Origin: Flavobacteriales bacterium
Lineage (GTDB): Bacteria; Bacteroidota; Bacteroidia; Flavobacteriales_C; GCA-002722245
Direction of reading: 5' to 3'
Assembly (NCBI GenBank): GCA_023251075.1
Contig: JAHEZM010000026.1
Coordinates: forward strand, 1 to 49,591
Length of the DNA: 49,591 nt
The translations under genes were made by a program, and so were the position numbers. The notes below the pieces were generated by a model. The model ran no database searches. It had not been told where the DNA came from and saw nothing but the letters and a program-made list of their open reading frames with translations. Positions 1 through 49,591 of this stretch are shown in pieces (positions within the stretch are counted from its first letter, which is position 1; every line of letters begins with the position of its first letter).

Positions 1-2
1 CA

Positions 3-1184
3 GCACCAACACCAGTAATTACGGCAGTGAGTGATTTATGTCAGAATGCGGGATCAAAATCTTTTGCAGCCACCCCAACAGGAGGAACATGGAAATTGGA
101 TGGAGATGGAAACAATGGCACCTTTAACCCAGGTAATTTAGCAGCAGGTAATCATACTGTGAAATATTATGTAACGGATGTAAATTCGTGTACCGATAGC
201 ACGAGTGATGTTTTTGAGGTGTTTGATACCCTACAGGTGAACATCGACAATCAGGCTTATTGTGCAGGGGGATCTTACACTTATAATTTACCCAACAATT
301 GGTTAAGTTATGTTTGGAATGGAGTAGCGGGCACCAGCAGTTATACTATTTCAGGAGGAACATTGGCAGTGAATGTGGTTACTACTGATGTTAATGGTTG
401 TATCACTCAGGATTTTGCAGCCGTAACGGAAAATCCATTTCCACTACCTGAGCTTGGTCCTGATACAGCAGTTTGCTTTGGTTCTTCAGTAACATTGGAT
501 CCTGGAACTGCTAATATTTTAAATTATGATTGGAATCCAGGGGTATTAACTACACCTACGATCGTAGTAAATACTACAGGAACTTATAAAGTTGTGGTAT
601 CAGATAACATCGGTTGTTCAGGAGAGGATTCTATTCACGTGCAAATTCATCCTTTACCTGTTATTAGTTTAGGTAACGACACAACAATTTGTGATAACGG
701 ATATGATAGAATAGTTATAAATGCCCATTATACCGGCACAAAACAATTATTATGGAGTACTGCAGATAAAGATGTTAATCATATTAAAATAGGGTATACT
801 GGAGCTTATTGGGTACAAGCTACTGATTCTAATGGTTGTGTAAACACAGCATCTATCGATGTAACCAGACATTGTAATGATGTGAAATTTAAATTTCCAG
901 ATGTATTTACACCAAACGGTGACGGACATAATGATGAGTTTGTTCCTATGGATATTGATGATTCTAATTTTGAGCAGCAATATGCCAATATGGTGAGTTT
1001 ATCATTTGTTGTTTTTGATAGATGGGGAGTAAAAGTTTTTGAATCGCAAAGTGTTTTACCTCGTTGGGATGGTAAGTTTAATGGAGGTGAATTGTATACA
1101 GGTACTTTCTTTTATATTGTAAAATATACCAACACGGCTGGTAATACTTACGAATCAACGGGTAATGTAACCTTAATGAAGTAG
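3..1184 (+). CDS. T9SS type B sorting-domain protein, C-terminal part (5' end outside window)
   Basis: The reading frame is open to the window edge, so the upstream part of this protein is missing; the first in-window GTG at 27 is not a convincing start. What is visible is a run of Ig/PKD-like extracellular repeats rich in Gly, Thr and Asn with paired Cys (for example around CFGSS and TICDNG). It ends in a gliding-motility-type C-terminal domain: FTPNGDGHND near 895-930, then FDRWG, WDG and a final GNVTLMK. That last domain is known as a type B signal for export through the type IX secretion system, so the product is inferred to be a large cell-surface or secreted adhesin-like protein. The ligand is unknown. 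It is followed at once by a strong hairpin terminator. I am confident of the C-terminal domain and less sure of the repeat class. Confidence 0.88.
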   Translation, partial: APTPVITAVSDLCQNAGSKSFAATPTGGTWKLDGDGNNGTFNPGNLAAGNHTVKYYVTDVNSCTDSTSDVFEVFDTLQVNIDNQAYCAGGSYTYNLPNNWLSYVWNGVAGTSSYTISGGTLAVNVVTTDVNGCITQDFAAVTENPFPLPELGPDTAVCFGSSVTLDPGTANILNYDWNPGVLTTPTIVVNTTGTYKVVVSDNIGCSGEDSIHVQIHPLPVISLGNDTTICDNGYDRIVINAHYTGTKQLLWSTADKDVNHIKIGYTGAYWVQATDSNGCVNTASIDVTRHCNDVKFKFPDVFTPNGDGHNDEFVPMDIDDSNFEQQYANMVSLSFVVFDRWGVKVFESQSVLPRWDGKFNGGELYTGTFFYIVKYTNTAGNTYESTGNVTLMK

Positions 1185-1209
1185 ATTAATTTTAAATTCC
1201 GATATTTGA

Positions 1210-1237
1210 GAGGTGCACAAAATGCACCTCTTTTTTT
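1210..1237 (+). terminator. Intrinsic terminator abutting the next start codon
   Basis: A perfect 8-bp stem (GAGGTGCA at 1210-1217 with TGCACCTC at 1223-1230) and a CAAAA loop are followed by seven T (1231-1237). The ATG of the next gene starts at 1238, directly after the T tract. It should end transcription of the T9SS-type gene. Confidence 0.85.
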
Positions 1238-2170
1238 ATGAAAATTTTCATTGTTTTTTTATCAATAGTGTTGGTTTTAGGTTCTGGATTTAGTCGTTTG
1301 AATTCTCCAAAATTCAAAACTGAGAATGTGATTGTATTGGTAATTGACGGACCTCGTTATTCCGAAACTTGGGGTGATTCTTTAAGGCAATATATTCCTT
1401 TCATGTCGAAAGAACTGGCCCCTCAAGGTGTGTTTTACGATTCTTTTTACAATGTAGGAAAAACTTATACTGCTGCAGGCCATACATCTATTTGTACAGG
1501 GATCGATCAAAGTATTGATAATACGGGCAAGGAAATTCCACAATATCCTTCTTTTTTTCAATACTATTTAAAGAGTAAAAACAATGATGCTGATAAAACC
1601 TGGATTATTACAAGTAAAGATAAATTAGCAGTATTGGCCAATTGCAAAGATTCTTTATGGCAGGATGAATTTATGCCTAAAACCGATTGTGGTGCAGGAG
1701 GCTTGTTAACTTTGTATAGAGATGATTCCACCACTATGGCTCATGTTTTTAAAACTTTAAAAAACAATCATCCCAATCTGTTGTTGATTAATTTAAGAGA
1801 ACCTGATTATTCTGGGCATGCAGCCAATTGGCAAGGATATTTGAATGGTATTGTTGCTGGAGATAGATATGCTTATGAACTATGGAAATATATCCAATCA
1901 GATTCTGCCTATGCTAATAAAACAACTTTGTTTATTACCAATGATCATGGTCGTCATTTAGAGGGCGTGAAAAATGGTTTTATCAATCATGGAGATGATT
2001 GTGATGGGTGCCGACATATTAGTCTTTTGGCATTAGGTCCAGATTTTAAAAACAACATCACTGTTTCTAAACAAAGAAATCAAAAAGATATTCCATCCAC
2101 TATTGCTTATCTTTTGGGTTTTGAAATGCCTACTTCAAAAGGAGAAGTAATGATGGAATTATTTAAGTAA
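1238..2170 (+). CDS. Alkaline phosphatase superfamily protein (phosphodiesterase/sulfatase-like), exported
   Basis: The 310-residue product begins with a hydrophobic export signal (about residues 1-22). Metal-site motifs of the alkaline phosphatase superfamily follow: VLVIDG (D37), a nucleophile region TYTAAGHTS near 77-84, REPDYSGHA (D190, H194), TNDHGRH (D236, H237) and a closing His near 251-260. These motifs are usual for zinc-dependent phosphate or sulfate ester hydrolases such as nucleotide pyrophosphatases and phosphodiesterases. The true substrate cannot be read. It probably acts in the periplasm. The gene ends one base before the GSCFA gene, suggesting co-transcription. The start codon sits directly after a terminator T tract, which leaves no ordinary leader; the signal peptide supports this start. 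Confidence 0.82.
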   Translation: MKIFIVFLSIVLVLGSGFSRLNSPKFKTENVIVLVIDGPRYSETWGDSLRQYIPFMSKELAPQGVFYDSFYNVGKTYTAAGHTSICTGIDQSIDNTGKEIPQYPSFFQYYLKSKNNDADKTWIITSKDKLAVLANCKDSLWQDEFMPKTDCGAGGLLTLYRDDSTTMAHVFKTLKNNHPNLLLINLREPDYSGHAANWQGYLNGIVAGDRYAYELWKYIQSDSAYANKTTLFITNDHGRHLEGVKNGFINHGDDCDGCRHISLLALGPDFKNNITVSKQRNQKDIPSTIAYLLGFEMPTSKGEVMMELFK

Positions 2171-2171
2171 A

Positions 2172-3101
2172 ATGAATTTTAGAACCGAAATACAACTGCC
2201 TCCAGCACCTTTCAAATTGACCTATAAAGATCAAGTTGCTTTTATAGGTTCTTGTTTTAGTGAGAATATTAGTTCGCGACTTTCTGATTTGAAAATGAAG
2301 GTAAATTGTAATCCATTTGGGATTGTTTTCAATTCTATTTCTATACAAAAAAACTTGTTGCGTTTAATTGAAAAAAGAAATTATACTTCGCCAGAGTTAT
2401 TCAAAGGGAGTCAGTTTTATAGTTTTGATCATCATTCTTCTTTTAGTGATTTTGATGTCGAAAACTGTTTGCGAAAAATCAATCAATCAATGGAGGAAGG
2501 ACATGCTTTTTTAAAGCAATCTAAAGTTCTTTTTATCACTTTAGGTTCTGCTTATGCCTATTGGTACAAGGAAAGAAATGAAGTAGTAGCGAATTGTCAT
2601 AAATTACCTCAGTCTGTTTTTCAAAAGAAGTTAAGTAAAGTGGAAGAAATTGTAAATGGTTTTTCTGAATTGATTATGCAGCTACAGTTTTTCAATCCAG
2701 AGTTGAAGATTGTTTTTACAGTTAGTCCGGTGAGGCATTTAAAAGATGGCATGATAGAGAATCAAAGAAGCAAAGCTATTTTGTTGGAGAGTGTTCATCA
2801 AATTGTTGAAGCATTTAATAATGTAAATTATTTTCCAGCTTATGAGATAGCGATGGACGATTTACGAGATTATCGTTTTTATGGAAAAGACATGCTTCAT
2901 TTGAATGAAGTAGGAATTGATTATGTTTTTCAAAAGTTTAGTGAATTGTATTTTGAGTTGGATACATTGCAAATTATGCATGAGGTACAATCACACAATA
3001 AATTTATGAACCACAGAAGTTTAAGTGGAGAGGATATAAGCGATCAAAAGAAGAAAGCTAGCGATCAATTGTATTTGAAATACCCATTTTTGCAGCAATA
3101 A
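2172..3101 (+). CDS. GSCFA domain protein
   Basis: This 309-residue protein carries the family signature FIGSCFSENI at about residues 24-33, from which the GSCFA family takes its name. Further conserved blocks are LGSAYAYWY, TVSPVRHLKDG and a late MLHLNEVGIDY. The arrangement resembles SGNH/GDSL-type hydrolases, with Ser-26-region and late Asp/His blocks, but the biochemical activity of GSCFA proteins is not established, so only the family is assigned. No signal peptide is evident. It lies one base downstream of the phosphatase-superfamily gene and ends at a bidirectional terminator shared with the converging lipoprotein gene. Confidence 0.85.
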   Translation: MNFRTEIQLPPAPFKLTYKDQVAFIGSCFSENISSRLSDLKMKVNCNPFGIVFNSISIQKNLLRLIEKRNYTSPELFKGSQFYSFDHHSSFSDFDVENCLRKINQSMEEGHAFLKQSKVLFITLGSAYAYWYKERNEVVANCHKLPQSVFQKKLSKVEEIVNGFSELIMQLQFFNPELKIVFTVSPVRHLKDGMIENQRSKAILLESVHQIVEAFNNVNYFPAYEIAMDDLRDYRFYGKDMLHLNEVGIDYVFQKFSELYFELDTLQIMHEVQSHNKFMNHRSLSGEDISDQKKKASDQLYLKYPFLQQ

Positions 3102-3138
3102 AAATCCCCTCCAATTTTCATTGAAGGGGATTTCTATT
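3102..3138. terminator. Bidirectional terminator between converging genes
   Basis: AAATCCCCT (3102-3110) pairs with AGGGGATTT (3125-3133). The stem continues after one mismatch through CAAT/ATTG around a TTTC loop. There are T-rich sequences on both strands beyond the stem, so it can serve the GSCFA gene (+) and the lipoprotein gene (-). Confidence 0.85.
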
Positions 3139-3154
3139 TTTGGATTAGGTCAGT

Positions 3155-3730
3155 TTATTTCATTTTGCTCATTTCTTCGTCGAAAGTCTTTTTGAATTTT
3201 TCGTAATCGTAATCAACTTTCAAACTTTCTTCTTTTGTTAATCTGTCGTTAATTGCTTGAACCAATTCATCAGCACCGTACTCAATTGCTACATAAGCTT
3301 TAAAATTACCTTCGGGTGATTTTGTTACTTTATCACAAATAACTCTTATCCCACTTAATTTTTGGTTAACTACTTCACGAGTTAATCCTTCATACTTTTG
3401 CTCAAGATCTTCTCTGTTGTTGTGAGTGTTGTCTTTAACATAGTTATCAAGAGTTGATTTGATAGTAGTATTAATGAACGACGCTAAATGTGCTTTTGCT
3501 TCAACTAGTGCCTTGTCTTTAGCGATTTGCTGATTCATACTCTCACTTACTGCATTGGCACGAAAAGTTTTTTTATCAGAGAAAAATTCTGGTCCGGTAC
3601 AATATTCGTTTACCAAAACTTCACCTACTGGAGCGGCTGCTTCTGTTTTCTTTTTGCTTTTACAACCAGTAATTGAAAAGGAAGCTACTAGAGCTAATAA
3701 AATTACTGAGGATTTAATTGTTGTTTTCAT
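3155..3730 (-). CDS. Small lipoprotein, LPP20-like
   Basis: The longest frame opens at 3787, but the ATG at 3730 begins a textbook lipoprotein signal: MKTT, a hydrophobic core, then ITGC with the lipid-modified Cys at residue 23. I therefore place the start there (191 residues). The mature part has a charged linker of lysines followed by a compact domain. Segments such as AKDKALVEAKAHLA and GNFKAYVAIEYG resemble the LPP20 family of bacterial outer-membrane lipoproteins, whose role is not well defined. The family assignment is by eye and tentative; the lipoprotein call is strong. It converges on the GSCFA gene and diverges from lgt, the enzyme that would lipidate it. Confidence 0.75.
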   Translation of the reverse strand: MKTTIKSSVILLALVASFSITGCKSKKKTEAAAPVGEVLVNEYCTGPEFFSDKKTFRANAVSESMNQQIAKDKALVEAKAHLASFINTTIKSTLDNYVKDNTHNNREDLEQKYEGLTREVVNQKLSGIRVICDKVTKSPEGNFKAYVAIEYGADELVQAINDRLTKEESLKVDYDYEKFKKTFDEEMSKMK

Positions 3731-3796
3731 GGCTTTGTGTATTAAATTTTCAAATTCTTTTAATGTTTGATATGAGATCATTTTCAATTAGTATGC

Positions 3797-3826
3797 CAAA
3801 ATATAAATTTACTAGTCATAAAGCAA
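3797..3826 (-). promoter_or_regulatory. Candidate promoter for the lipoprotein gene
   Basis: On the minus strand a TTG (3824-3826) and an 18-base spacer precede TATATTTTG (3797-3805). This is close to the Bacteroidota -33/-7 pattern but has one extra base inside the -7 element. It would give a leader of roughly 60 bases before the ATG at 3730. Confidence 0.4.
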
Positions 3827-3917
3827 GAAAGCCATTAATAAGCCTTGTTTTCTCTATTCTATTAATGTTTTCATGGCTGTGTCAGATGTTTACTTTATTT
3901 TTACCAAAAGCTATATT

Positions 3918-5072
3918 ATGTATCCTACTTTATTTCATTTTTTTTATGACGTTTTTGGAATTCAGATTGAGTTCTTGAAATTCCTCCCCAGTTTTGGTTT
4001 TTGCGTGGCAATGTCGTTTATCGCAGCGGCCTATTTTTTTGGTAAGGAATTAAAAAGAAAGGAAGATTTGGGATTATTATTTCCTGTGGAAGAAAAAGTA
4101 TTGAAAGGTAAACCTGCTTCTGTTTGGGAACTAGTTTCTAATGGGTTGATTGGTTTTGTTTTTGGTTTTAAATTTTTGGGATTGGTATTCGGAAGTGCAG
4201 AGGGGATGTTGATGGAGGATTATATGTTATCGAAACAAGGGAATTTGCTAACGGGATTATTGGTAGGTGCTTTATTTGCCTATTTAAAATACAGAGAGCG
4301 CGAGAAAGAGAAATTACCAGAACCAAAATGGGTGGATGAAAAAGTATATCCTTCTATGAGAGTTGGCGAAATTACAATGATTGCAGCGTTAGGGGGAATT
4401 ATTGGTGCAAAGTTGTTTCATCAATTAGAGTATTGGGATGAGTTTTTAGCCGATCCAATTGGGAATTTATTTTCTACTAAAGGTTTAACTTTTTATGGAG
4501 GTTTGATTTGTGGAGGTGGATCAGTAATTTATTTCGTGTTAAAGAAAAAAATGAATGCCTGGGTAATTATGGATTCTATTGCTCCTGCGTTAATTCTTGC
4601 TTATGCTGTGGGTAGAATTGGTTGTCAGGTTTCCGGAGATGGAGATTGGGGAATTGAAAGTTTAGATCCAAAACCTGAATGGTTGAGTTTTTTACCTGAT
4701 TGGATGTGGGGTTATACTTATCCGCATAATGTAAATGAAGTGGGTGTTCATATGTACAATTGCGAAGCATGGGCGCCATACTGTTCAGTTCTTCCTACGC
4801 CACACTATCCTACACCATTTTACGAAACAATAATGGGTTTAAGCATTTTTGCAATTCTGTGGCTGCTAAGAAAAAAGATTAATATCACAGGGCTGATGTT
4901 TTGTTCTTACTTAATTTTTAATGGTGTGGAGAGATATTTAATCGAACAAATCAGGGTAAATCCTGAAACAGTAGGCGGACTAACCCAGGCTATGGCTATT
5001 GCGCTAGCGTTAATAGGATTGGGTGTTGTAGGCATCATTTACTTTGTTTTTAATAAAAAGAAAGCTGTTTAA
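3918..5072 (+). CDS. lgt: Prolipoprotein diacylglyceryl transferase
   Basis: Lgt moves a diacylglyceryl group from phosphatidylglycerol to the lipobox Cys of prolipoproteins in the inner membrane. The protein is polytopic with about seven hydrophobic segments. It carries the family signature in diverged form, GRIGCQVSGDGDWG, then a late HYPTPFYE block and LIEQIRVNPE near the end. The frame opens at 3873, but MYPTLFHFFYD at 3918 matches the usual Lgt N-terminus, giving 384 residues, so I chose that start. That is longer than the roughly 290 residues common in Proteobacteria, because of an N-terminal and central extension often seen in this phylum. The stop overlaps the next start by one base (TAATG), so it is coupled to the inositol monophosphatase gene. 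Confidence 0.9.
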   Translation: MYPTLFHFFYDVFGIQIEFLKFLPSFGFCVAMSFIAAAYFFGKELKRKEDLGLLFPVEEKVLKGKPASVWELVSNGLIGFVFGFKFLGLVFGSAEGMLMEDYMLSKQGNLLTGLLVGALFAYLKYREREKEKLPEPKWVDEKVYPSMRVGEITMIAALGGIIGAKLFHQLEYWDEFLADPIGNLFSTKGLTFYGGLICGGGSVIYFVLKKKMNAWVIMDSIAPALILAYAVGRIGCQVSGDGDWGIESLDPKPEWLSFLPDWMWGYTYPHNVNEVGVHMYNCEAWAPYCSVLPTPHYPTPFYETIMGLSIFAILWLLRKKINITGLMFCSYLIFNGVERYLIEQIRVNPETVGGLTQAMAIALALIGLGVVGIIYFVFNKKKAV

Positions 5073-5869
5073 TGAACTATCAGAATTTATGTATGGATGT
5101 GGTTGCTCTCTCCAGAGAGGTGGGCCGATTCATGAAAGAAGAGAATAAGAAAATCAGAGGAAGTGATGTTGAGTCAAAAGAACATTTTAATTCTTTAGTG
5201 ACCTATGTAGATAAAACGGTAGAGAAGATGGTGATAGCGAAGTTGGAAACCTTTATTCCCAACGCCGGATTTATTGGAGAAGAAGGTACAAGCGATAAAA
5301 TAGGTGATGTTTACAATTGGATTATAGATCCTTTAGATGGTACTACAAATTTTATTCATGGTGTGCCTATTTACTCTGTATCCATTGCCTTAAAGGAGAA
5401 TGAAGAGATTGTTTTAGGAGTGGTGTATGAGGTGAATTTGGAGGAATGTTTTTATGCATGGAAAGATTCTAAAGCTTATCTCAACGGAAAAGAAATTTCT
5501 GTATCGTCGGCAAAAAGAATGGAGGATTCTTTGTTGGCAACCGGATTTCCCTACTGGGATTTTCATAAGATGGATGCTTACTTGCGAATAATGAAAGATT
5601 TTACAGCATGTACCCGTGGTTTAAGAAGAATTGGTTCTGCGGCTGTTGATTTGGCGTATGTGGCTGCGGGAAGATTTGAGGCTTTTTATGAATACAGTTT
5701 AAAACCCTGGGATATTGCAGGAGGAGCTTTTATTGTTGAAAGAGCGGGAGGGAAGGTTACCGATTTTTCGGGAAACAGAGATTTGATTTCAGGAAAAGAA
5801 ATATTAGCGAGTAACGGAATTTTACACGATACTTTACAACAAAAAATTGCAAAAGAATTTTTAGCCTAA
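5072..5869 (+). CDS. Inositol monophosphatase family protein
   Basis: The 265-residue product has all the Mg-binding motifs of the IMPase/SuhB family: GEEG at 69-72, DPLDGTTN at 86-93 and WDIAGGA with D214. The family removes phosphate from inositol monophosphates; some bacterial members act on other sugar phosphates, and SuhB also touches rRNA maturation. Which applies here cannot be told. It is cytoplasmic and full length. It overlaps lgt by one base and touches the glycosyltransferase at 5870 with no gap, so the run from lgt to the second glycosyltransferase reads as one transcript. Confidence 0.9.
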   Translation: MNYQNLCMDVVALSREVGRFMKEENKKIRGSDVESKEHFNSLVTYVDKTVEKMVIAKLETFIPNAGFIGEEGTSDKIGDVYNWIIDPLDGTTNFIHGVPIYSVSIALKENEEIVLGVVYEVNLEECFYAWKDSKAYLNGKEISVSSAKRMEDSLLATGFPYWDFHKMDAYLRIMKDFTACTRGLRRIGSAAVDLAYVAAGRFEAFYEYSLKPWDIAGGAFIVERAGGKVTDFSGNRDLISGKEILASNGILHDTLQQKIAKEFLA

Positions 5870-7111
5870 ATGAAAGTTGTTATTCTAAGTAATACAGATT
5901 CTGGTGGTGGTGCAGCTATTGCAGCGCGACGATTAAATGATGCTTTGAATAATAATGGAGTACATTCAAAAATGTTGGTGGTGCGAAAAATAACTAACGA
6001 TATTAATGTTAGTGAAGTTCCATTGAGCGGATTGAAGAGAAAAATTCTGAATGCTTTCACGTATTTGGAATATTTGTATCAAAGAAAAATCCTGTTAAAG
6101 GATAAAACTATTTCTATGTTTTCTACCAATGAAGTGGGCGTTGATATAACGCAACATCCATTGGTGAAAGAAGCAGATGTGATAAATATTCATTGGATTA
6201 ATTTCGGGTTTCTTTCTTTTCAAGAGATAGAAAATTTATATGCACTCAATAAAAAAATTATTTGGACTCTCCATGATATGTGGTTGTTTACCGGCGGTTG
6301 TCATTATTCAGGAGATTGCACTCAATTTCATGTCGATTGTAAAGCTTGTCCTTTAGTTTATTTCAAAAGTACTCCCCAAACTCTTTGGAAAAAGAAAATG
6401 CAATTATTTTCACAAAACAATATGACTGTTGTGGCACCTAGTCAGTGGTTGGTGGATGAAAGTAAATTATCTTCTTTATTAAAAAACGGCAAAGGTTTTT
6501 GTGTTCCCAATACATTAAATTCAAGTTTGTTTACAGCACATTCTAAAAAAGAAGCTTGTGTGAAATTGAAGTTGAATCCGGATAAAAAGTACATTCTTTT
6601 TTCTGCGGCAAATCCTAATGACGTACGAAAGGGGTTTGTTTATTTTGTTGAAGCAGTTAAACTATTAAAGCAACAGTATTCTAACTCTGAAGAATTAGAA
6701 TTATTGGTAATGGGGAAAGAACAGAAAATATTTAATGATCTTTCTTTACCTGTAAATAATTTAGGGTTTATTCGATCGGAAGAGCAGTCAGCATTAATTT
6801 ACAGTGCTGCTTCTGTTTTTGTGATTCCCTCTTTAGAAGACAATTTACCCAATACTATCATGGAGGCATTAAGTTGTGGTACTCCTTGTGTGGGATTCAA
6901 TATTGGTGGAATAAAAGAAATGATTCAAACCAATGTGAATGGTTATTTGGCAGAAGCAAGAAATGCAAAAGATTTAGCTTTAGGAATTAAAGATGTTCTA
7001 GAAAATGGAGAACAAAAAAATTTATCGGTTCAAGCAAGAGAATGGATGATGACTCATTACAGTAATAAAGTTATTGCAGATAAATATTTGAAGGTTTTTA
7101 ATGAGTGTTAA
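5870..7111 (+). CDS. Glycosyltransferase family 4-like
   Basis: This 413-residue protein has two Rossmann-like halves. The N-terminal half starts MKVVILSNTDSGGGAA and includes a TLHDMWLFTGGCHYSGDC block with a CKACP cluster, as in WcaC-like enzymes. The C-terminal half has the GT4 donor-binding region: VIPSLEDNLPNTIMEAL with the E-x7-E pattern, then SCGTPCVGF. It is likely a retaining transferase building a surface glycan on the cytoplasmic face of the membrane; donor and acceptor are unknown. It starts immediately after the phosphatase stop and overlaps the next glycosyltransferase by 11 bases. Confidence 0.86.
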   Translation: MKVVILSNTDSGGGAAIAARRLNDALNNNGVHSKMLVVRKITNDINVSEVPLSGLKRKILNAFTYLEYLYQRKILLKDKTISMFSTNEVGVDITQHPLVKEADVINIHWINFGFLSFQEIENLYALNKKIIWTLHDMWLFTGGCHYSGDCTQFHVDCKACPLVYFKSTPQTLWKKKMQLFSQNNMTVVAPSQWLVDESKLSSLLKNGKGFCVPNTLNSSLFTAHSKKEACVKLKLNPDKKYILFSAANPNDVRKGFVYFVEAVKLLKQQYSNSEELELLVMGKEQKIFNDLSLPVNNLGFIRSEEQSALIYSAASVFVIPSLEDNLPNTIMEALSCGTPCVGFNIGGIKEMIQTNVNGYLAEARNAKDLALGIKDVLENGEQKNLSVQAREWMMTHYSNKVIADKYLKVFNEC

Positions 7112-7841
7112 GGTAAGTATCATAACAGTAGTGTTCAATGGTGAGCATATCATTGAAAAAACAATTCAAAGTGTTTTGTCGCAAACCTATACTGATTTTG
7201 AGTACATCATTATTGATGGAAAATCTACCGATCGAACTTTAGAAATTATTGATCAATACAAAAGCAAAATTCAAATATTGGTAAGTGAAAAAGATAATGG
7301 TTTGTATGATGCAATGAACAAAGGGTTGGCTTTGGCTACTGGTGAATATGTGTGGTTTATGAATGGAGGTGATCAGATAGGAGATCCGGAGGTGCTTTCT
7401 AAAATTTTCACTTCTAATATTAATGCAGATATTTTTTATAGTGATACAGCATTGATTGATGAGCAAGGAAAATATCTTTCGTTATTGAGCGAGATTGGCC
7501 ATAACAACGCACCCCATCCATTAACATGGAAATCGATGGAAAGAGGAATGGTGGTTTGTCATCAATCTTTTATTGTAAAAAGAGCACTTACAAATCCTTT
7601 CGATTTACAGTATAAAATTAGCGCTGATATCGATTGGGTTATACAATGTTTGAAAAAAAGTAAATCCAATCACAAGTTCAATTTTTGTATTTCGAAATTC
7701 ATGGTGGGTGGAGTATCTAGTAAAAACAGGTGGAGAGCAGTAAAAGAAAGATTTCGTTTGTTTAATAAACACTATGGATTATTACGAAATCTTTACAATC
7801 ACATTTTTATTCTTAAAAGAATTATCAGCAAATCTTTTTAA
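7101..7841 (+). CDS. Glycosyltransferase family 2
   Basis: The 246-residue protein has a GT-A fold with an early SIITVVFNGEHIIEKTI block, a IIDGKSTD motif, SEKDNGLYDAMNKG, and GEYVWFMNGGD, where the metal-binding DxD is replaced by GGD-x-I as in many WcaA-like enzymes. It probably adds one sugar to a lipid-linked or surface polysaccharide. Its start lies inside the previous glycosyltransferase (11-base overlap), so the two are probably translated in a coupled way. It converges with the M1 peptidase gene, sharing four bases at the stops, and there is no hairpin there. Confidence 0.87.
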   Translation: MSVKVSIITVVFNGEHIIEKTIQSVLSQTYTDFEYIIIDGKSTDRTLEIIDQYKSKIQILVSEKDNGLYDAMNKGLALATGEYVWFMNGGDQIGDPEVLSKIFTSNINADIFYSDTALIDEQGKYLSLLSEIGHNNAPHPLTWKSMERGMVVCHQSFIVKRALTNPFDLQYKISADIDWVIQCLKKSKSNHKFNFCISKFMVGGVSSKNRWRAVKERFRLFNKHYGLLRNLYNHIFILKRIISKSF

Positions 7842-10800
7842 AAAGTTCTGTTGATTCCCAGTACCCATCTGAACTGAATATAATCAGGAGAAACGTATGG
7901 AGTTCGATTTAAGAAAAGAGGGAAATCAGCTCTTATCACTAAAGGTTTTACAGTTTCTAATCTTCCGAATTTTTTAATTTTAAAAGTGGTTCCAATACCT
8001 GCGTCGGCACTAAATATTCCTAGTTCGTTTTGAACAGAGCCAGTAGGTACTAACATCATTCCTGCATCACCAAATAAGTAGTAATCGAAATCGAAATACT
8101 GACGGGTTTTATTGTTCGACCATCTCATGTAATCACTAAATTCTAACTCAGCACTTACCGAAGTTCCAGAGATTCCTTTATTTCCAAAAACTACATCTCC
8201 TTTATTATCGAGTTGTGGCATTAGGTATCCGGAAAAACCTCTTAAGTTTAAACCTCCACCTTGCTGGAAGTGATTTATATTACCACCAATTTTTGCATCG
8301 GCAGTAGAGAATGCTCCCGCTGAACGAGTGTATTTATTATCCATTAGTTCTTCTGAGTTCGCACCCGATGCATTTAAGGAAGATTCTAAAGGAATGTTTG
8401 ATCCAGAACCAAATTGAGCGAAAAACCTTGTGCTGAAAATAAATCTATCCAAGTAATTGTGGTTTACTACCGACATCTTAATAGTTGCATAATCATAGTT
8501 GCTTCCAGGCATAGAAGTTCTTAATCCCACCTTAATTTCACCTTGTCCTCTTTCATAATGATAGATGTGGTAATAATCAATGTTGATAGTATTGTTCCAT
8601 TTGTTGGATGTCCATTGATTAGGAATTAATAAATATTGTAATGCATTGAAATCCTTTCGGTACATAGCTTTACCATAAATTCTAAAGCGATGATCTTTCT
8701 CTTTAGAGCTTTTACTTAATCCTAATTCATAGCGCTGTAGCCCTTCTAAATAACTAGAGTGTAAGTCAACACGAACATTTTTACCAAATTTATTTAACAG
8801 TGTGCTGTAATTTAAACGGTAAGAAAGCTTGTCGAATTTATTAATGAAAACATTGGTGTCGGTAATCGCTTGCCCCAACCCACTATTTAACCAAACATTA
8901 AAATCAAAAACATGAAAAACCTTTAAGTAACTACCATTCAAATGAACTCCTGTTTTTAGTCCATCATACCTGTTGTACCATAAATCGGGGCGGTAAAAGA
9001 ATTCGTAATTATTTCTATCGGCAGTATTTTGAATTTTTGAATCTACTTCAAAAGTGTGTGGACATTTTTTAGAATTGTCGATTGCATAAACATCAGCCAA
9101 ACGATGAGTAGGATCAATAATAACGTTGTAAACTCCATCGGGAACAATTACAGAGGCGCTGTATTCTTTTTCAAGATTTCCCCATCCATACCATTTGGGT
9201 AGCACGGTAGCATCAGTGTTTTTTACAAACCATGTATTTGGAATATGAAAATTCATCAAGCTATCATTATTGGTTACAATTTGAAAATCGATAGGCATTT
9301 GCATTTCTCCCTTACGGTTAAAAGTAATGATGTATTCATTTTCTTTCTCTCCTTTCTTAACGCTTTTCACAGAATAGTCGATCACTTTTGTAGTTTCCAG
9401 CCATTGATCAAAAAACCAGTTTAAATCAACTTGAGTATAGCTGATGATGGAGTTTCTAAAATCTTCAAAATAAGGGTGACAAATTTTCCATGTGTTGAAA
9501 TAATTTTGCATTGCGTGAATGAAGAGCGAATCGCCTAAAACATATTGCAGGTTGTACAACATGGTTGCAGTTTTATAGTAAACATGACCGTAACCGCCAG
9601 CATGTTTGATAGATCCACCATCGAAATCACTGGAGTGCGTATTTAAAGCTCTGTCGTCTCTTTGTGCTGCAGCATAAATATAATTATCATAAGCTCTTGT
9701 GTTTACTACCAATTGCTCTTTGTGGTATTTGCGTAAATACGAGTTTTTGATAGGTAGGTGATAAACAGTATCACCATCGATTTTAGATACCGCCCATGAA
9801 TCCAAAAATTGAGTGAAGCCTTCGTCTAGAGCAGCGCGATAAGTTTCGTTATTTCCTACCATTCCATAAAACCAGTTGTGGCCAATTTCATGCGCTAATA
9901 AACTTCGATAGTTGGGATCAACACCATTATCGAGGGTAAGCATTGGATATTCCATTCCATCTTTTGCATCGGCCACTACCATTTTAGGATAGATATATTT
10001 TCCGAAACTTTCCGAATAGGTTTTAATGACTTTAGAAGCATATTCAGCAGCATTTTTCCATCGAGGAGCATCCTCTTCTCGAACTACAGCAACACATAAA
10101 ATATCGTTCCAGTATTTTTCATCTATTCTGTAGGTGGGATCGGCTGTAAAAGCAAAGTCATGTACATTTTCAGCATGGTATATCCATGTTTTCTTTTTTC
10201 CGGGTTCATAAGGGGTAATAACTGTTATGGTATCGTTGGGTTTTCTATTCGTGAAATTACTTAGATCCAATTTTTTCCGCAAAGAATCTGGAAGTACTTC
10301 TGATCTGTTTTGTAACCATCCAGTGGCCTCTAAAACATAGTTTGAGGCCAAAGTTAATTCCACATCATAAGTACCATAATCTCCGTAAAATTCTTTGTCG
10401 AGATGTTGATCAGTACACCATCCAAATTTTCTATCATAAACCGCTATTCTTGGATACCAGTGCACCCCATCAAAATGAACATAACCTCTTCCAGTAGTAA
10501 ATAATTTCATTCTTCTGCTGTTTGAACCTTGATCAAAGTAGGATCTGAATTCAATTTCAAAAGCTGCTTTACCACCTGATTTTATAACCTGAGGTAGAAA
10601 CACTTTCAGAATAGTATTGTCTAATTCGGTTTTTACTTCAACTCCATTCACCTTGAATTTAGTGATCTCTGTTCCTTTTTTCTTTATTTCATAATACTTT
10701 CCATAAGAAGGATAATAGCCTTGTTGTTTTAGCAGGTTATCATAATAGGAGCCAGGTTGAAATGCATTTTGATACAAATGAAAATACACCACCGTTAAGG

Positions 10801-11047
10801 AATCCGGAGAATTATTCCAATACGTTAAAAATTCTTTGCCTGTAATAATATGAGTCTTTTCATTCAATTCGGCTTGAATGGTGTAATGAACATCTTGCTG
10901 CCAGTAGCCATCGTAAGGTTTTTTGTTTTTCCAATATTCAGGATTATTCCAGTTGCGATAGGAGTTGGGGGAGTGCAGTGGATCGTAGACCTGTGCAACT
11001 ATATTGATACTAATTATTAAGGCAAAAAGGGTGCTTATATTTTTCAT
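7838..11047 (-). CDS. M1-family metallopeptidase with C-terminal beta-barrel-like region
   Basis: The 1069-residue protein starts with a signal peptide (about residues 1-19). The peptidase part has a GMEYP exopeptidase-type motif and the zinc site HEIGH (H386, E387, H390) with the third ligand E409, exactly the HExxH-x18-E spacing of M1 aminopeptidases. A GGYGHVYYK segment fits the catalytic Tyr. From about residue 690 the sequence changes to alternating aromatic and polar strands, includes GLNLRGF as in Omp85-type barrels, and ends in Phe after WVLGINRTF. That looks like an outer-membrane beta-barrel fused to the peptidase, placing it at the outer membrane. Such long M1 proteins are seen in this phylum; the barrel part is my inference. 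Confidence 0.88.
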   Translation of the reverse strand: MKNISTLFALIISINIVAQVYDPLHSPNSYRNWNNPEYWKNKKPYDGYWQQDVHYTIQAELNEKTHIITGKEFLTYWNNSPDSLTVVYFHLYQNAFQPGSYYDNLLKQQGYYPSYGKYYEIKKKGTEITKFKVNGVEVKTELDNTILKVFLPQVIKSGGKAAFEIEFRSYFDQGSNSRRMKLFTTGRGYVHFDGVHWYPRIAVYDRKFGWCTDQHLDKEFYGDYGTYDVELTLASNYVLEATGWLQNRSEVLPDSLRKKLDLSNFTNRKPNDTITVITPYEPGKKKTWIYHAENVHDFAFTADPTYRIDEKYWNDILCVAVVREEDAPRWKNAAEYASKVIKTYSESFGKYIYPKMVVADAKDGMEYPMLTLDNGVDPNYRSLLAHEIGHNWFYGMVGNNETYRAALDEGFTQFLDSWAVSKIDGDTVYHLPIKNSYLRKYHKEQLVVNTRAYDNYIYAAAQRDDRALNTHSSDFDGGSIKHAGGYGHVYYKTATMLYNLQYVLGDSLFIHAMQNYFNTWKICHPYFEDFRNSIISYTQVDLNWFFDQWLETTKVIDYSVKSVKKGEKENEYIITFNRKGEMQMPIDFQIVTNNDSLMNFHIPNTWFVKNTDATVLPKWYGWGNLEKEYSASVIVPDGVYNVIIDPTHRLADVYAIDNSKKCPHTFEVDSKIQNTADRNNYEFFYRPDLWYNRYDGLKTGVHLNGSYLKVFHVFDFNVWLNSGLGQAITDTNVFINKFDKLSYRLNYSTLLNKFGKNVRVDLHSSYLEGLQRYELGLSKSSKEKDHRFRIYGKAMYRKDFNALQYLLIPNQWTSNKWNNTINIDYYHIYHYERGQGEIKVGLRTSMPGSNYDYATIKMSVVNHNYLDRFIFSTRFFAQFGSGSNIPLESSLNASGANSEELMDNKYTRSAGAFSTADAKIGGNINHFQQGGGLNLRGFSGYLMPQLDNKGDVVFGNKGISGTSVSAELEFSDYMRWSNNKTRQYFDFDYYLFGDAGMMLVPTGSVQNELGIFSADAGIGTTFKIKKFGRLETVKPLVIRADFPLFLNRTPYVSPDYIQFRWVLGINRTF

Positions 11048-11064
11048 GCTTAAAATATGATGCT

Positions 11065-11072
11065 CAAATATA
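11065..11072 (-). promoter_or_regulatory. Candidate -7 element for the M1 peptidase gene
   Basis: Read on the minus strand this is TATATTTG, a perfect TAnnTTTG. It lies 18 bases upstream of the start codon at 11047. No clear -33 TTTG is found at the usual distance. Confidence 0.4.
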
Positions 11073-11117
11073 CAATAGTAAATGTTGATTTTTTAAAAAA
11101 AATCCAAGTGAATTACT

Positions 11118-11125
11118 TAGTTTTG
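11118..11125 (+). promoter_or_regulatory. Candidate -7 element for the epimerase gene
   Basis: TAGTTTTG is a perfect TAnnTTTG match 21 bases before the ATG at 11147. The -33 region is only a T-rich stretch. Confidence 0.4.
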
Positions 11126-11146
11126 AACCCATAACAAAATCAGTAA

Positions 11147-12244
11147 ATGACGAAGAAAGTATTGGTGTGTGTTGGTACACGACCTAATCTTATCAAAATT
11201 ACTCGACTGAAAGAGTGCTTTGCAAAATATCCAAGCTTGCAATTTAAGTTATTGCATACCGGTCAGCATTTCGATTACAAAATGAGTAAAGTTTTTTTTG
11301 AAGAATTGGGTATTCCTTCCCCTGATGTTCTTTTTGAATTGCAACGAGAAAGTCAGATCAGTGTGGTTAGTCAGATTATGCTGCAGTTCGAAAAAGAAAT
11401 AATTAGCGATCGTCCAGATTTAATTGTGGTGCCGGGTGATGTAGATTCTACTTTTGCATGTGCTTTTGTAGCTAGCAGATATAAAATTCCTGTTGCTCAT
11501 ATAGAAAGCGGTTTGAGGAGTTTTGATAAAAATATGCCGGAAGAAATTAACCGTATTTTAGTAGATAATATAGCAGATTTGTTTTTTACTACTGAAAAAT
11601 CGGGAAATGAAAATTTATTGAGAGAAGGTAAAAGTAGAAACGATATTGTTTTTACAGGCAATACAATGATAGATTCGTTAATTAAATTTCAACCTAATAT
11701 TGAAAATAGCTCAATGTTGGAAAAATTGAATTTGGTTAAGGGGAACTATTTTACTGCAACTTTTCACCGGCCGTCGAATGTTGATTATGAGAAAAATTTA
11801 AAAGCAATATTTAAACTCATCAATAATATTTCAAAAAACACCAAGGTTATTTTTCCTATTCATCCTCGAACTTTGAAAAATGCTGAGCACTTTGGTTTTA
11901 ATCACTTATTGGAATGTGATAATATTGTTATTTGTGACCCTTTGGGGTATCTTGATTTTATGAAAATCATTAAGTATTCTAAGGGTGTTATTACCGACTC
12001 TGGCGGTATTCAGGAAGAAACTACCTTTTTAGGAGTTCCCTGTTTAACTATCAGGGATAATACAGAAAGACCGGTTACCGTTGAAGTTGGGACCAATACT
12101 TTATTGCCTTTGGATGAAGAAGAGATTATGCTTTATGTGAATCAAATCTTGATGAGGACTTATAAAACTGGTAGAATTCCTGAAAAATGGGATGGTAGAT
12201 CATCAGAAAGAATAGTGGAAGCCATCTACAAATTTTTGGCTTAA
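11147..12244 (+). CDS. wecB: UDP-N-acetylglucosamine 2-epimerase (non-hydrolysing)
   Basis: This enzyme interconverts UDP-GlcNAc and UDP-ManNAc, supplying ManNAc-type sugars for surface glycans. The 365-residue length is normal. Residues matching the known active site are visible: GDVDST (D98), HIESGLRS (E120), PEEINR (E133) and TFHRPSN (H207), followed by the C-terminal SGGIQEE UDP-binding loop. The N-terminal loop reads GTRPNLIK rather than the more common GTRPEAIK, a variant that may mark a subfamily with another HexNAc substrate. The gene stands alone on the plus strand between two minus-strand genes, diverging from the M1 peptidase and overlapping yihY by four bases at the stops. Confidence 0.87.
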   Translation: MTKKVLVCVGTRPNLIKITRLKECFAKYPSLQFKLLHTGQHFDYKMSKVFFEELGIPSPDVLFELQRESQISVVSQIMLQFEKEIISDRPDLIVVPGDVDSTFACAFVASRYKIPVAHIESGLRSFDKNMPEEINRILVDNIADLFFTTEKSGNENLLREGKSRNDIVFTGNTMIDSLIKFQPNIENSSMLEKLNLVKGNYFTATFHRPSNVDYEKNLKAIFKLINNISKNTKVIFPIHPRTLKNAEHFGFNHLLECDNIVICDPLGYLDFMKIIKYSKGVITDSGGIQEETTFLGVPCLTIRDNTERPVTVEVGTNTLLPLDEEEIMLYVNQILMRTYKTGRIPEKWDGRSSERIVEAIYKFLA

Positions 12245-13188
12245 TTTTCTTCTTCTCTTAATATATTTGATTTTTTGGCGGTGGCTATGCTTGTGTTTAT
12301 ATCGAAGCCTAGTAGTAAAATATAGGAGTTAAGATAGAACCACAACATTACAATCATAATAGTTCCTATTGATCCATATATTTTATTGTAAGTACTGAAG
12401 TATTGTAGGTAAATTGAAAAACCGTAGGAGGTAGCAATTAATAAAAAGGTAGTTACGATTGATCCCGGTGAGAAAAATTTGAAATGTTTTCTTTTGGCCG
12501 GACCGTAATAAAAAAGCAAAGCTATAGCGAAGTAGTATAGCGCAAAAACCATCATCCATTTGGCAGAGTGAATCAAAAAGCTGCTTAAACCGTCATTGTT
12601 TATAATGTCCTTTTGTTCAGCAAAATCAACCAAAAGATGAGTAGCAATTATCAGTGCGATGCTCAATAAAAGAAGGAATGTGAGTACAAATGCTAAAATT
12701 ACGGAGATAACTCTTTGCATGAACGGATTTCTGGTTTCATTTACGTGGTAACTGTTGTTGAATTCAATCATTAAAGAGTGTACTCCATTGGTGGTTAGAT
12801 AGAGCATCAGAAAAAAATTAATGGATAGTAATCCTCCGCGTGGTGTGCTTATCAGATCTTCAATTGTAGATATGGCAATCTCACTAATGCCTTTAGGCAT
12901 ATTTGTTTTTAATATGTCTATTAATGTAGTTTGAAAACCATCTACAGGAATAATAGGAATTAAGGTGAATAGGAAAATGATACCTGGAAAGACAGCGAAG
13001 AAAAACTTGAATGCTAAGGAAGAGGCACGGGTTGAAAAAGTTCCGTTTTGAACACCAATTAAAAAGAGCTTACCTACGTCATAAATTGAAGCACCTTGGA
13101 AGCCTGGAAATGATTTTCTTTGTGAAAAATCAATGAGCTTTCTCACCAGAGAATTGTTTAATATTAATGATTTAATCTTGCTAGCCAT
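12241..13188 (-). CDS. YihY/BrkB family inner-membrane protein
   Basis: The 315-residue protein has about six transmembrane segments. It shows the family pattern: TRASSLAFKFFFAVFPG in the first segment, a middle block with STPRGGLLS, and a YFSTYNKIYGSIGTIMI block near the end. Members were once called ribonuclease BN by mistake; the real function of the family is unknown. Its start overlaps the end of nadC by eight bases, so it sits in a nadC-led transcript with translational coupling. Confidence 0.85.
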   Translation of the reverse strand: MASKIKSLILNNSLVRKLIDFSQRKSFPGFQGASIYDVGKLFLIGVQNGTFSTRASSLAFKFFFAVFPGIIFLFTLIPIIPVDGFQTTLIDILKTNMPKGISEIAISTIEDLISTPRGGLLSINFFLMLYLTTNGVHSLMIEFNNSYHVNETRNPFMQRVISVILAFVLTFLLLLSIALIIATHLLVDFAEQKDIINNDGLSSFLIHSAKWMMVFALYYFAIALLFYYGPAKRKHFKFFSPGSIVTTFLLIATSYGFSIYLQYFSTYNKIYGSIGTIMIVMLWFYLNSYILLLGFDINTSIATAKKSNILREEEN

Positions 13189-14038
13189 TTCTTTGTGCAG
13201 TTAAGCTTATGTCGAAATTTTTAACTGTATGTGTGAGTGCTCCTATAGAAATATAATCCACTCCTGTTTCTGCATATTCAACAAGATTTTTTTCGTTAAT
13301 ACCTCCCGATGCCTCTGTTTCATATTTACCATCGATTATTTCCAATGCTATTTTAATGTTTTCGGGTTTGAAGTTATCTAACATTATTCTATGAATTCCT
13401 CCAACCAATAAAACTTCATTTAATTCCTCCAGATTCCGCACTTCTACTTCAATCTTAATGTCGAGATTTCTGTCTTTAATATATTTTTTGGCACTCTCAA
13501 TGGCTTTGCTAATTCCCCCCGCAAAATCAATATGATTGTCTTTGATCATCATCATATCGTATAGGCCCATTCTGTGGTTTTTTCCACCGCCTGTTAGAAC
13601 AGCTTCCTTTTCTAAAAAGCGAAGGCCTGGTGTGGTTTTTCTGGTATCTAAAATTTTGGTGTGGGTATGTTTTATTTTATTCGATAAAAATGAGCTATAA
13701 GTAGATATTCCCGACATTCTTTGCATTACATTGAGAGCGATACGTTCCATAGCAAGAATACTTCTTGCATTTCCTGAAATGGTTATTAATTCTGTTCCAA
13801 AATCAACTGGTTGTCCGTCGTGTACTAATTTTTCTATCACTAAACTTTTATCGTAATACAAGAAAATTTTTTCTGCCCATTCAATGCCAGCGATAATTCC
13901 TTTGTCTTTAGAGGTGATTTTAGCAACGACTTGGCTGTTTTCCGGAATGGTAGCTAAGGAAGTATGGTCTCCTGTGCTAATATCTTCACTAATGGCAGCA
14001 GTAATAAAGGAAAGGAAAAGATTCTCTCTATTCTCCAT
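13181..14038 (-). CDS. nadC: Nicotinate-nucleotide diphosphorylase (carboxylating)
   Basis: NadC makes nicotinate mononucleotide from quinolinate and PRPP in de novo NAD synthesis. Visible family motifs include EDISTGDHTS near the start, the block ILDTRKTTPGLR, GGGKNHRMGLYD and MIKDNHI, and a C-terminal EASGGI and DYISIGALTH region for phosphate binding. The frame opens at 14050 (MLLKMENRE). I prefer the ATG at 14038 because the alignment begins soon after, but either start overlaps the upstream DUF4783 gene (by 11 or 23 bases). No nadA or nadB is in the window. The product is cytoplasmic and full length (285 residues from 14038). Confidence 0.92.
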   Translation of the reverse strand: MENRENLFLSFITAAISEDISTGDHTSLATIPENSQVVAKITSKDKGIIAGIEWAEKIFLYYDKSLVIEKLVHDGQPVDFGTELITISGNARSILAMERIALNVMQRMSGISTYSSFLSNKIKHTHTKILDTRKTTPGLRFLEKEAVLTGGGKNHRMGLYDMMMIKDNHIDFAGGISKAIESAKKYIKDRNLDIKIEVEVRNLEELNEVLLVGGIHRIMLDNFKPENIKIALEIIDGKYETEASGGINEKNLVEYAETGVDYISIGALTHTVKNFDISLTAQRNG

Positions 14039-14411
14039 TTTCAGCAACAACTCGAAGTTTTTGAATTAACATATTGCCATTAATGGCTTTCAGAAAGTAG
14101 TAAACCTGAAATTGCCCGGTAGCGGTAGTTAAAGTTCCAATTACATAATTACTACCATCTTGTGAATTTCCCTGATGATTCATTCTAAATCCAGTAGGTT
14201 TGTTTTTTTCGAAAAAACTTTTTAGTATTTGTCCGGCTTGCGCCTGGCTATATACACTTTCAGTGTTGTTAACGGTAAGATCGATATTGGCACTAAAATA
14301 TTTAGTTAATGTTGCAGCATCTCCTGTTTTCAATGCTATGTTAATGGTATCCTGAATACCAGGAGCAACGAATAAGGCGCCAGCTAATACTATTGAAAAG
14401 AATACTTTCAT
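14028..14411 (-). CDS. DUF4783 protein, exported
   Basis: The 127-residue product has a signal peptide (about residues 1-17). A small alpha+beta domain follows whose layout (GDAATLTKYF, VYSQAQAGQILKSFF, GTLTTATGQFQVYYFLK) matches DUF4783, an NTF2-like fold common in Bacteroidota. No catalytic residues are recognised. It is probably periplasmic. It is the first gene of the DUF4783-nadC-yihY run and overlaps nadC, an arrangement that points to shared expression rather than shared function. Confidence 0.78.
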   Translation of the reverse strand: MKVFFSIVLAGALFVAPGIQDTINIALKTGDAATLTKYFSANIDLTVNNTESVYSQAQAGQILKSFFEKNKPTGFRMNHQGNSQDGSNYVIGTLTTATGQFQVYYFLKAINGNMLIQKLRVVAENGE

Positions 14412-14571
14412 GCGAGTTGATATTATTTTTTACCTGAAACTAAAACTACAGTGCTCAATTTAGTAGCAATTATTAAACCAAAAAAAGAAAAGCAACCAAA
14501 TAGTTTAAGTCCATCAGAAAAACCGAAGGAAAGATAAGAGTTATTTTGATTATTTTAGCAAAGGAATAGCT

Positions 14572-15039
14572 ATGAAAATCAAAATAATAGAGATAGGAAA
14601 AACACAAAGCAAGGATTGGCAGGCTCTAATTGATGAATATATTAAGAGGGCAAATAAGTACTCTACAGTTGAATTGATTACCTTAAATCCTAAGTGTAAT
14701 AAAACTGAAATTAATGCCGTTCGTGATTTTGAAGGAAAACATTTAATTTCATTTTTAGCTGATTCAAAACAAAACGTTGTTTTGCTGGATGAAAAAGGAA
14801 AAGAGTTTTCCTCGGTAGGTTTCTCCCAATACATTCAAAAGCATCAGTTAAGTGGTAAAAAAGAGCTTTGTTTTGTTATAGGTGGTGCCTACGGTTTTAG
14901 TGAGGAAGTTCGAACTTTGTACAGAGAAACCATTGCATTGTCTCAAATGACTTTCACCCATCAAATGATACGATTAATATTTGCTGAGCAATTGTACCGT
15001 AGTTTTACTATTTTAGCCAACGAAAAATACCACCATTAG
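14572..15039 (+). CDS. rlmH: 23S rRNA (pseudouridine-1915-N3)-methyltransferase
   Basis: RlmH methylates pseudouridine 1915 in helix 69 of 23S rRNA, acting on assembled 70S ribosomes. It is a SPOUT-class enzyme, and the 155-residue length is normal. The C-terminal trefoil-knot SAM site is clear: FVIGGAYGFSEEV, then LSQMTFTHQMIRLIFAEQLYR and the terminal KYHH. The start ATG at 14572 begins MKIKIIEIGK, as expected. The neighbouring membrane protein starts five bases after its stop. Confidence 0.95.
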   Translation: MKIKIIEIGKTQSKDWQALIDEYIKRANKYSTVELITLNPKCNKTEINAVRDFEGKHLISFLADSKQNVVLLDEKGKEFSSVGFSQYIQKHQLSGKKELCFVIGGAYGFSEEVRTLYRETIALSQMTFTHQMIRLIFAEQLYRSFTILANEKYHH

Positions 15040-15043
15040 ATAA

Positions 15044-16411
15044 ATGAATTATTTTGGATACGATATAGGTACAGTTGCTGATTTTTACATTGCCCCTATT
15101 TGCTTTTTTTTAATCATTTATATTTCCAGACACACAGTAAAAATCAATGATCCATGGGAGCAGAAGGTTTTTAATAATGCTTTGATATTAAAATTATTGT
15201 CGGGATTATTGATATGTGCCATTTACATTTTTTACTATAAAGGGGGAGATACTATTATCTACATGCATGATGCACTTATTCTTGAAAATGTTTTTTGGAA
15301 ACTACCCAGTGATTATTTTGATTTTTTGTTCAATGGTATGTATGATACGGAGAAGGGAAGAATAAATTTATGGAAGCACTTTTTTCATTTAAGAGATTAT
15401 AACTTAGAATATTTTAGTTACCGTCATGATGAACGAGCCTTTTTTGTAGCAAGATTGGCTAGTATATGTGCTATAATTACTGGTGGTTCTTTTTATTCAA
15501 CAAGTATGCTTTTTGGAACTTTTGCGGCTATAGGTGTTTGGAAATTATATAAAATATTTGCAGAGTATTATCCAGTATTTAAAAGGCAATTAATTTATAC
15601 TGTTATTTTTATTCCCTCTGTTATGTTTTGGGGAGCGGGCGTATTGAAAGACCCTATAACCTTTGGAGCACTTTGTTTTTTGATGCATAATTTCCATAAT
15701 ATTTTAAAAAGAAGAAATATTGCTTCTTCGGTTATAGGTTGTTTAATCTATGGATTTATTTTGTTGGCCATTAAACCCTATATTCTAAATGCCTTTATTG
15801 TAGGGATTGGTTCTTGGGTTTTATCTAATTATTTAGTGAAGATAAAATCTGTTGTTTTTCAGGTTTTGTTATTGCCTTTGTTATTGGGTTTTTCCATAGG
15901 CATAGTAATGTTTTTTTTAGATGTATTAGGTTCTGATACCGGGAAATATTCTCTTGAAAAAGTACTAGATGAAGCGGCTTTGGTTCAAAATGATTTAAAA
16001 CAGGATTATTATGGAGGGCATCGCTTTGATATCGGTACGTTTGAACCAACAATTGGAGGTGTATTATCGAAAGCCCCTATAGCAATATTTACAACGCTTT
16101 ATCGTCCATTTATTTGGGAAGCTAAAAATATCTTTGTTTTTATTTCAGCACTAGAGGCCACCGTGATTTTGATTTTTACTTTTATTGCTATTTTTCGAAT
16201 AAAAATATACAATCTTCAAGGGATTTTATTGATAAATCCTATTCTTTTTTTCTCCTTTATTTTTTCTCTTTTCTTCTCTTTTTTTCTAGGATTAACAACG
16301 GCTAATTTCGGTGCACTAGTTCGGTATAAAATACCCTTGATGCCTTTCTATGTTTCTATGGTGTATATCTTGAGTAATTATGCGAAAGTTCCTAAGAAAC
16401 AGAAAGATTGA
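15044..16411 (+). CDS. Polytopic membrane protein of unknown function, glycan-polymerase/GT-C-like
   Basis: I do not recognise a named family. The 455-residue protein has about ten hydrophobic segments. Two conserved-looking loops stand out: YKGGDTIIYMHDA near residues 65-77 and FWGAGVLKDPITFGA near 195-209, with an acidic and a basic residue as expected for a lipid-linked-sugar enzyme. Such a layout resembles GT-C transferases and oligosaccharide polymerases, which is an inference from topology only. It follows rlmH by four bases and converges with a GT4 gene, next to a nucleotide-sugar epimerase, which supports a role in surface glycan assembly. Confidence 0.6.
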   Translation: MNYFGYDIGTVADFYIAPICFFLIIYISRHTVKINDPWEQKVFNNALILKLLSGLLICAIYIFYYKGGDTIIYMHDALILENVFWKLPSDYFDFLFNGMYDTEKGRINLWKHFFHLRDYNLEYFSYRHDERAFFVARLASICAIITGGSFYSTSMLFGTFAAIGVWKLYKIFAEYYPVFKRQLIYTVIFIPSVMFWGAGVLKDPITFGALCFLMHNFHNILKRRNIASSVIGCLIYGFILLAIKPYILNAFIVGIGSWVLSNYLVKIKSVVFQVLLLPLLLGFSIGIVMFFLDVLGSDTGKYSLEKVLDEAALVQNDLKQDYYGGHRFDIGTFEPTIGGVLSKAPIAIFTTLYRPFIWEAKNIFVFISALEATVILIFTFIAIFRIKIYNLQGILLINPILFFSFIFSLFFSFFLGLTTANFGALVRYKIPLMPFYVSMVYILSNYAKVPKKQKD

Positions 16412-16434
16412 TAATTGAGTTTAGTCTCCTCTTA

Positions 16435-17631
16435 TTACTTGATTTCCGAATATATAGTAGAGTAAAATTCTACCCCTTTATTAATGTCAAAATAATCAAT
16501 AGCATTTTTTCGCAATATTGATTTATCTGCGAATTCAATTTTGTTTTTTACTTGAAAATCGGATTTGGTTAATATTAATCCTGTTCCATTGTATTTTTCT
16601 GCTATAAAATCTAAATCTCCAATTCCTTCTATTGATATAGCCGGAATTCCACAAGCCCAGTATTCTCCTAGTTTTGTTGGACTTCTACCAATAGTAGAAA
16701 AAGCCATTTTGTATAAAATAATACCAAGGTCTGATGCTTGTAAATATTCGTGAACAGCACTGTATTCAGCGGAGGCAAAACGAATTTGAAAATCAGTATC
16801 AAACGATTTGCTTGCTTCAATGATTAGGTTTTTGTCTTCTTTTGATAATACGATCAAATATTTTTTCTGTGTTGAAGGAATAGCTTCAAATATTTGAAGA
16901 ATGTCTTTAGGTGGATAGTTGGCACCCATTGATCCGCTATAAATCACAACAAAAGCATCCAGCGGTATATCCATTTTTTTTCTAATGTTATTTCTTGTTG
17001 TTTCATCGAAAGCCTTAAAAACATTAAAATCAACGCAGGTTGGAATTACTCTTACTTTGCTCTCAGGTTGATGAAAATGATCAACTATCTCTTTTTTGCC
17101 TGCATAAGTTAACGACACCGAGATATCAGATTCCTCAAAAAACTGTTGTTCTTTTTTCTTGAAATATTTATAAACCGGTTTGAAAATGGGATTTCCCCAT
17201 AGTCCGCTTTCCAGCTTTTCATCTGGCCACCAGCCACGCATATCAAAAATGAATTTGCTGCCGTATTTCTTTTTTACTTTCTGACCAAGGATTGCCGACA
17301 TATACCCTCTGCAGTGTACAATATCGAAATGTTTGGTTTTGAAGAGTTCCTCAATTTTTTTCCAACCTCTGTATAAGTCGCCTACAGTGGATAAAATAGG
17401 AGGAGATTTATGGTAAGTTAAATGATGCCAGTTGATAGTAGTGGTTTTTAGAATCTCATTTACTCTAGGGCTATTTTTAACGAAGTTTTCCGGTTTATCG
17501 AAAGTGATAATATCATAATCAACATTTTTTTCTTTGTTGATTCTTGATAAATAAGCCAAAATCTGCGATTGTCCCAAAGGGTCTGTCAAGCCGTCGTAAG
17601 AGAGATATAGAACACTAATTTTTTTGTGCAT
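16435..17631 (-). CDS. Glycosyltransferase family 4-like
   Basis: The 398-residue protein starts MHKKISVLYLSYDGLTDPLGQSQ, typical of GT4/GT-B enzymes that act on bacterial surface glycans. It has VIPTCVDF at the domain border and YSGSMGANYPP in the donor domain. The final block, SPTKLGEYWACGIPAIS, is where the conserved Glu contacts the donor nucleotide sugar. The acceptor is unknown. Its start lies 17 bases inside the epimerase gene, so the two are one transcription unit; the epimerase may make its donor. Confidence 0.85.
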   Translation of the reverse strand: MHKKISVLYLSYDGLTDPLGQSQILAYLSRINKEKNVDYDIITFDKPENFVKNSPRVNEILKTTTINWHHLTYHKSPPILSTVGDLYRGWKKIEELFKTKHFDIVHCRGYMSAILGQKVKKKYGSKFIFDMRGWWPDEKLESGLWGNPIFKPVYKYFKKKEQQFFEESDISVSLTYAGKKEIVDHFHQPESKVRVIPTCVDFNVFKAFDETTRNNIRKKMDIPLDAFVVIYSGSMGANYPPKDILQIFEAIPSTQKKYLIVLSKEDKNLIIEASKSFDTDFQIRFASAEYSAVHEYLQASDLGIILYKMAFSTIGRSPTKLGEYWACGIPAISIEGIGDLDFIAEKYNGTGLILTKSDFQVKNKIEFADKSILRKNAIDYFDINKGVEFYSTIYSEIK

Positions 17632-18574
17632 AGTACCAATTCACAAATTCTTTTATTCCTTCTTCCAGTTTTGTAGAGGGGGCGTAATTGAATAATTTTT
17701 TAGCTTTTTCAATATTGGCAAAAGTAATATCCACATCACCGGGTTGCATAGGTTGATGATTTATTTTTACTTCTTTGTTCATCACCTTGCCAATGGTAGC
17801 AATTAAATCACTAAGTTTTACAGGTTGGTTGTTGCCTAAATTTACAATTTCGTAAACATTGTTATTCTTTTGTAAATAGTCGCAAACATTGCAAATTCCC
17901 TGTACTGTATCCTTTATGAAAGTGTAATCACGTGAGGTGGATCCATCTCCATACATTGTAATCTCTTTATTCTCATCAATCAGTTTAATGAATTTGTGTA
18001 TGGCTAAATCCGGGCGCTGACGCGGTCCGAATACGGTGAAAAATCTCATGTTTACAATGTCTATATTGTAAAGGTGGTATGCCGTGTGGTTAATTAATTC
18101 GCATGATTTTTTTGACGCAGCGTAAGGAGAAATCGGGAAATCTACCAAGTCAGTTTCGCTAAAGGGAATAGTTTTGTTGTTTCCATAAATTGACGAAGAG
18201 GAAGCAAATGCCAATTTTTTAATTCCTTTTTCTTTGCAAAAATTCAGTATTCGTTGAGTGGCCACTACATTATCCATTAAATATCCAATAGGATCTTTCA
18301 AAGAAGGCAAAACGCCTGCTTTTGCAGCCAAATGAACTATAATATCTATTTTATTAGATATTTTTTTGAAAGTACTCTCCTCTGTTAAATCGCCTTCAAT
18401 AAAAGTGAATTGAGATTTGGAGAGTAAGTTTTTGAGATTATTCTCTTTTATTTTTCTATCGTAAAAGGGATCAAAATTGTCAATGCCTAATACCGTATTG
18501 CCTTCGTTCAGAAGTTTTTCCGATAAATGTGAACCAATAAAGCCGGCACAACCGGTAACTAAAAATGAAGCCAT
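17615..18574 (-). CDS. NAD-dependent nucleotide-sugar epimerase (UDP-glucuronate 4-epimerase-like)
   Basis: The 319-residue protein is an extended short-chain dehydrogenase. It has the NAD-binding GCAGFIG (8-14), an IDNFDPFYD segment that is typical of UDP-glucuronate/UDP-GlcNAc 4-epimerases, SSSSIYG for the catalytic Ser, and YAASK (Y151, K155). The FFTVFGPRQRPDLAIHKF block fits sugar-substrate binding in UDP-glucuronate 4-epimerases, but I cannot fix the exact sugar. It is cytoplasmic. The downstream GT4 gene overlaps it by 17 bases. About 70 bases separate it from the anti-sigma-like gene upstream. Confidence 0.85.
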   Translation of the reverse strand: MASFLVTGCAGFIGSHLSEKLLNEGNTVLGIDNFDPFYDRKIKENNLKNLLSKSQFTFIEGDLTEESTFKKISNKIDIIVHLAAKAGVLPSLKDPIGYLMDNVVATQRILNFCKEKGIKKLAFASSSSIYGNNKTIPFSETDLVDFPISPYAASKKSCELINHTAYHLYNIDIVNMRFFTVFGPRQRPDLAIHKFIKLIDENKEITMYGDGSTSRDYTFIKDTVQGICNVCDYLQKNNNVYEIVNLGNNQPVKLSDLIATIGKVMNKEVKINHQPMQPGDVDITFANIEKAKKLFNYAPSTKLEEGIKEFVNWYYAQKN

Positions 18575-18643
18575 GATGATCGTTAAGCCGCTAAGATAAA
18601 AATTTATGAATATTTATTGCAGCTTTTCTGACCTTTGCTTCGC

Positions 18644-19633
18644 TTATTCAAGTTTCTTGTTAAGAGTTGTTGGAGTCGTAGTTTCCTCTTTTTTCAAGCA
18701 CTTTGTGAAAAAATATTCTAAACTATTTGTGCCAGAAGCAACTACTACATAAAACGAATTATTTCCGTCTACCCAAGTCATTTTGAATTTCGATTTGCCA
18801 ATACTCAGCATATCATTTTCCATCTTCCATGATGCTCCATGAAAGGCTGTTTCATTAGATTTAATGGTTTTGTTGCTTAATAAGGTTAGAGACGGATAGG
18901 ACTTTGGTTTGGTTTCTTTTTCCCTAGAGGTGATTCTGGTTAAATCCCAGTCACATTTTTCTTTTGGCTGATCTAAACGAATAAATCTTTCGCCTTCCCC
19001 TATGTTTACACTCCTGTTAAGTTCAGAATAGCTTAGAGCTTGGTCATTGGCACTAAATAATTTTGTTAATTTTAATCGAGCACTATCTTGTTTTATGTCT
19101 TTTTTTTCAGATTTTTCGGAAACATTGTTGCGTGCTTTATTTTTCCCTTCTTTAATCGGAACAATTTCCTCCTTTATCCATTTTGGATTTTCAGCCAAAG
19201 GTACGGGGGATGGAGCAGTGGAAGGTATAGTAGTAATTCCTGCTGAAGAATCAAGTAATATTTTTTCTTTTTGATTAGTGTCACTCATGTTCACTGTTTT
19301 GGTATTAGTCATTTGTATTTGTTCTTCTATTTCTTCGGTGGAATCATAAGTAGCTATCGTAATACCAGCTAAAATAATTACAGAACTTAATCCTAAACCC
19401 CATCCCCAATTCCATAGTTTTTTGTAGAACAAATGATTTTGGTAAGCTACGTTTGCTTTTTGTTTAAAGCTCTTTTTTCTAATACCTTCTAAAAGAACTC
19501 TCTGCTCATTCACCTGCTCTTTCAAAGCAGGGGAGTTGTTGAGCTCTTGCTCAAATAGATTTTGTTCTTCTTTAGTCATTTGCTTAAGAAGAAACTTTTC
19601 AATTCTTTCGATATTTTCTAATTCGCTTCTCAT
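18644..19633 (-). CDS. Membrane-anchored anti-sigma-factor-like protein
   Basis: The 329-residue product begins with a short helical cytoplasmic region (IERIEKFLLKQMTKEEQ, then FEQELNNSPALKEQV) like the N-termini of anti-sigma proteins in this phylum. One transmembrane helix follows around residues 75-95, introduced by YKKLWNWGWG. The rest is predicted to be periplasmic: a low-complexity linker, then a small domain with a FHGASWKMENDMLSIG block. No zinc-finger Cys/His cluster is seen. It starts three bases after the ECF sigma stop, the usual place for the cognate anti-sigma factor. The role is inferred from position and architecture. The anchor resembles that of the protein encoded at 20210-22096. 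Confidence 0.65.
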   Translation of the reverse strand: MRSELENIERIEKFLLKQMTKEEQNLFEQELNNSPALKEQVNEQRVLLEGIRKKSFKQKANVAYQNHLFYKKLWNWGWGLGLSSVIILAGITIATYDSTEEIEEQIQMTNTKTVNMSDTNQKEKILLDSSAGITTIPSTAPSPVPLAENPKWIKEEIVPIKEGKNKARNNVSEKSEKKDIKQDSARLKLTKLFSANDQALSYSELNRSVNIGEGERFIRLDQPKEKCDWDLTRITSREKETKPKSYPSLTLLSNKTIKSNETAFHGASWKMENDMLSIGKSKFKMTWVDGNNSFYVVVASGTNSLEYFFTKCLKKEETTTPTTLNKKLE

Positions 19634-19636
19634 GAC

Positions 19637-20203
19637 TTAAAAGTTAGATGTTTCAGAATTAAGACTAGATGGCGCGGCATTCAGTTCAGCGTATTTCAGT
19701 TTTGCTTTTTCCAGGCATTTGTATTTCTGACTTTTTGCTGATTTTTCGCTGGAAAAACCAAAATTAACAGCAATATCGGCCATACTGATTCCTTCGTGAT
19801 AGAAAGCTTTTAATATCTCCCAACACTTTTCACCTAAAGTACTTAAAGCTTCTTCTGCCTTCGATATTTTACTTTCTTCTTCAATATCTACATCTTGAAT
19901 ATCGTCGTGTACTTCATATTCAAATTTCACCGATCTGTTTTTCTTTACTAATTCATCTTTCCACATGAATTTACAAACGCTGTAAAGGTAGGTTCCCAGC
20001 TGAGCAGTTAAGTTGAAGTTTCCTTCTTTTACTTTTTTACATAAAACATAGAGAGCATCCTGATAAACATCCAGCGCTTCTTCTTTACTTGCTCCGTGAT
20101 TGAGCAAAAAATGCTCAATCTTCGGATACAATTTATATAACTTTACCAAAGCTTTATCTTCTTTGTTCGATTGTATAAGTGCTATAATTTCTTGGTCGGT
20201 CAT
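19637..20203 (-). CDS. ECF-type RNA polymerase sigma factor
   Basis: The 188-residue length fits sigma-70 family group 4. Region 2 is visible from about residue 20 (LVKLYKLYPKIEHF, EALDVYQDALYVLCKK, GTYLYSVCKFMWKDELVKK). Region 4 has its helix-turn-helix near 130-170 (LGEKCWEILKAFYHEGISM, ADIAVNFGFSSEKSAKSQKYK). There is no region 1 or 3, as expected. It recruits RNA polymerase to a special promoter set. It lies between the 628-residue membrane protein (six-base gap) and the anti-sigma-like gene (three-base gap). The twin leaders at 22097-22140 and 31109-31152 are good candidate targets, which would make it autoregulated. Confidence 0.9.
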   Translation of the reverse strand: MTDQEIIALIQSNKEDKALVKLYKLYPKIEHFLLNHGASKEEALDVYQDALYVLCKKVKEGNFNLTAQLGTYLYSVCKFMWKDELVKKNRSVKFEYEVHDDIQDVDIEEESKISKAEEALSTLGEKCWEILKAFYHEGISMADIAVNFGFSSEKSAKSQKYKCLEKAKLKYAELNAAPSSLNSETSNF

Positions 20204-20209
20204 GATAAA

Positions 20210-22096
20210 TTATTTAGCAAAGACGGAATCAACAGCGGCAGTATCTGCTGGCCATCCGTGACAAGGGGCAATAACTGGGTATAAATCCCATCTCATTTCC
20301 TCCATCTTTTTGTTTTCTTCTACACGTTTATTATTTGCTACTACTTTGTTTTCGTATTTCAAGTCTTCTAATATATCATTTCTTTTGGCAGAGAAATGGA
20401 ATCCGCTTATTGCCATTTTAAATTCAATTTTAGAAATAGGTTTTAGTTCAATACTGATTTCTCCACCTGCATTAGGCAATTCTCTTTGAGAGTAAAAGTA
20501 CATGCTGTCTCCTTTATAAGCTACAAGAGCCAAATTGTATTTGAAGAAGCCATTCAGTTTTTCATTGAAACCAGATTCTGTTTCATTCATGCGTTGAAAA
20601 CTATACAAACTATCGGCTAGCAGATAAGAGTATATTCTGTCGAAAGATTTTTTATTGGGAATATTTACAGAGAACTTATTGTATACGATTTTCGCAGTTT
20701 TTCCATTCAAAGTAATTTGTGTGGTCATTCTATCGGTAGTGGCTTCCATTACAATTTGATCAATGTTCTTCCATCCGGTTCTAATTACTGGAACAGTATA
20801 AGTAATAGGATTTGCTCTCATTTTTTTGAATCCCAGTTGCTTATAGGTTTCGTTCAAATTTTTCTCGTATTCCATTGCGAAGTTCTTGCTGGCAATTTCA
20901 ACTTCTTTTTTGATGTGTGTATTCTGAGCTTTCGTAAATTGTTCATTTAGTTTTTCCTGTTTTCTATAAAATCTGTCACTTATTTGTTTAGCTTCTTCAG
21001 CATATTTCTTCGATTTATTATGATAATATTCAGTTAGTCTTTTAGCCATCATATCATTAATTTTCACTTTCCCATCTTTACGTGCAGCGAAAGCTTTGAA
21101 TTTTTCTTGTATTTCGCCTGAAGTAATAGCTGCAGCCATTTCGTCAATTTCGTACATGTTTTTATTTAGATTGCTGATGTATAAATCTAGTACTGCATTA
21201 TCACAAGTAGTGAAGATAAATTTCAATCTACTTTCAAATTCTTTAGTAGCCAGTATAGTGTTGTTGAATTTTAAATCCCATATGGATTTAATTTTGGCTG
21301 GATTAATGAGTTTTACTTCGTCCCAAATAGTGTCCTTATTCCAATATTCATGTTCAATAAAACTTGAGAAAGAATAATACACACTGTCATTCCATTCCTT
21401 TGAATTTTCTCCATGCCCCAACTCTTCTAATTTTTTTTCATATCCCCCTGGATAAAAATCTAAACTCAAAATATCCACCGGCAATAAATATTTTTCCAAT
21501 GGAGTAGGGTTCACCCAATTGATTTGCCCGTCGGCTGTTTTCTCGCCATCATACAACATCATTCCAGGTTTTACTTCTTCTGTAGGCACTTTCGCCTGAA
21601 TGGCATTTTTAGGATTTATTTTCACTTCTTTTCCTTCATTGAAGGCGTTGAGGTAAAACATTCCTCCGGTTTCGAGTAATTTTCCGTTGGAGGTGGTGCT
21701 TAGGCCTGAGCTCACAATCTCATCGGCACTTAAGGCTTCTTTAATTACCAGGTTGATTTGTCCGGAGATGTTTTTTCCATCTTCATTTAAGAAGGTATTT
21801 GCTTTAATGGCAAACACAATTCCGTCGCTACTTTCAATAATGGTGTCTTTGCTGTTGTCAATAAAGAAATGTTGAGGAGATAGTTTAACATCATCTTTAA
21901 TTAAGCTATCTGCTACAGCTATATTGTAATATGGATTGTTTGATGAATCAGAATTTTTAACTGCTAAGGGAATCAGAATCCCCGCAGTAGCAATGGTAAC
22001 GGCCCCGCCAATTCCCCATTTCCACAATTTCTTGGTTTTGGTGTATTCTTTATAGCTTTTGTTTGCTGAATCTTTAAATTCTTTATCTGCTGACAT
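20210..22096 (-). CDS. Membrane-anchored periplasmic protein of the ECF-sigma operon, unknown function
   Basis: This 628-residue protein has a short basic N-terminus, then a KKLWKWGIGG lead-in to one transmembrane helix at about residues 25-47, and no cleavable signal. The large remainder should be periplasmic. Its first part (GIVFAIKANTF, GQINLVIKEALSADEIVSSG, LETGGMFYLNAF) resembles beta-rich ZU5-like domains found in Bacteroidota surface proteins. The middle (about 330-430) is helical and charged, probably coiled coil. The C-terminus is beta-rich and ends with a Cys-His-Gly segment (APCHGWPADTA). I do not know its function. It is the first gene after an ECF-type leader and is followed by the sigma and anti-sigma genes, so a sensing or effector role is plausible. 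Confidence 0.62.
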   Translation of the reverse strand: MSADKEFKDSANKSYKEYTKTKKLWKWGIGGAVTIATAGILIPLAVKNSDSSNNPYYNIAVADSLIKDDVKLSPQHFFIDNSKDTIIESSDGIVFAIKANTFLNEDGKNISGQINLVIKEALSADEIVSSGLSTTSNGKLLETGGMFYLNAFNEGKEVKINPKNAIQAKVPTEEVKPGMMLYDGEKTADGQINWVNPTPLEKYLLPVDILSLDFYPGGYEKKLEELGHGENSKEWNDSVYYSFSSFIEHEYWNKDTIWDEVKLINPAKIKSIWDLKFNNTILATKEFESRLKFIFTTCDNAVLDLYISNLNKNMYEIDEMAAAITSGEIQEKFKAFAARKDGKVKINDMMAKRLTEYYHNKSKKYAEEAKQISDRFYRKQEKLNEQFTKAQNTHIKKEVEIASKNFAMEYEKNLNETYKQLGFKKMRANPITYTVPVIRTGWKNIDQIVMEATTDRMTTQITLNGKTAKIVYNKFSVNIPNKKSFDRIYSYLLADSLYSFQRMNETESGFNEKLNGFFKYNLALVAYKGDSMYFYSQRELPNAGGEISIELKPISKIEFKMAISGFHFSAKRNDILEDLKYENKVVANNKRVEENKKMEEMRWDLYPVIAPCHGWPADTAAVDSVFAK

Positions 22097-22140
22097 AAGT
22101 TCTTTTTCTTCTTTATGGTAAAAACAAGAAAAGGTAACCT
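22097..22140 (-). promoter_or_regulatory. ECF-type promoter/leader, copy 1
   Basis: Read on the minus strand, AGGTTACCTTTTCTT (22126-22140) is followed after ten bases by TAAAGAAGAAAAA and then the ATG at 22096. The same 15-mer and 13-mer occur with the same total length (44 bases) before the gene at 31108. GGTTACC is a good -35 candidate for an ECF sigma factor and CCATAAA, about 15 bases later, a possible -10. The general TAnnTTTG pattern is not matched. Confidence 0.6.
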
Positions 22141-22162
22141 AAAGAAAACAAAGTTTTTTTAT

Positions 22163-24490
22163 TTACTGCATCAATTGGGTTAATCGACGCATTGATTTTT
22201 GATTCTGAGGCAGATTAATAGCATTTAAAATTTGATTTTTCTCAGGATCGGTTAAATGCCAGCTTAAGGATTGTTGTTTGCCATTTTTTTGAGGCAATTC
22301 GAAATTAATTACATCAATATCGCCATTAAAGCATTCTGAGAAGTATTGCATTAGCTGATCGTGGTTCATGTCTTGGGTTTTAAACATGTTGGAGTATATA
22401 CTTCCTACTGGTGACATGAATTCAGAAATAAATGTTTTTTTAGGGTTTTCTTCAATGCTGAATTGTTTTTCACTATCCCTGATTTGTAGAATAACCACTC
22501 CGCTGGTATTAGTGCTAATCCAGTTTCTGAAGGTGTAGATAAACTTCATTGTAGCCTCAATACCAAAATTATCTCTAACTCCGGCATCCATCACTTCAAT
22601 TTCAGGATCGCTAGGTAAGTGAGTGATAGGCATAATGAATGGAAAGGTAGCGCTCATACGCAAGGCAGAGGTGAACCGTAAGTTATCGGCATCTTGTTCT
22701 TTAAAGAATCGTGAAAATTCAATAGCATCGTAAGTGCACTCATTTCTAATGTTGTTTTTGGGCGATAAGTAGGATAGGTAAGAGATAGGTTGTGCCGCAA
22801 TCAATAGTTTTCTACCATCATTAACAATAGTAGGAGATACTACCATCATTGGAATTAATGATTTCTCTTCTGGTTCACGATATTCCCACAATCTTTTATT
22901 TAATATATTTCCTGTGTTTTCATTGAGGTTATTTTCAAATGCATAACCACGATCTACGGTGTATGTGTGACCATTGTCTTCAAAAGAACGGAATTTAAAA
23001 ATTAAGTCGTTCATGGTAACATGAAACGATAAGTTGTTCAACATGTCTTTACAAATGTTGTTTAAGTAATTATCGTCGTATAAATTTTTTACTTCACCTT
23101 GTTGCTTTCTTAAATAGAGTTCTCTCAAATAGGCAGCTCCTACCATTCCTCCGGAAGATCCGGTAATGAGTTGAGTGTGCTTCAATAACTGACCGTTTAA
23201 TGTACTGTCGGCTTGGCTAAGGGCATAATAGGTCCATAAGGAAGCTCTTAATCCACCACCCGAACAATTCACGATAACCAATTTAGGTTTGTGTCCGCTT
23301 TCCTTGGTGTAGCGCATATTTTTAATTCGCCATTTATCGAGAATTTCAATAGTGTGTAAAAAATCTTCGGTGTAGTTATTTGCGTTGATATTATTCTGTA
23401 ATGTACCTTCTCTAAAGTCAGCTTTTACGGTATCGTAATTTAATCCATATCCTTTGTTAGCAGAGTCAAAAAAATCGAATTGAGAGAAATAGTTAAAAGC
23501 TACGAAAAGCAAGATCATAACGGTATCGGCCCAGCCTCTAAACCATGAATGTATGGCAGAAGCAAGCATGAGGAATAAGGAAAAGAGCAAGATTAAACTC
23601 GCACCGGCTGGAATAATAAAATATTTAATGCTGCTTAAAAAACTTAATCCTACGATAGAACAGAAGATAATAATTTCAAATAATGCAGCATTCAGGTGAT
23701 TTTGATCGAATACCTGTTTCAGCATTTTATTATCGTAGTGGTCGATATTCCTGGCTAACTTAATTTTAAAAGGATTGGTCAGGTAAGTAGATACATTCCA
23801 TTCTCTATCTATATTAATAAAGCTATCCCATTCCACTTTTTTGTGTAGAACTCCTTTTATTGTTTTTTGATTTTTCTGTTGAGGATCGGGATAAATATCA
23901 ATATCGTCTTCATCTTTGTCATCAGAATCCTGTTCTACGGCATGATCGATTCCAAACATTTTTTTTATGTCCTTATTGGTAGAAGAGAAATAAGCAAAAC
24001 ACAAGAAAATATTGCCTACATATCCAATAATGAAAGCAATTACGATAGAGCTAATAAACCAAAAACTTTTGTCGCTATCGATTAAAAACAACACCACATT
24101 ACCGAGATAGAATAGAACACCTATAATAGAAAATACAGAGTTGTTGATGCAATATTTGATGAAGGGACGCGACAAAGTAGCCAGAAATGCAAAACGATGT
24201 CCGTTCATGATATACGACGAAATATTGAAAGCCATTACAAATCCACCAAAGGCAAATCCCATAATGAAATAAGAGAAAACCGACACATTGTGCAGGTACT
24301 CAGGAGAAAGGAATAAATATTGAATTCCGTAGTGTTGGGCAATGTTACCCGTAATAAATCCAATGATAATCAACCAAAGAAAAACAATGAGAAGATTGCT
24401 TTTAAGATGCACCCATACGAGTTGTAGAGGGAAGAAATACAGCCATCGTTTAAAAAAGCGGTTTTTAAAAATGGATTTTTTCTTACTCAT
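22163..24490 (-). CDS. Membrane patatin-like phospholipase
   Basis: The 775-residue protein combines about seven transmembrane segments (four in residues 30-170, three in 265-345) with a C-terminal patatin domain. The acyl-hydrolase parts are complete: the oxyanion loop CSGGGLRASLW, the nucleophile elbow GSSGGM (S446) and the catalytic Asp in MDAGVRDNFG (D635). Patatins hydrolyse acyl chains from membrane lipids. An acidic linker around 187-200 separates the first four helices from the rest. It lies upstream of the ECF-sigma operon with a 66-base gap that holds the ECF leader, and downstream of GT-C-like genes. A role in envelope lipid turnover is inferred; the face on which the domain lies is not known. 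Confidence 0.83.
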   Translation of the reverse strand: MSKKKSIFKNRFFKRWLYFFPLQLVWVHLKSNLLIVFLWLIIIGFITGNIAQHYGIQYLFLSPEYLHNVSVFSYFIMGFAFGGFVMAFNISSYIMNGHRFAFLATLSRPFIKYCINNSVFSIIGVLFYLGNVVLFLIDSDKSFWFISSIVIAFIIGYVGNIFLCFAYFSSTNKDIKKMFGIDHAVEQDSDDKDEDDIDIYPDPQQKNQKTIKGVLHKKVEWDSFINIDREWNVSTYLTNPFKIKLARNIDHYDNKMLKQVFDQNHLNAALFEIIIFCSIVGLSFLSSIKYFIIPAGASLILLFSLFLMLASAIHSWFRGWADTVMILLFVAFNYFSQFDFFDSANKGYGLNYDTVKADFREGTLQNNINANNYTEDFLHTIEILDKWRIKNMRYTKESGHKPKLVIVNCSGGGLRASLWTYYALSQADSTLNGQLLKHTQLITGSSGGMVGAAYLRELYLRKQQGEVKNLYDDNYLNNICKDMLNNLSFHVTMNDLIFKFRSFEDNGHTYTVDRGYAFENNLNENTGNILNKRLWEYREPEEKSLIPMMVVSPTIVNDGRKLLIAAQPISYLSYLSPKNNIRNECTYDAIEFSRFFKEQDADNLRFTSALRMSATFPFIMPITHLPSDPEIEVMDAGVRDNFGIEATMKFIYTFRNWISTNTSGVVILQIRDSEKQFSIEENPKKTFISEFMSPVGSIYSNMFKTQDMNHDQLMQYFSECFNGDIDVINFELPQKNGKQQSLSWHLTDPEKNQILNAINLPQNQKSMRRLTQLMQ

Positions 24491-24522
24491 TTATTTGGGA
24501 TTGATTTGCCCTTTACGTGAAG

Positions 24523-24541
24523 ACCCTAATAAGGTTAGGGT
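24523..24541 (-). other. Hairpin over the stop codon of the GT-C-like gene
   Basis: ACCCTAA (24523-24529) and TTAGGGT (24535-24541) form a 7-bp stem with a five-base loop. The stem includes the stop codon at 24535-24537. There is no T tract on the minus strand after it, so it is not a classical terminator. It may protect or partly attenuate the transcript before the patatin gene. Confidence 0.45.
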
Positions 24542-25722
24542 TGCTTCTCTGTTTTACGATATTTCATCCATAAATTAGAGCAAATCACCAATAATAAAGG
24601 ATCGAATAGTAATCGGTGACGAGTTTCAAAATAGAAAAAACATTGTAAGGAACTTAAAGCCAGTACGAGATAAAACCAATAAAATTGTTTGGTTTTGAAG
24701 CTTAAAAATAAAAGTAAACCAATGCTTAGTGCATTTATAATCTGATAAAATGGTATTGCTTTTTTTATGGAGCTGGAATACTCGATGCCTGCATTCGAAG
24801 AGATAAACCAAAAGTTTTTAAGCTTAATGAAAAACATTTTAACGACATGATTTGGTTCTGTTTTCCATTGATTCAGGTATTTATCCATGAAAAATTTGTT
24901 CTGTTCAACAACCGTTGCTCGCCCGATGGTATTTTGTTCTTCTATGCTTAGCGCAGAGTTATAATTTTCTCCATTCAACAAATAATTTCCACCATCAGAG
25001 TTGTGCAAACTTCCCTTCCATAATAGTTTTCCGCTGGTAGAGGTGAGTCCGAAAACCTGATCAGTTGCGTAGTTGTGTGTTAACCAAGCGCCCACAATTA
25101 GTAGCATTCCTATGTTTATTGTTGTTACAGATTTAAATTGCTTTTTTAATAGCAGAGTAGAGATAATTAGAACAGGAAAAATGATGAATGTGCCTCTTCC
25201 CAACACCACAATACCTAACCAAATCCCCATATCGAACCACCTGTTATTGTTTAATAATAGTGAGCTTATTAGCATGGTTATGCCCAAATTCAATAGTAGA
25301 AAATCAAAGCAAAAAGGGTGAACGCATTGTAGTTCATAATGTAAAAAAGCGGGATGTAGAAGGGGCAATACGCTTAGTATATACGACCATTTTTCGGTAA
25401 AAAAGATATAGCCCAATGTTCTTAATCTTTCAATGTTCCGGAATAATAACAAACACGCAAAAGCAGAGCATAGTATGTTGATGAGAATTGCTGAATGAAT
25501 ATTGTTTTTGATAAAAAAGGCACAACTAATTAAAATAGGGTAGATAGGAAATTGATAACTGTGGTTCATTGCGCCATCGCTAATGATGAAGAATGATCCA
25601 TTAGACAGAATATTTTGCGCAATTACATAATCCTCAAAAGTGTTGAAGTTTTCGAGAAATAGAATAGCAATGCATTTAATAAAAACGATGGACAATACGA
25701 TAATGATGATTCTTTTTTTCAT
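24535..25722 (-). CDS. GT-C-like polytopic membrane protein
   Basis: The 395-residue protein has eight or more hydrophobic segments. Its first outer loop reads FNTFEDYVIAQNILSNGSFF followed by HSYQFPIYP, the acidic loop and S-x-Q-x-P-x-YP layout typical of dolichyl/undecaprenyl-phosphate-dependent GT39-like transferases. It could move a sugar from a lipid carrier to a glycan or protein on the periplasmic side. It is two bases downstream of another GT-C-like gene, so the two were probably made as a pair. The substrate is unknown and the family call rests on topology plus loop motifs. Confidence 0.65.
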   Translation of the reverse strand: MKKRIIIIVLSIVFIKCIAILFLENFNTFEDYVIAQNILSNGSFFIISDGAMNHSYQFPIYPILISCAFFIKNNIHSAILINILCSAFACLLLFRNIERLRTLGYIFFTEKWSYILSVLPLLHPAFLHYELQCVHPFCFDFLLLNLGITMLISSLLLNNNRWFDMGIWLGIVVLGRGTFIIFPVLIISTLLLKKQFKSVTTINIGMLLIVGAWLTHNYATDQVFGLTSTSGKLLWKGSLHNSDGGNYLLNGENYNSALSIEEQNTIGRATVVEQNKFFMDKYLNQWKTEPNHVVKMFFIKLKNFWFISSNAGIEYSSSIKKAIPFYQIINALSIGLLLFLSFKTKQFYWFYLVLALSSLQCFFYFETRHRLLFDPLLLVICSNLWMKYRKTEKQP

Positions 25723-25724
25723 GT

Positions 25725-27044
25725 TTAATATCCATGACCTAAGTGATCAGCTCTTCTTGTGCCCAAAATTTTGTAATTCTTTTCTTCAATAGCTTTTACA
25801 GCTCTATCGCGATCTTTATAAACCGATTTTTTTTCAAAACTATTAATGCCTAATCCTATTTGAAAGAAGACTCCCATGATTACTGCAATGACCAATAACT
25901 TTGAAACCCATGAATATTTTTGCATAATCCATCGGTAACAAAAAAGTGAATAAATAAAAGGAAGAGGAAATAAAATGATAAAAGTATGTGGTGAAGGCCC
26001 TTTAGTACTAAAGAAAAAACTTACAAAGAGCATGATGTAGGAGAAAAATAAAATCCATTTTAACTTGATCCACGCAGCATCTTTGTTTTTTTGAAAAAAC
26101 GACAAGATGAAAAATCCTGCTTGTGACAATCCGAAAGGGAAAAGAAATAATGCAACGGGAAGCATCCACCACATCCACCAGTGTTCGGTGAGTACTTTTA
26201 ATCTGGAGTCGATATCTCCTCCCAGCATGTATGGAATTTCGTAAGCGGCGAAAGACGCATATTTAGTGAGTATAGGAATTAGGTTTTTAAAATTCGACCA
26301 ATCGAAAACAATATTGTTTCCCACATCTCCTGCCCCCGATGGATCGGGAAATAGCAGCGTTGGAATTAAAGTGCTTATACCAATTGCCAACCCTAAAACA
26401 TACAAGCATCCGCTTTTTATCAATTCTTTTTTTTCTCTCAATAGAATATGCAGGAAAGCATAGCCTGTGAAAGGTAGTAGGAGAATCCATGATAAATGCA
26501 ATTGCATGATGCAAGTAGTGGCCAATCCTAAAGTGAAAAACAGCCACGATTTTTTGAGTATCCTTTTTCCAAATAATTCTATAATTTCTATAAACCCAAT
26601 AAAAAAAGGAATAGCAAAAATCATTACATAAGAAGGATTTACAATGCGTGGTGAAAACTGCATCACCCATGGAGTAGTGAGTGTTAAAGTGTAGATAAAC
26701 CATTTAGGGTAATCGGGAAAACGAACACATAAATATTTAGCAAAAAAGAAAAGTATCAGAAAAGAAAACAATCCAAGAAATAGGGCAGGAGCTTCAGGAA
26801 TCGGACAAATATAAAATCCCACACTCACCAGTAGGCCTTGCAATGCTCCAGGTATTTGTGTATTGGTATATACTACATCCGGACCGTAAAACGGCCATGT
26901 TTGAGTGGTGTAAGATTTTAAACCAATCAAATAAATTTGTTGTTCATCATCGGCCCAGAATTCCCCCACCACTCCGTAAACCATACGAAGTACAAATAGG
27001 AAAATGATTAATAAAGTAAGATATGTTGGTTTGATCTCTTTCAT
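25725..27044 (-). CDS. GT-C-like polytopic membrane protein
   Basis: The 439-residue protein has about ten hydrophobic segments and an early acidic loop, EFWADDEQQIYLIG, in the place where GT-C glycosyltransferases keep their catalytic Asp/Glu. Later loops include YTNTQIPGALQG and SPRIVNPSYV. A sugar-transfer role at the outer face of the inner membrane is likely but the substrate is not known. It overlaps the WbqC gene by four bases (ATGA) and leads directly into the next GT-C-like gene, so this part of the block looks like a glycan-related insertion between lepB-WbqC and the sigma operon. Confidence 0.65.
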   Translation of the reverse strand: MKEIKPTYLTLLIIFLFVLRMVYGVVGEFWADDEQQIYLIGLKSYTTQTWPFYGPDVVYTNTQIPGALQGLLVSVGFYICPIPEAPALFLGLFSFLILFFFAKYLCVRFPDYPKWFIYTLTLTTPWVMQFSPRIVNPSYVMIFAIPFFIGFIEIIELFGKRILKKSWLFFTLGLATTCIMQLHLSWILLLPFTGYAFLHILLREKKELIKSGCLYVLGLAIGISTLIPTLLFPDPSGAGDVGNNIVFDWSNFKNLIPILTKYASFAAYEIPYMLGGDIDSRLKVLTEHWWMWWMLPVALFLFPFGLSQAGFFILSFFQKNKDAAWIKLKWILFFSYIMLFVSFFFSTKGPSPHTFIILFPLPFIYSLFCYRWIMQKYSWVSKLLVIAVIMGVFFQIGLGINSFEKKSVYKDRDRAVKAIEEKNYKILGTRRADHLGHGY

Positions 27045-27643
27045 TTCAGAACGCTTAAACCGTGCGGCCCTTCGTTAAAAAGTAAATCAATAATGCTGAG
27101 GTTTGGAATAAATCCCATCTTGTCGGAAAATACTTGCATATACTCAGAATGCTTAAATCCACTATCAATTTTCGGATGAATGGAATTCCTTAAGTCTATC
27201 AATTTAGAATATTTTTTTTCGTATTTCTCAGTAGCGGTAAATTTTGCATCCATTTTCAATTTTGCTAAAATCCAGGTATGCAAACTATTGTTGTAATCTA
27301 ATAGTGAAGGAGTTTTTCGGAAAATCAATTTCTCAAATTCAGCTTCATAATATTCAAAAAATGCAGAAGAGCGATAGGCTGTAGTAATAGATCTCCAAAG
27401 AATCATTTGCCATGCTGAGTCATAACTGATTTGAATATCTTTAACAGCAGTGCGCTCTCTGTTCCTGCTTTTTAAGGGAATAGAAATTACTAGTTTTCCA
27501 TTGGCTCCGTAAATCGCAGTTCTATTTCTATAGGTTTGTTTAGGAAAATGCTCGTGAATTTCTAAAAGCGCATCAGGATTTTTTATTACTTGTGCGTAAT
27601 ATTCAATCGGACCTAAAAATGCAGTAGAAAATATCGCAGTCAT
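27041..27643 (-). CDS. WbqC family protein
   Basis: The 200-residue product shows the family layout: STAFLGPIEYYAQ at the start, HFPKQTYRNRTAIYGANG with the basic cluster, then LVISIPLKS and SYDSAWQMILWRSITTAYRSSAFFEYY. WbqC was named from O-antigen clusters, but its reaction remains unclear; in Bacteroidota the gene usually follows lepB, as here. It is cytoplasmic. It overlaps lepB by one base (TAATG) upstream and the GT-C-like gene by four bases downstream, so translation is coupled along this run. Confidence 0.85.
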   Translation of the reverse strand: MTAIFSTAFLGPIEYYAQVIKNPDALLEIHEHFPKQTYRNRTAIYGANGKLVISIPLKSRNRERTAVKDIQISYDSAWQMILWRSITTAYRSSAFFEYYEAEFEKLIFRKTPSLLDYNNSLHTWILAKLKMDAKFTATEKYEKKYSKLIDLRNSIHPKIDSGFKHSEYMQVFSDKMGFIPNLSIIDLLFNEGPHGLSVLK

Positions 27644-29388
27644 TATTTTACATCTTCTTTTTGAGCTTTCTTTTTCTTCCAGAATTTATTGGCTAACCAT
27701 AATAAAATACCACCAATTAAGAAGTGCCATAAGTATGATTTTGAAATGCCGTCTTTACTAACAAAAGTAAATAAACGATCGAATTGAAAGCCACCTCTGT
27801 CACCGTTGTACGACATCCATATAAATACAGGCGTTCCTACAATATGGTCATCGGGAACAAAGCCCCATGCACGAGAATCGGCAGAATGATCACGGTTATC
27901 ACCCATTGCGAAGTAGTAATCTTTTTTAAAAGTGTAGGAGTTAATAAAAGAGTGATTATCTCTGAATTTAGGTTTAGAGCTTTTCAGATAATTGTTGACG
28001 CCCTCAACATCGATACTTTCGTTTTTTATTAAAGAAGGATCAAAAGATTTAATTTTTTCTACAATGTATTCACGGTCTTTAGCGCTTCCATCCATTACAT
28101 AATCTTCATAAACGCGCATCATTTGTTCGCCTTCTTTTTTAGTAACCGGACTTTGTTGACCATAGAACATATCAGCAAGTTCATTAATTTCTAATGCAAC
28201 GGGCTGCCCCTGATTGTAGTTGAGTATTTTGTAGCAAATCCATTTAGGATCTTGCTCTGAGGCAAGGGTTCTTAATTGTTCTAAAAACAAATAAGCATCT
28301 CTTAATTCTTTGAGATAATAAACGCTTGAATTTTCGTAAAACTTAAAAGCTCTGCCATAAGAATAGAAATTATTTTCATTCAATTTGATGCTTTCCCCTT
28401 TTTTAGGAACATAAATTGGCCCGTAATTTAAGTTGGTCCAATGATATGTCGAATCACTTTCTTCTCTCAATCCTACTACCGATCTATTATTAGGTGGATT
28501 TTGGTTTTGGAATTTTTGGTTTTGGAAATTAGTTGGATATAGAGGTCCTGCGCCTTCTCCTTGTTTTATATCCATTCCTTGTCCGGAGCTAGGAAAATCT
28601 TCCGTTTTTCCATCCACGTAAACCACACCATTTTTAACTTGTAAACTATCTCCAGGAATTCCTACACATCTTTTTACATAATATGTTTTTTTATCGGTAG
28701 GACGATAGGGCTCATATGGATAATTGAACACGATAATGTCTCTGCGCTCCACATCTTTTATTCCTGGTAAGTGAAAACTGGGCAATTGAATCCAATCCAA
28801 ATAAGCTGCGATTTCTAAAACAGGAATGGTTTGTTGTGTGAAAGGAACGGAAAGAGGAGTAACAGGAGTTCTTGCTCCGTAGTGAAATTTACTTACGAAT
28901 AAAAAGTCACCTACCATCAATGTTTTTTCCATTGATTCAGTGGGAATTTTAAAAGCTTCCAGAGTGAAAGTTCTAATGATGGTAGCAGCGATTACTGCGA
29001 AAAAAATGGCTTCCGACCATTCTCTTGGAGTTGATTTTTTTGTTTTACTATAGTCAACCAATCCCACATAACTTACATTGTCGAAGTAAGCCAAGAAGGG
29101 TAAATAGGCAAATCCAATTATTGCGCCCAACACATGATGAAATATTTTCCTTTTGCCAAAAACATTTAGCAATTCAACCGTTAGCCCGATAAATAAAATT
29201 ACATTCACTACTGGAATGAATACCAAAATCAACCACCATATGGGTTTTTGAACGATTTTCAGCCAAATGAAAATATTGTAAAAAGGTATGAAAGCTTTCC
29301 AGGGTTGGTGTCCGGCTTTTTTAAATAATCCCGCCAAACCCACTAAAAAACTAATGGTGAAGGCAATCAATAAATATGTTTTATTCAT
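27643..29388 (-). CDS. lepB: Signal peptidase I, extended form
   Basis: LepB removes signal peptides from secreted proteins on the periplasmic face. The catalytic dyad is visible: S152 in PTESMEKTL and K239 in YYVKRCVGIPGDS. The MGDNRDHSADSRAWG box and a late TM helix (about 555-573) follow. At 581 residues it is much longer than the 324 of E. coli. An N-terminal hydrophobic region with FKKAGHQPWKAFIPFYNIF resembles DUF5684, and about 270 residues lie between K239 and the GDNR box. The frame opens at 29409, but MNKTYLLIAF at 29388 gives a natural first membrane helix. It lies 39 bases after dapB, the usual Bacteroidota order. Confidence 0.92.
   Translation of the reverse strand: MNKTYLLIAFTISFLVGLAGLFKKAGHQPWKAFIPFYNIFIWLKIVQKPIWWLILVFIPVVNVILFIGLTVELLNVFGKRKIFHHVLGAIIGFAYLPFLAYFDNVSYVGLVDYSKTKKSTPREWSEAIFFAVIAATIIRTFTLEAFKIPTESMEKTLMVGDFLFVSKFHYGARTPVTPLSVPFTQQTIPVLEIAAYLDWIQLPSFHLPGIKDVERRDIIVFNYPYEPYRPTDKKTYYVKRCVGIPGDSLQVKNGVVYVDGKTEDFPSSGQGMDIKQGEGAGPLYPTNFQNQKFQNQNPPNNRSVVGLREESDSTYHWTNLNYGPIYVPKKGESIKLNENNFYSYGRAFKFYENSSVYYLKELRDAYLFLEQLRTLASEQDPKWICYKILNYNQGQPVALEINELADMFYGQQSPVTKKEGEQMMRVYEDYVMDGSAKDREYIVEKIKSFDPSLIKNESIDVEGVNNYLKSSKPKFRDNHSFINSYTFKKDYYFAMGDNRDHSADSRAWGFVPDDHIVGTPVFIWMSYNGDRGGFQFDRLFTFVSKDGISKSYLWHFLIGGILLWLANKFWKKKKAQKEDVK
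28501..28530. repeat. In-frame 15-bp tandem duplication in lepB
   Basis: Two adjacent 15-base units (28501-28515 and 28516-28530) differ by one base and encode FQNQ-type pentapeptides in the long insert of signal peptidase I. The spacing keeps the frame, so copy number could vary without breaking the gene. Confidence 0.7.
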
Positions 29389-29427
29389 AATGTTTAAATC
29401 AATTTTCACTCCTCTTTCGTGAGCGGA

Positions 29428-30144
29428 TTAGAATTTTAGCATATCCTTCATGCCGAAAAAACCATTTTTTCCTTTCATGAATTCTGCTGCAACTACGGCA
29501 CCTAACGCAAAACCTTCACGGTTATGCGCGGTGTGACGAATAAATATTTCATCTACTGATGAATTATACACTACAGTATGCGTTCCCGGAATATTCCCAA
29601 TGCGTTTTGAAATGATCTCTAATTCATTAGGTATAGAGGATGTGTTGTTCACCCATTTCGTTTTAGAATTTACATTTTCTAGAATTCCTTCTGCTAAGGT
29701 AATTGCTGTACCACTGGGTGCATCTAGTTTTTGAGTGTGATGAATTTCCTCCATCTCGATAGTATAATCGGAATACGGAGCCATCAACTGCGCTAACTTT
29801 TTATTGATTTCAAAAAATACATTTACACCAATACTAAAGTTAGAAGCATAAAAGAATCCTTTTCCTTTATTTTCTGCTGCATCTTTTACTTCATTCATTT
29901 TATGTAACCAGCCGGTGGTTCCCACCACCACGGGAACATTAGATTCAAAGCATTTTTGAATATTGCTATAAGCGGTTTCCGGTGTACTGAATTCAATAGC
30001 TACATCAGCCTTTTTTAAATTATCAATGGTAAGGTCGGTGGCATTGTCAATATTAACTTTTAGAACAATTTCGTGTCCTCTCGATAGAGCGATTTTCTCA
30101 ATCTCTTTCCCCATTTTTCCGTAACCTAAAAGTGCGATTTTCAT
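29428..30144 (-). CDS. dapB: 4-hydroxy-tetrahydrodipicolinate reductase
   Basis: DapB catalyses the NAD(P)H-dependent step of the diaminopimelate and lysine pathway, needed for peptidoglycan. The N-terminal nucleotide loop is LGYGKMGKEI. The substrate signature reads EIHHTQKLDAPSGTA, with the expected His-His and Lys, and the later IRHTAHNREGFALG block is also typical. The frame opens at 30168, but the ATG at 30144 (MKIALLGYG) is the usual start, giving 238 residues. It is transcribed with lepB downstream; the metzincin-like gene ends 65 bases upstream. Confidence 0.95.
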   Translation of the reverse strand: MKIALLGYGKMGKEIEKIALSRGHEIVLKVNIDNATDLTIDNLKKADVAIEFSTPETAYSNIQKCFESNVPVVVGTTGWLHKMNEVKDAAENKGKGFFYASNFSIGVNVFFEINKKLAQLMAPYSDYTIEMEEIHHTQKLDAPSGTAITLAEGILENVNSKTKWVNNTSSIPNELEIISKRIGNIPGTHTVVYNSSVDEIFIRHTAHNREGFALGAVVAAEFMKGKNGFFGMKDMLKF

Positions 30145-30208
30145 GATCAAAGTTTTGTTGTCAAACAAACCTACTGATTTTCAGATACACGGCAAAAGAA
30201 TGGGGCTA

Positions 30209-31108
30209 TTAATACTTTAAAACTTTGAATTTTTTACCCAGTAACATTTGATTGTATTTATCCTCAAGATTGTTGGTCCAACCAATGGTGTATTTTGTTA
30301 GTGGTGAAATATTTAGAGTATTAAGGTCTTTGTAAGCAAAAGCCATAATTTCGTTGGGAAATTCTTTCATAATTAAATCTTTTCTTTTACGAATGGTTTT
30401 GCCTTTATCGAAGGGAGAAAAATAGAGGTCTAATGCGCCAAATATGTGTAAGAACTCGTGAGCAATAACCGCCGGACTTTTGAAGCTAACGATACAGTAT
30501 TCAATATCGGTGAAGCTTCCGGTGTGTAGGGTGAGTGACATTTCTTCTTTGTAATAATTGTTAATGAAATACATCAACACAACATTATCGGTTTTATGTT
30601 CATTTCTCAATCGTGCAATCAGTCTTTCTCTATCGCTCATTTTATTTTTTGTTAAGGTGCTTGAAACAGTGTCTTTTGGAAAAGATTTTCCTGCTTCTTT
30701 AGCAATAAAATCAGCCCACTTATTTAATTTAATCATGCCAGCAAGGGGAGAAGGGAAGAGGGTTCCCGTTAAACTTCCTCCATTGAAGTCCTTTTTTATG
30801 GGGATTGTTTTATTGTTTTTATGATAGGCGATTTGAATATCAAGAGGAATTTTGTTTTCTGAAGCTTGGTTTTCCAACCATTGACTTGCAATTCTAATTG
30901 AATCAAGAGTTGAATTGATATCGAAATCACTCCAGGGTAAAGTGCCCTTGGTGTCAACAAAAATTGCATAGAGCACGACTTTTCCTGTTAGTCGTTTACA
31001 TACATTGTTGTTGACAGACGCAATTCTTACTACTTTGTTTTTAATAATTAGAGCGGTGCATGACCCTAGTGAAACAAGAAGAATAAAAAGGAAAAGATAC
31101 TTTTTCAT
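30209..31108 (-). CDS. Putative metzincin-like zinc protease, lipoprotein
   Basis: The 299-residue protein has a lipoprotein signal ending in SLGSC (C17), so it should be tethered to a membrane facing the periplasm or surface. The zinc motif HEFLHIFGALD (H217, E218, H221, D227) matches HExxHxxGxxD, the metzincin pattern with Asp as third ligand as in snapalysin. A Met about 28 residues later (NEIMAFAY, M255) could form the Met-turn. No named family is recognised. Its leader shares a 15-mer and a 13-mer with the leader of the ECF-sigma operon, so it may belong to that regulon. It is 50 bases downstream of the DUF5683 gene. Confidence 0.65.
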   Translation of the reverse strand: MKKYLFLFILLVSLGSCTALIIKNKVVRIASVNNNVCKRLTGKVVLYAIFVDTKGTLPWSDFDINSTLDSIRIASQWLENQASENKIPLDIQIAYHKNNKTIPIKKDFNGGSLTGTLFPSPLAGMIKLNKWADFIAKEAGKSFPKDTVSSTLTKNKMSDRERLIARLRNEHKTDNVVLMYFINNYYKEEMSLTLHTGSFTDIEYCIVSFKSPAVIAHEFLHIFGALDLYFSPFDKGKTIRKRKDLIMKEFPNEIMAFAYKDLNTLNISPLTKYTIGWTNNLEDKYNQMLLGKKFKVLKY

Positions 31109-31152
31109 AGATTTTTTTCTTCTTTAATGTGGAGAAGAAGAAAAGGTAACCT
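31109..31152 (-). promoter_or_regulatory. ECF-type promoter/leader, copy 2
   Basis: Minus-strand AGGTTACCTTTTCTT (31138-31152) is followed after 11 bases by TAAAGAAGAAAAA and the ATG at 31108. It matches the leader at 22097-22140 in both blocks and in total length. TTTTCTTCTT and AAGAAGAAAA here can also form a 10-bp hairpin, which is weaker in copy 1, so a promoter is favoured over an RNA element. Confidence 0.6.
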
Positions 31153-31157
31153 GAAAA

Positions 31158-31826
31158 TTAAAATTTTAATGAAAGTTGCATGCCCATAGTAGAGGTATTG
31201 TATAGGCCGTAATTCAATATACTAGGCTGTACATGAAAAGACAAATCATCGCTTATATTGAAATTATAGAGATGCCCATCTACAGTAGCATCCAAAATAT
31301 TCATCATATAAAGCATGCCTAAAAAGAAAAACGATAAATCGCGATTTCTTCTGTAATAATTATTTTGAACTTGAAAATCGCTTTCGGTTAAGGAGGTTAG
31401 CTGATCGTTGGTGTATCCGGTAGCGAAAGTTCTATGCGGATCAGTATTGATGAAATAGTCAAAATCACTTTGGGTTTTGGTGCCGTAGGTCATTGCATTT
31501 TTAAGGATTAACCCATTGTGCCAGAAATTATAATAAATGGTATTGGTGTATGCTAAATATCCAACACCACCCAGGGCAGCGTAAACAATAGGTATCTTCC
31601 AGTATTTTCTGTTATAAGCCTGTCCCAATCCAGGTAAAACAGTAGAATACATTGCTGCTTTTTTTGGTGAATGATTGGGGTCGTTATGAACGATAGATTC
31701 CTTTTTCTTGTCTTTTTTTGTACTAACAACGGGAGTTGAATCAATTAATACTCTTGTTGAATCAGTAGTTTGAGCAACTACTGTGAAACTCAGTACAGCA
31801 AAAAAATATGTAAGAAATTTGGTCAA
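31158..31826 (-). CDS. DUF5683 protein, exported
   Basis: The 222-residue product starts with a signal peptide (about residues 1-18, ending VVAQ). After a polar linker comes the DUF5683 hallmark SPKKAAMYSTVLPGLGQAYN, then KYWKIPIVYAALGGVGYLA. Two hydrophobic helices are suggested, with a beta-rich C-terminus ending in Phe (SLKF) as in outer-membrane proteins. The function of the family is unknown. It follows parB with a two-base gap, a conserved order in this phylum (parA-parB-DUF5683-dapB-lepB). Confidence 0.82.
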   Translation of the reverse strand: MTKFLTYFFAVLSFTVVAQTTDSTRVLIDSTPVVSTKKDKKKESIVHNDPNHSPKKAAMYSTVLPGLGQAYNRKYWKIPIVYAALGGVGYLAYTNTIYYNFWHNGLILKNAMTYGTKTQSDFDYFINTDPHRTFATGYTNDQLTSLTESDFQVQNNYYRRNRDLSFFFLGMLYMMNILDATVDGHLYNFNISDDLSFHVQPSILNYGLYNTSTMGMQLSLKF

Positions 31827-31828
31827 TT

Positions 31829-32731
31829 TTAAAGATCAAGAAGTTCTTTGATTCTGATTAAATCTTTTTCTGATTTAAAAGGAATAACGATATTTCCCTT
31901 GCCTTCAGTACTTTTTTTCAATTTAATTTTAGTACCAAACAGCTTGCTAAGATCTTCTTTTAGCTTTTGTTCATCGAAAGAAAGTTCACTGCCTTTTTTC
32001 TTTGGTGCTGTTGTAGAATTTTGTTCTTCTCCGGTTTGACGGGCCAATTCTTCAACCTTACGTACACTTAAATTTTCAGCTACAATTTTTCGGAAGATAT
32101 ACAACAAAACATCTTCGTCTTCAATAGCCAACAAAGCACGAGCGTGGCCCATGCTGATTTCCTGAGATTTTAACGCAGCTTGAATTTGAGCAGGTAATTT
32201 TAACAAACGAAGATAATTGGCGGTTGTAGAACGGTTTTTGCCCACTCTTTCTCCTAACTCTTCTTGTGTTAAATGACATTCTTCAATCAATCGTTTGTAG
32301 CTTAAAGCAACCTCAATGGGGTTTAATTCCTGACGTTGAATATTTTCTACCAATGCCATTTCAAGCATAGCCTGATCATTGGCAATTCTTATATAGGCAG
32401 GTATTTCATGTAATCCAGCAACTTGAGAGGCACGAAATCTTCTTTCTCCTGAAATGATTTGAAATTTATCATACCCCAATTTCCTTACGGTAATAGGTTG
32501 AATAATTCCCAATTCTTTAATAGATTGCGCTAATTCTAAAAGGGATTCTTTTTCAAATTCTGTTCTTGGTTGAAAAGGATTGGCTTCAATTAATTCAATA
32601 CCAATCATAGCAATATTACCGGCAGTTTGACTCGCTTTATCAGCAGGTAAACTAGAGGTAATATCTGTTCCTGAGTTTTCTAGCAGGGCGCTTAATCCGC
32701 GACCCAATGCATTTTTTTTATTAGAGCTCAT
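31829..32731 (-). CDS. parB: Chromosome partitioning protein ParB
   Basis: ParB binds parS sites near the origin and spreads as a CTP-dependent clamp. The 300-residue product starts KKNALGRGLSALL, the ParA-stimulating N-terminal motif. The CTP-binding box GERRFRAS is at 95-102 and ENIQRQELNPIE follows. The helix-turn-helix (LTQEELGERVGKNRSTTANY) is near 155-175, and a C-terminal dimerisation region ends the protein. Its start overlaps parA by 11 bases. No convincing parS was found in this window. Confidence 0.95.
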   Translation of the reverse strand: MSSNKKNALGRGLSALLENSGTDITSSLPADKASQTAGNIAMIGIELIEANPFQPRTEFEKESLLELAQSIKELGIIQPITVRKLGYDKFQIISGERRFRASQVAGLHEIPAYIRIANDQAMLEMALVENIQRQELNPIEVALSYKRLIEECHLTQEELGERVGKNRSTTANYLRLLKLPAQIQAALKSQEISMGHARALLAIEDEDVLLYIFRKIVAENLSVRKVEELARQTGEEQNSTTAPKKKGSELSFDEQKLKEDLSKLFGTKIKLKKSTEGKGNIVIPFKSEKDLIRIKELLDL

Positions 32732-33536
32732 CTTCTACATTAATCACTTTATCTTCTTGAGCAATTCTGGTCATGTTGTTTTTCTGTAACACTTCACGTG
32801 CTAAATTAAGGTAATTAACCGAACCTTTACAGCTGGCATCGTGGGTTAAAATGGAGTGTCCAAAACTTGGAGCTTCACTTAACTTGGTATTTCTTTGAAT
32901 AATAGTATCAAAAACCATGTCTTGAAAATGTGTTTTCACTTCGTCAACTACCTGGTTCGATAAGCGCAAGCGGGTATCGTACATGGTTAAAAGAATACCT
33001 TCAATTCTTAAATCAGTATTCAATCTGGATTGAACGATTTTAATGGTATTTAATAGTTTTCCTAATCCTTCTAATGCAAAGTATTCACACTGTACCGGAA
33101 TAATTACAGCATCAGATGCGGTTAAAGCATTGATGGTAATTAATCCTAATGACGGGGAGCAGTCAATAATAATGAAATCATATTCTTCGCGAACTTTTTC
33201 CAGAGCCAACTTCATCATTCTTTCGCGGTTAGGTAAATTGATGATTTCAATTTCAGCACCTACTAAATCAATATTTGCTGGAATAATATCAACGTTTGGT
33301 GTTTCAGTTTGAAGAATTATATCTCTTGTTTCGGCTTCATTGATGATACACTCGTAAGTACCCATTTTGATATTTCTAGGATCAAAACCTAAACCTGAAG
33401 TAGAATTTGCCTGTGGATCAGCATCTACCAATAATACTTTTTTTTCAAGCACACCAAGGCATGCTGCTAAATTGATGGCAGTAGTAGTTTTTCCTACGCC
33501 TCCTTTTTGATTGGTAACCGAAATAATCTTGCCCAT
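32721..33536 (-). CDS. parA: Chromosome partitioning ATPase ParA
   Basis: This 271-residue ATPase moves ParB-bound origins along the nucleoid. The deviant Walker A motif KGGVGKTT is near residues 9-16, the A' block VLLVDADPQ follows, and IIIDCSPSLG is the Walker B region. All are intact, and the length is typical of chromosomal (Soj-like) ParA rather than large plasmid forms. It lies 12 bases downstream of the UPF0173 gene and overlaps parB, so UPF0173-parA-parB-DUF5683 is one transcript. Confidence 0.95.
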   Translation of the reverse strand: MGKIISVTNQKGGVGKTTTAINLAACLGVLEKKVLLVDADPQANSTSGLGFDPRNIKMGTYECIINEAETRDIILQTETPNVDIIPANIDLVGAEIEIINLPNRERMMKLALEKVREEYDFIIIDCSPSLGLITINALTASDAVIIPVQCEYFALEGLGKLLNTIKIVQSRLNTDLRIEGILLTMYDTRLRLSNQVVDEVKTHFQDMVFDTIIQRNTKLSEAPSFGHSILTHDASCKGSVNYLNLAREVLQKNNMTRIAQEDKVINVEDEL

Positions 33537-33548
33537 CTTTCTTTGTTT

Positions 33549-34229
33549 TTATAAATCAATCGTCTCTCCGATATTCATTAATACAAGCTTTTTACCGGAT
33601 TTTAAAAACTTATCTACAGCTTGTTTTTTATCTATTGCAATATAGGGAAAAGTGTCGTAGTGAACCCCTATGATGTTATCACATTTTATGAACGTTGAGG
33701 CGTTAATAGCATCGTCAACTCCCATAGTGAAATTATCGCCAATAGGAAGAATAGCCCAGTTTAAAGTAGTCCATTCGCTTATTAATTTCATGTCGAGGTG
33801 CAACGCTGTATCTCCTGAATAATAAAGGTTTCCTTCAGTGGTTTCGATAATGAATCCCATTGGGTTTCCTCCATAACTACCGTCGGGTAAACCACTGGAA
33901 TGAACGGCATTGGTTAATTTTATTTTACCAAAATCAAATGTTTTGTTGCCCCCAATATTCATTGGATGGGTGTTGCTAATACCTTTATTGTTAAGCCAGG
34001 TGTGAATTTCCCAGTTCGCAACAACAAGCGCTTTTGTATTTAAAGCAATTGAAATAGCATCGGCGATATGATCTTCGTGCCCATGACTAATAAATATATA
34101 GTCGGCTTTTATGGATTTTATATCTATAGATTTAGCTAACTCATTGGGTGTGATGAATGGATCAAATAAAAGGGTTTTGTCTTTTACTTCTATGGCGAAG
34201 CATGAATGTCCGTAATAAGTGATTTTCAT
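33549..34229 (-). CDS. UPF0173 metal-dependent hydrolase (metallo-beta-lactamase fold)
   Basis: The 226-residue protein starts MKITYYGHSCF, a family hallmark. It has the metal motif SHGHEDHIADA (HxHxDH), then NAVHSSGL and a GDTAL Asp site, plus a C-terminal GVHYDTFP. All ligands for a two-metal site are present. The natural substrate of UPF0173 (YtkL-like) proteins is not established. The frame could begin at a TTG at 34232, but the ATG at 34229 is preferred. It diverges from the FMN reductase and heads the parAB transcript. Confidence 0.87.
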   Translation of the reverse strand: MKITYYGHSCFAIEVKDKTLLFDPFITPNELAKSIDIKSIKADYIFISHGHEDHIADAISIALNTKALVVANWEIHTWLNNKGISNTHPMNIGGNKTFDFGKIKLTNAVHSSGLPDGSYGGNPMGFIIETTEGNLYYSGDTALHLDMKLISEWTTLNWAILPIGDNFTMGVDDAINASTFIKCDNIIGVHYDTFPYIAIDKKQAVDKFLKSGKKLVLMNIGETIDL

Positions 34230-34252
34230 CAATTCAAATTCAAATAATCTGT

Positions 34253-34260
34253 TAACTTTG
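34253..34260 (+). promoter_or_regulatory. Candidate -7 element for the FMN reductase gene
   Basis: TAACTTTG matches TAnnTTTG and lies 78 bases upstream of the ATG at 34339. The -33 element is weak. Confidence 0.35.
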
Positions 34261-34338
34261 AAATTCTTCGTAAAGGTAGTTTTAAAACACTGTTTTTCAG
34301 AAGAGATTTTTAAACATAAACCGCTTAGTCAATTCATC

Positions 34339-34860
34339 ATGATAACTATTGTTTCGGGTACGAATAGAAAGGGAAGCATGACATTTCAAGTTGCCCAACT
34401 TTGTAAAAATTTATTAACACAAAAAGGAGAGGTAGCTCAAATTCTTGATCTACAAGATTTACCTCATGATTTTGTTTTTTCGGCATTATATGGTAATAAA
34501 AATCCTGAATTTGAGTCGATTCTTAAAGAATACATTTATTCTAGTTCTAAATTGGTGTTGATTTCCCCGGAATACAATGGAGGGTTTAGTGGTGTTTTAA
34601 AGGCCTTTATGGATGGATGGAGTCCGAGAGTCTTAACCAACCAAAAAGTTGCCTTGATAGGTGTTGCTTCTGGAAGGTCAGGAAATTTGAGAGGTTTAGA
34701 TTATCTCACCAATTGTTGTCATTACATGAAATTACCCGTGTATTTTGATAAGGTACCTGTGTCGAGAATTGCTGATTTAGGAAATACGGAAGTAGGTATT
34801 CATGATGAGGCTACTATTAAAACGTTAAGCACTATGCTTGATGGTTTTATTAAGTTTTAG
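34339..34860 (+). CDS. NADPH-dependent FMN reductase family protein
   Basis: The 173-residue flavodoxin-like protein has GTNRKGSMT near its start for the FMN phosphate, then SPEYNGGFSGVLKAFMDG, the flavin isoalloxazine loop typical of this family. It probably reduces FMN or quinones or azo compounds with NAD(P)H. The frame is open from 34219, but the ATG at 34339 (MITIVSGTNR) is the natural start, because homologues begin with the first beta strand. It ends at a perfect bidirectional terminator shared with rplS. Confidence 0.87.
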   Translation: MITIVSGTNRKGSMTFQVAQLCKNLLTQKGEVAQILDLQDLPHDFVFSALYGNKNPEFESILKEYIYSSSKLVLISPEYNGGFSGVLKAFMDGWSPRVLTNQKVALIGVASGRSGNLRGLDYLTNCCHYMKLPVYFDKVPVSRIADLGNTEVGIHDEATIKTLSTMLDGFIKF

Positions 34861-34880
34861 CGTCAATTGTTATTAAATAA

Positions 34881-34917
34881 AAAACTCCTGGTGAGTTCAC
34901 CAGGAGTTTTTTTATCT
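34881..34917. terminator. Bidirectional terminator between FMN reductase and rplS
   Basis: AAAACTCCTGGTGA (34881-34894) and TCACCAGGAGTTTT (34897-34910) are perfectly complementary, with T runs on both strands. It is the strongest hairpin I found in the window. Confidence 0.93.
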
Positions 34918-34932
34918 TTTTGAGATTGATGA

Positions 34933-35301
34933 TTAAGCCTCTTGACTAACCACAGCAACTCTTTTCTCTTTAATTCTTGATTTTTTACCTGTTAATTCTC
35001 TCAAGTAGAACAATCTAGCTCTTCTTACTTTACCTCTCTTGTTCACTTCTATTTTTTCAATGGTTGGAGAGTTAATAGGGAAGATTCTTTCTACACCCAC
35101 ACCGCCGGAAATTTTTCTGATAGTAAAGGTTTCTGTGATACCATGTCCTCTTTTTTGAAGAACAACACCTTGGAAAAACTGAGTTCTTGTTTTAGCACCC
35201 TCAGTAATTTTATAATAAACAGTGATTGTATCACCTGCGGAAAAGTCAGCCCACTTCTTTGTTTCCGACATTTCTAATGTAATCTGTTTCAATAAGTCCA
35301 T
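34933..35301 (-). CDS. rplS: Ribosomal protein L19 (bL19)
   Basis: L19 sits at the 30S-50S interface. The 122-residue product shows family motifs: [46 protein letters not shown], and the basic [18 protein letters not shown] near the end. The frame opens at 35370, but the ATG at 35301 ([11 protein letters not shown]) fits homologues. It stands alone here, without rpsP, rimM or trmD, which often accompany it in other phyla. Confidence 0.95.
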
Positions 35302-35318
35302 CTCTGTAAAATTTAAAG

Positions 35319-35370
35319 CCCCGAAATTTGGGGAGTGCAATATTAAGGAAAAATTTTCAAAACGCAACAA
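35319..35370 (-). promoter_or_regulatory. rplS promoter and 5'-terminal hairpin
   Basis: On the minus strand TTGTTG (35365-35370), a 19-base spacer and TAATATTG (35338-35345) fit the Bacteroidota promoter with one mismatch in the -7 element. The expected transcript start falls near a CCCC/GGGG stem with a seven-base loop (35319-35333), so the mRNA may begin with a small hairpin, 17 or more bases before the ATG. Confidence 0.5.
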
Positions 35371-35524
35371 GTGAAATGCAATATTTTGATTTTCACCGAC
35401 CGTAGTGGATAAATATTGTTGAATTTGCTCCTATGCAGTTGCTTTATACAGTACTTATGCTCATGGAAACAGCCTATAACCCTTTACGAATTTTAACGTA
35501 AAACGATTGTCTTTGGCAGTAAGC

Positions 35525-35539
35525 CATTGATGATCAATG
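35525..35539. promoter_or_regulatory. Inverted repeat upstream of the giant helical protein gene
   Basis: CATTGAT (35525-35531) and ATCAATG (35533-35539) form a perfect 7-bp dyad around one G, 36 bases before the ATG at 35575. The one-base centre suits a protein-binding operator rather than an RNA hairpin. No regulator is identified. Confidence 0.3.
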
Positions 35540-35574
35540 ATGGTGCAAAAGGTATTTATGTTACGTGTTATAGT

Positions 35575-38500
35575 ATGAAATTGTTTAATTACAAGGCGCT
35601 TTTTCTTTTTCTGGCAATGGTTTTTGCTGGTCCGGCCCTTGTGTATGCTCAACCCGGCACCGACTCTCCCTCTGCTAAAGAATTAAAGAAAAAATTAGAA
35701 AAAGAAGCCAAAGAGAAAGAAGAGAGGAGAAAAAGAGAAAATAAGGAGTATGAAAAGCGATTGCAGGAAAAGAAGAAAGAAACCAAGGCCAAAGAAAAAT
35801 TATTAAAGGAACAAAGTGCTTTAGCTGAGAAAGCTAGAATTAAGGAGCGTGCCCAAATGTTAAAGGATTTGGAGGAAAAAGCTCAAAAGGACAGGGAGGC
35901 AGAACTAGCTAAAGCCAAACAAGCTACATTGGAGGAGAAAAGAAAAGCAGAGCAAGTTAAAAGGGAACTTGTTGAGCAGGAAAAGCACAGGCAAAAACTG
36001 GAAGCGGAAAAGAAGAAGCAGGAGGAATTACAATCATTAAAAGAACGTGAGAAGAAAAAAGAAGCCGAACTTGATGCTCAAGCAGAAGCGAAGAAGAATC
36101 AATTTCTTAAGAAGGAAGAAGAGCTGAAGATAAAGCAAAAGGAGATGGAGGAAAAGGCTGTTAAAGAGCGCGAGAAAAAGGAGAAACATGAAAATTCGAA
36201 AAAAGATAATCAGAAAGAGTTAGATGCGGCTGTGCGTGAGCAGGCTGCTAAAAAAGCTAAAGAAGAGGCTGAAAAACAAGCGGAAATTGATAAAAAGAAA
36301 ATTCAAGGTAGTGTTGAGGAGGAAAAGGAAAAAGCAATTATAAGAGCTGAACAAGCAGAGGTTCAAAGAAAAATTGCTGAGTACAAAGAGAAAGAAAGAA
36401 AGGCGCAAGAAGATATCAGGAAGTTTAAGGAGGAAGCAAAAGCTAGAGCGGAGAAGGAAGAAATTGAATTTCAGCAACGATTATTAGAGCGTGAGGAGGA
36501 GTTGAAGCGCCAGAAAGAAATTGCTGAGTATAAGAACAAGAGCAAGGAGAAGGAAACTGAGCTCAAGGAAAAATTTGAACAACAAAAGAAAGAAGAAACG
36601 AGTCAGCAAGAATTGGCCCGTTTGAAAAAAGAAGCTGCTGAAAAAGCCGAGCAGGAGCGTTTGGCTTTATTGAAAGCAGAACAAGAAAAACGCTTGGCCG
36701 AAGCTAGAGAATCGGGGAATGAGCAACTGCAAAAAGCTGCGGAGGATGCCATTAGAGCTGAAAATCAGTTGAAAGATGAGCAAGATAGAGAGCTGGCCGC
36801 AATGAAAGCTCGAGAAGAAAAAAGAAAAGAAAAAGAAGCAAAGGATCTGGAGAAAATACGTTTAAAGGAAGATAAATTACTGGATAAAGGTGGGGATGAA
36901 GGGGATGAGAAAAAAATGGCAAAGGAAGAAGCTGCCGAAAAGAAAAAAGCAGAGTTTGAAAAGAAGAAAGCAGAGTTAAAAGCAGAAAAATTAAAAGAGG
37001 AAGAAGATAAAGCTCGTGCCAAAGAAGCTGCAAAAGTTGAAAAAGCAATGGAAGATGCGAAGAGGGCTGATCAAATTCGTAAAGAAACAGAAGAGATGTT
37101 GAAGCTGGAGGAAGAAGCAGCCGCATCTAAAAGAAAGTTAGCTGAAGCAAAAAAAGAAGAAGAAAAGAAGAGAAAAGAATTATTGGATAAGGCTAAAATT
37201 GAATCTGAATTAAAGGCATTAGAGGAAGAGAAGAAAGCTACCAAAGATGGGGTGAAGGAAAATAATGCAGAAACGGAACAAGCATACAAAGACAGAAAAT
37301 ATAAGGAGCAGGAGGCTGAAAAAGCCAAGAAATTGAAGGAGGAAGAAAAAGCATCTGTGGAGGATATTAAATTGAGAAAAGAATTAGAGAAAAAAATAGA
37401 ACAAGAGAAAAAAGAGGCTGTAAGAAAAGCAGAAGAAGCTGCCAATGCTAAAGATTTTGAAGAAAGAAAACAGAAATTAATAGGTGATATAGAAAAGCAA
37501 AAAGTAGAAAATGAAAAGGCTATCCAGGCCGAAAAAGAAAAAACGGCTAAGGAGTTGGTGCGCATTGAAAAAGAAAAGGAAATTCAAGCCAAAAAAGATA
37601 TAGAGGCTCAGAAAAAGAGAGAGTTAAAAGCTCAGGAATTGACTGTTAAAGATGCAGAATTACAAAAGAAAAGAGATCTTAAAAGCAGAGAGGATTCTAT
37701 AAAAAATAACGCTCAAAAAGAACGCAATGAAATTGCTGCGAAGGCCCGTGAAGTGAAGGCAAAAAAAGAGAAGGAAAAAGCGGAAGAGCAATTGAAAGCA
37801 GAGAAAGAAAAAACAGAGAAACTTAAAAATGACTTAAATAAAAATACGGTAACCAATACCGAGAAATTGAAGGAAGAAGAAATAAAGAATAAAATTTCTG
37901 AGGAGGCCAAAGCCAATGTAAGTGCAAAATCGAAGAAAGAAAAAGAGAAACAAGCCGAAGAAGAAAGATTGCGTAAGCTTCAGGACAAGGAGAATCAAAA
38001 TACAGCGGATCTTAAAAGTAAATTAAAAATGGCCGATTCATTAAGTAATGTGTCGGGTAAAAAATTGAGTTTTGAGGAACAAGTTATTCAGGATTATTAT
38101 GCAGGTAAAAAAGTTGGTTTTTATAGAAAAGCGGAGAAAGAAAAGATTTTATTAGAATATCGCAAAAAGAAAGACGAAGCTATTCAGCAGCAAAAAGATT
38201 CATTGGAACAAGCTATTAAAAAGTTGAAATCCGATCAGGAGAAAGTTCAGCAATCATCCATGACTGCTGCTAAGGAGCAAAAGTATATCGCTAATAAATT
38301 GCAAGAATTAGAAGAGCAGTTGAAGGTAGAGAAAGAAGCTAAAAATATTATAGAAAATAATTTGACTAAGTTGAAAGAGTCTGGATTATCTGGACCGAAC
38401 ATAGTTTTAGAGCAAAATATTTTGGGAAAACAATCTGATGAGAAACAAAAAGAAATAGAACGAATTGAGGCCGAGATGGCGAAATTGAAAGGAAGATCTG

Positions 38501-41232
38501 GCCAGTTGGTTCAACAAGAGAAAAAGAATAAGGAAAATGGTAAAAAGAAGAGTGACGAATTGGTGAAAGAAAATGAGGAGAATTTAAAGAAATTGGATCA
38601 AGAGGCGGCATTGAATAAAATAGAATTGCCTTCTGAAAGAAAAGAAAGATTGCGAAAAGAAAAATTAGAGAAACAGAAATTGGCTGCTGAGGAAAAATTG
38701 AAAATGGCAGAGCTTAAAGCAAAACAAGCAGAAGCAGATAAAATAGAAAAGGAGAGATTATTGGCAGAGAAAAAAGAAAAAGAACGCAAAGAATCAGAGT
38801 TGCTTGCTAAAGAGAAAGCATTTAATAACGAAGTAGCATCAAAAAAAGAAGAATTGCTGAGGAAAAAAGAAGAAGCAAAAAAAGAAAAAGAACGTGTTGC
38901 TTTAGAAAAGAAAAAGGAGAAAGAATTGGCGAAGTTGAATGCTATTCAAACAACAAAGAAAAATATAGATTCTTTGCCTGATAATGAGTTGTCGGCTAAA
39001 GAGAAAAAGTTTGAAGACAAAAAAGCTAAAGAATTAGAGAAGCTGAAAGAGGAAGAAAGGAGAATGGCGGAGAAAAATAATACCGACCCTACTGAGCGTA
39101 ATTCAACGAAGAAAGAAATTAAAATTCAAGGAATAAAGGTGCAGTTGGTTGAGCTAGAGAAAAGGCTTAAGGATGGATATGCCTCTAAAGACGAATATGA
39201 AAATAAATTAACCATTGTTGAACAAGATGCATCTGTTGATTCTGAGATTGAAAAATCAAAACTGAAAAGAAAAGTATCTGAAAAAAATGTAGAAATAGAA
39301 CAGCTCATTGCCCAGATAAAAGGGCTGCGTGAAGATTTGGCGAAAGAGGAAAATCTAGGAGAAGATATGACTAGTATTAAAACCCATGCTAAATCTGAAA
39401 CCGATTTAACCAAAGAAAAAAACGATGCGTTATTAGCAGAAGAAAAAAGAAAGATGAAGGAGGAACAAGAGTTGGCAGAATCTAATGCTAAAGCGAAAAT
39501 GATTGCTGATAAAAAGAGAATGGAGGAAGCTGAGAAGGGAAGAACTGATAATTTAAAAAAGCAGGAGGAAAAAGCCAAAGCAGAATTGTTGGCTAAAAAA
39601 GAAGAATTGGCAAATAAAGAGAAGGCAAGTGTGTTGAACTTTGAGAAGGAAAAATTGAAGATGGAAGGAGAAAGGAAGGAATTGGAAATAAAAGAAAAGA
39701 GAGAGAAATTATTGCAGGATGAGCAAGATAAATTATTGGCAGAGGAAAGAAGAATTGAAAAAGAAAAACTAAGTGCAATAGAGGCAGCTAAAAAAACTAC
39801 AGAGTTACGAGAGCTAAAGAAAATGGAGGAGTTGGAAAGAATTCGTCGAGATAATGAAGCAAAAGAGAGGATGGCTACCGAAGAGAAATTCAAGGCAGCT
39901 TTGGTTAAGGAAAGAATGGAACGTGAAAGATCATTAAGAGATTCTATTTTTAAGGCAGGTAAAGAAGCTGATTTGGTTCATGCTACCAACAAAAGAAAAT
40001 TTGATTCATTGGCTCAGGTGAAATTTAATGAGAATAAACAACGTCAGGATGAATACACTCTCCTGAAAATGAAAAAAGAGCAAGAGTTGGTTGCTCGTCA
40101 GGCAGAACTGCAAAAACAAAAAGAAGAGCAATTGAAGAAAAAAACAGGAACTACAGTTGTTTCTGAAGATGCGCGTAAGGCTCAGGAGGCCCGAATGAAA
40201 TATGAAGAAGAGATGAGGTTGGCTGAAAGATTAGAGAAGAAAAATGCTCAGCTAAAAGAAGAAGCAAGAAGAAAAGAGTTGCTGGAGAGTCAGAGATATA
40301 AAGTATTGGAAAGAGAAAAAATGATGATGGCTAAACAAAAAGCCAGAGAGGATTCTATCGCTGCATTTAATGCTATGAAGGAGGAGAGACAACGTCCTTT
40401 ACAACAACAGATATTGGCTAAAAATACAGAGAAAACAATGTTGGAAGATGAAATCAATAGCTTAAAAAATAAAGAAGTTGTTATCCTACAGGGCTATGTT
40501 AAAGAAAATGCGATGGCTAAACAATTAGAAGTGGAGAGTCAGCAAAAAGTGGGAATAGAGAAAATTAAAAAAAGTGCCGATGCCATTTTACAAGAGAAAA
40601 AAGCATTGGAGACGAAGCTTAAAGCAAAGGAAAATTATTTAACAAGATTAGGTAAGCAAGAGGAGTTAAATAAAATTCGTCAGGAATTAAATCTTCTTCA
40701 ACGTCAGTTAGATTTCACAGGATCAAAAATAGATACAACTACTTTGAATGCCGCGTTGAATGTGCAATATCAAAATATCGTTTTAGCAATGGATAAAATC
40801 AAAGTTGAAATTGATGCTTTGGAAACTGATATTAAAGCAAAGGAGGAAGAGTACAATGCTGAGTTAGCATTGGCTAAACAAGAGGAGGAGAAACAAAAAA
40901 GAATTGAAGCAAGCAGAAAAGTTCCTAATATTTCTATGAAGGATTTGAATAGTCAGATGGAAGGATTAAACAAAGAATTAAAGAATGCAGTTACGTTGGC
41001 AGATAAAGAGAAAGTAAGCAAGAGAATTCATGAGTTGGAGCGACAGTATCCAGAAGGAGTTCACGAAGAATTGATTACTGAATCAGGGCGTACTATTAAA
41101 AAAGTTGCAGTGAGTAAAGGAGGTAAGGTTTTAATTTACAAAATGATTGTTTACTCATGGGGTGGTACTTACTATTTCAAAAATGAAACTACTATCACCA
41201 AGCAGGTATTTGACAGGGAAACAGCTTACTAA
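35575..41232 (+). CDS. Giant secreted Lys/Glu/Ala-rich helical protein
   Basis: The 1885-residue product begins with a signal peptide (residues 1-25, cleaved after VYA). I chose the ATG at 35575 for that reason, although the frame opens at 35527. About 1700 residues of almost uninterrupted charged helix follow, with runs such as KEKEERRKRENKE, very few Gly or Pro, and only short breaks (near residues 815-860 and 1140-1190). It could be coiled coil or single alpha-helix. The last 90 or so residues look different: YPEGVHEELITESG, then a beta-rich end with VYSWGGTYYFKN, probably a small globular domain. No lipobox, outer-membrane or T9SS sorting signal is seen. I do not recognise a family. A structural or tethering role in the periplasm is a guess. 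Confidence 0.8.
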   Translation: MKLFNYKALFLFLAMVFAGPALVYAQPGTDSPSAKELKKKLEKEAKEKEERRKRENKEYEKRLQEKKKETKAKEKLLKEQSALAEKARIKERAQMLKDLEEKAQKDREAELAKAKQATLEEKRKAEQVKRELVEQEKHRQKLEAEKKKQEELQSLKEREKKKEAELDAQAEAKKNQFLKKEEELKIKQKEMEEKAVKEREKKEKHENSKKDNQKELDAAVREQAAKKAKEEAEKQAEIDKKKIQGSVEEEKEKAIIRAEQAEVQRKIAEYKEKERKAQEDIRKFKEEAKARAEKEEIEFQQRLLEREEELKRQKEIAEYKNKSKEKETELKEKFEQQKKEETSQQELARLKKEAAEKAEQERLALLKAEQEKRLAEARESGNEQLQKAAEDAIRAENQLKDEQDRELAAMKAREEKRKEKEAKDLEKIRLKEDKLLDKGGDEGDEKKMAKEEAAEKKKAEFEKKKAELKAEKLKEEEDKARAKEAAKVEKAMEDAKRADQIRKETEEMLKLEEEAAASKRKLAEAKKEEEKKRKELLDKAKIESELKALEEEKKATKDGVKENNAETEQAYKDRKYKEQEAEKAKKLKEEEKASVEDIKLRKELEKKIEQEKKEAVRKAEEAANAKDFEERKQKLIGDIEKQKVENEKAIQAEKEKTAKELVRIEKEKEIQAKKDIEAQKKRELKAQELTVKDAELQKKRDLKSREDSIKNNAQKERNEIAAKAREVKAKKEKEKAEEQLKAEKEKTEKLKNDLNKNTVTNTEKLKEEEIKNKISEEAKANVSAKSKKEKEKQAEEERLRKLQDKENQNTADLKSKLKMADSLSNVSGKKLSFEEQVIQDYYAGKKVGFYRKAEKEKILLEYRKKKDEAIQQQKDSLEQAIKKLKSDQEKVQQSSMTAAKEQKYIANKLQELEEQLKVEKEAKNIIENNLTKLKESGLSGPNIVLEQNILGKQSDEKQKEIERIEAEMAKLKGRSGQLVQQEKKNKENGKKKSDELVKENEENLKKLDQEAALNKIELPSERKERLRKEKLEKQKLAAEEKLKMAELKAKQAEADKIEKERLLAEKKEKERKESELLAKEKAFNNEVASKKEELLRKKEEAKKEKERVALEKKKEKELAKLNAIQTTKKNIDSLPDNELSAKEKKFEDKKAKELEKLKEEERRMAEKNNTDPTERNSTKKEIKIQGIKVQLVELEKRLKDGYASKDEYENKLTIVEQDASVDSEIEKSKLKRKVSEKNVEIEQLIAQIKGLREDLAKEENLGEDMTSIKTHAKSETDLTKEKNDALLAEEKRKMKEEQELAESNAKAKMIADKKRMEEAEKGRTDNLKKQEEKAKAELLAKKEELANKEKASVLNFEKEKLKMEGERKELEIKEKREKLLQDEQDKLLAEERRIEKEKLSAIEAAKKTTELRELKKMEELERIRRDNEAKERMATEEKFKAALVKERMERERSLRDSIFKAGKEADLVHATNKRKFDSLAQVKFNENKQRQDEYTLLKMKKEQELVARQAELQKQKEEQLKKKTGTTVVSEDARKAQEARMKYEEEMRLAERLEKKNAQLKEEARRKELLESQRYKVLEREKMMMAKQKAREDSIAAFNAMKEERQRPLQQQILAKNTEKTMLEDEINSLKNKEVVILQGYVKENAMAKQLEVESQQKVGIEKIKKSADAILQEKKALETKLKAKENYLTRLGKQEELNKIRQELNLLQRQLDFTGSKIDTTTLNAALNVQYQNIVLAMDKIKVEIDALETDIKAKEEEYNAELALAKQEEEKQKRIEASRKVPNISMKDLNSQMEGLNKELKNAVTLADKEKVSKRIHELERQYPEGVHEELITESGRTIKKVAVSKGGKVLIYKMIVYSWGGTYYFKNETTITKQVFDRETAY

Positions 41233-43020
41233 TTAATCTCTAAACTGTAGTTCGCTCAGTTTTCTATACACACCATTTTCTTTTTGGGCGAGTTCATGAT
41301 GAGTACCTTTTTCTACAATTTCGCCGTTTTGAAGAACTAAAATTTGATTGGCATTTTTTATAGTTGACAATCTATGTGCAATCACTACAGAAGTTCTATT
41401 TTTCATTAAGTTGTCTAATGCTTCTTGTACCAATTGTTCCGATTCAGAATCTAAGGCACTGGTGGCTTCATCTAAAATTAATATCGATGGATTTTTCAAT
41501 ACTGCACGAGCAATAGCGATGCGTTGTTTTTGTCCGCCTGATAATTGAATTCCTCTATCACCTACTAAAGTTTGATATCCTTCAGGAAAGCCATCTACGA
41601 AGTTGTGCGCATTGGCTTTCTTAGCAGCGTCAATTACTTCTTCATTGCTTGCATTGGGTTTACCGTAGCGAATATTCTCTTCAATAGTTCCGCCAAATAA
41701 AATCACCTCTTGCGGAACATAAGCGATGTTGCTTCTTAATTCGCTGAGGTTGTAAGTGTTTTTATCTTTTCCATCAAATAATATTGAGCCTTCTGTGACT
41801 TCGTAAAACCCTAGTAAAAGAGAGGCTAAGGTAGATTTTCCTGAACCTGATGAACCAACTAAAGCAACGGTTTCACCTTGATTGATGCACAAATTTACTT
41901 TGTTTAGAACTTGCACATTTTGTCGGGTTTCATAATGAAAAGAAACATTTTTCAATTCAATATTACCTTTCAATGCTTGTTCTGCAATTACAGAATGATT
42001 AGTAGACACAGCTTCTAATTTTTCCTGCATCATGCTCATTAAGTTTTCTGTAGCACCTAATGATTTTTGAATTTTAGAATATAGATCAGGAATAGAACCA
42101 ATAGAAGTTCCTAACATCACGGTTAAAAACAAGAATTGAAAGAAATGCGATTGAGAAATTTCTCCTGATTTTACTTGTTCTATACCTTGCCAAATAATAA
42201 AAACAATGGCGCCAAACATCACTACCATGATGAATGCGATAAATAGCCCTCGCCACAACGCTGATTTCATCGATAGTTTACGAATTTCATCTACCGTTTT
42301 TTTGTAAGAACTAATTTCAAAAAATTCGTTCGTGTAAGCTTTTAAGTTTTTAATTCCCATTAAAGCTTCTTCTACAACAGAGTTCGATTTAGCGGCTTCA
42401 TCCTGAGCTGAACGAGATAATTTTTTAATGTATTTCCCAAATACCATCGCCACAATTGCCACTACCGGAATTACAGAAAGCATTATCAATGCTAGTTTGG
42501 TGCTGTATATAAAGATGATGACAACACTGAAGGAAACTACAATTAATTGTCTTATGAATTCGGCAATACTTGTAGTTAATGTTTCTTCAATCATGTTGGT
42601 ATCGGTAGCAATACGTGAAGTCAGCTCCCCCACTTTATTTTTATCGAAGAAAGAAATAGGGGAGCTCACTAAATGAGTGAAAGCGGCCAATCGTAAATCG
42701 CGAAGGGTGCCTTGTGTTACCAAGCTAAAAAGGTAAACTCTAAAGAAAGAGAAAATGGCTAATAAGGGCATTAATATTGCCAAAGTAATCAATACTCCAT
42801 AAACACTATCGGTGGCACCTAAATCAAATTCAAAAGGAACGTTGCTACCGTAATCGCTTCCCAATAATTTAGCTATCAACATGGGCATGGCAACGGAGAT
42901 AAGAGAAGTACCTACCAAAAACATAAAGCCTAAAGCATAATAAGAAGAGTAGGGTTTGATAAAAGAGAGGAAACTCTTTGCTTTTTTTAAATCAACTTTT
43001 GGTCTTTTTTCTCGCGCCAT
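41233..43020 (-). CDS. ABC transporter, fused permease-ATPase (MsbA/lipid-exporter type)
   Basis: The 595-residue half-transporter has six transmembrane helices in the first 320 residues and then an ATPase domain. Walker A is GSSGSGKST, the Q-loop YVPQEVILFGGT, the signature LSGGQKQR, Walker B ILILDEAT and the H-loop VIAHRLST; all are intact. Such homodimeric exporters move lipid A or phospholipids or drugs across the inner membrane; MsbA-like lipid flipping is a reasonable guess. Its stop codon directly abuts the stop of the giant helical protein gene, with no terminator between. The TPR gene diverges from it. Confidence 0.9.
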   Translation of the reverse strand: MAREKRPKVDLKKAKSFLSFIKPYSSYYALGFMFLVGTSLISVAMPMLIAKLLGSDYGSNVPFEFDLGATDSVYGVLITLAILMPLLAIFSFFRVYLFSLVTQGTLRDLRLAAFTHLVSSPISFFDKNKVGELTSRIATDTNMIEETLTTSIAEFIRQLIVVSFSVVIIFIYSTKLALIMLSVIPVVAIVAMVFGKYIKKLSRSAQDEAAKSNSVVEEALMGIKNLKAYTNEFFEISSYKKTVDEIRKLSMKSALWRGLFIAFIMVVMFGAIVFIIWQGIEQVKSGEISQSHFFQFLFLTVMLGTSIGSIPDLYSKIQKSLGATENLMSMMQEKLEAVSTNHSVIAEQALKGNIELKNVSFHYETRQNVQVLNKVNLCINQGETVALVGSSGSGKSTLASLLLGFYEVTEGSILFDGKDKNTYNLSELRSNIAYVPQEVILFGGTIEENIRYGKPNASNEEVIDAAKKANAHNFVDGFPEGYQTLVGDRGIQLSGGQKQRIAIARAVLKNPSILILDEATSALDSESEQLVQEALDNLMKNRTSVVIAHRLSTIKNANQILVLQNGEIVEKGTHHELAQKENGVYRKLSELQFRD

Positions 43021-43077
43021 GAGCGCAAAGATATTTTAAAAGACTTTTAAAATGTCATGTTTGTTTTTTTTTTATTC

Positions 43078-43108
43078 TTTATACAATAAGTAGAATTTAT
43101 TAAGTTTG
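43078..43108 (+). promoter_or_regulatory. Promoter of the TPR protein gene
   Basis: TAAGTTTG (43101-43108) is a perfect TAnnTTTG. A T-rich -33 region (TTT at 43078-43080) lies 20 bases upstream. The leader to the ATG at 43151 would be about 35 bases. Confidence 0.55.
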
Positions 43109-43150
43109 ACCCCAGTAAATTAGGAGTGAGATTCTTTTAAAAAATTAAAC

Positions 43151-44386
43151 ATGACAAAAACATTCAAAACAATTCCTTGGATTTTAGTTCTGCTATTAAA
43201 CTTTATAGCTATTAGTGGCTTTGCTCAAACAGCAGAAGATTTATACAATGCAGGAACAGAAAAGTTAAATGCAGGAAAAGACAAAGAGTCGATAGTTGAT
43301 TTTAATAAAGCTATTGCGGTTGACGCTAAATATGAATTGGCATACTTTAACAGAGCTGTGGCAAAAACAAATTTGGGCGATAATAAAGGAGCAATGTTAG
43401 ATTATGATAAATACATCTCTTTGAATCCCAATGATCCTGATGCCTACTATCGTAAGGGTATATTGTATGAAAACTTGAATAATAATGAGGCTGCGATACT
43501 GGAGTATGGAAAAGCAATACAAAAAGATCCAGCCTATGTTGATGCTTATCTTAACAGAGGAAGTATTAAAAGTAATGCAGGTGATGGCCAGGGTGCTTTT
43601 GATGATTTCAATAAAGCAGTAGAATTGGATCCCAACCAGGCTTTGTGCTACTACAATAGAGGAGTAAGTTACGATCAATTGGGAGAGATTGACAAAGCTA
43701 TTGCTGATTATGATAAAGCCTTAACGGTTGATGAAACTTATGTTGATGCGGCAATAAACGTGGGTATTCTTTTAGCGGGTAAAGAACGATATGGTGAGGC
43801 ATTAAAAAGATTTGATCAATCCGCTTTATTAAGTCCTGACGATAATACTATTTATCATGAAAGAGCTTCTACCAAGGAGGCACTGGGAGATACTGCAGGT
43901 GCTATTGCTGATTATGAGAAGTCTATTGCGCTTGATCCATCTTATACTGATTCATATATTAATTTAGGGGTACTGAAATACAATAAAGGAGATTATAAGG
44001 CGGCAATTGCTTTATACAATACCGCAATTACCAAACAACCTAAAGAATATTTGATTTTTTACAACAGAGGAGTTGCAAAAGATGCTTTATCAGATATTCC
44101 CGGTGCTACTGCCGATTTTAAACAAGCTATTTTATTGAATCCTCAGGATGCTGATTCCTATTTGTATTTGGGTATTTACAAATACAACGCAAACAATTAT
44201 TCAGGAGCGGTACAAGATTACAATAAAGTTATTTCTTTGGATCCTGCACATGCTTTGGCTTACTTTAATAGAGGTGCAGCAAAGGAAATGTTAAACGACG
44301 ATAAAGGGGCTTGTGCCGATTACAGAAAATCAGCTGACTTGGGTTATGAAGATGCTGCTAAAGTGGTGGGCGAACAATGTAAATAA
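43151..44386 (+). CDS. Exported TPR protein with 11 repeats
   Basis: The 411-residue product has a signal peptide (about residues 1-25, ending GFAQ). It is then made almost entirely of tetratricopeptide repeats: I count eleven 34-residue units, with helix starts such as ELAYFNRA, PDAYYRKG, VDAYLNRG, ALCYYNRG and ALAYFNRG. TPRs form a superhelix that binds other proteins, so this is probably a periplasmic scaffold; partners are unknown. The repeat near VDAAINVG is the most diverged. The final segment ends in Cys-Lys with an earlier GACADYR Cys, perhaps a disulphide. It has its own promoter and precedes rpmH on the same strand. Confidence 0.87.
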   Translation: MTKTFKTIPWILVLLLNFIAISGFAQTAEDLYNAGTEKLNAGKDKESIVDFNKAIAVDAKYELAYFNRAVAKTNLGDNKGAMLDYDKYISLNPNDPDAYYRKGILYENLNNNEAAILEYGKAIQKDPAYVDAYLNRGSIKSNAGDGQGAFDDFNKAVELDPNQALCYYNRGVSYDQLGEIDKAIADYDKALTVDETYVDAAINVGILLAGKERYGEALKRFDQSALLSPDDNTIYHERASTKEALGDTAGAIADYEKSIALDPSYTDSYINLGVLKYNKGDYKAAIALYNTAITKQPKEYLIFYNRGVAKDALSDIPGATADFKQAILLNPQDADSYLYLGIYKYNANNYSGAVQDYNKVISLDPAHALAYFNRGAAKEMLNDDKGACADYRKSADLGYEDAAKVVGEQCK

Positions 44387-44416
44387 AGAGGAAAAGTGAA
44401 ATTATTTTATAATTAT

Positions 44417-44447
44417 TTTGCCTTTCCACGAAAATCTTATACATTTG
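44417..44447 (+). promoter_or_regulatory. Promoter of rpmH
   Basis: TTTG (44417-44420), a 19-base spacer and TACATTTG (44440-44447) match the Bacteroidota primary sigma consensus exactly. The start codon is 23 bases further on. Confidence 0.8.
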
Positions 44448-44470
44448 CCCTCCGATAAAAAAGTTAAGTA

Positions 44471-44629
44471 ATGAAAAGAACATTCCAACCTTCTGTAAGG
44501 AAGAGAAAAAATAAGCACGGTTTCCGTTCAAGAATGGAAACAGCTAACGGTAGAAGAGTTTTAGCTAAAAGAAGAGCTAAAGGAAGAAAAAAATTAACAG
44601 TTTCTGACGAGACTAGACATAAGCGTTAA
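44471..44629 (+). CDS. rpmH: Ribosomal protein L34 (bL34)
   Basis: This 52-codon gene encodes [18 protein letters not shown] followed by [21 protein letters not shown], the standard L34 sequence, ending in DETRHKR. L34 is a small basic part of the 50S subunit. The length is normal for the phylum. Unlike in many bacteria, it is not followed by rnpA and yidC but by a terminator and carB, so it is monocistronic here. Confidence 0.98.
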
Positions 44630-44655
44630 GAATGTATTGCCATTGATATATAAAG

Positions 44656-44686
44656 AAAAGGAAGTTTTAAAACTTCCTTTTTTTTT
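44656..44686 (+). terminator. Terminator of rpmH
   Basis: AAAAGGAAGTTTT (44656-44668) and AAAACTTCCTTTT (44669-44681) are perfectly complementary and run into a long T tract. It separates rpmH from carB. Confidence 0.9.
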
Positions 44687-44733
44687 GTGTAAAACTTTGG
44701 AAAACTACTTCGGGAATAAAGAATTGAATAAAA

Positions 44734-44741
44734 TAATTTTG
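44734..44741 (+). promoter_or_regulatory. Candidate -7 element for carB
   Basis: TAATTTTG matches TAnnTTTG, 32 bases before the ATG at 44774. The -33 region is poor (TTCG 21 bases upstream). Confidence 0.5.
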
Positions 44742-44773
44742 CAACGGTTTTAAACCAACTCAAACTTAAAGAA

Positions 44774-47590
44774 ATGCCATTAGACAAATCCATCAAATCG
44801 GTCCTCATTATAGGTAGCGGACCCATCGTTATCGGACAAGCGTGTGAATTCGATTATTCAGGGTCTCAAGCTTCCCGCTCATTGAAAGAAGAAGGAATTG
44901 AAGTGTCCCTGATCAATTCGAATCCGGCAACTATTATGACCGATCCGGTAACCGCCGATCATGTTTACTTAATGCCTCTTGAGGTAGAATCAATTGAACA
45001 TATTTTAAAAGAAAGAAAAATTGATGCTGTATTGCCTACTATGGGCGGACAAACTGCCTTAAATCTTTGTATCGAGTGCGATAAAATTGGAATTTGGAAA
45101 AAGTATGGAGTTCGCTTGATTGGTGTGGATATCGATGCGATTGAAATATGTGAGAACCGCGATAAGTTCCGTATGCTAATGGATAAAATTGGTATCGGAC
45201 AAGCTCCTTCAAGAATCGTTAGGTCTTTCCTAGAAGGTAAAGAGTTCGCTCAAGAAATTGGTTTCCCTTTGGTAATTCGTCCGTCTTACACTCTTGGTGG
45301 TAAAGGTGCGGCCTTTGTTCATAAAAAAGAAGATTTCGATACTTTACTTACCCGCGGTTTACACGCTTCGCCTATTCATGAGGTTTTGATGGATAAAGCG
45401 GTGTTGGGCTGGAAAGAATACGAGTTGGAGTTGTTGCGCGATAAAAATGATAACGTGGTTATTATTTGTTCTATCGAGAACTTCGATCCAATGGGGGTTC
45501 ATACCGGTGATTCTATTACCGTGGCTCCTGCCATGACTTTGTCTGACAGAACCTATCAGCGTATGCGTGATCACGCAATATTGATGATGCGTTCTATTGG
45601 TAATTTCTCTGGTGGATGTAACGTGCAGTTTGCTGTGAGTCCTGATGATGCTGAAGATATTATTGCGATTGAAATCAATCCGCGTGTTTCTCGTTCATCG
45701 GCTTTGGCTTCTAAAGCTACCGGTTATCCTATTGCTAAAATTGCTTCTAAGTTAGCTATTGGCTATACTTTAGATGAGTTAGATAATCAAATTACCAAAT
45801 CTACTTCGGCTTTGTTTGAGCCAACTTTAGATTATGTTATCGTAAAAATTCCTCGTTGGAACTTCAATAAATTCCCTGGTGCCGATCGTCAGTTAGGTTT
45901 GCAAATGAAATCAGTGGGTGAGGTAATGGGTATCGGTCGTTCTTTTCAAGAGGCTTTACAAAAGGCTTGTCAGTCCTTAGAAATCAATAGAAATGGTTTA
46001 GGTGCCGATGGTAAAGAAGAGCGCAATCAAGATAAAATTCTATATAGTTTAGAGCATCCATCTTGGAATCGTTTGTTTCATGTGTACGATGCATTCAAAT
46101 TGGGCATTCCATTGAAAACCATTTACGATAAAACAAAGATTGATTTCTGGTTCCTGAATCAAATTGAAGAGTTGATTGCTTTAGAAAAAGAAATTGAAAA
46201 ATTCACCATTGATACTATCTCTAAAGATTTGTTGATGGAAGCCAAACAAAAAGGATACGGTGACCGTCAATTGGGGCATTTGTTAAGATGTGTGGAGAGT
46301 AAAGTGTTTGATAAACGCCATGAAATGGGCATCAAACGCGTGTACAAATTAGTAGATACTTGTGCGGCAGAGTTTGAAGCGAAAACACCTTATTACTATT
46401 CTACTTTCGAATTGGAAAATGAATCTATCGTTACCAATAAGAAAAAAGTGGTGGTGTTGGGTAGTGGTCCGAATCGTATCGGACAAGGTATTGAGTTTGA
46501 CTACTCTTGTGTTCATGGTGTATTGGCGGCGAAAGAAGCAGGTTACGAAACCATTATGATCAATTGTAATCCTGAAACGGTTTCTACCGATTTCAGCACT
46601 GCCGATAAATTGTATTTCGAACCAGTTTTTTGGGAACATATTTACGATATCATCATGCACGAAAAACCTGAAGGGGTGATCGTTCAGTTAGGTGGACAAA
46701 CAGCATTGAAATTGGCTGAGAAGCTAGATAAATACGGTATTAAAATTATTGGCACTTCATATAAAGCGCTCGATTTAGCAGAAGACAGAGGTGCCTTTTC
46801 TACATTGTTGGCAGAAAATAATGTGCCTTATCCTGAATTTGGAGTTATTGAAACTGCTGAAGAGGCAAGTGCTTTGGCAAAAACATTAAAGTTCCCGTTG
46901 TTGGTTCGTCCTTCGTACGTGTTAGGCGGACAAGGAATGAAAATCGTAATCAACGAGCAAGAGCTAGAGCATCATGTAGTAGAACTGATTAAAGATATTC
47001 CGGGTAATAAAATTTTATTAGACCATTATTTAGATGGAGCTATTGAGGCCGAAGCCGATGCGATTTGCGATGGTGAAGATGTTTACATAATAGGTATCAT
47101 GCAGCATATTGAGCCTGCGGGTATTCACTCCGGAGATTCATACGCAGTATTGCCTCCATACAATTTAGGGGATTTAATCATTACTCAAATTGAAGAAATT
47201 ACCAAAAAAATTGCAGTGGCTTTAAGAACTGTTGGTTTATTGAATATTCAGTTTGCTATTAAAGACGATAAGGTATATGTAATTGAGGCTAACCCTCGTG
47301 CATCTCGTACCGTTCCTTTCATTGCGAAAGCTTACAGAGAGCCTTATGTGAACTATGCTACCAAAATAATGTTGGGTGATAAAAAAGTGAAAGACTTTGA
47401 CTTTAAGCCATTCAAAAAAGGATATGCTATTAAAGTGCCTGTATTCTCTTTCGATAAATTCCCTAATGTGAATAAAGAATTGGGACCAGAGATGAAATCA
47501 ACAGGTGAAGCCATTCAATTTATTGATGACTTGACTGATCCATTCTTCAGAAAAGTTTATTCTGAAAGAAATCTATACTTAAGCAGATAA
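44774..47590 (+). CDS. carB: Carbamoyl-phosphate synthase large subunit, lacking the allosteric domain
   Basis: CarB makes carbamoyl phosphate from glutamine-derived ammonia, bicarbonate and two ATP for arginine and pyrimidine synthesis. Both halves are present, each with its GSGP-x-x-IGQ start (SGPIVIGQACEFDYSG and SGPNRIGQGIEFDYSC) and ATP-grasp domain; the GGQTAL and NPR(V/A)SR motifs also occur twice. At 938 residues it stops right where the C-terminal MGS-like regulatory domain (about residues 934-1073 in E. coli) would begin, so binding of UMP, IMP and ornithine at that site should be absent. The stop is natural, with no pseudogene signs, and shortened CarB is, as far as I recall, usual in parts of Bacteroidota. 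carA is not adjacent. It overlaps the DUF4834 gene by one base. Confidence 0.95.
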   Translation: MPLDKSIKSVLIIGSGPIVIGQACEFDYSGSQASRSLKEEGIEVSLINSNPATIMTDPVTADHVYLMPLEVESIEHILKERKIDAVLPTMGGQTALNLCIECDKIGIWKKYGVRLIGVDIDAIEICENRDKFRMLMDKIGIGQAPSRIVRSFLEGKEFAQEIGFPLVIRPSYTLGGKGAAFVHKKEDFDTLLTRGLHASPIHEVLMDKAVLGWKEYELELLRDKNDNVVIICSIENFDPMGVHTGDSITVAPAMTLSDRTYQRMRDHAILMMRSIGNFSGGCNVQFAVSPDDAEDIIAIEINPRVSRSSALASKATGYPIAKIASKLAIGYTLDELDNQITKSTSALFEPTLDYVIVKIPRWNFNKFPGADRQLGLQMKSVGEVMGIGRSFQEALQKACQSLEINRNGLGADGKEERNQDKILYSLEHPSWNRLFHVYDAFKLGIPLKTIYDKTKIDFWFLNQIEELIALEKEIEKFTIDTISKDLLMEAKQKGYGDRQLGHLLRCVESKVFDKRHEMGIKRVYKLVDTCAAEFEAKTPYYYSTFELENESIVTNKKKVVVLGSGPNRIGQGIEFDYSCVHGVLAAKEAGYETIMINCNPETVSTDFSTADKLYFEPVFWEHIYDIIMHEKPEGVIVQLGGQTALKLAEKLDKYGIKIIGTSYKALDLAEDRGAFSTLLAENNVPYPEFGVIETAEEASALAKTLKFPLLVRPSYVLGGQGMKIVINEQELEHHVVELIKDIPGNKILLDHYLDGAIEAEADAICDGEDVYIIGIMQHIEPAGIHSGDSYAVLPPYNLGDLIITQIEEITKKIAVALRTVGLLNIQFAIKDDKVYVIEANPRASRTVPFIAKAYREPYVNYATKIMLGDKKVKDFDFKPFKKGYAIKVPVFSFDKFPNVNKELGPEMKSTGEAIQFIDDLTDPFFRKVYSERNLYLSR

Positions 47591-47841
47591 TGTATTTATT
47601 AACGATATCAAGTTTTTTTCGCACCGTGCTCATCATTATTGTGGTGATTTACGGTGCGAAACTTTTTATTCGTCACATACTTCCCTTAATGATTGAGAAT
47701 AAGGTGAACGAGATGAAAAAACGTCAGAATGGATTGTCGGAGCAAGAAGCAGAGCATCTCAAAAAACAAGAAGGAAAAATAAAGATTTCACAAAACCCTT
47801 CTAAGGATGGTGAATATGTGGAGTATGAAGAGGTGAAATAG
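47590..47841 (+). CDS. DUF4834 small membrane protein
   Basis: The 83-residue product has one N-terminal transmembrane helix (about residues 8-27) followed by a basic amphipathic stretch (IENKVNEMKKRQNG) and an acidic tail (DGEYVEYEEVK). This layout is that of DUF4834, a small protein family of Bacteroidota with unknown function. The start overlaps the carB stop (TAATG), so it is coupled to carB. Confidence 0.75.
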   Translation: MYLLTISSFFRTVLIIIVVIYGAKLFIRHILPLMIENKVNEMKKRQNGLSEQEAEHLKKQEGKIKISQNPSKDGEYVEYEEVK

Positions 47842-47863
47842 TTTTCTGTGAATTGACTAGGCT

Positions 47864-48502
47864 ATGTTTTTCAAAAAACATTTATTTCTTTCTATTATTT
47901 TATTTCTATTAAGTTCATTTTCGTTGAACAACAGAATAGTTGATTTAGGAATTACAACCAAAGAAGGGCAAACTCAATTTGAAATTTTAACTGATAATTT
48001 TCCTACATCCAAAGGGTGTAAAGTTTACCATTCGTATAAAAAGGAACTTGATGTTTTTAAAGGAGTTCACTGTGCAATTAACCTTAGTGAAGCTTTACTG
48101 GGTAGTGGCTACGAATTGCCTTGTGTTAAAGGTTCAATGTGTTGGGGAGAATGCTCAACCCGAAAACATAGAAAGCATATTGTTAATGCTTCAGTATTAG
48201 GGGCATTTTTTTTGAAAAAATATAGAGATAAGGTTGTTGAATTAAAAGGAGCCAACTATTATAAATACGTTAAGGGAAAGAAAGGAATAATCTATTTTGA
48301 AAATTATTGGACTAAAAAAGAGGATAGAAAAGGATATCCATCAGGAGATCACATTGATTTATGGGATGGTAAAAAATTGCTTGCTTATGGCGGATTTGGA
48401 ACTTGGGTGAGAAATCATAGCAATTACACGATAGAACATGGCGGTGCTGGTCCGTCACCACTTCAAAAAGCCGAAAAGGTATATTTTATTGAGCTTAGGT
48501 GA
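47864..48502 (+). CDS. Tae4-like peptidoglycan amidase with a signal peptide
   Basis: After a hydrophobic export signal (about residues 1-21) this 212-residue protein matches the layout of Tae4 amidases, the Cys-His enzymes that cut gamma-D-Glu-mDAP bonds in peptide stems. HCAINLSEALLGSG (C70) fits the nucleophile helix, and KGKKGIIYFENYW with GDHIDLWDG (H163, then Asp) fits the second part of the site. Extra Cys residues (C52, C87, C93, C97) may form disulphides. Tae4 is normally a type VI effector without a signal peptide, paired with a Tai4 immunity protein; neither T6SS nor Tai4 genes are seen here. It may be an exported housekeeping or secreted cell-wall hydrolase. The family call is by eye. 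Confidence 0.62.
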   Translation: MFFKKHLFLSIILFLLSSFSLNNRIVDLGITTKEGQTQFEILTDNFPTSKGCKVYHSYKKELDVFKGVHCAINLSEALLGSGYELPCVKGSMCWGECSTRKHRKHIVNASVLGAFFLKKYRDKVVELKGANYYKYVKGKKGIIYFENYWTKKEDRKGYPSGDHIDLWDGKKLLAYGGFGTWVRNHSNYTIEHGGAGPSPLQKAEKVYFIELR

Positions 48503-48525
48503 TGGGTGTTGAGCTAGGAAGATTA

Positions 48526-48557
48526 TTTTGCTATTTAACTCAATAGTAGATATCTTG
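48526..48557 (+). promoter_or_regulatory. Candidate promoter for the deacetylase gene
   Basis: TTTTG (48526-48530), a 20-base spacer and TATCTTG (48551-48557) resemble the Bacteroidota pattern, though the -7 element is one base short. The ATG is 20 bases downstream. Confidence 0.35.
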
Positions 48558-48576
48558 CTAATTCCGAACAAGTACT

Positions 48577-49591
48577 ATGATTAATAAACTACGATTATTA
48601 CCAACGTTACTTTTACTATGTACCAATACCTTTTCACAAAATTATTCTATTGCCAAGTGGCTCAATGATAAAAAAGCCTGTGTTGTGTTAACCTACGATG
48701 ATTGGCTCGAAGGGCATGGCGGAATTGTACTTGATCAATTGATTCAAAGAGATATGGTGGCTTCATTTTATATCAATTCCGATTGGTCGGGTAGAAGCGG
48801 TGGTTACGATACCATGATGTATGCCGTTAATCATGGAATGGAAATAGGGAATCATACTATGTCGCACCCCGATTTGGTAACTATTACTACCGATTCGGTA
48901 AAGAAATCAATCAATGGTTGTTTTGATTCTATCAATCATAATGTAACCAATCAGCAATGTTTAACCTTTGCTTACCCTTTTGGTTCTTATAATAATTCGA
49001 TAATCAATGAAGTGAGAAAAAAACATATCGCAGCAAGAGCGGTGTGGGGTAAATGGTTTTGGAATTACAAATGGACCTATGATATTCAATGGTATTATTA
49101 TGAGCTAGCCACTATGGAAGTATCTACCACTACAGCTACTTTGAATTTGTATTATGAAATTCGAGATGCTATAGTAGAAAATGGTTTATTGACTTTAATG
49201 ATGCATGAGATTTTTAATAATAATTATGGCTCTTCTACTGGTTATGATGCCATGAGTGATGTTTACCACGCATCTTTATTGGATTATATTAAAACCTACG
49301 ATGATAAAATTTGGGTTCCTACTTTGGCTAATGCCGTTAAATATCATAAAGAAAGAAGATGTGCTACTTTAAATACAATAAGTGATAACGGCAGCGAATG
49401 GAAGTTGAATTTACAAGATACTTTATCAGACAATACTATTTATGATCAGGCACTAACGATACAGTTGAAGGTGAGTCCCACTTTTTGGGCTACTAGCATT
49501 ACCCAAAATGGAAATGCTATCAATAATTATATTTTGAAGAATGATACTCTTTCTTTTAATGCGATTCCGGATGGAGGTGAAATTGTAATTA
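48577..49591 (+). CDS. Polysaccharide deacetylase (NodB/CE4), 3' end outside window
   Basis: The frame runs from ATG 48577 to the window edge without a stop (338 codons visible). A signal peptide (about residues 1-20, ending TFSQ) leads into a CE4 domain: VVLTYDDWLEGHGG holds the catalytic Asp and metal Asp (TYDD), EIGNHTMSHPD provides the metal-binding HTxSHP, and TFAYPFGSYNN is the next conserved block. A late LMMHEIFNN fits the final His motif, with H-E in place of the usual leucine-His pair. It should remove N-acetyl groups from a cell-wall or exopolysaccharide substrate. After the catalytic part a beta-rich domain begins near residue 270 and is cut off. It follows the Tae4-like gene by 74 bases. 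Confidence 0.88.
   Translation, partial: MINKLRLLPTLLLLCTNTFSQNYSIAKWLNDKKACVVLTYDDWLEGHGGIVLDQLIQRDMVASFYINSDWSGRSGGYDTMMYAVNHGMEIGNHTMSHPDLVTITTDSVKKSINGCFDSINHNVTNQQCLTFAYPFGSYNNSIINEVRKKHIAARAVWGKWFWNYKWTYDIQWYYYELATMEVSTTTATLNLYYEIRDAIVENGLLTLMMHEIFNNNYGSSTGYDAMSDVYHASLLDYIKTYDDKIWVPTLANAVKYHKERRCATLNTISDNGSEWKLNLQDTLSDNTIYDQALTIQLKVSPTFWATSITQNGNAINNYILKNDTLSFNAIPDGGEIVI

Follow-up and report, generated by a model that had tools for sequence, protein, structure and literature searches.

A small C-terminal domain shared by exported stalk proteins of Bacteroidota caps a giant protein with a predicted charged helical rod

A stretch of 49,591 nucleotides from an uncultured member of the Flavobacteriales (here called the window) encodes a giant exported protein, most of which is predicted to form a charged helical rod, and which ends in a small folded domain that also closes many other exported stalk proteins. 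The rod gene is conserved and under selection. We give a probability of roughly 0.5 to the reading in which the protein is an envelope-bound rod that lies along the periplasm, not across it, and is attached through its C-terminal domain.

Gene model, export signal and rod

The features of the rod gene are collected in Table 1. The mechanical open reading frame begins 16 codons further upstream, with a TTG at 35527, and the ATG at 35575 was taken as the start because it yields a signal peptide and agrees with the orthologues. A long orthologue occurs in nine of ten genomes of this uncultured order. It measures about 1,885-1,930 residues in the window's genus, and the sister-genus proteins are longer, at about 2,240 residues. 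One assembly has the frame interrupted near the N-terminus, and one genome (G001) has a shorter paralogue only. For the closest orthologue pair, 88% identical, dN/dS falls from the whole-gene value in Table 1 to 0.038 in the last 60 residues. A plasmid search gave no match.

Table 1. Features of the rod gene within the 49,591-nt window. The whole-gene row encodes 1,885 residues and includes the stop codon.
Feature	Coordinates	Strand	Basis
Whole gene, 1,885-aa exported helical rod protein	35575..41232	+	ORF; dN/dS 0.145 between orthologues
Signal peptide, residues 1-25, VYA|Q, Bacteroidetes Q-rule	35575..35649	+	A/S-Q kept in 8/8 orthologues with complete N-terminus
N-terminal charged helical rod, residues 27-832	35653..38070	+	13-20% LIVMFYW; weak heptad signal in window's genus
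Conserved central node, residues 833-1025	38071..38649	+	Invariant Gly844, Gly940, Pro1019
Helix-break motif LKESGLSG, residues 933-940	38371..38394	+	49.8% of chain length; orthologues with full N-terminus 49-51%
C-terminal charged helical rod, residues 1026-1605	38650..40389	+	Composition and periodicity analysis
Conserved pre-C-terminal helical segment, residues 1606-1790	40390..40944	+	Part homologous to 3,124-aa L054 protein
C-terminal beta-meander domain, residues 1825-1885	41047..41229	+	YPEG..WGG..YFKN..F..ET; AlphaFold2 model

In Bacteroidetes, signal peptidase I as a rule cleaves so that Gln is left at position +1 (PMC5837995). Every rod orthologue with a complete N-terminus has the A/S-Q pair at the cleavage place. 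The initial annotation had claimed a cleavable signal and export, and this conserved motif upholds it, cleavage being read from the motif. The mature chain has no second membrane-like segment (best 19-residue mean hydropathy 0.83, versus 1.9 in the signal), and the giant's N-terminus carries no lipid or membrane anchor.

These observations bear on an alternative in which the hydrophobic N-terminal stretch is never removed, leaving a TolA- or TonB-like helix that is anchored in the inner membrane and reaches out with its C-terminal domain. TolA of the Tol-Pal system has the same layout of hydrophobic N-terminus, K/E/A-rich periplasmic helix and small C-terminal domain, and tol-pal loci are not identifiable in Bacteroidetes (PMC12204202). 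The giant, however, differs from TolA in its rod of about 1,760 residues, in having a cleavable signal for a membrane anchor, and in its unrelated C-terminal domain. The conserved A/S-Q motif argues against this alternative, as does the rod itself, far longer than is needed to transmit force across the periplasm. Neither Pfam nor NCBIfam, at the thresholds used, gave a TolA or TonB C-terminal match for the whole protein, its end or its relatives, and the scanned window proteins include no neighbouring TolQ/TolR-type genes. We regard a TolA-like arrangement as very unlikely.

Residues 27-1785 consist of 21.2% Lys, 20.3% Glu and 10.7% Ala, with 1.6% Gly and 0.5% Pro; the last two together make up 37 of 1,759 residues (2.1%), and the longest run free of both is 212 residues. 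The claim of about 1700 residues of Lys/Glu/Ala helix with hardly a Gly or Pro is thereby confirmed, and the length of well over 200 nm proposed for a single helix agrees with our value of about 264 nm for one straight helix of about 1,760 residues at 0.15 nm per residue. Helicity is deduced from the sequence and from a model of the last 212 residues. Compared with shuffled sequences, opposite charges at i+3/i+4 are enriched (z +5 to +8; +5.6 to +7.8 at i+4) and like charges at these spacings are depleted (z -7 to -9). At the level of sequence, such charge pairing is the signature of a charge-stabilised helix.

The type of helix differs somewhat along the chain and between genera. The N-terminal rod, poor in the large hydrophobics LIVMFYW, has no clear heptad signal in the window protein; more amphipathic stretches lie near residues 800-1020, 1150-1230 and 1640-1720. 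In orthologue-averaged profiles, hydrophobic periodicity near 3.5 residues reaches z 1 to 4 in the window's genus, versus z of at least 5 in the sister genus, whose orthologues have a strong periodicity of 3.5-3.6 residues. The sequence features of a stable single alpha-helix are present (i/i+4 opposite charges, few helix breakers, low hydrophobics), and the N-terminal rod resembles such helices in its i/i+3 and i/i+4 opposite-charge pairs and scarcity of hydrophobics. The giant differs from them in its much greater length and in coiled-coil-like periodicity in the sister genus and in hinge-proximal parts. With weak heptads here and strong periodicity among the sister-genus orthologues, we describe the rod as a charge-stabilised helix with predicted coiled-coil segments. 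On the choice between coiled coil and single helix that had been set for checking, charge stabilisation and weak heptads are borne out for the window's genus, but a pure single helix is too simple a description, given the sister-genus periodicity and a break at the midpoint of the chain.

Sister-genus rod orthologues, at 45-51% identity, have 0.2-0.4 gap openings per 100 residues, an indel rate similar to that of globular neighbours that are better conserved at 57-68% (a small control set). So few indels suggest, within the limits of that control set, that the length or register of the rod is constrained. Four helix breakers in the stalk are invariant in the orthologue alignment: Gly844, Gly940, Pro1019 and Pro1608. 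Around Gly940, almost exactly at mid-chain (Table 1), lies the motif L(K/N)xSGL(S/T)G.

A midpoint break would be explained if the protein were an antiparallel hairpin of about 130 nm, folded at this invariant place so that the N-terminus meets the C-terminal domain, in the manner of an SMC arm but extracytoplasmic. The break keeps its relative position although total length varies by about 320 residues, the two arms of the sister-genus proteins are equal within about 1%, and both show the 3.5-3.6 hydrophobic periodicity. The insertions and deletions, however, are not mirrored: the N-terminal arm gained 133 residues at about 353 residues from the break while the gain in the C-terminal arm lies at 141-258, and in the window protein the C-arm is shorter by about 34 lost residues while the N-arm is unchanged. 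With several invariant Gly and Pro residues, one near the middle is not very surprising, and the similarity of the C-terminal domain to SMC heads by Foldseek and VIA is at noise level (E 0.02-0.07, Z below 7). Because the length gains are unmirrored, the hairpin is kept as a rival, an unlikely one in our judgment.

The C-terminal domain and its family

The AlphaFold2 model places strands at residues 1828-1836, 1839-1848, 1851-1860, 1865-1869 and 1872-1874, followed by a helix at 1876-1883; two short helices precede the folded end. Modeled alone, the last 61 residues reach pLDDT 91 and pTM 0.77. The C-terminal cap suggested by the initial annotation is therefore indeed a folded domain, although nearer 60 than 90 residues in length. 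G, W, Y, F, N and E occupy its near-invariant positions, among which no catalytic set is apparent.

No known family had come to mind for this protein, and a C-terminal profile search bore this out, since nothing in Pfam, NCBIfam or PDB matched significantly. Pfam and NCBIfam models, applied to the C-terminus, the whole protein and dozens of relatives, gave chance-level matches only. Against PDB, the best match by sequence profile had an E-value of 0.14, which is without significance, and the best by fold (Foldseek) had E-values of 0.018 with the longer model and 0.065 with the domain by itself. The fold matches were mainly SMC-head beta-meanders and methyltransferases, with VIA-align Z scores of at most 6.7 and 5.8; kinship to either was dismissed, as the arrangement is common and the scores are insignificant. 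A description of the domain was likewise not found in the literature searched, outside which most subscription papers fall. The domain family thus appears to be undescribed in the family libraries and papers searched.

Of 60 Bacteroidia genomes sampled, 36 encode relatives of the last 104 residues, and often more than one; in a phylum-wide sample just 2 of 247 genomes do. A profile scan of genome contigs yielded 80 loci, nearly all from metagenome-assembled genomes of Flavobacteriales, Bacteroidales or Bacteroidetes, together with Cryomorpha ignava. The domain forms the extreme C-terminus in all 80, with 0-26 residues beyond it. Typically the protein opens with a signal peptide, and a carboxypeptidase-regulatory-like beta domain and a stalk, either charged-helix or TPR-like, lie between it and the C-terminal domain. 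MORN-like repeats begin a few of these proteins. By a simple pattern, 52 of 63 domain-bearing proteins have a Q-rule signal, several of the misses being failures of the pattern or of the start site. The window protein belongs to the family so defined, with the WGG/YFKN profile at its extreme C-terminus behind a signal peptide. A 3,124-residue protein from another family (L054) shares with it both the domain and the preceding helical segment (one-sequence BLASTP E-value 1e-10).

This protein, encoded at 2021-11395 on the reverse strand of contig G055:C23, is an even larger exported relative, also mostly charged helix, with an internal domain near residues 2230-2345 that by eye resembles the carboxypeptidase-regulatory type. 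At six other loci (L113, L131, L136, L137, L138 and L150), exported paralogues with a like N-terminal beta domain stand in tandem, one of them carrying the C-terminal domain.

A cap common to many exported stalk proteins speaks for attachment or targeting, and less for a role that the giant alone would have. The suggestion that the cap might be an anchor gains from this sharing, although the initial annotation had overlooked that the cap is a widespread module.

Sorting signals and gliding

Targeting could take the form of an unrecognized C-terminal sorting signal, for the type IX secretion system (T9SS) or another outer-membrane route, in which case the giant would be a secreted or cell-surface filament. 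The domain comes last in all 80 loci, on otherwise differing exported proteins, as sorting domains do. It resembles the known T9SS C-terminal domains (CTDs; TIGR04183 and TIGR04131) in being a short beta domain that ends many different exported Bacteroidota proteins. SprA was found in 36 of 36 sampled genomes bearing the domain, and the three genomes without SprA also lack the domain, a split that by hand calculation has a chance probability of about 0.06 and is suggestive only.

The window's genome (G000; 3.3 Mb) encodes SprA and has 128 type A and 56 type B T9SS CTD matches. None of these places is at the C-terminus of the rod gene, for which the NCBIfam scan was empty, and hhalign of the domain against 20 CTDs of the same genome gave a probability of 0.2%; homology to type A or type B CTDs is thus ruled out by profile. 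CTDs were also absent from the fold-match lists. Known T9SS CTDs are immunoglobulin-like seven-stranded beta-sandwiches (PMC11285876), whereas the predicted domain is a five-strand meander with a helix, the topologies being compared by description. The upstream TPR regions and charged rods, moreover, appear periplasmic, and the presence of the domain in so few of the phylum-wide genomes implies that the T9SS has no need of it. A sorting signal therefore seems to us doubtful. We hold as equally doubtful the broader proposal that the domain is a new class of sorting or anchoring signal on many exported rod and TPR proteins of uncultured Bacteroidota, with the giant a fixed-length surface or periplasmic filament that it delivers or docks.

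The CTD places of this genome amount to a heavy load of secreted cargo. One lies in the window itself, where a frame open at the window start (3-1184, forward strand) has a type B CTD (G000:C40:891-1178).

A track or mechanical element specific to gliding, one of the roles first put forward for the giant, would fit the SprA, the 56 type B CTDs and a GldJ-like gene in this genome, the last scoring 401 bits, under the cut-off of 458. T9SS and gliding genes are, however, near-universal in relatives with or without the domain, the domain is almost absent from the phylum-wide sample, and no neighbourhood links it to gliding. The proposal is left without specific support, and we consider it most improbable.

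Gene neighbourhoods and a probable role along the envelope

The giant's neighbours are not conserved: an ABC transporter in the window, CinA/TerC in another genome of the genus, and an M74-type peptidase with MORN_2 proteins in the sister genus. An operon clue to its function was dropped because the neighbours differ between relatives. Elsewhere in the window, a 212-residue protein encoded at 47864-48502 on the forward strand matches the Tae4 family of type VI secretion amidase effectors (Pfam E-value 2e-18). It is directly preceded by an 83-residue frame without match (47590-47841, forward), possibly an effector with a small partner gene. The carbamoyl-phosphate synthase large subunit at 44774-47590 (forward; 938 residues) seemingly has its C-terminal part missing or split off, as the NCBIfam match ends at position 926 of 1058.

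Across the family, gene context is envelope-related but varied. At locus L157, the domain gene lies in an apparent operon between two CHU_0125/PorE-type genes, 6 and 38 bases away, the first of which encodes a protein with a peptidoglycan-binding OmpA domain at its end. Cells deleted for chu_0125 have a damaged outer membrane (PMC5891637), and a tether between outer membrane and peptidoglycan is the role proposed for PorE (PMC12204202). Two lipoprotein-type genes, one CsgG/LpoB-like and one LPP20, precede the paralogue in the window's own genome. At five Bacteroidales-type loci, ABC-importer genes (periplasmic binding protein and/or FecCD) follow the domain gene; they were identified by Pfam in L098, and by similarity to L098 in L094, L100, L102 and L120.

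Comparison with known envelope proteins finds partial likenesses. PorE/CHU_0125-type proteins are exported, carry a binding domain at the C-terminus behind TPR and carboxypeptidase-regulatory-like modules, and flank the family member at L157; the giant, by contrast, has no OmpA domain, TPR or carboxypeptidase-regulatory-like domain, is not a lipoprotein, and has a different C-terminal module. The OmpA peptidoglycan-binding domain was found at 16 places in the genome, none in the rod gene, for which the Pfam scan was empty. The SlpA connector of Deinococcus is also a very long coiled-coil-containing protein joining envelope layers (PMC9388160), but with an SLH domain and an outer-membrane barrel, neither of which the Pfam scan found in the giant.

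Among the envelope tether, filament and track first listed as candidates, we prefer a tether along the envelope, and give gliding mechanics little weight. The protein would be exported by Sec and then cut by signal peptidase I, at the motif observed. In the periplasm it would form a mostly helical rod of about 130-260 nm, stabilised by salt bridges within the helix and, in part, by coiled-coil pairing. The periplasm is usually many times narrower than this. The rod would consequently have to run along the envelope or fold back. The last 61 residues may dock it to a common envelope component, for which the candidates are peptidoglycan, the outer membrane and an abundant protein of the outer membrane. 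The rod may then brace the wall or serve as a long tether running along it.

Attachment is favoured by the envelope-type partner modules predicted in the family, namely carboxypeptidase-regulatory-like domains and, in several relatives, TPRs. The export signals, the constant C-terminal position of the domain, its lack of catalytic-type residues, the neighbours at L157 and of the window genome's paralogue, and the scarcity of indels in the rod also speak for this reading. Against it, no relation of the domain to a known peptidoglycan- or membrane-binding fold was detected, neighbourhoods are not conserved and at five loci lead into importer genes, and placement at the extreme C-terminus fits a sorting signal too. 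A tether in particular would call for a second attachment, for which the giant has no N-terminal lipid or membrane anchor.

Charged rods with a C-terminal cap are already known, but a rod of such size outside the cytoplasm is unusual, as is the conservation of its length from one orthologue to the next. Of greater interest than the giant rod is the shared domain. It offers a searchable mark for envelope proteins of lineages in which tol-pal loci were reportedly not identifiable, and one of its carriers, Cryomorpha ignava (a 258-residue member, L147), is in culture, where binding by the domain is directly testable.
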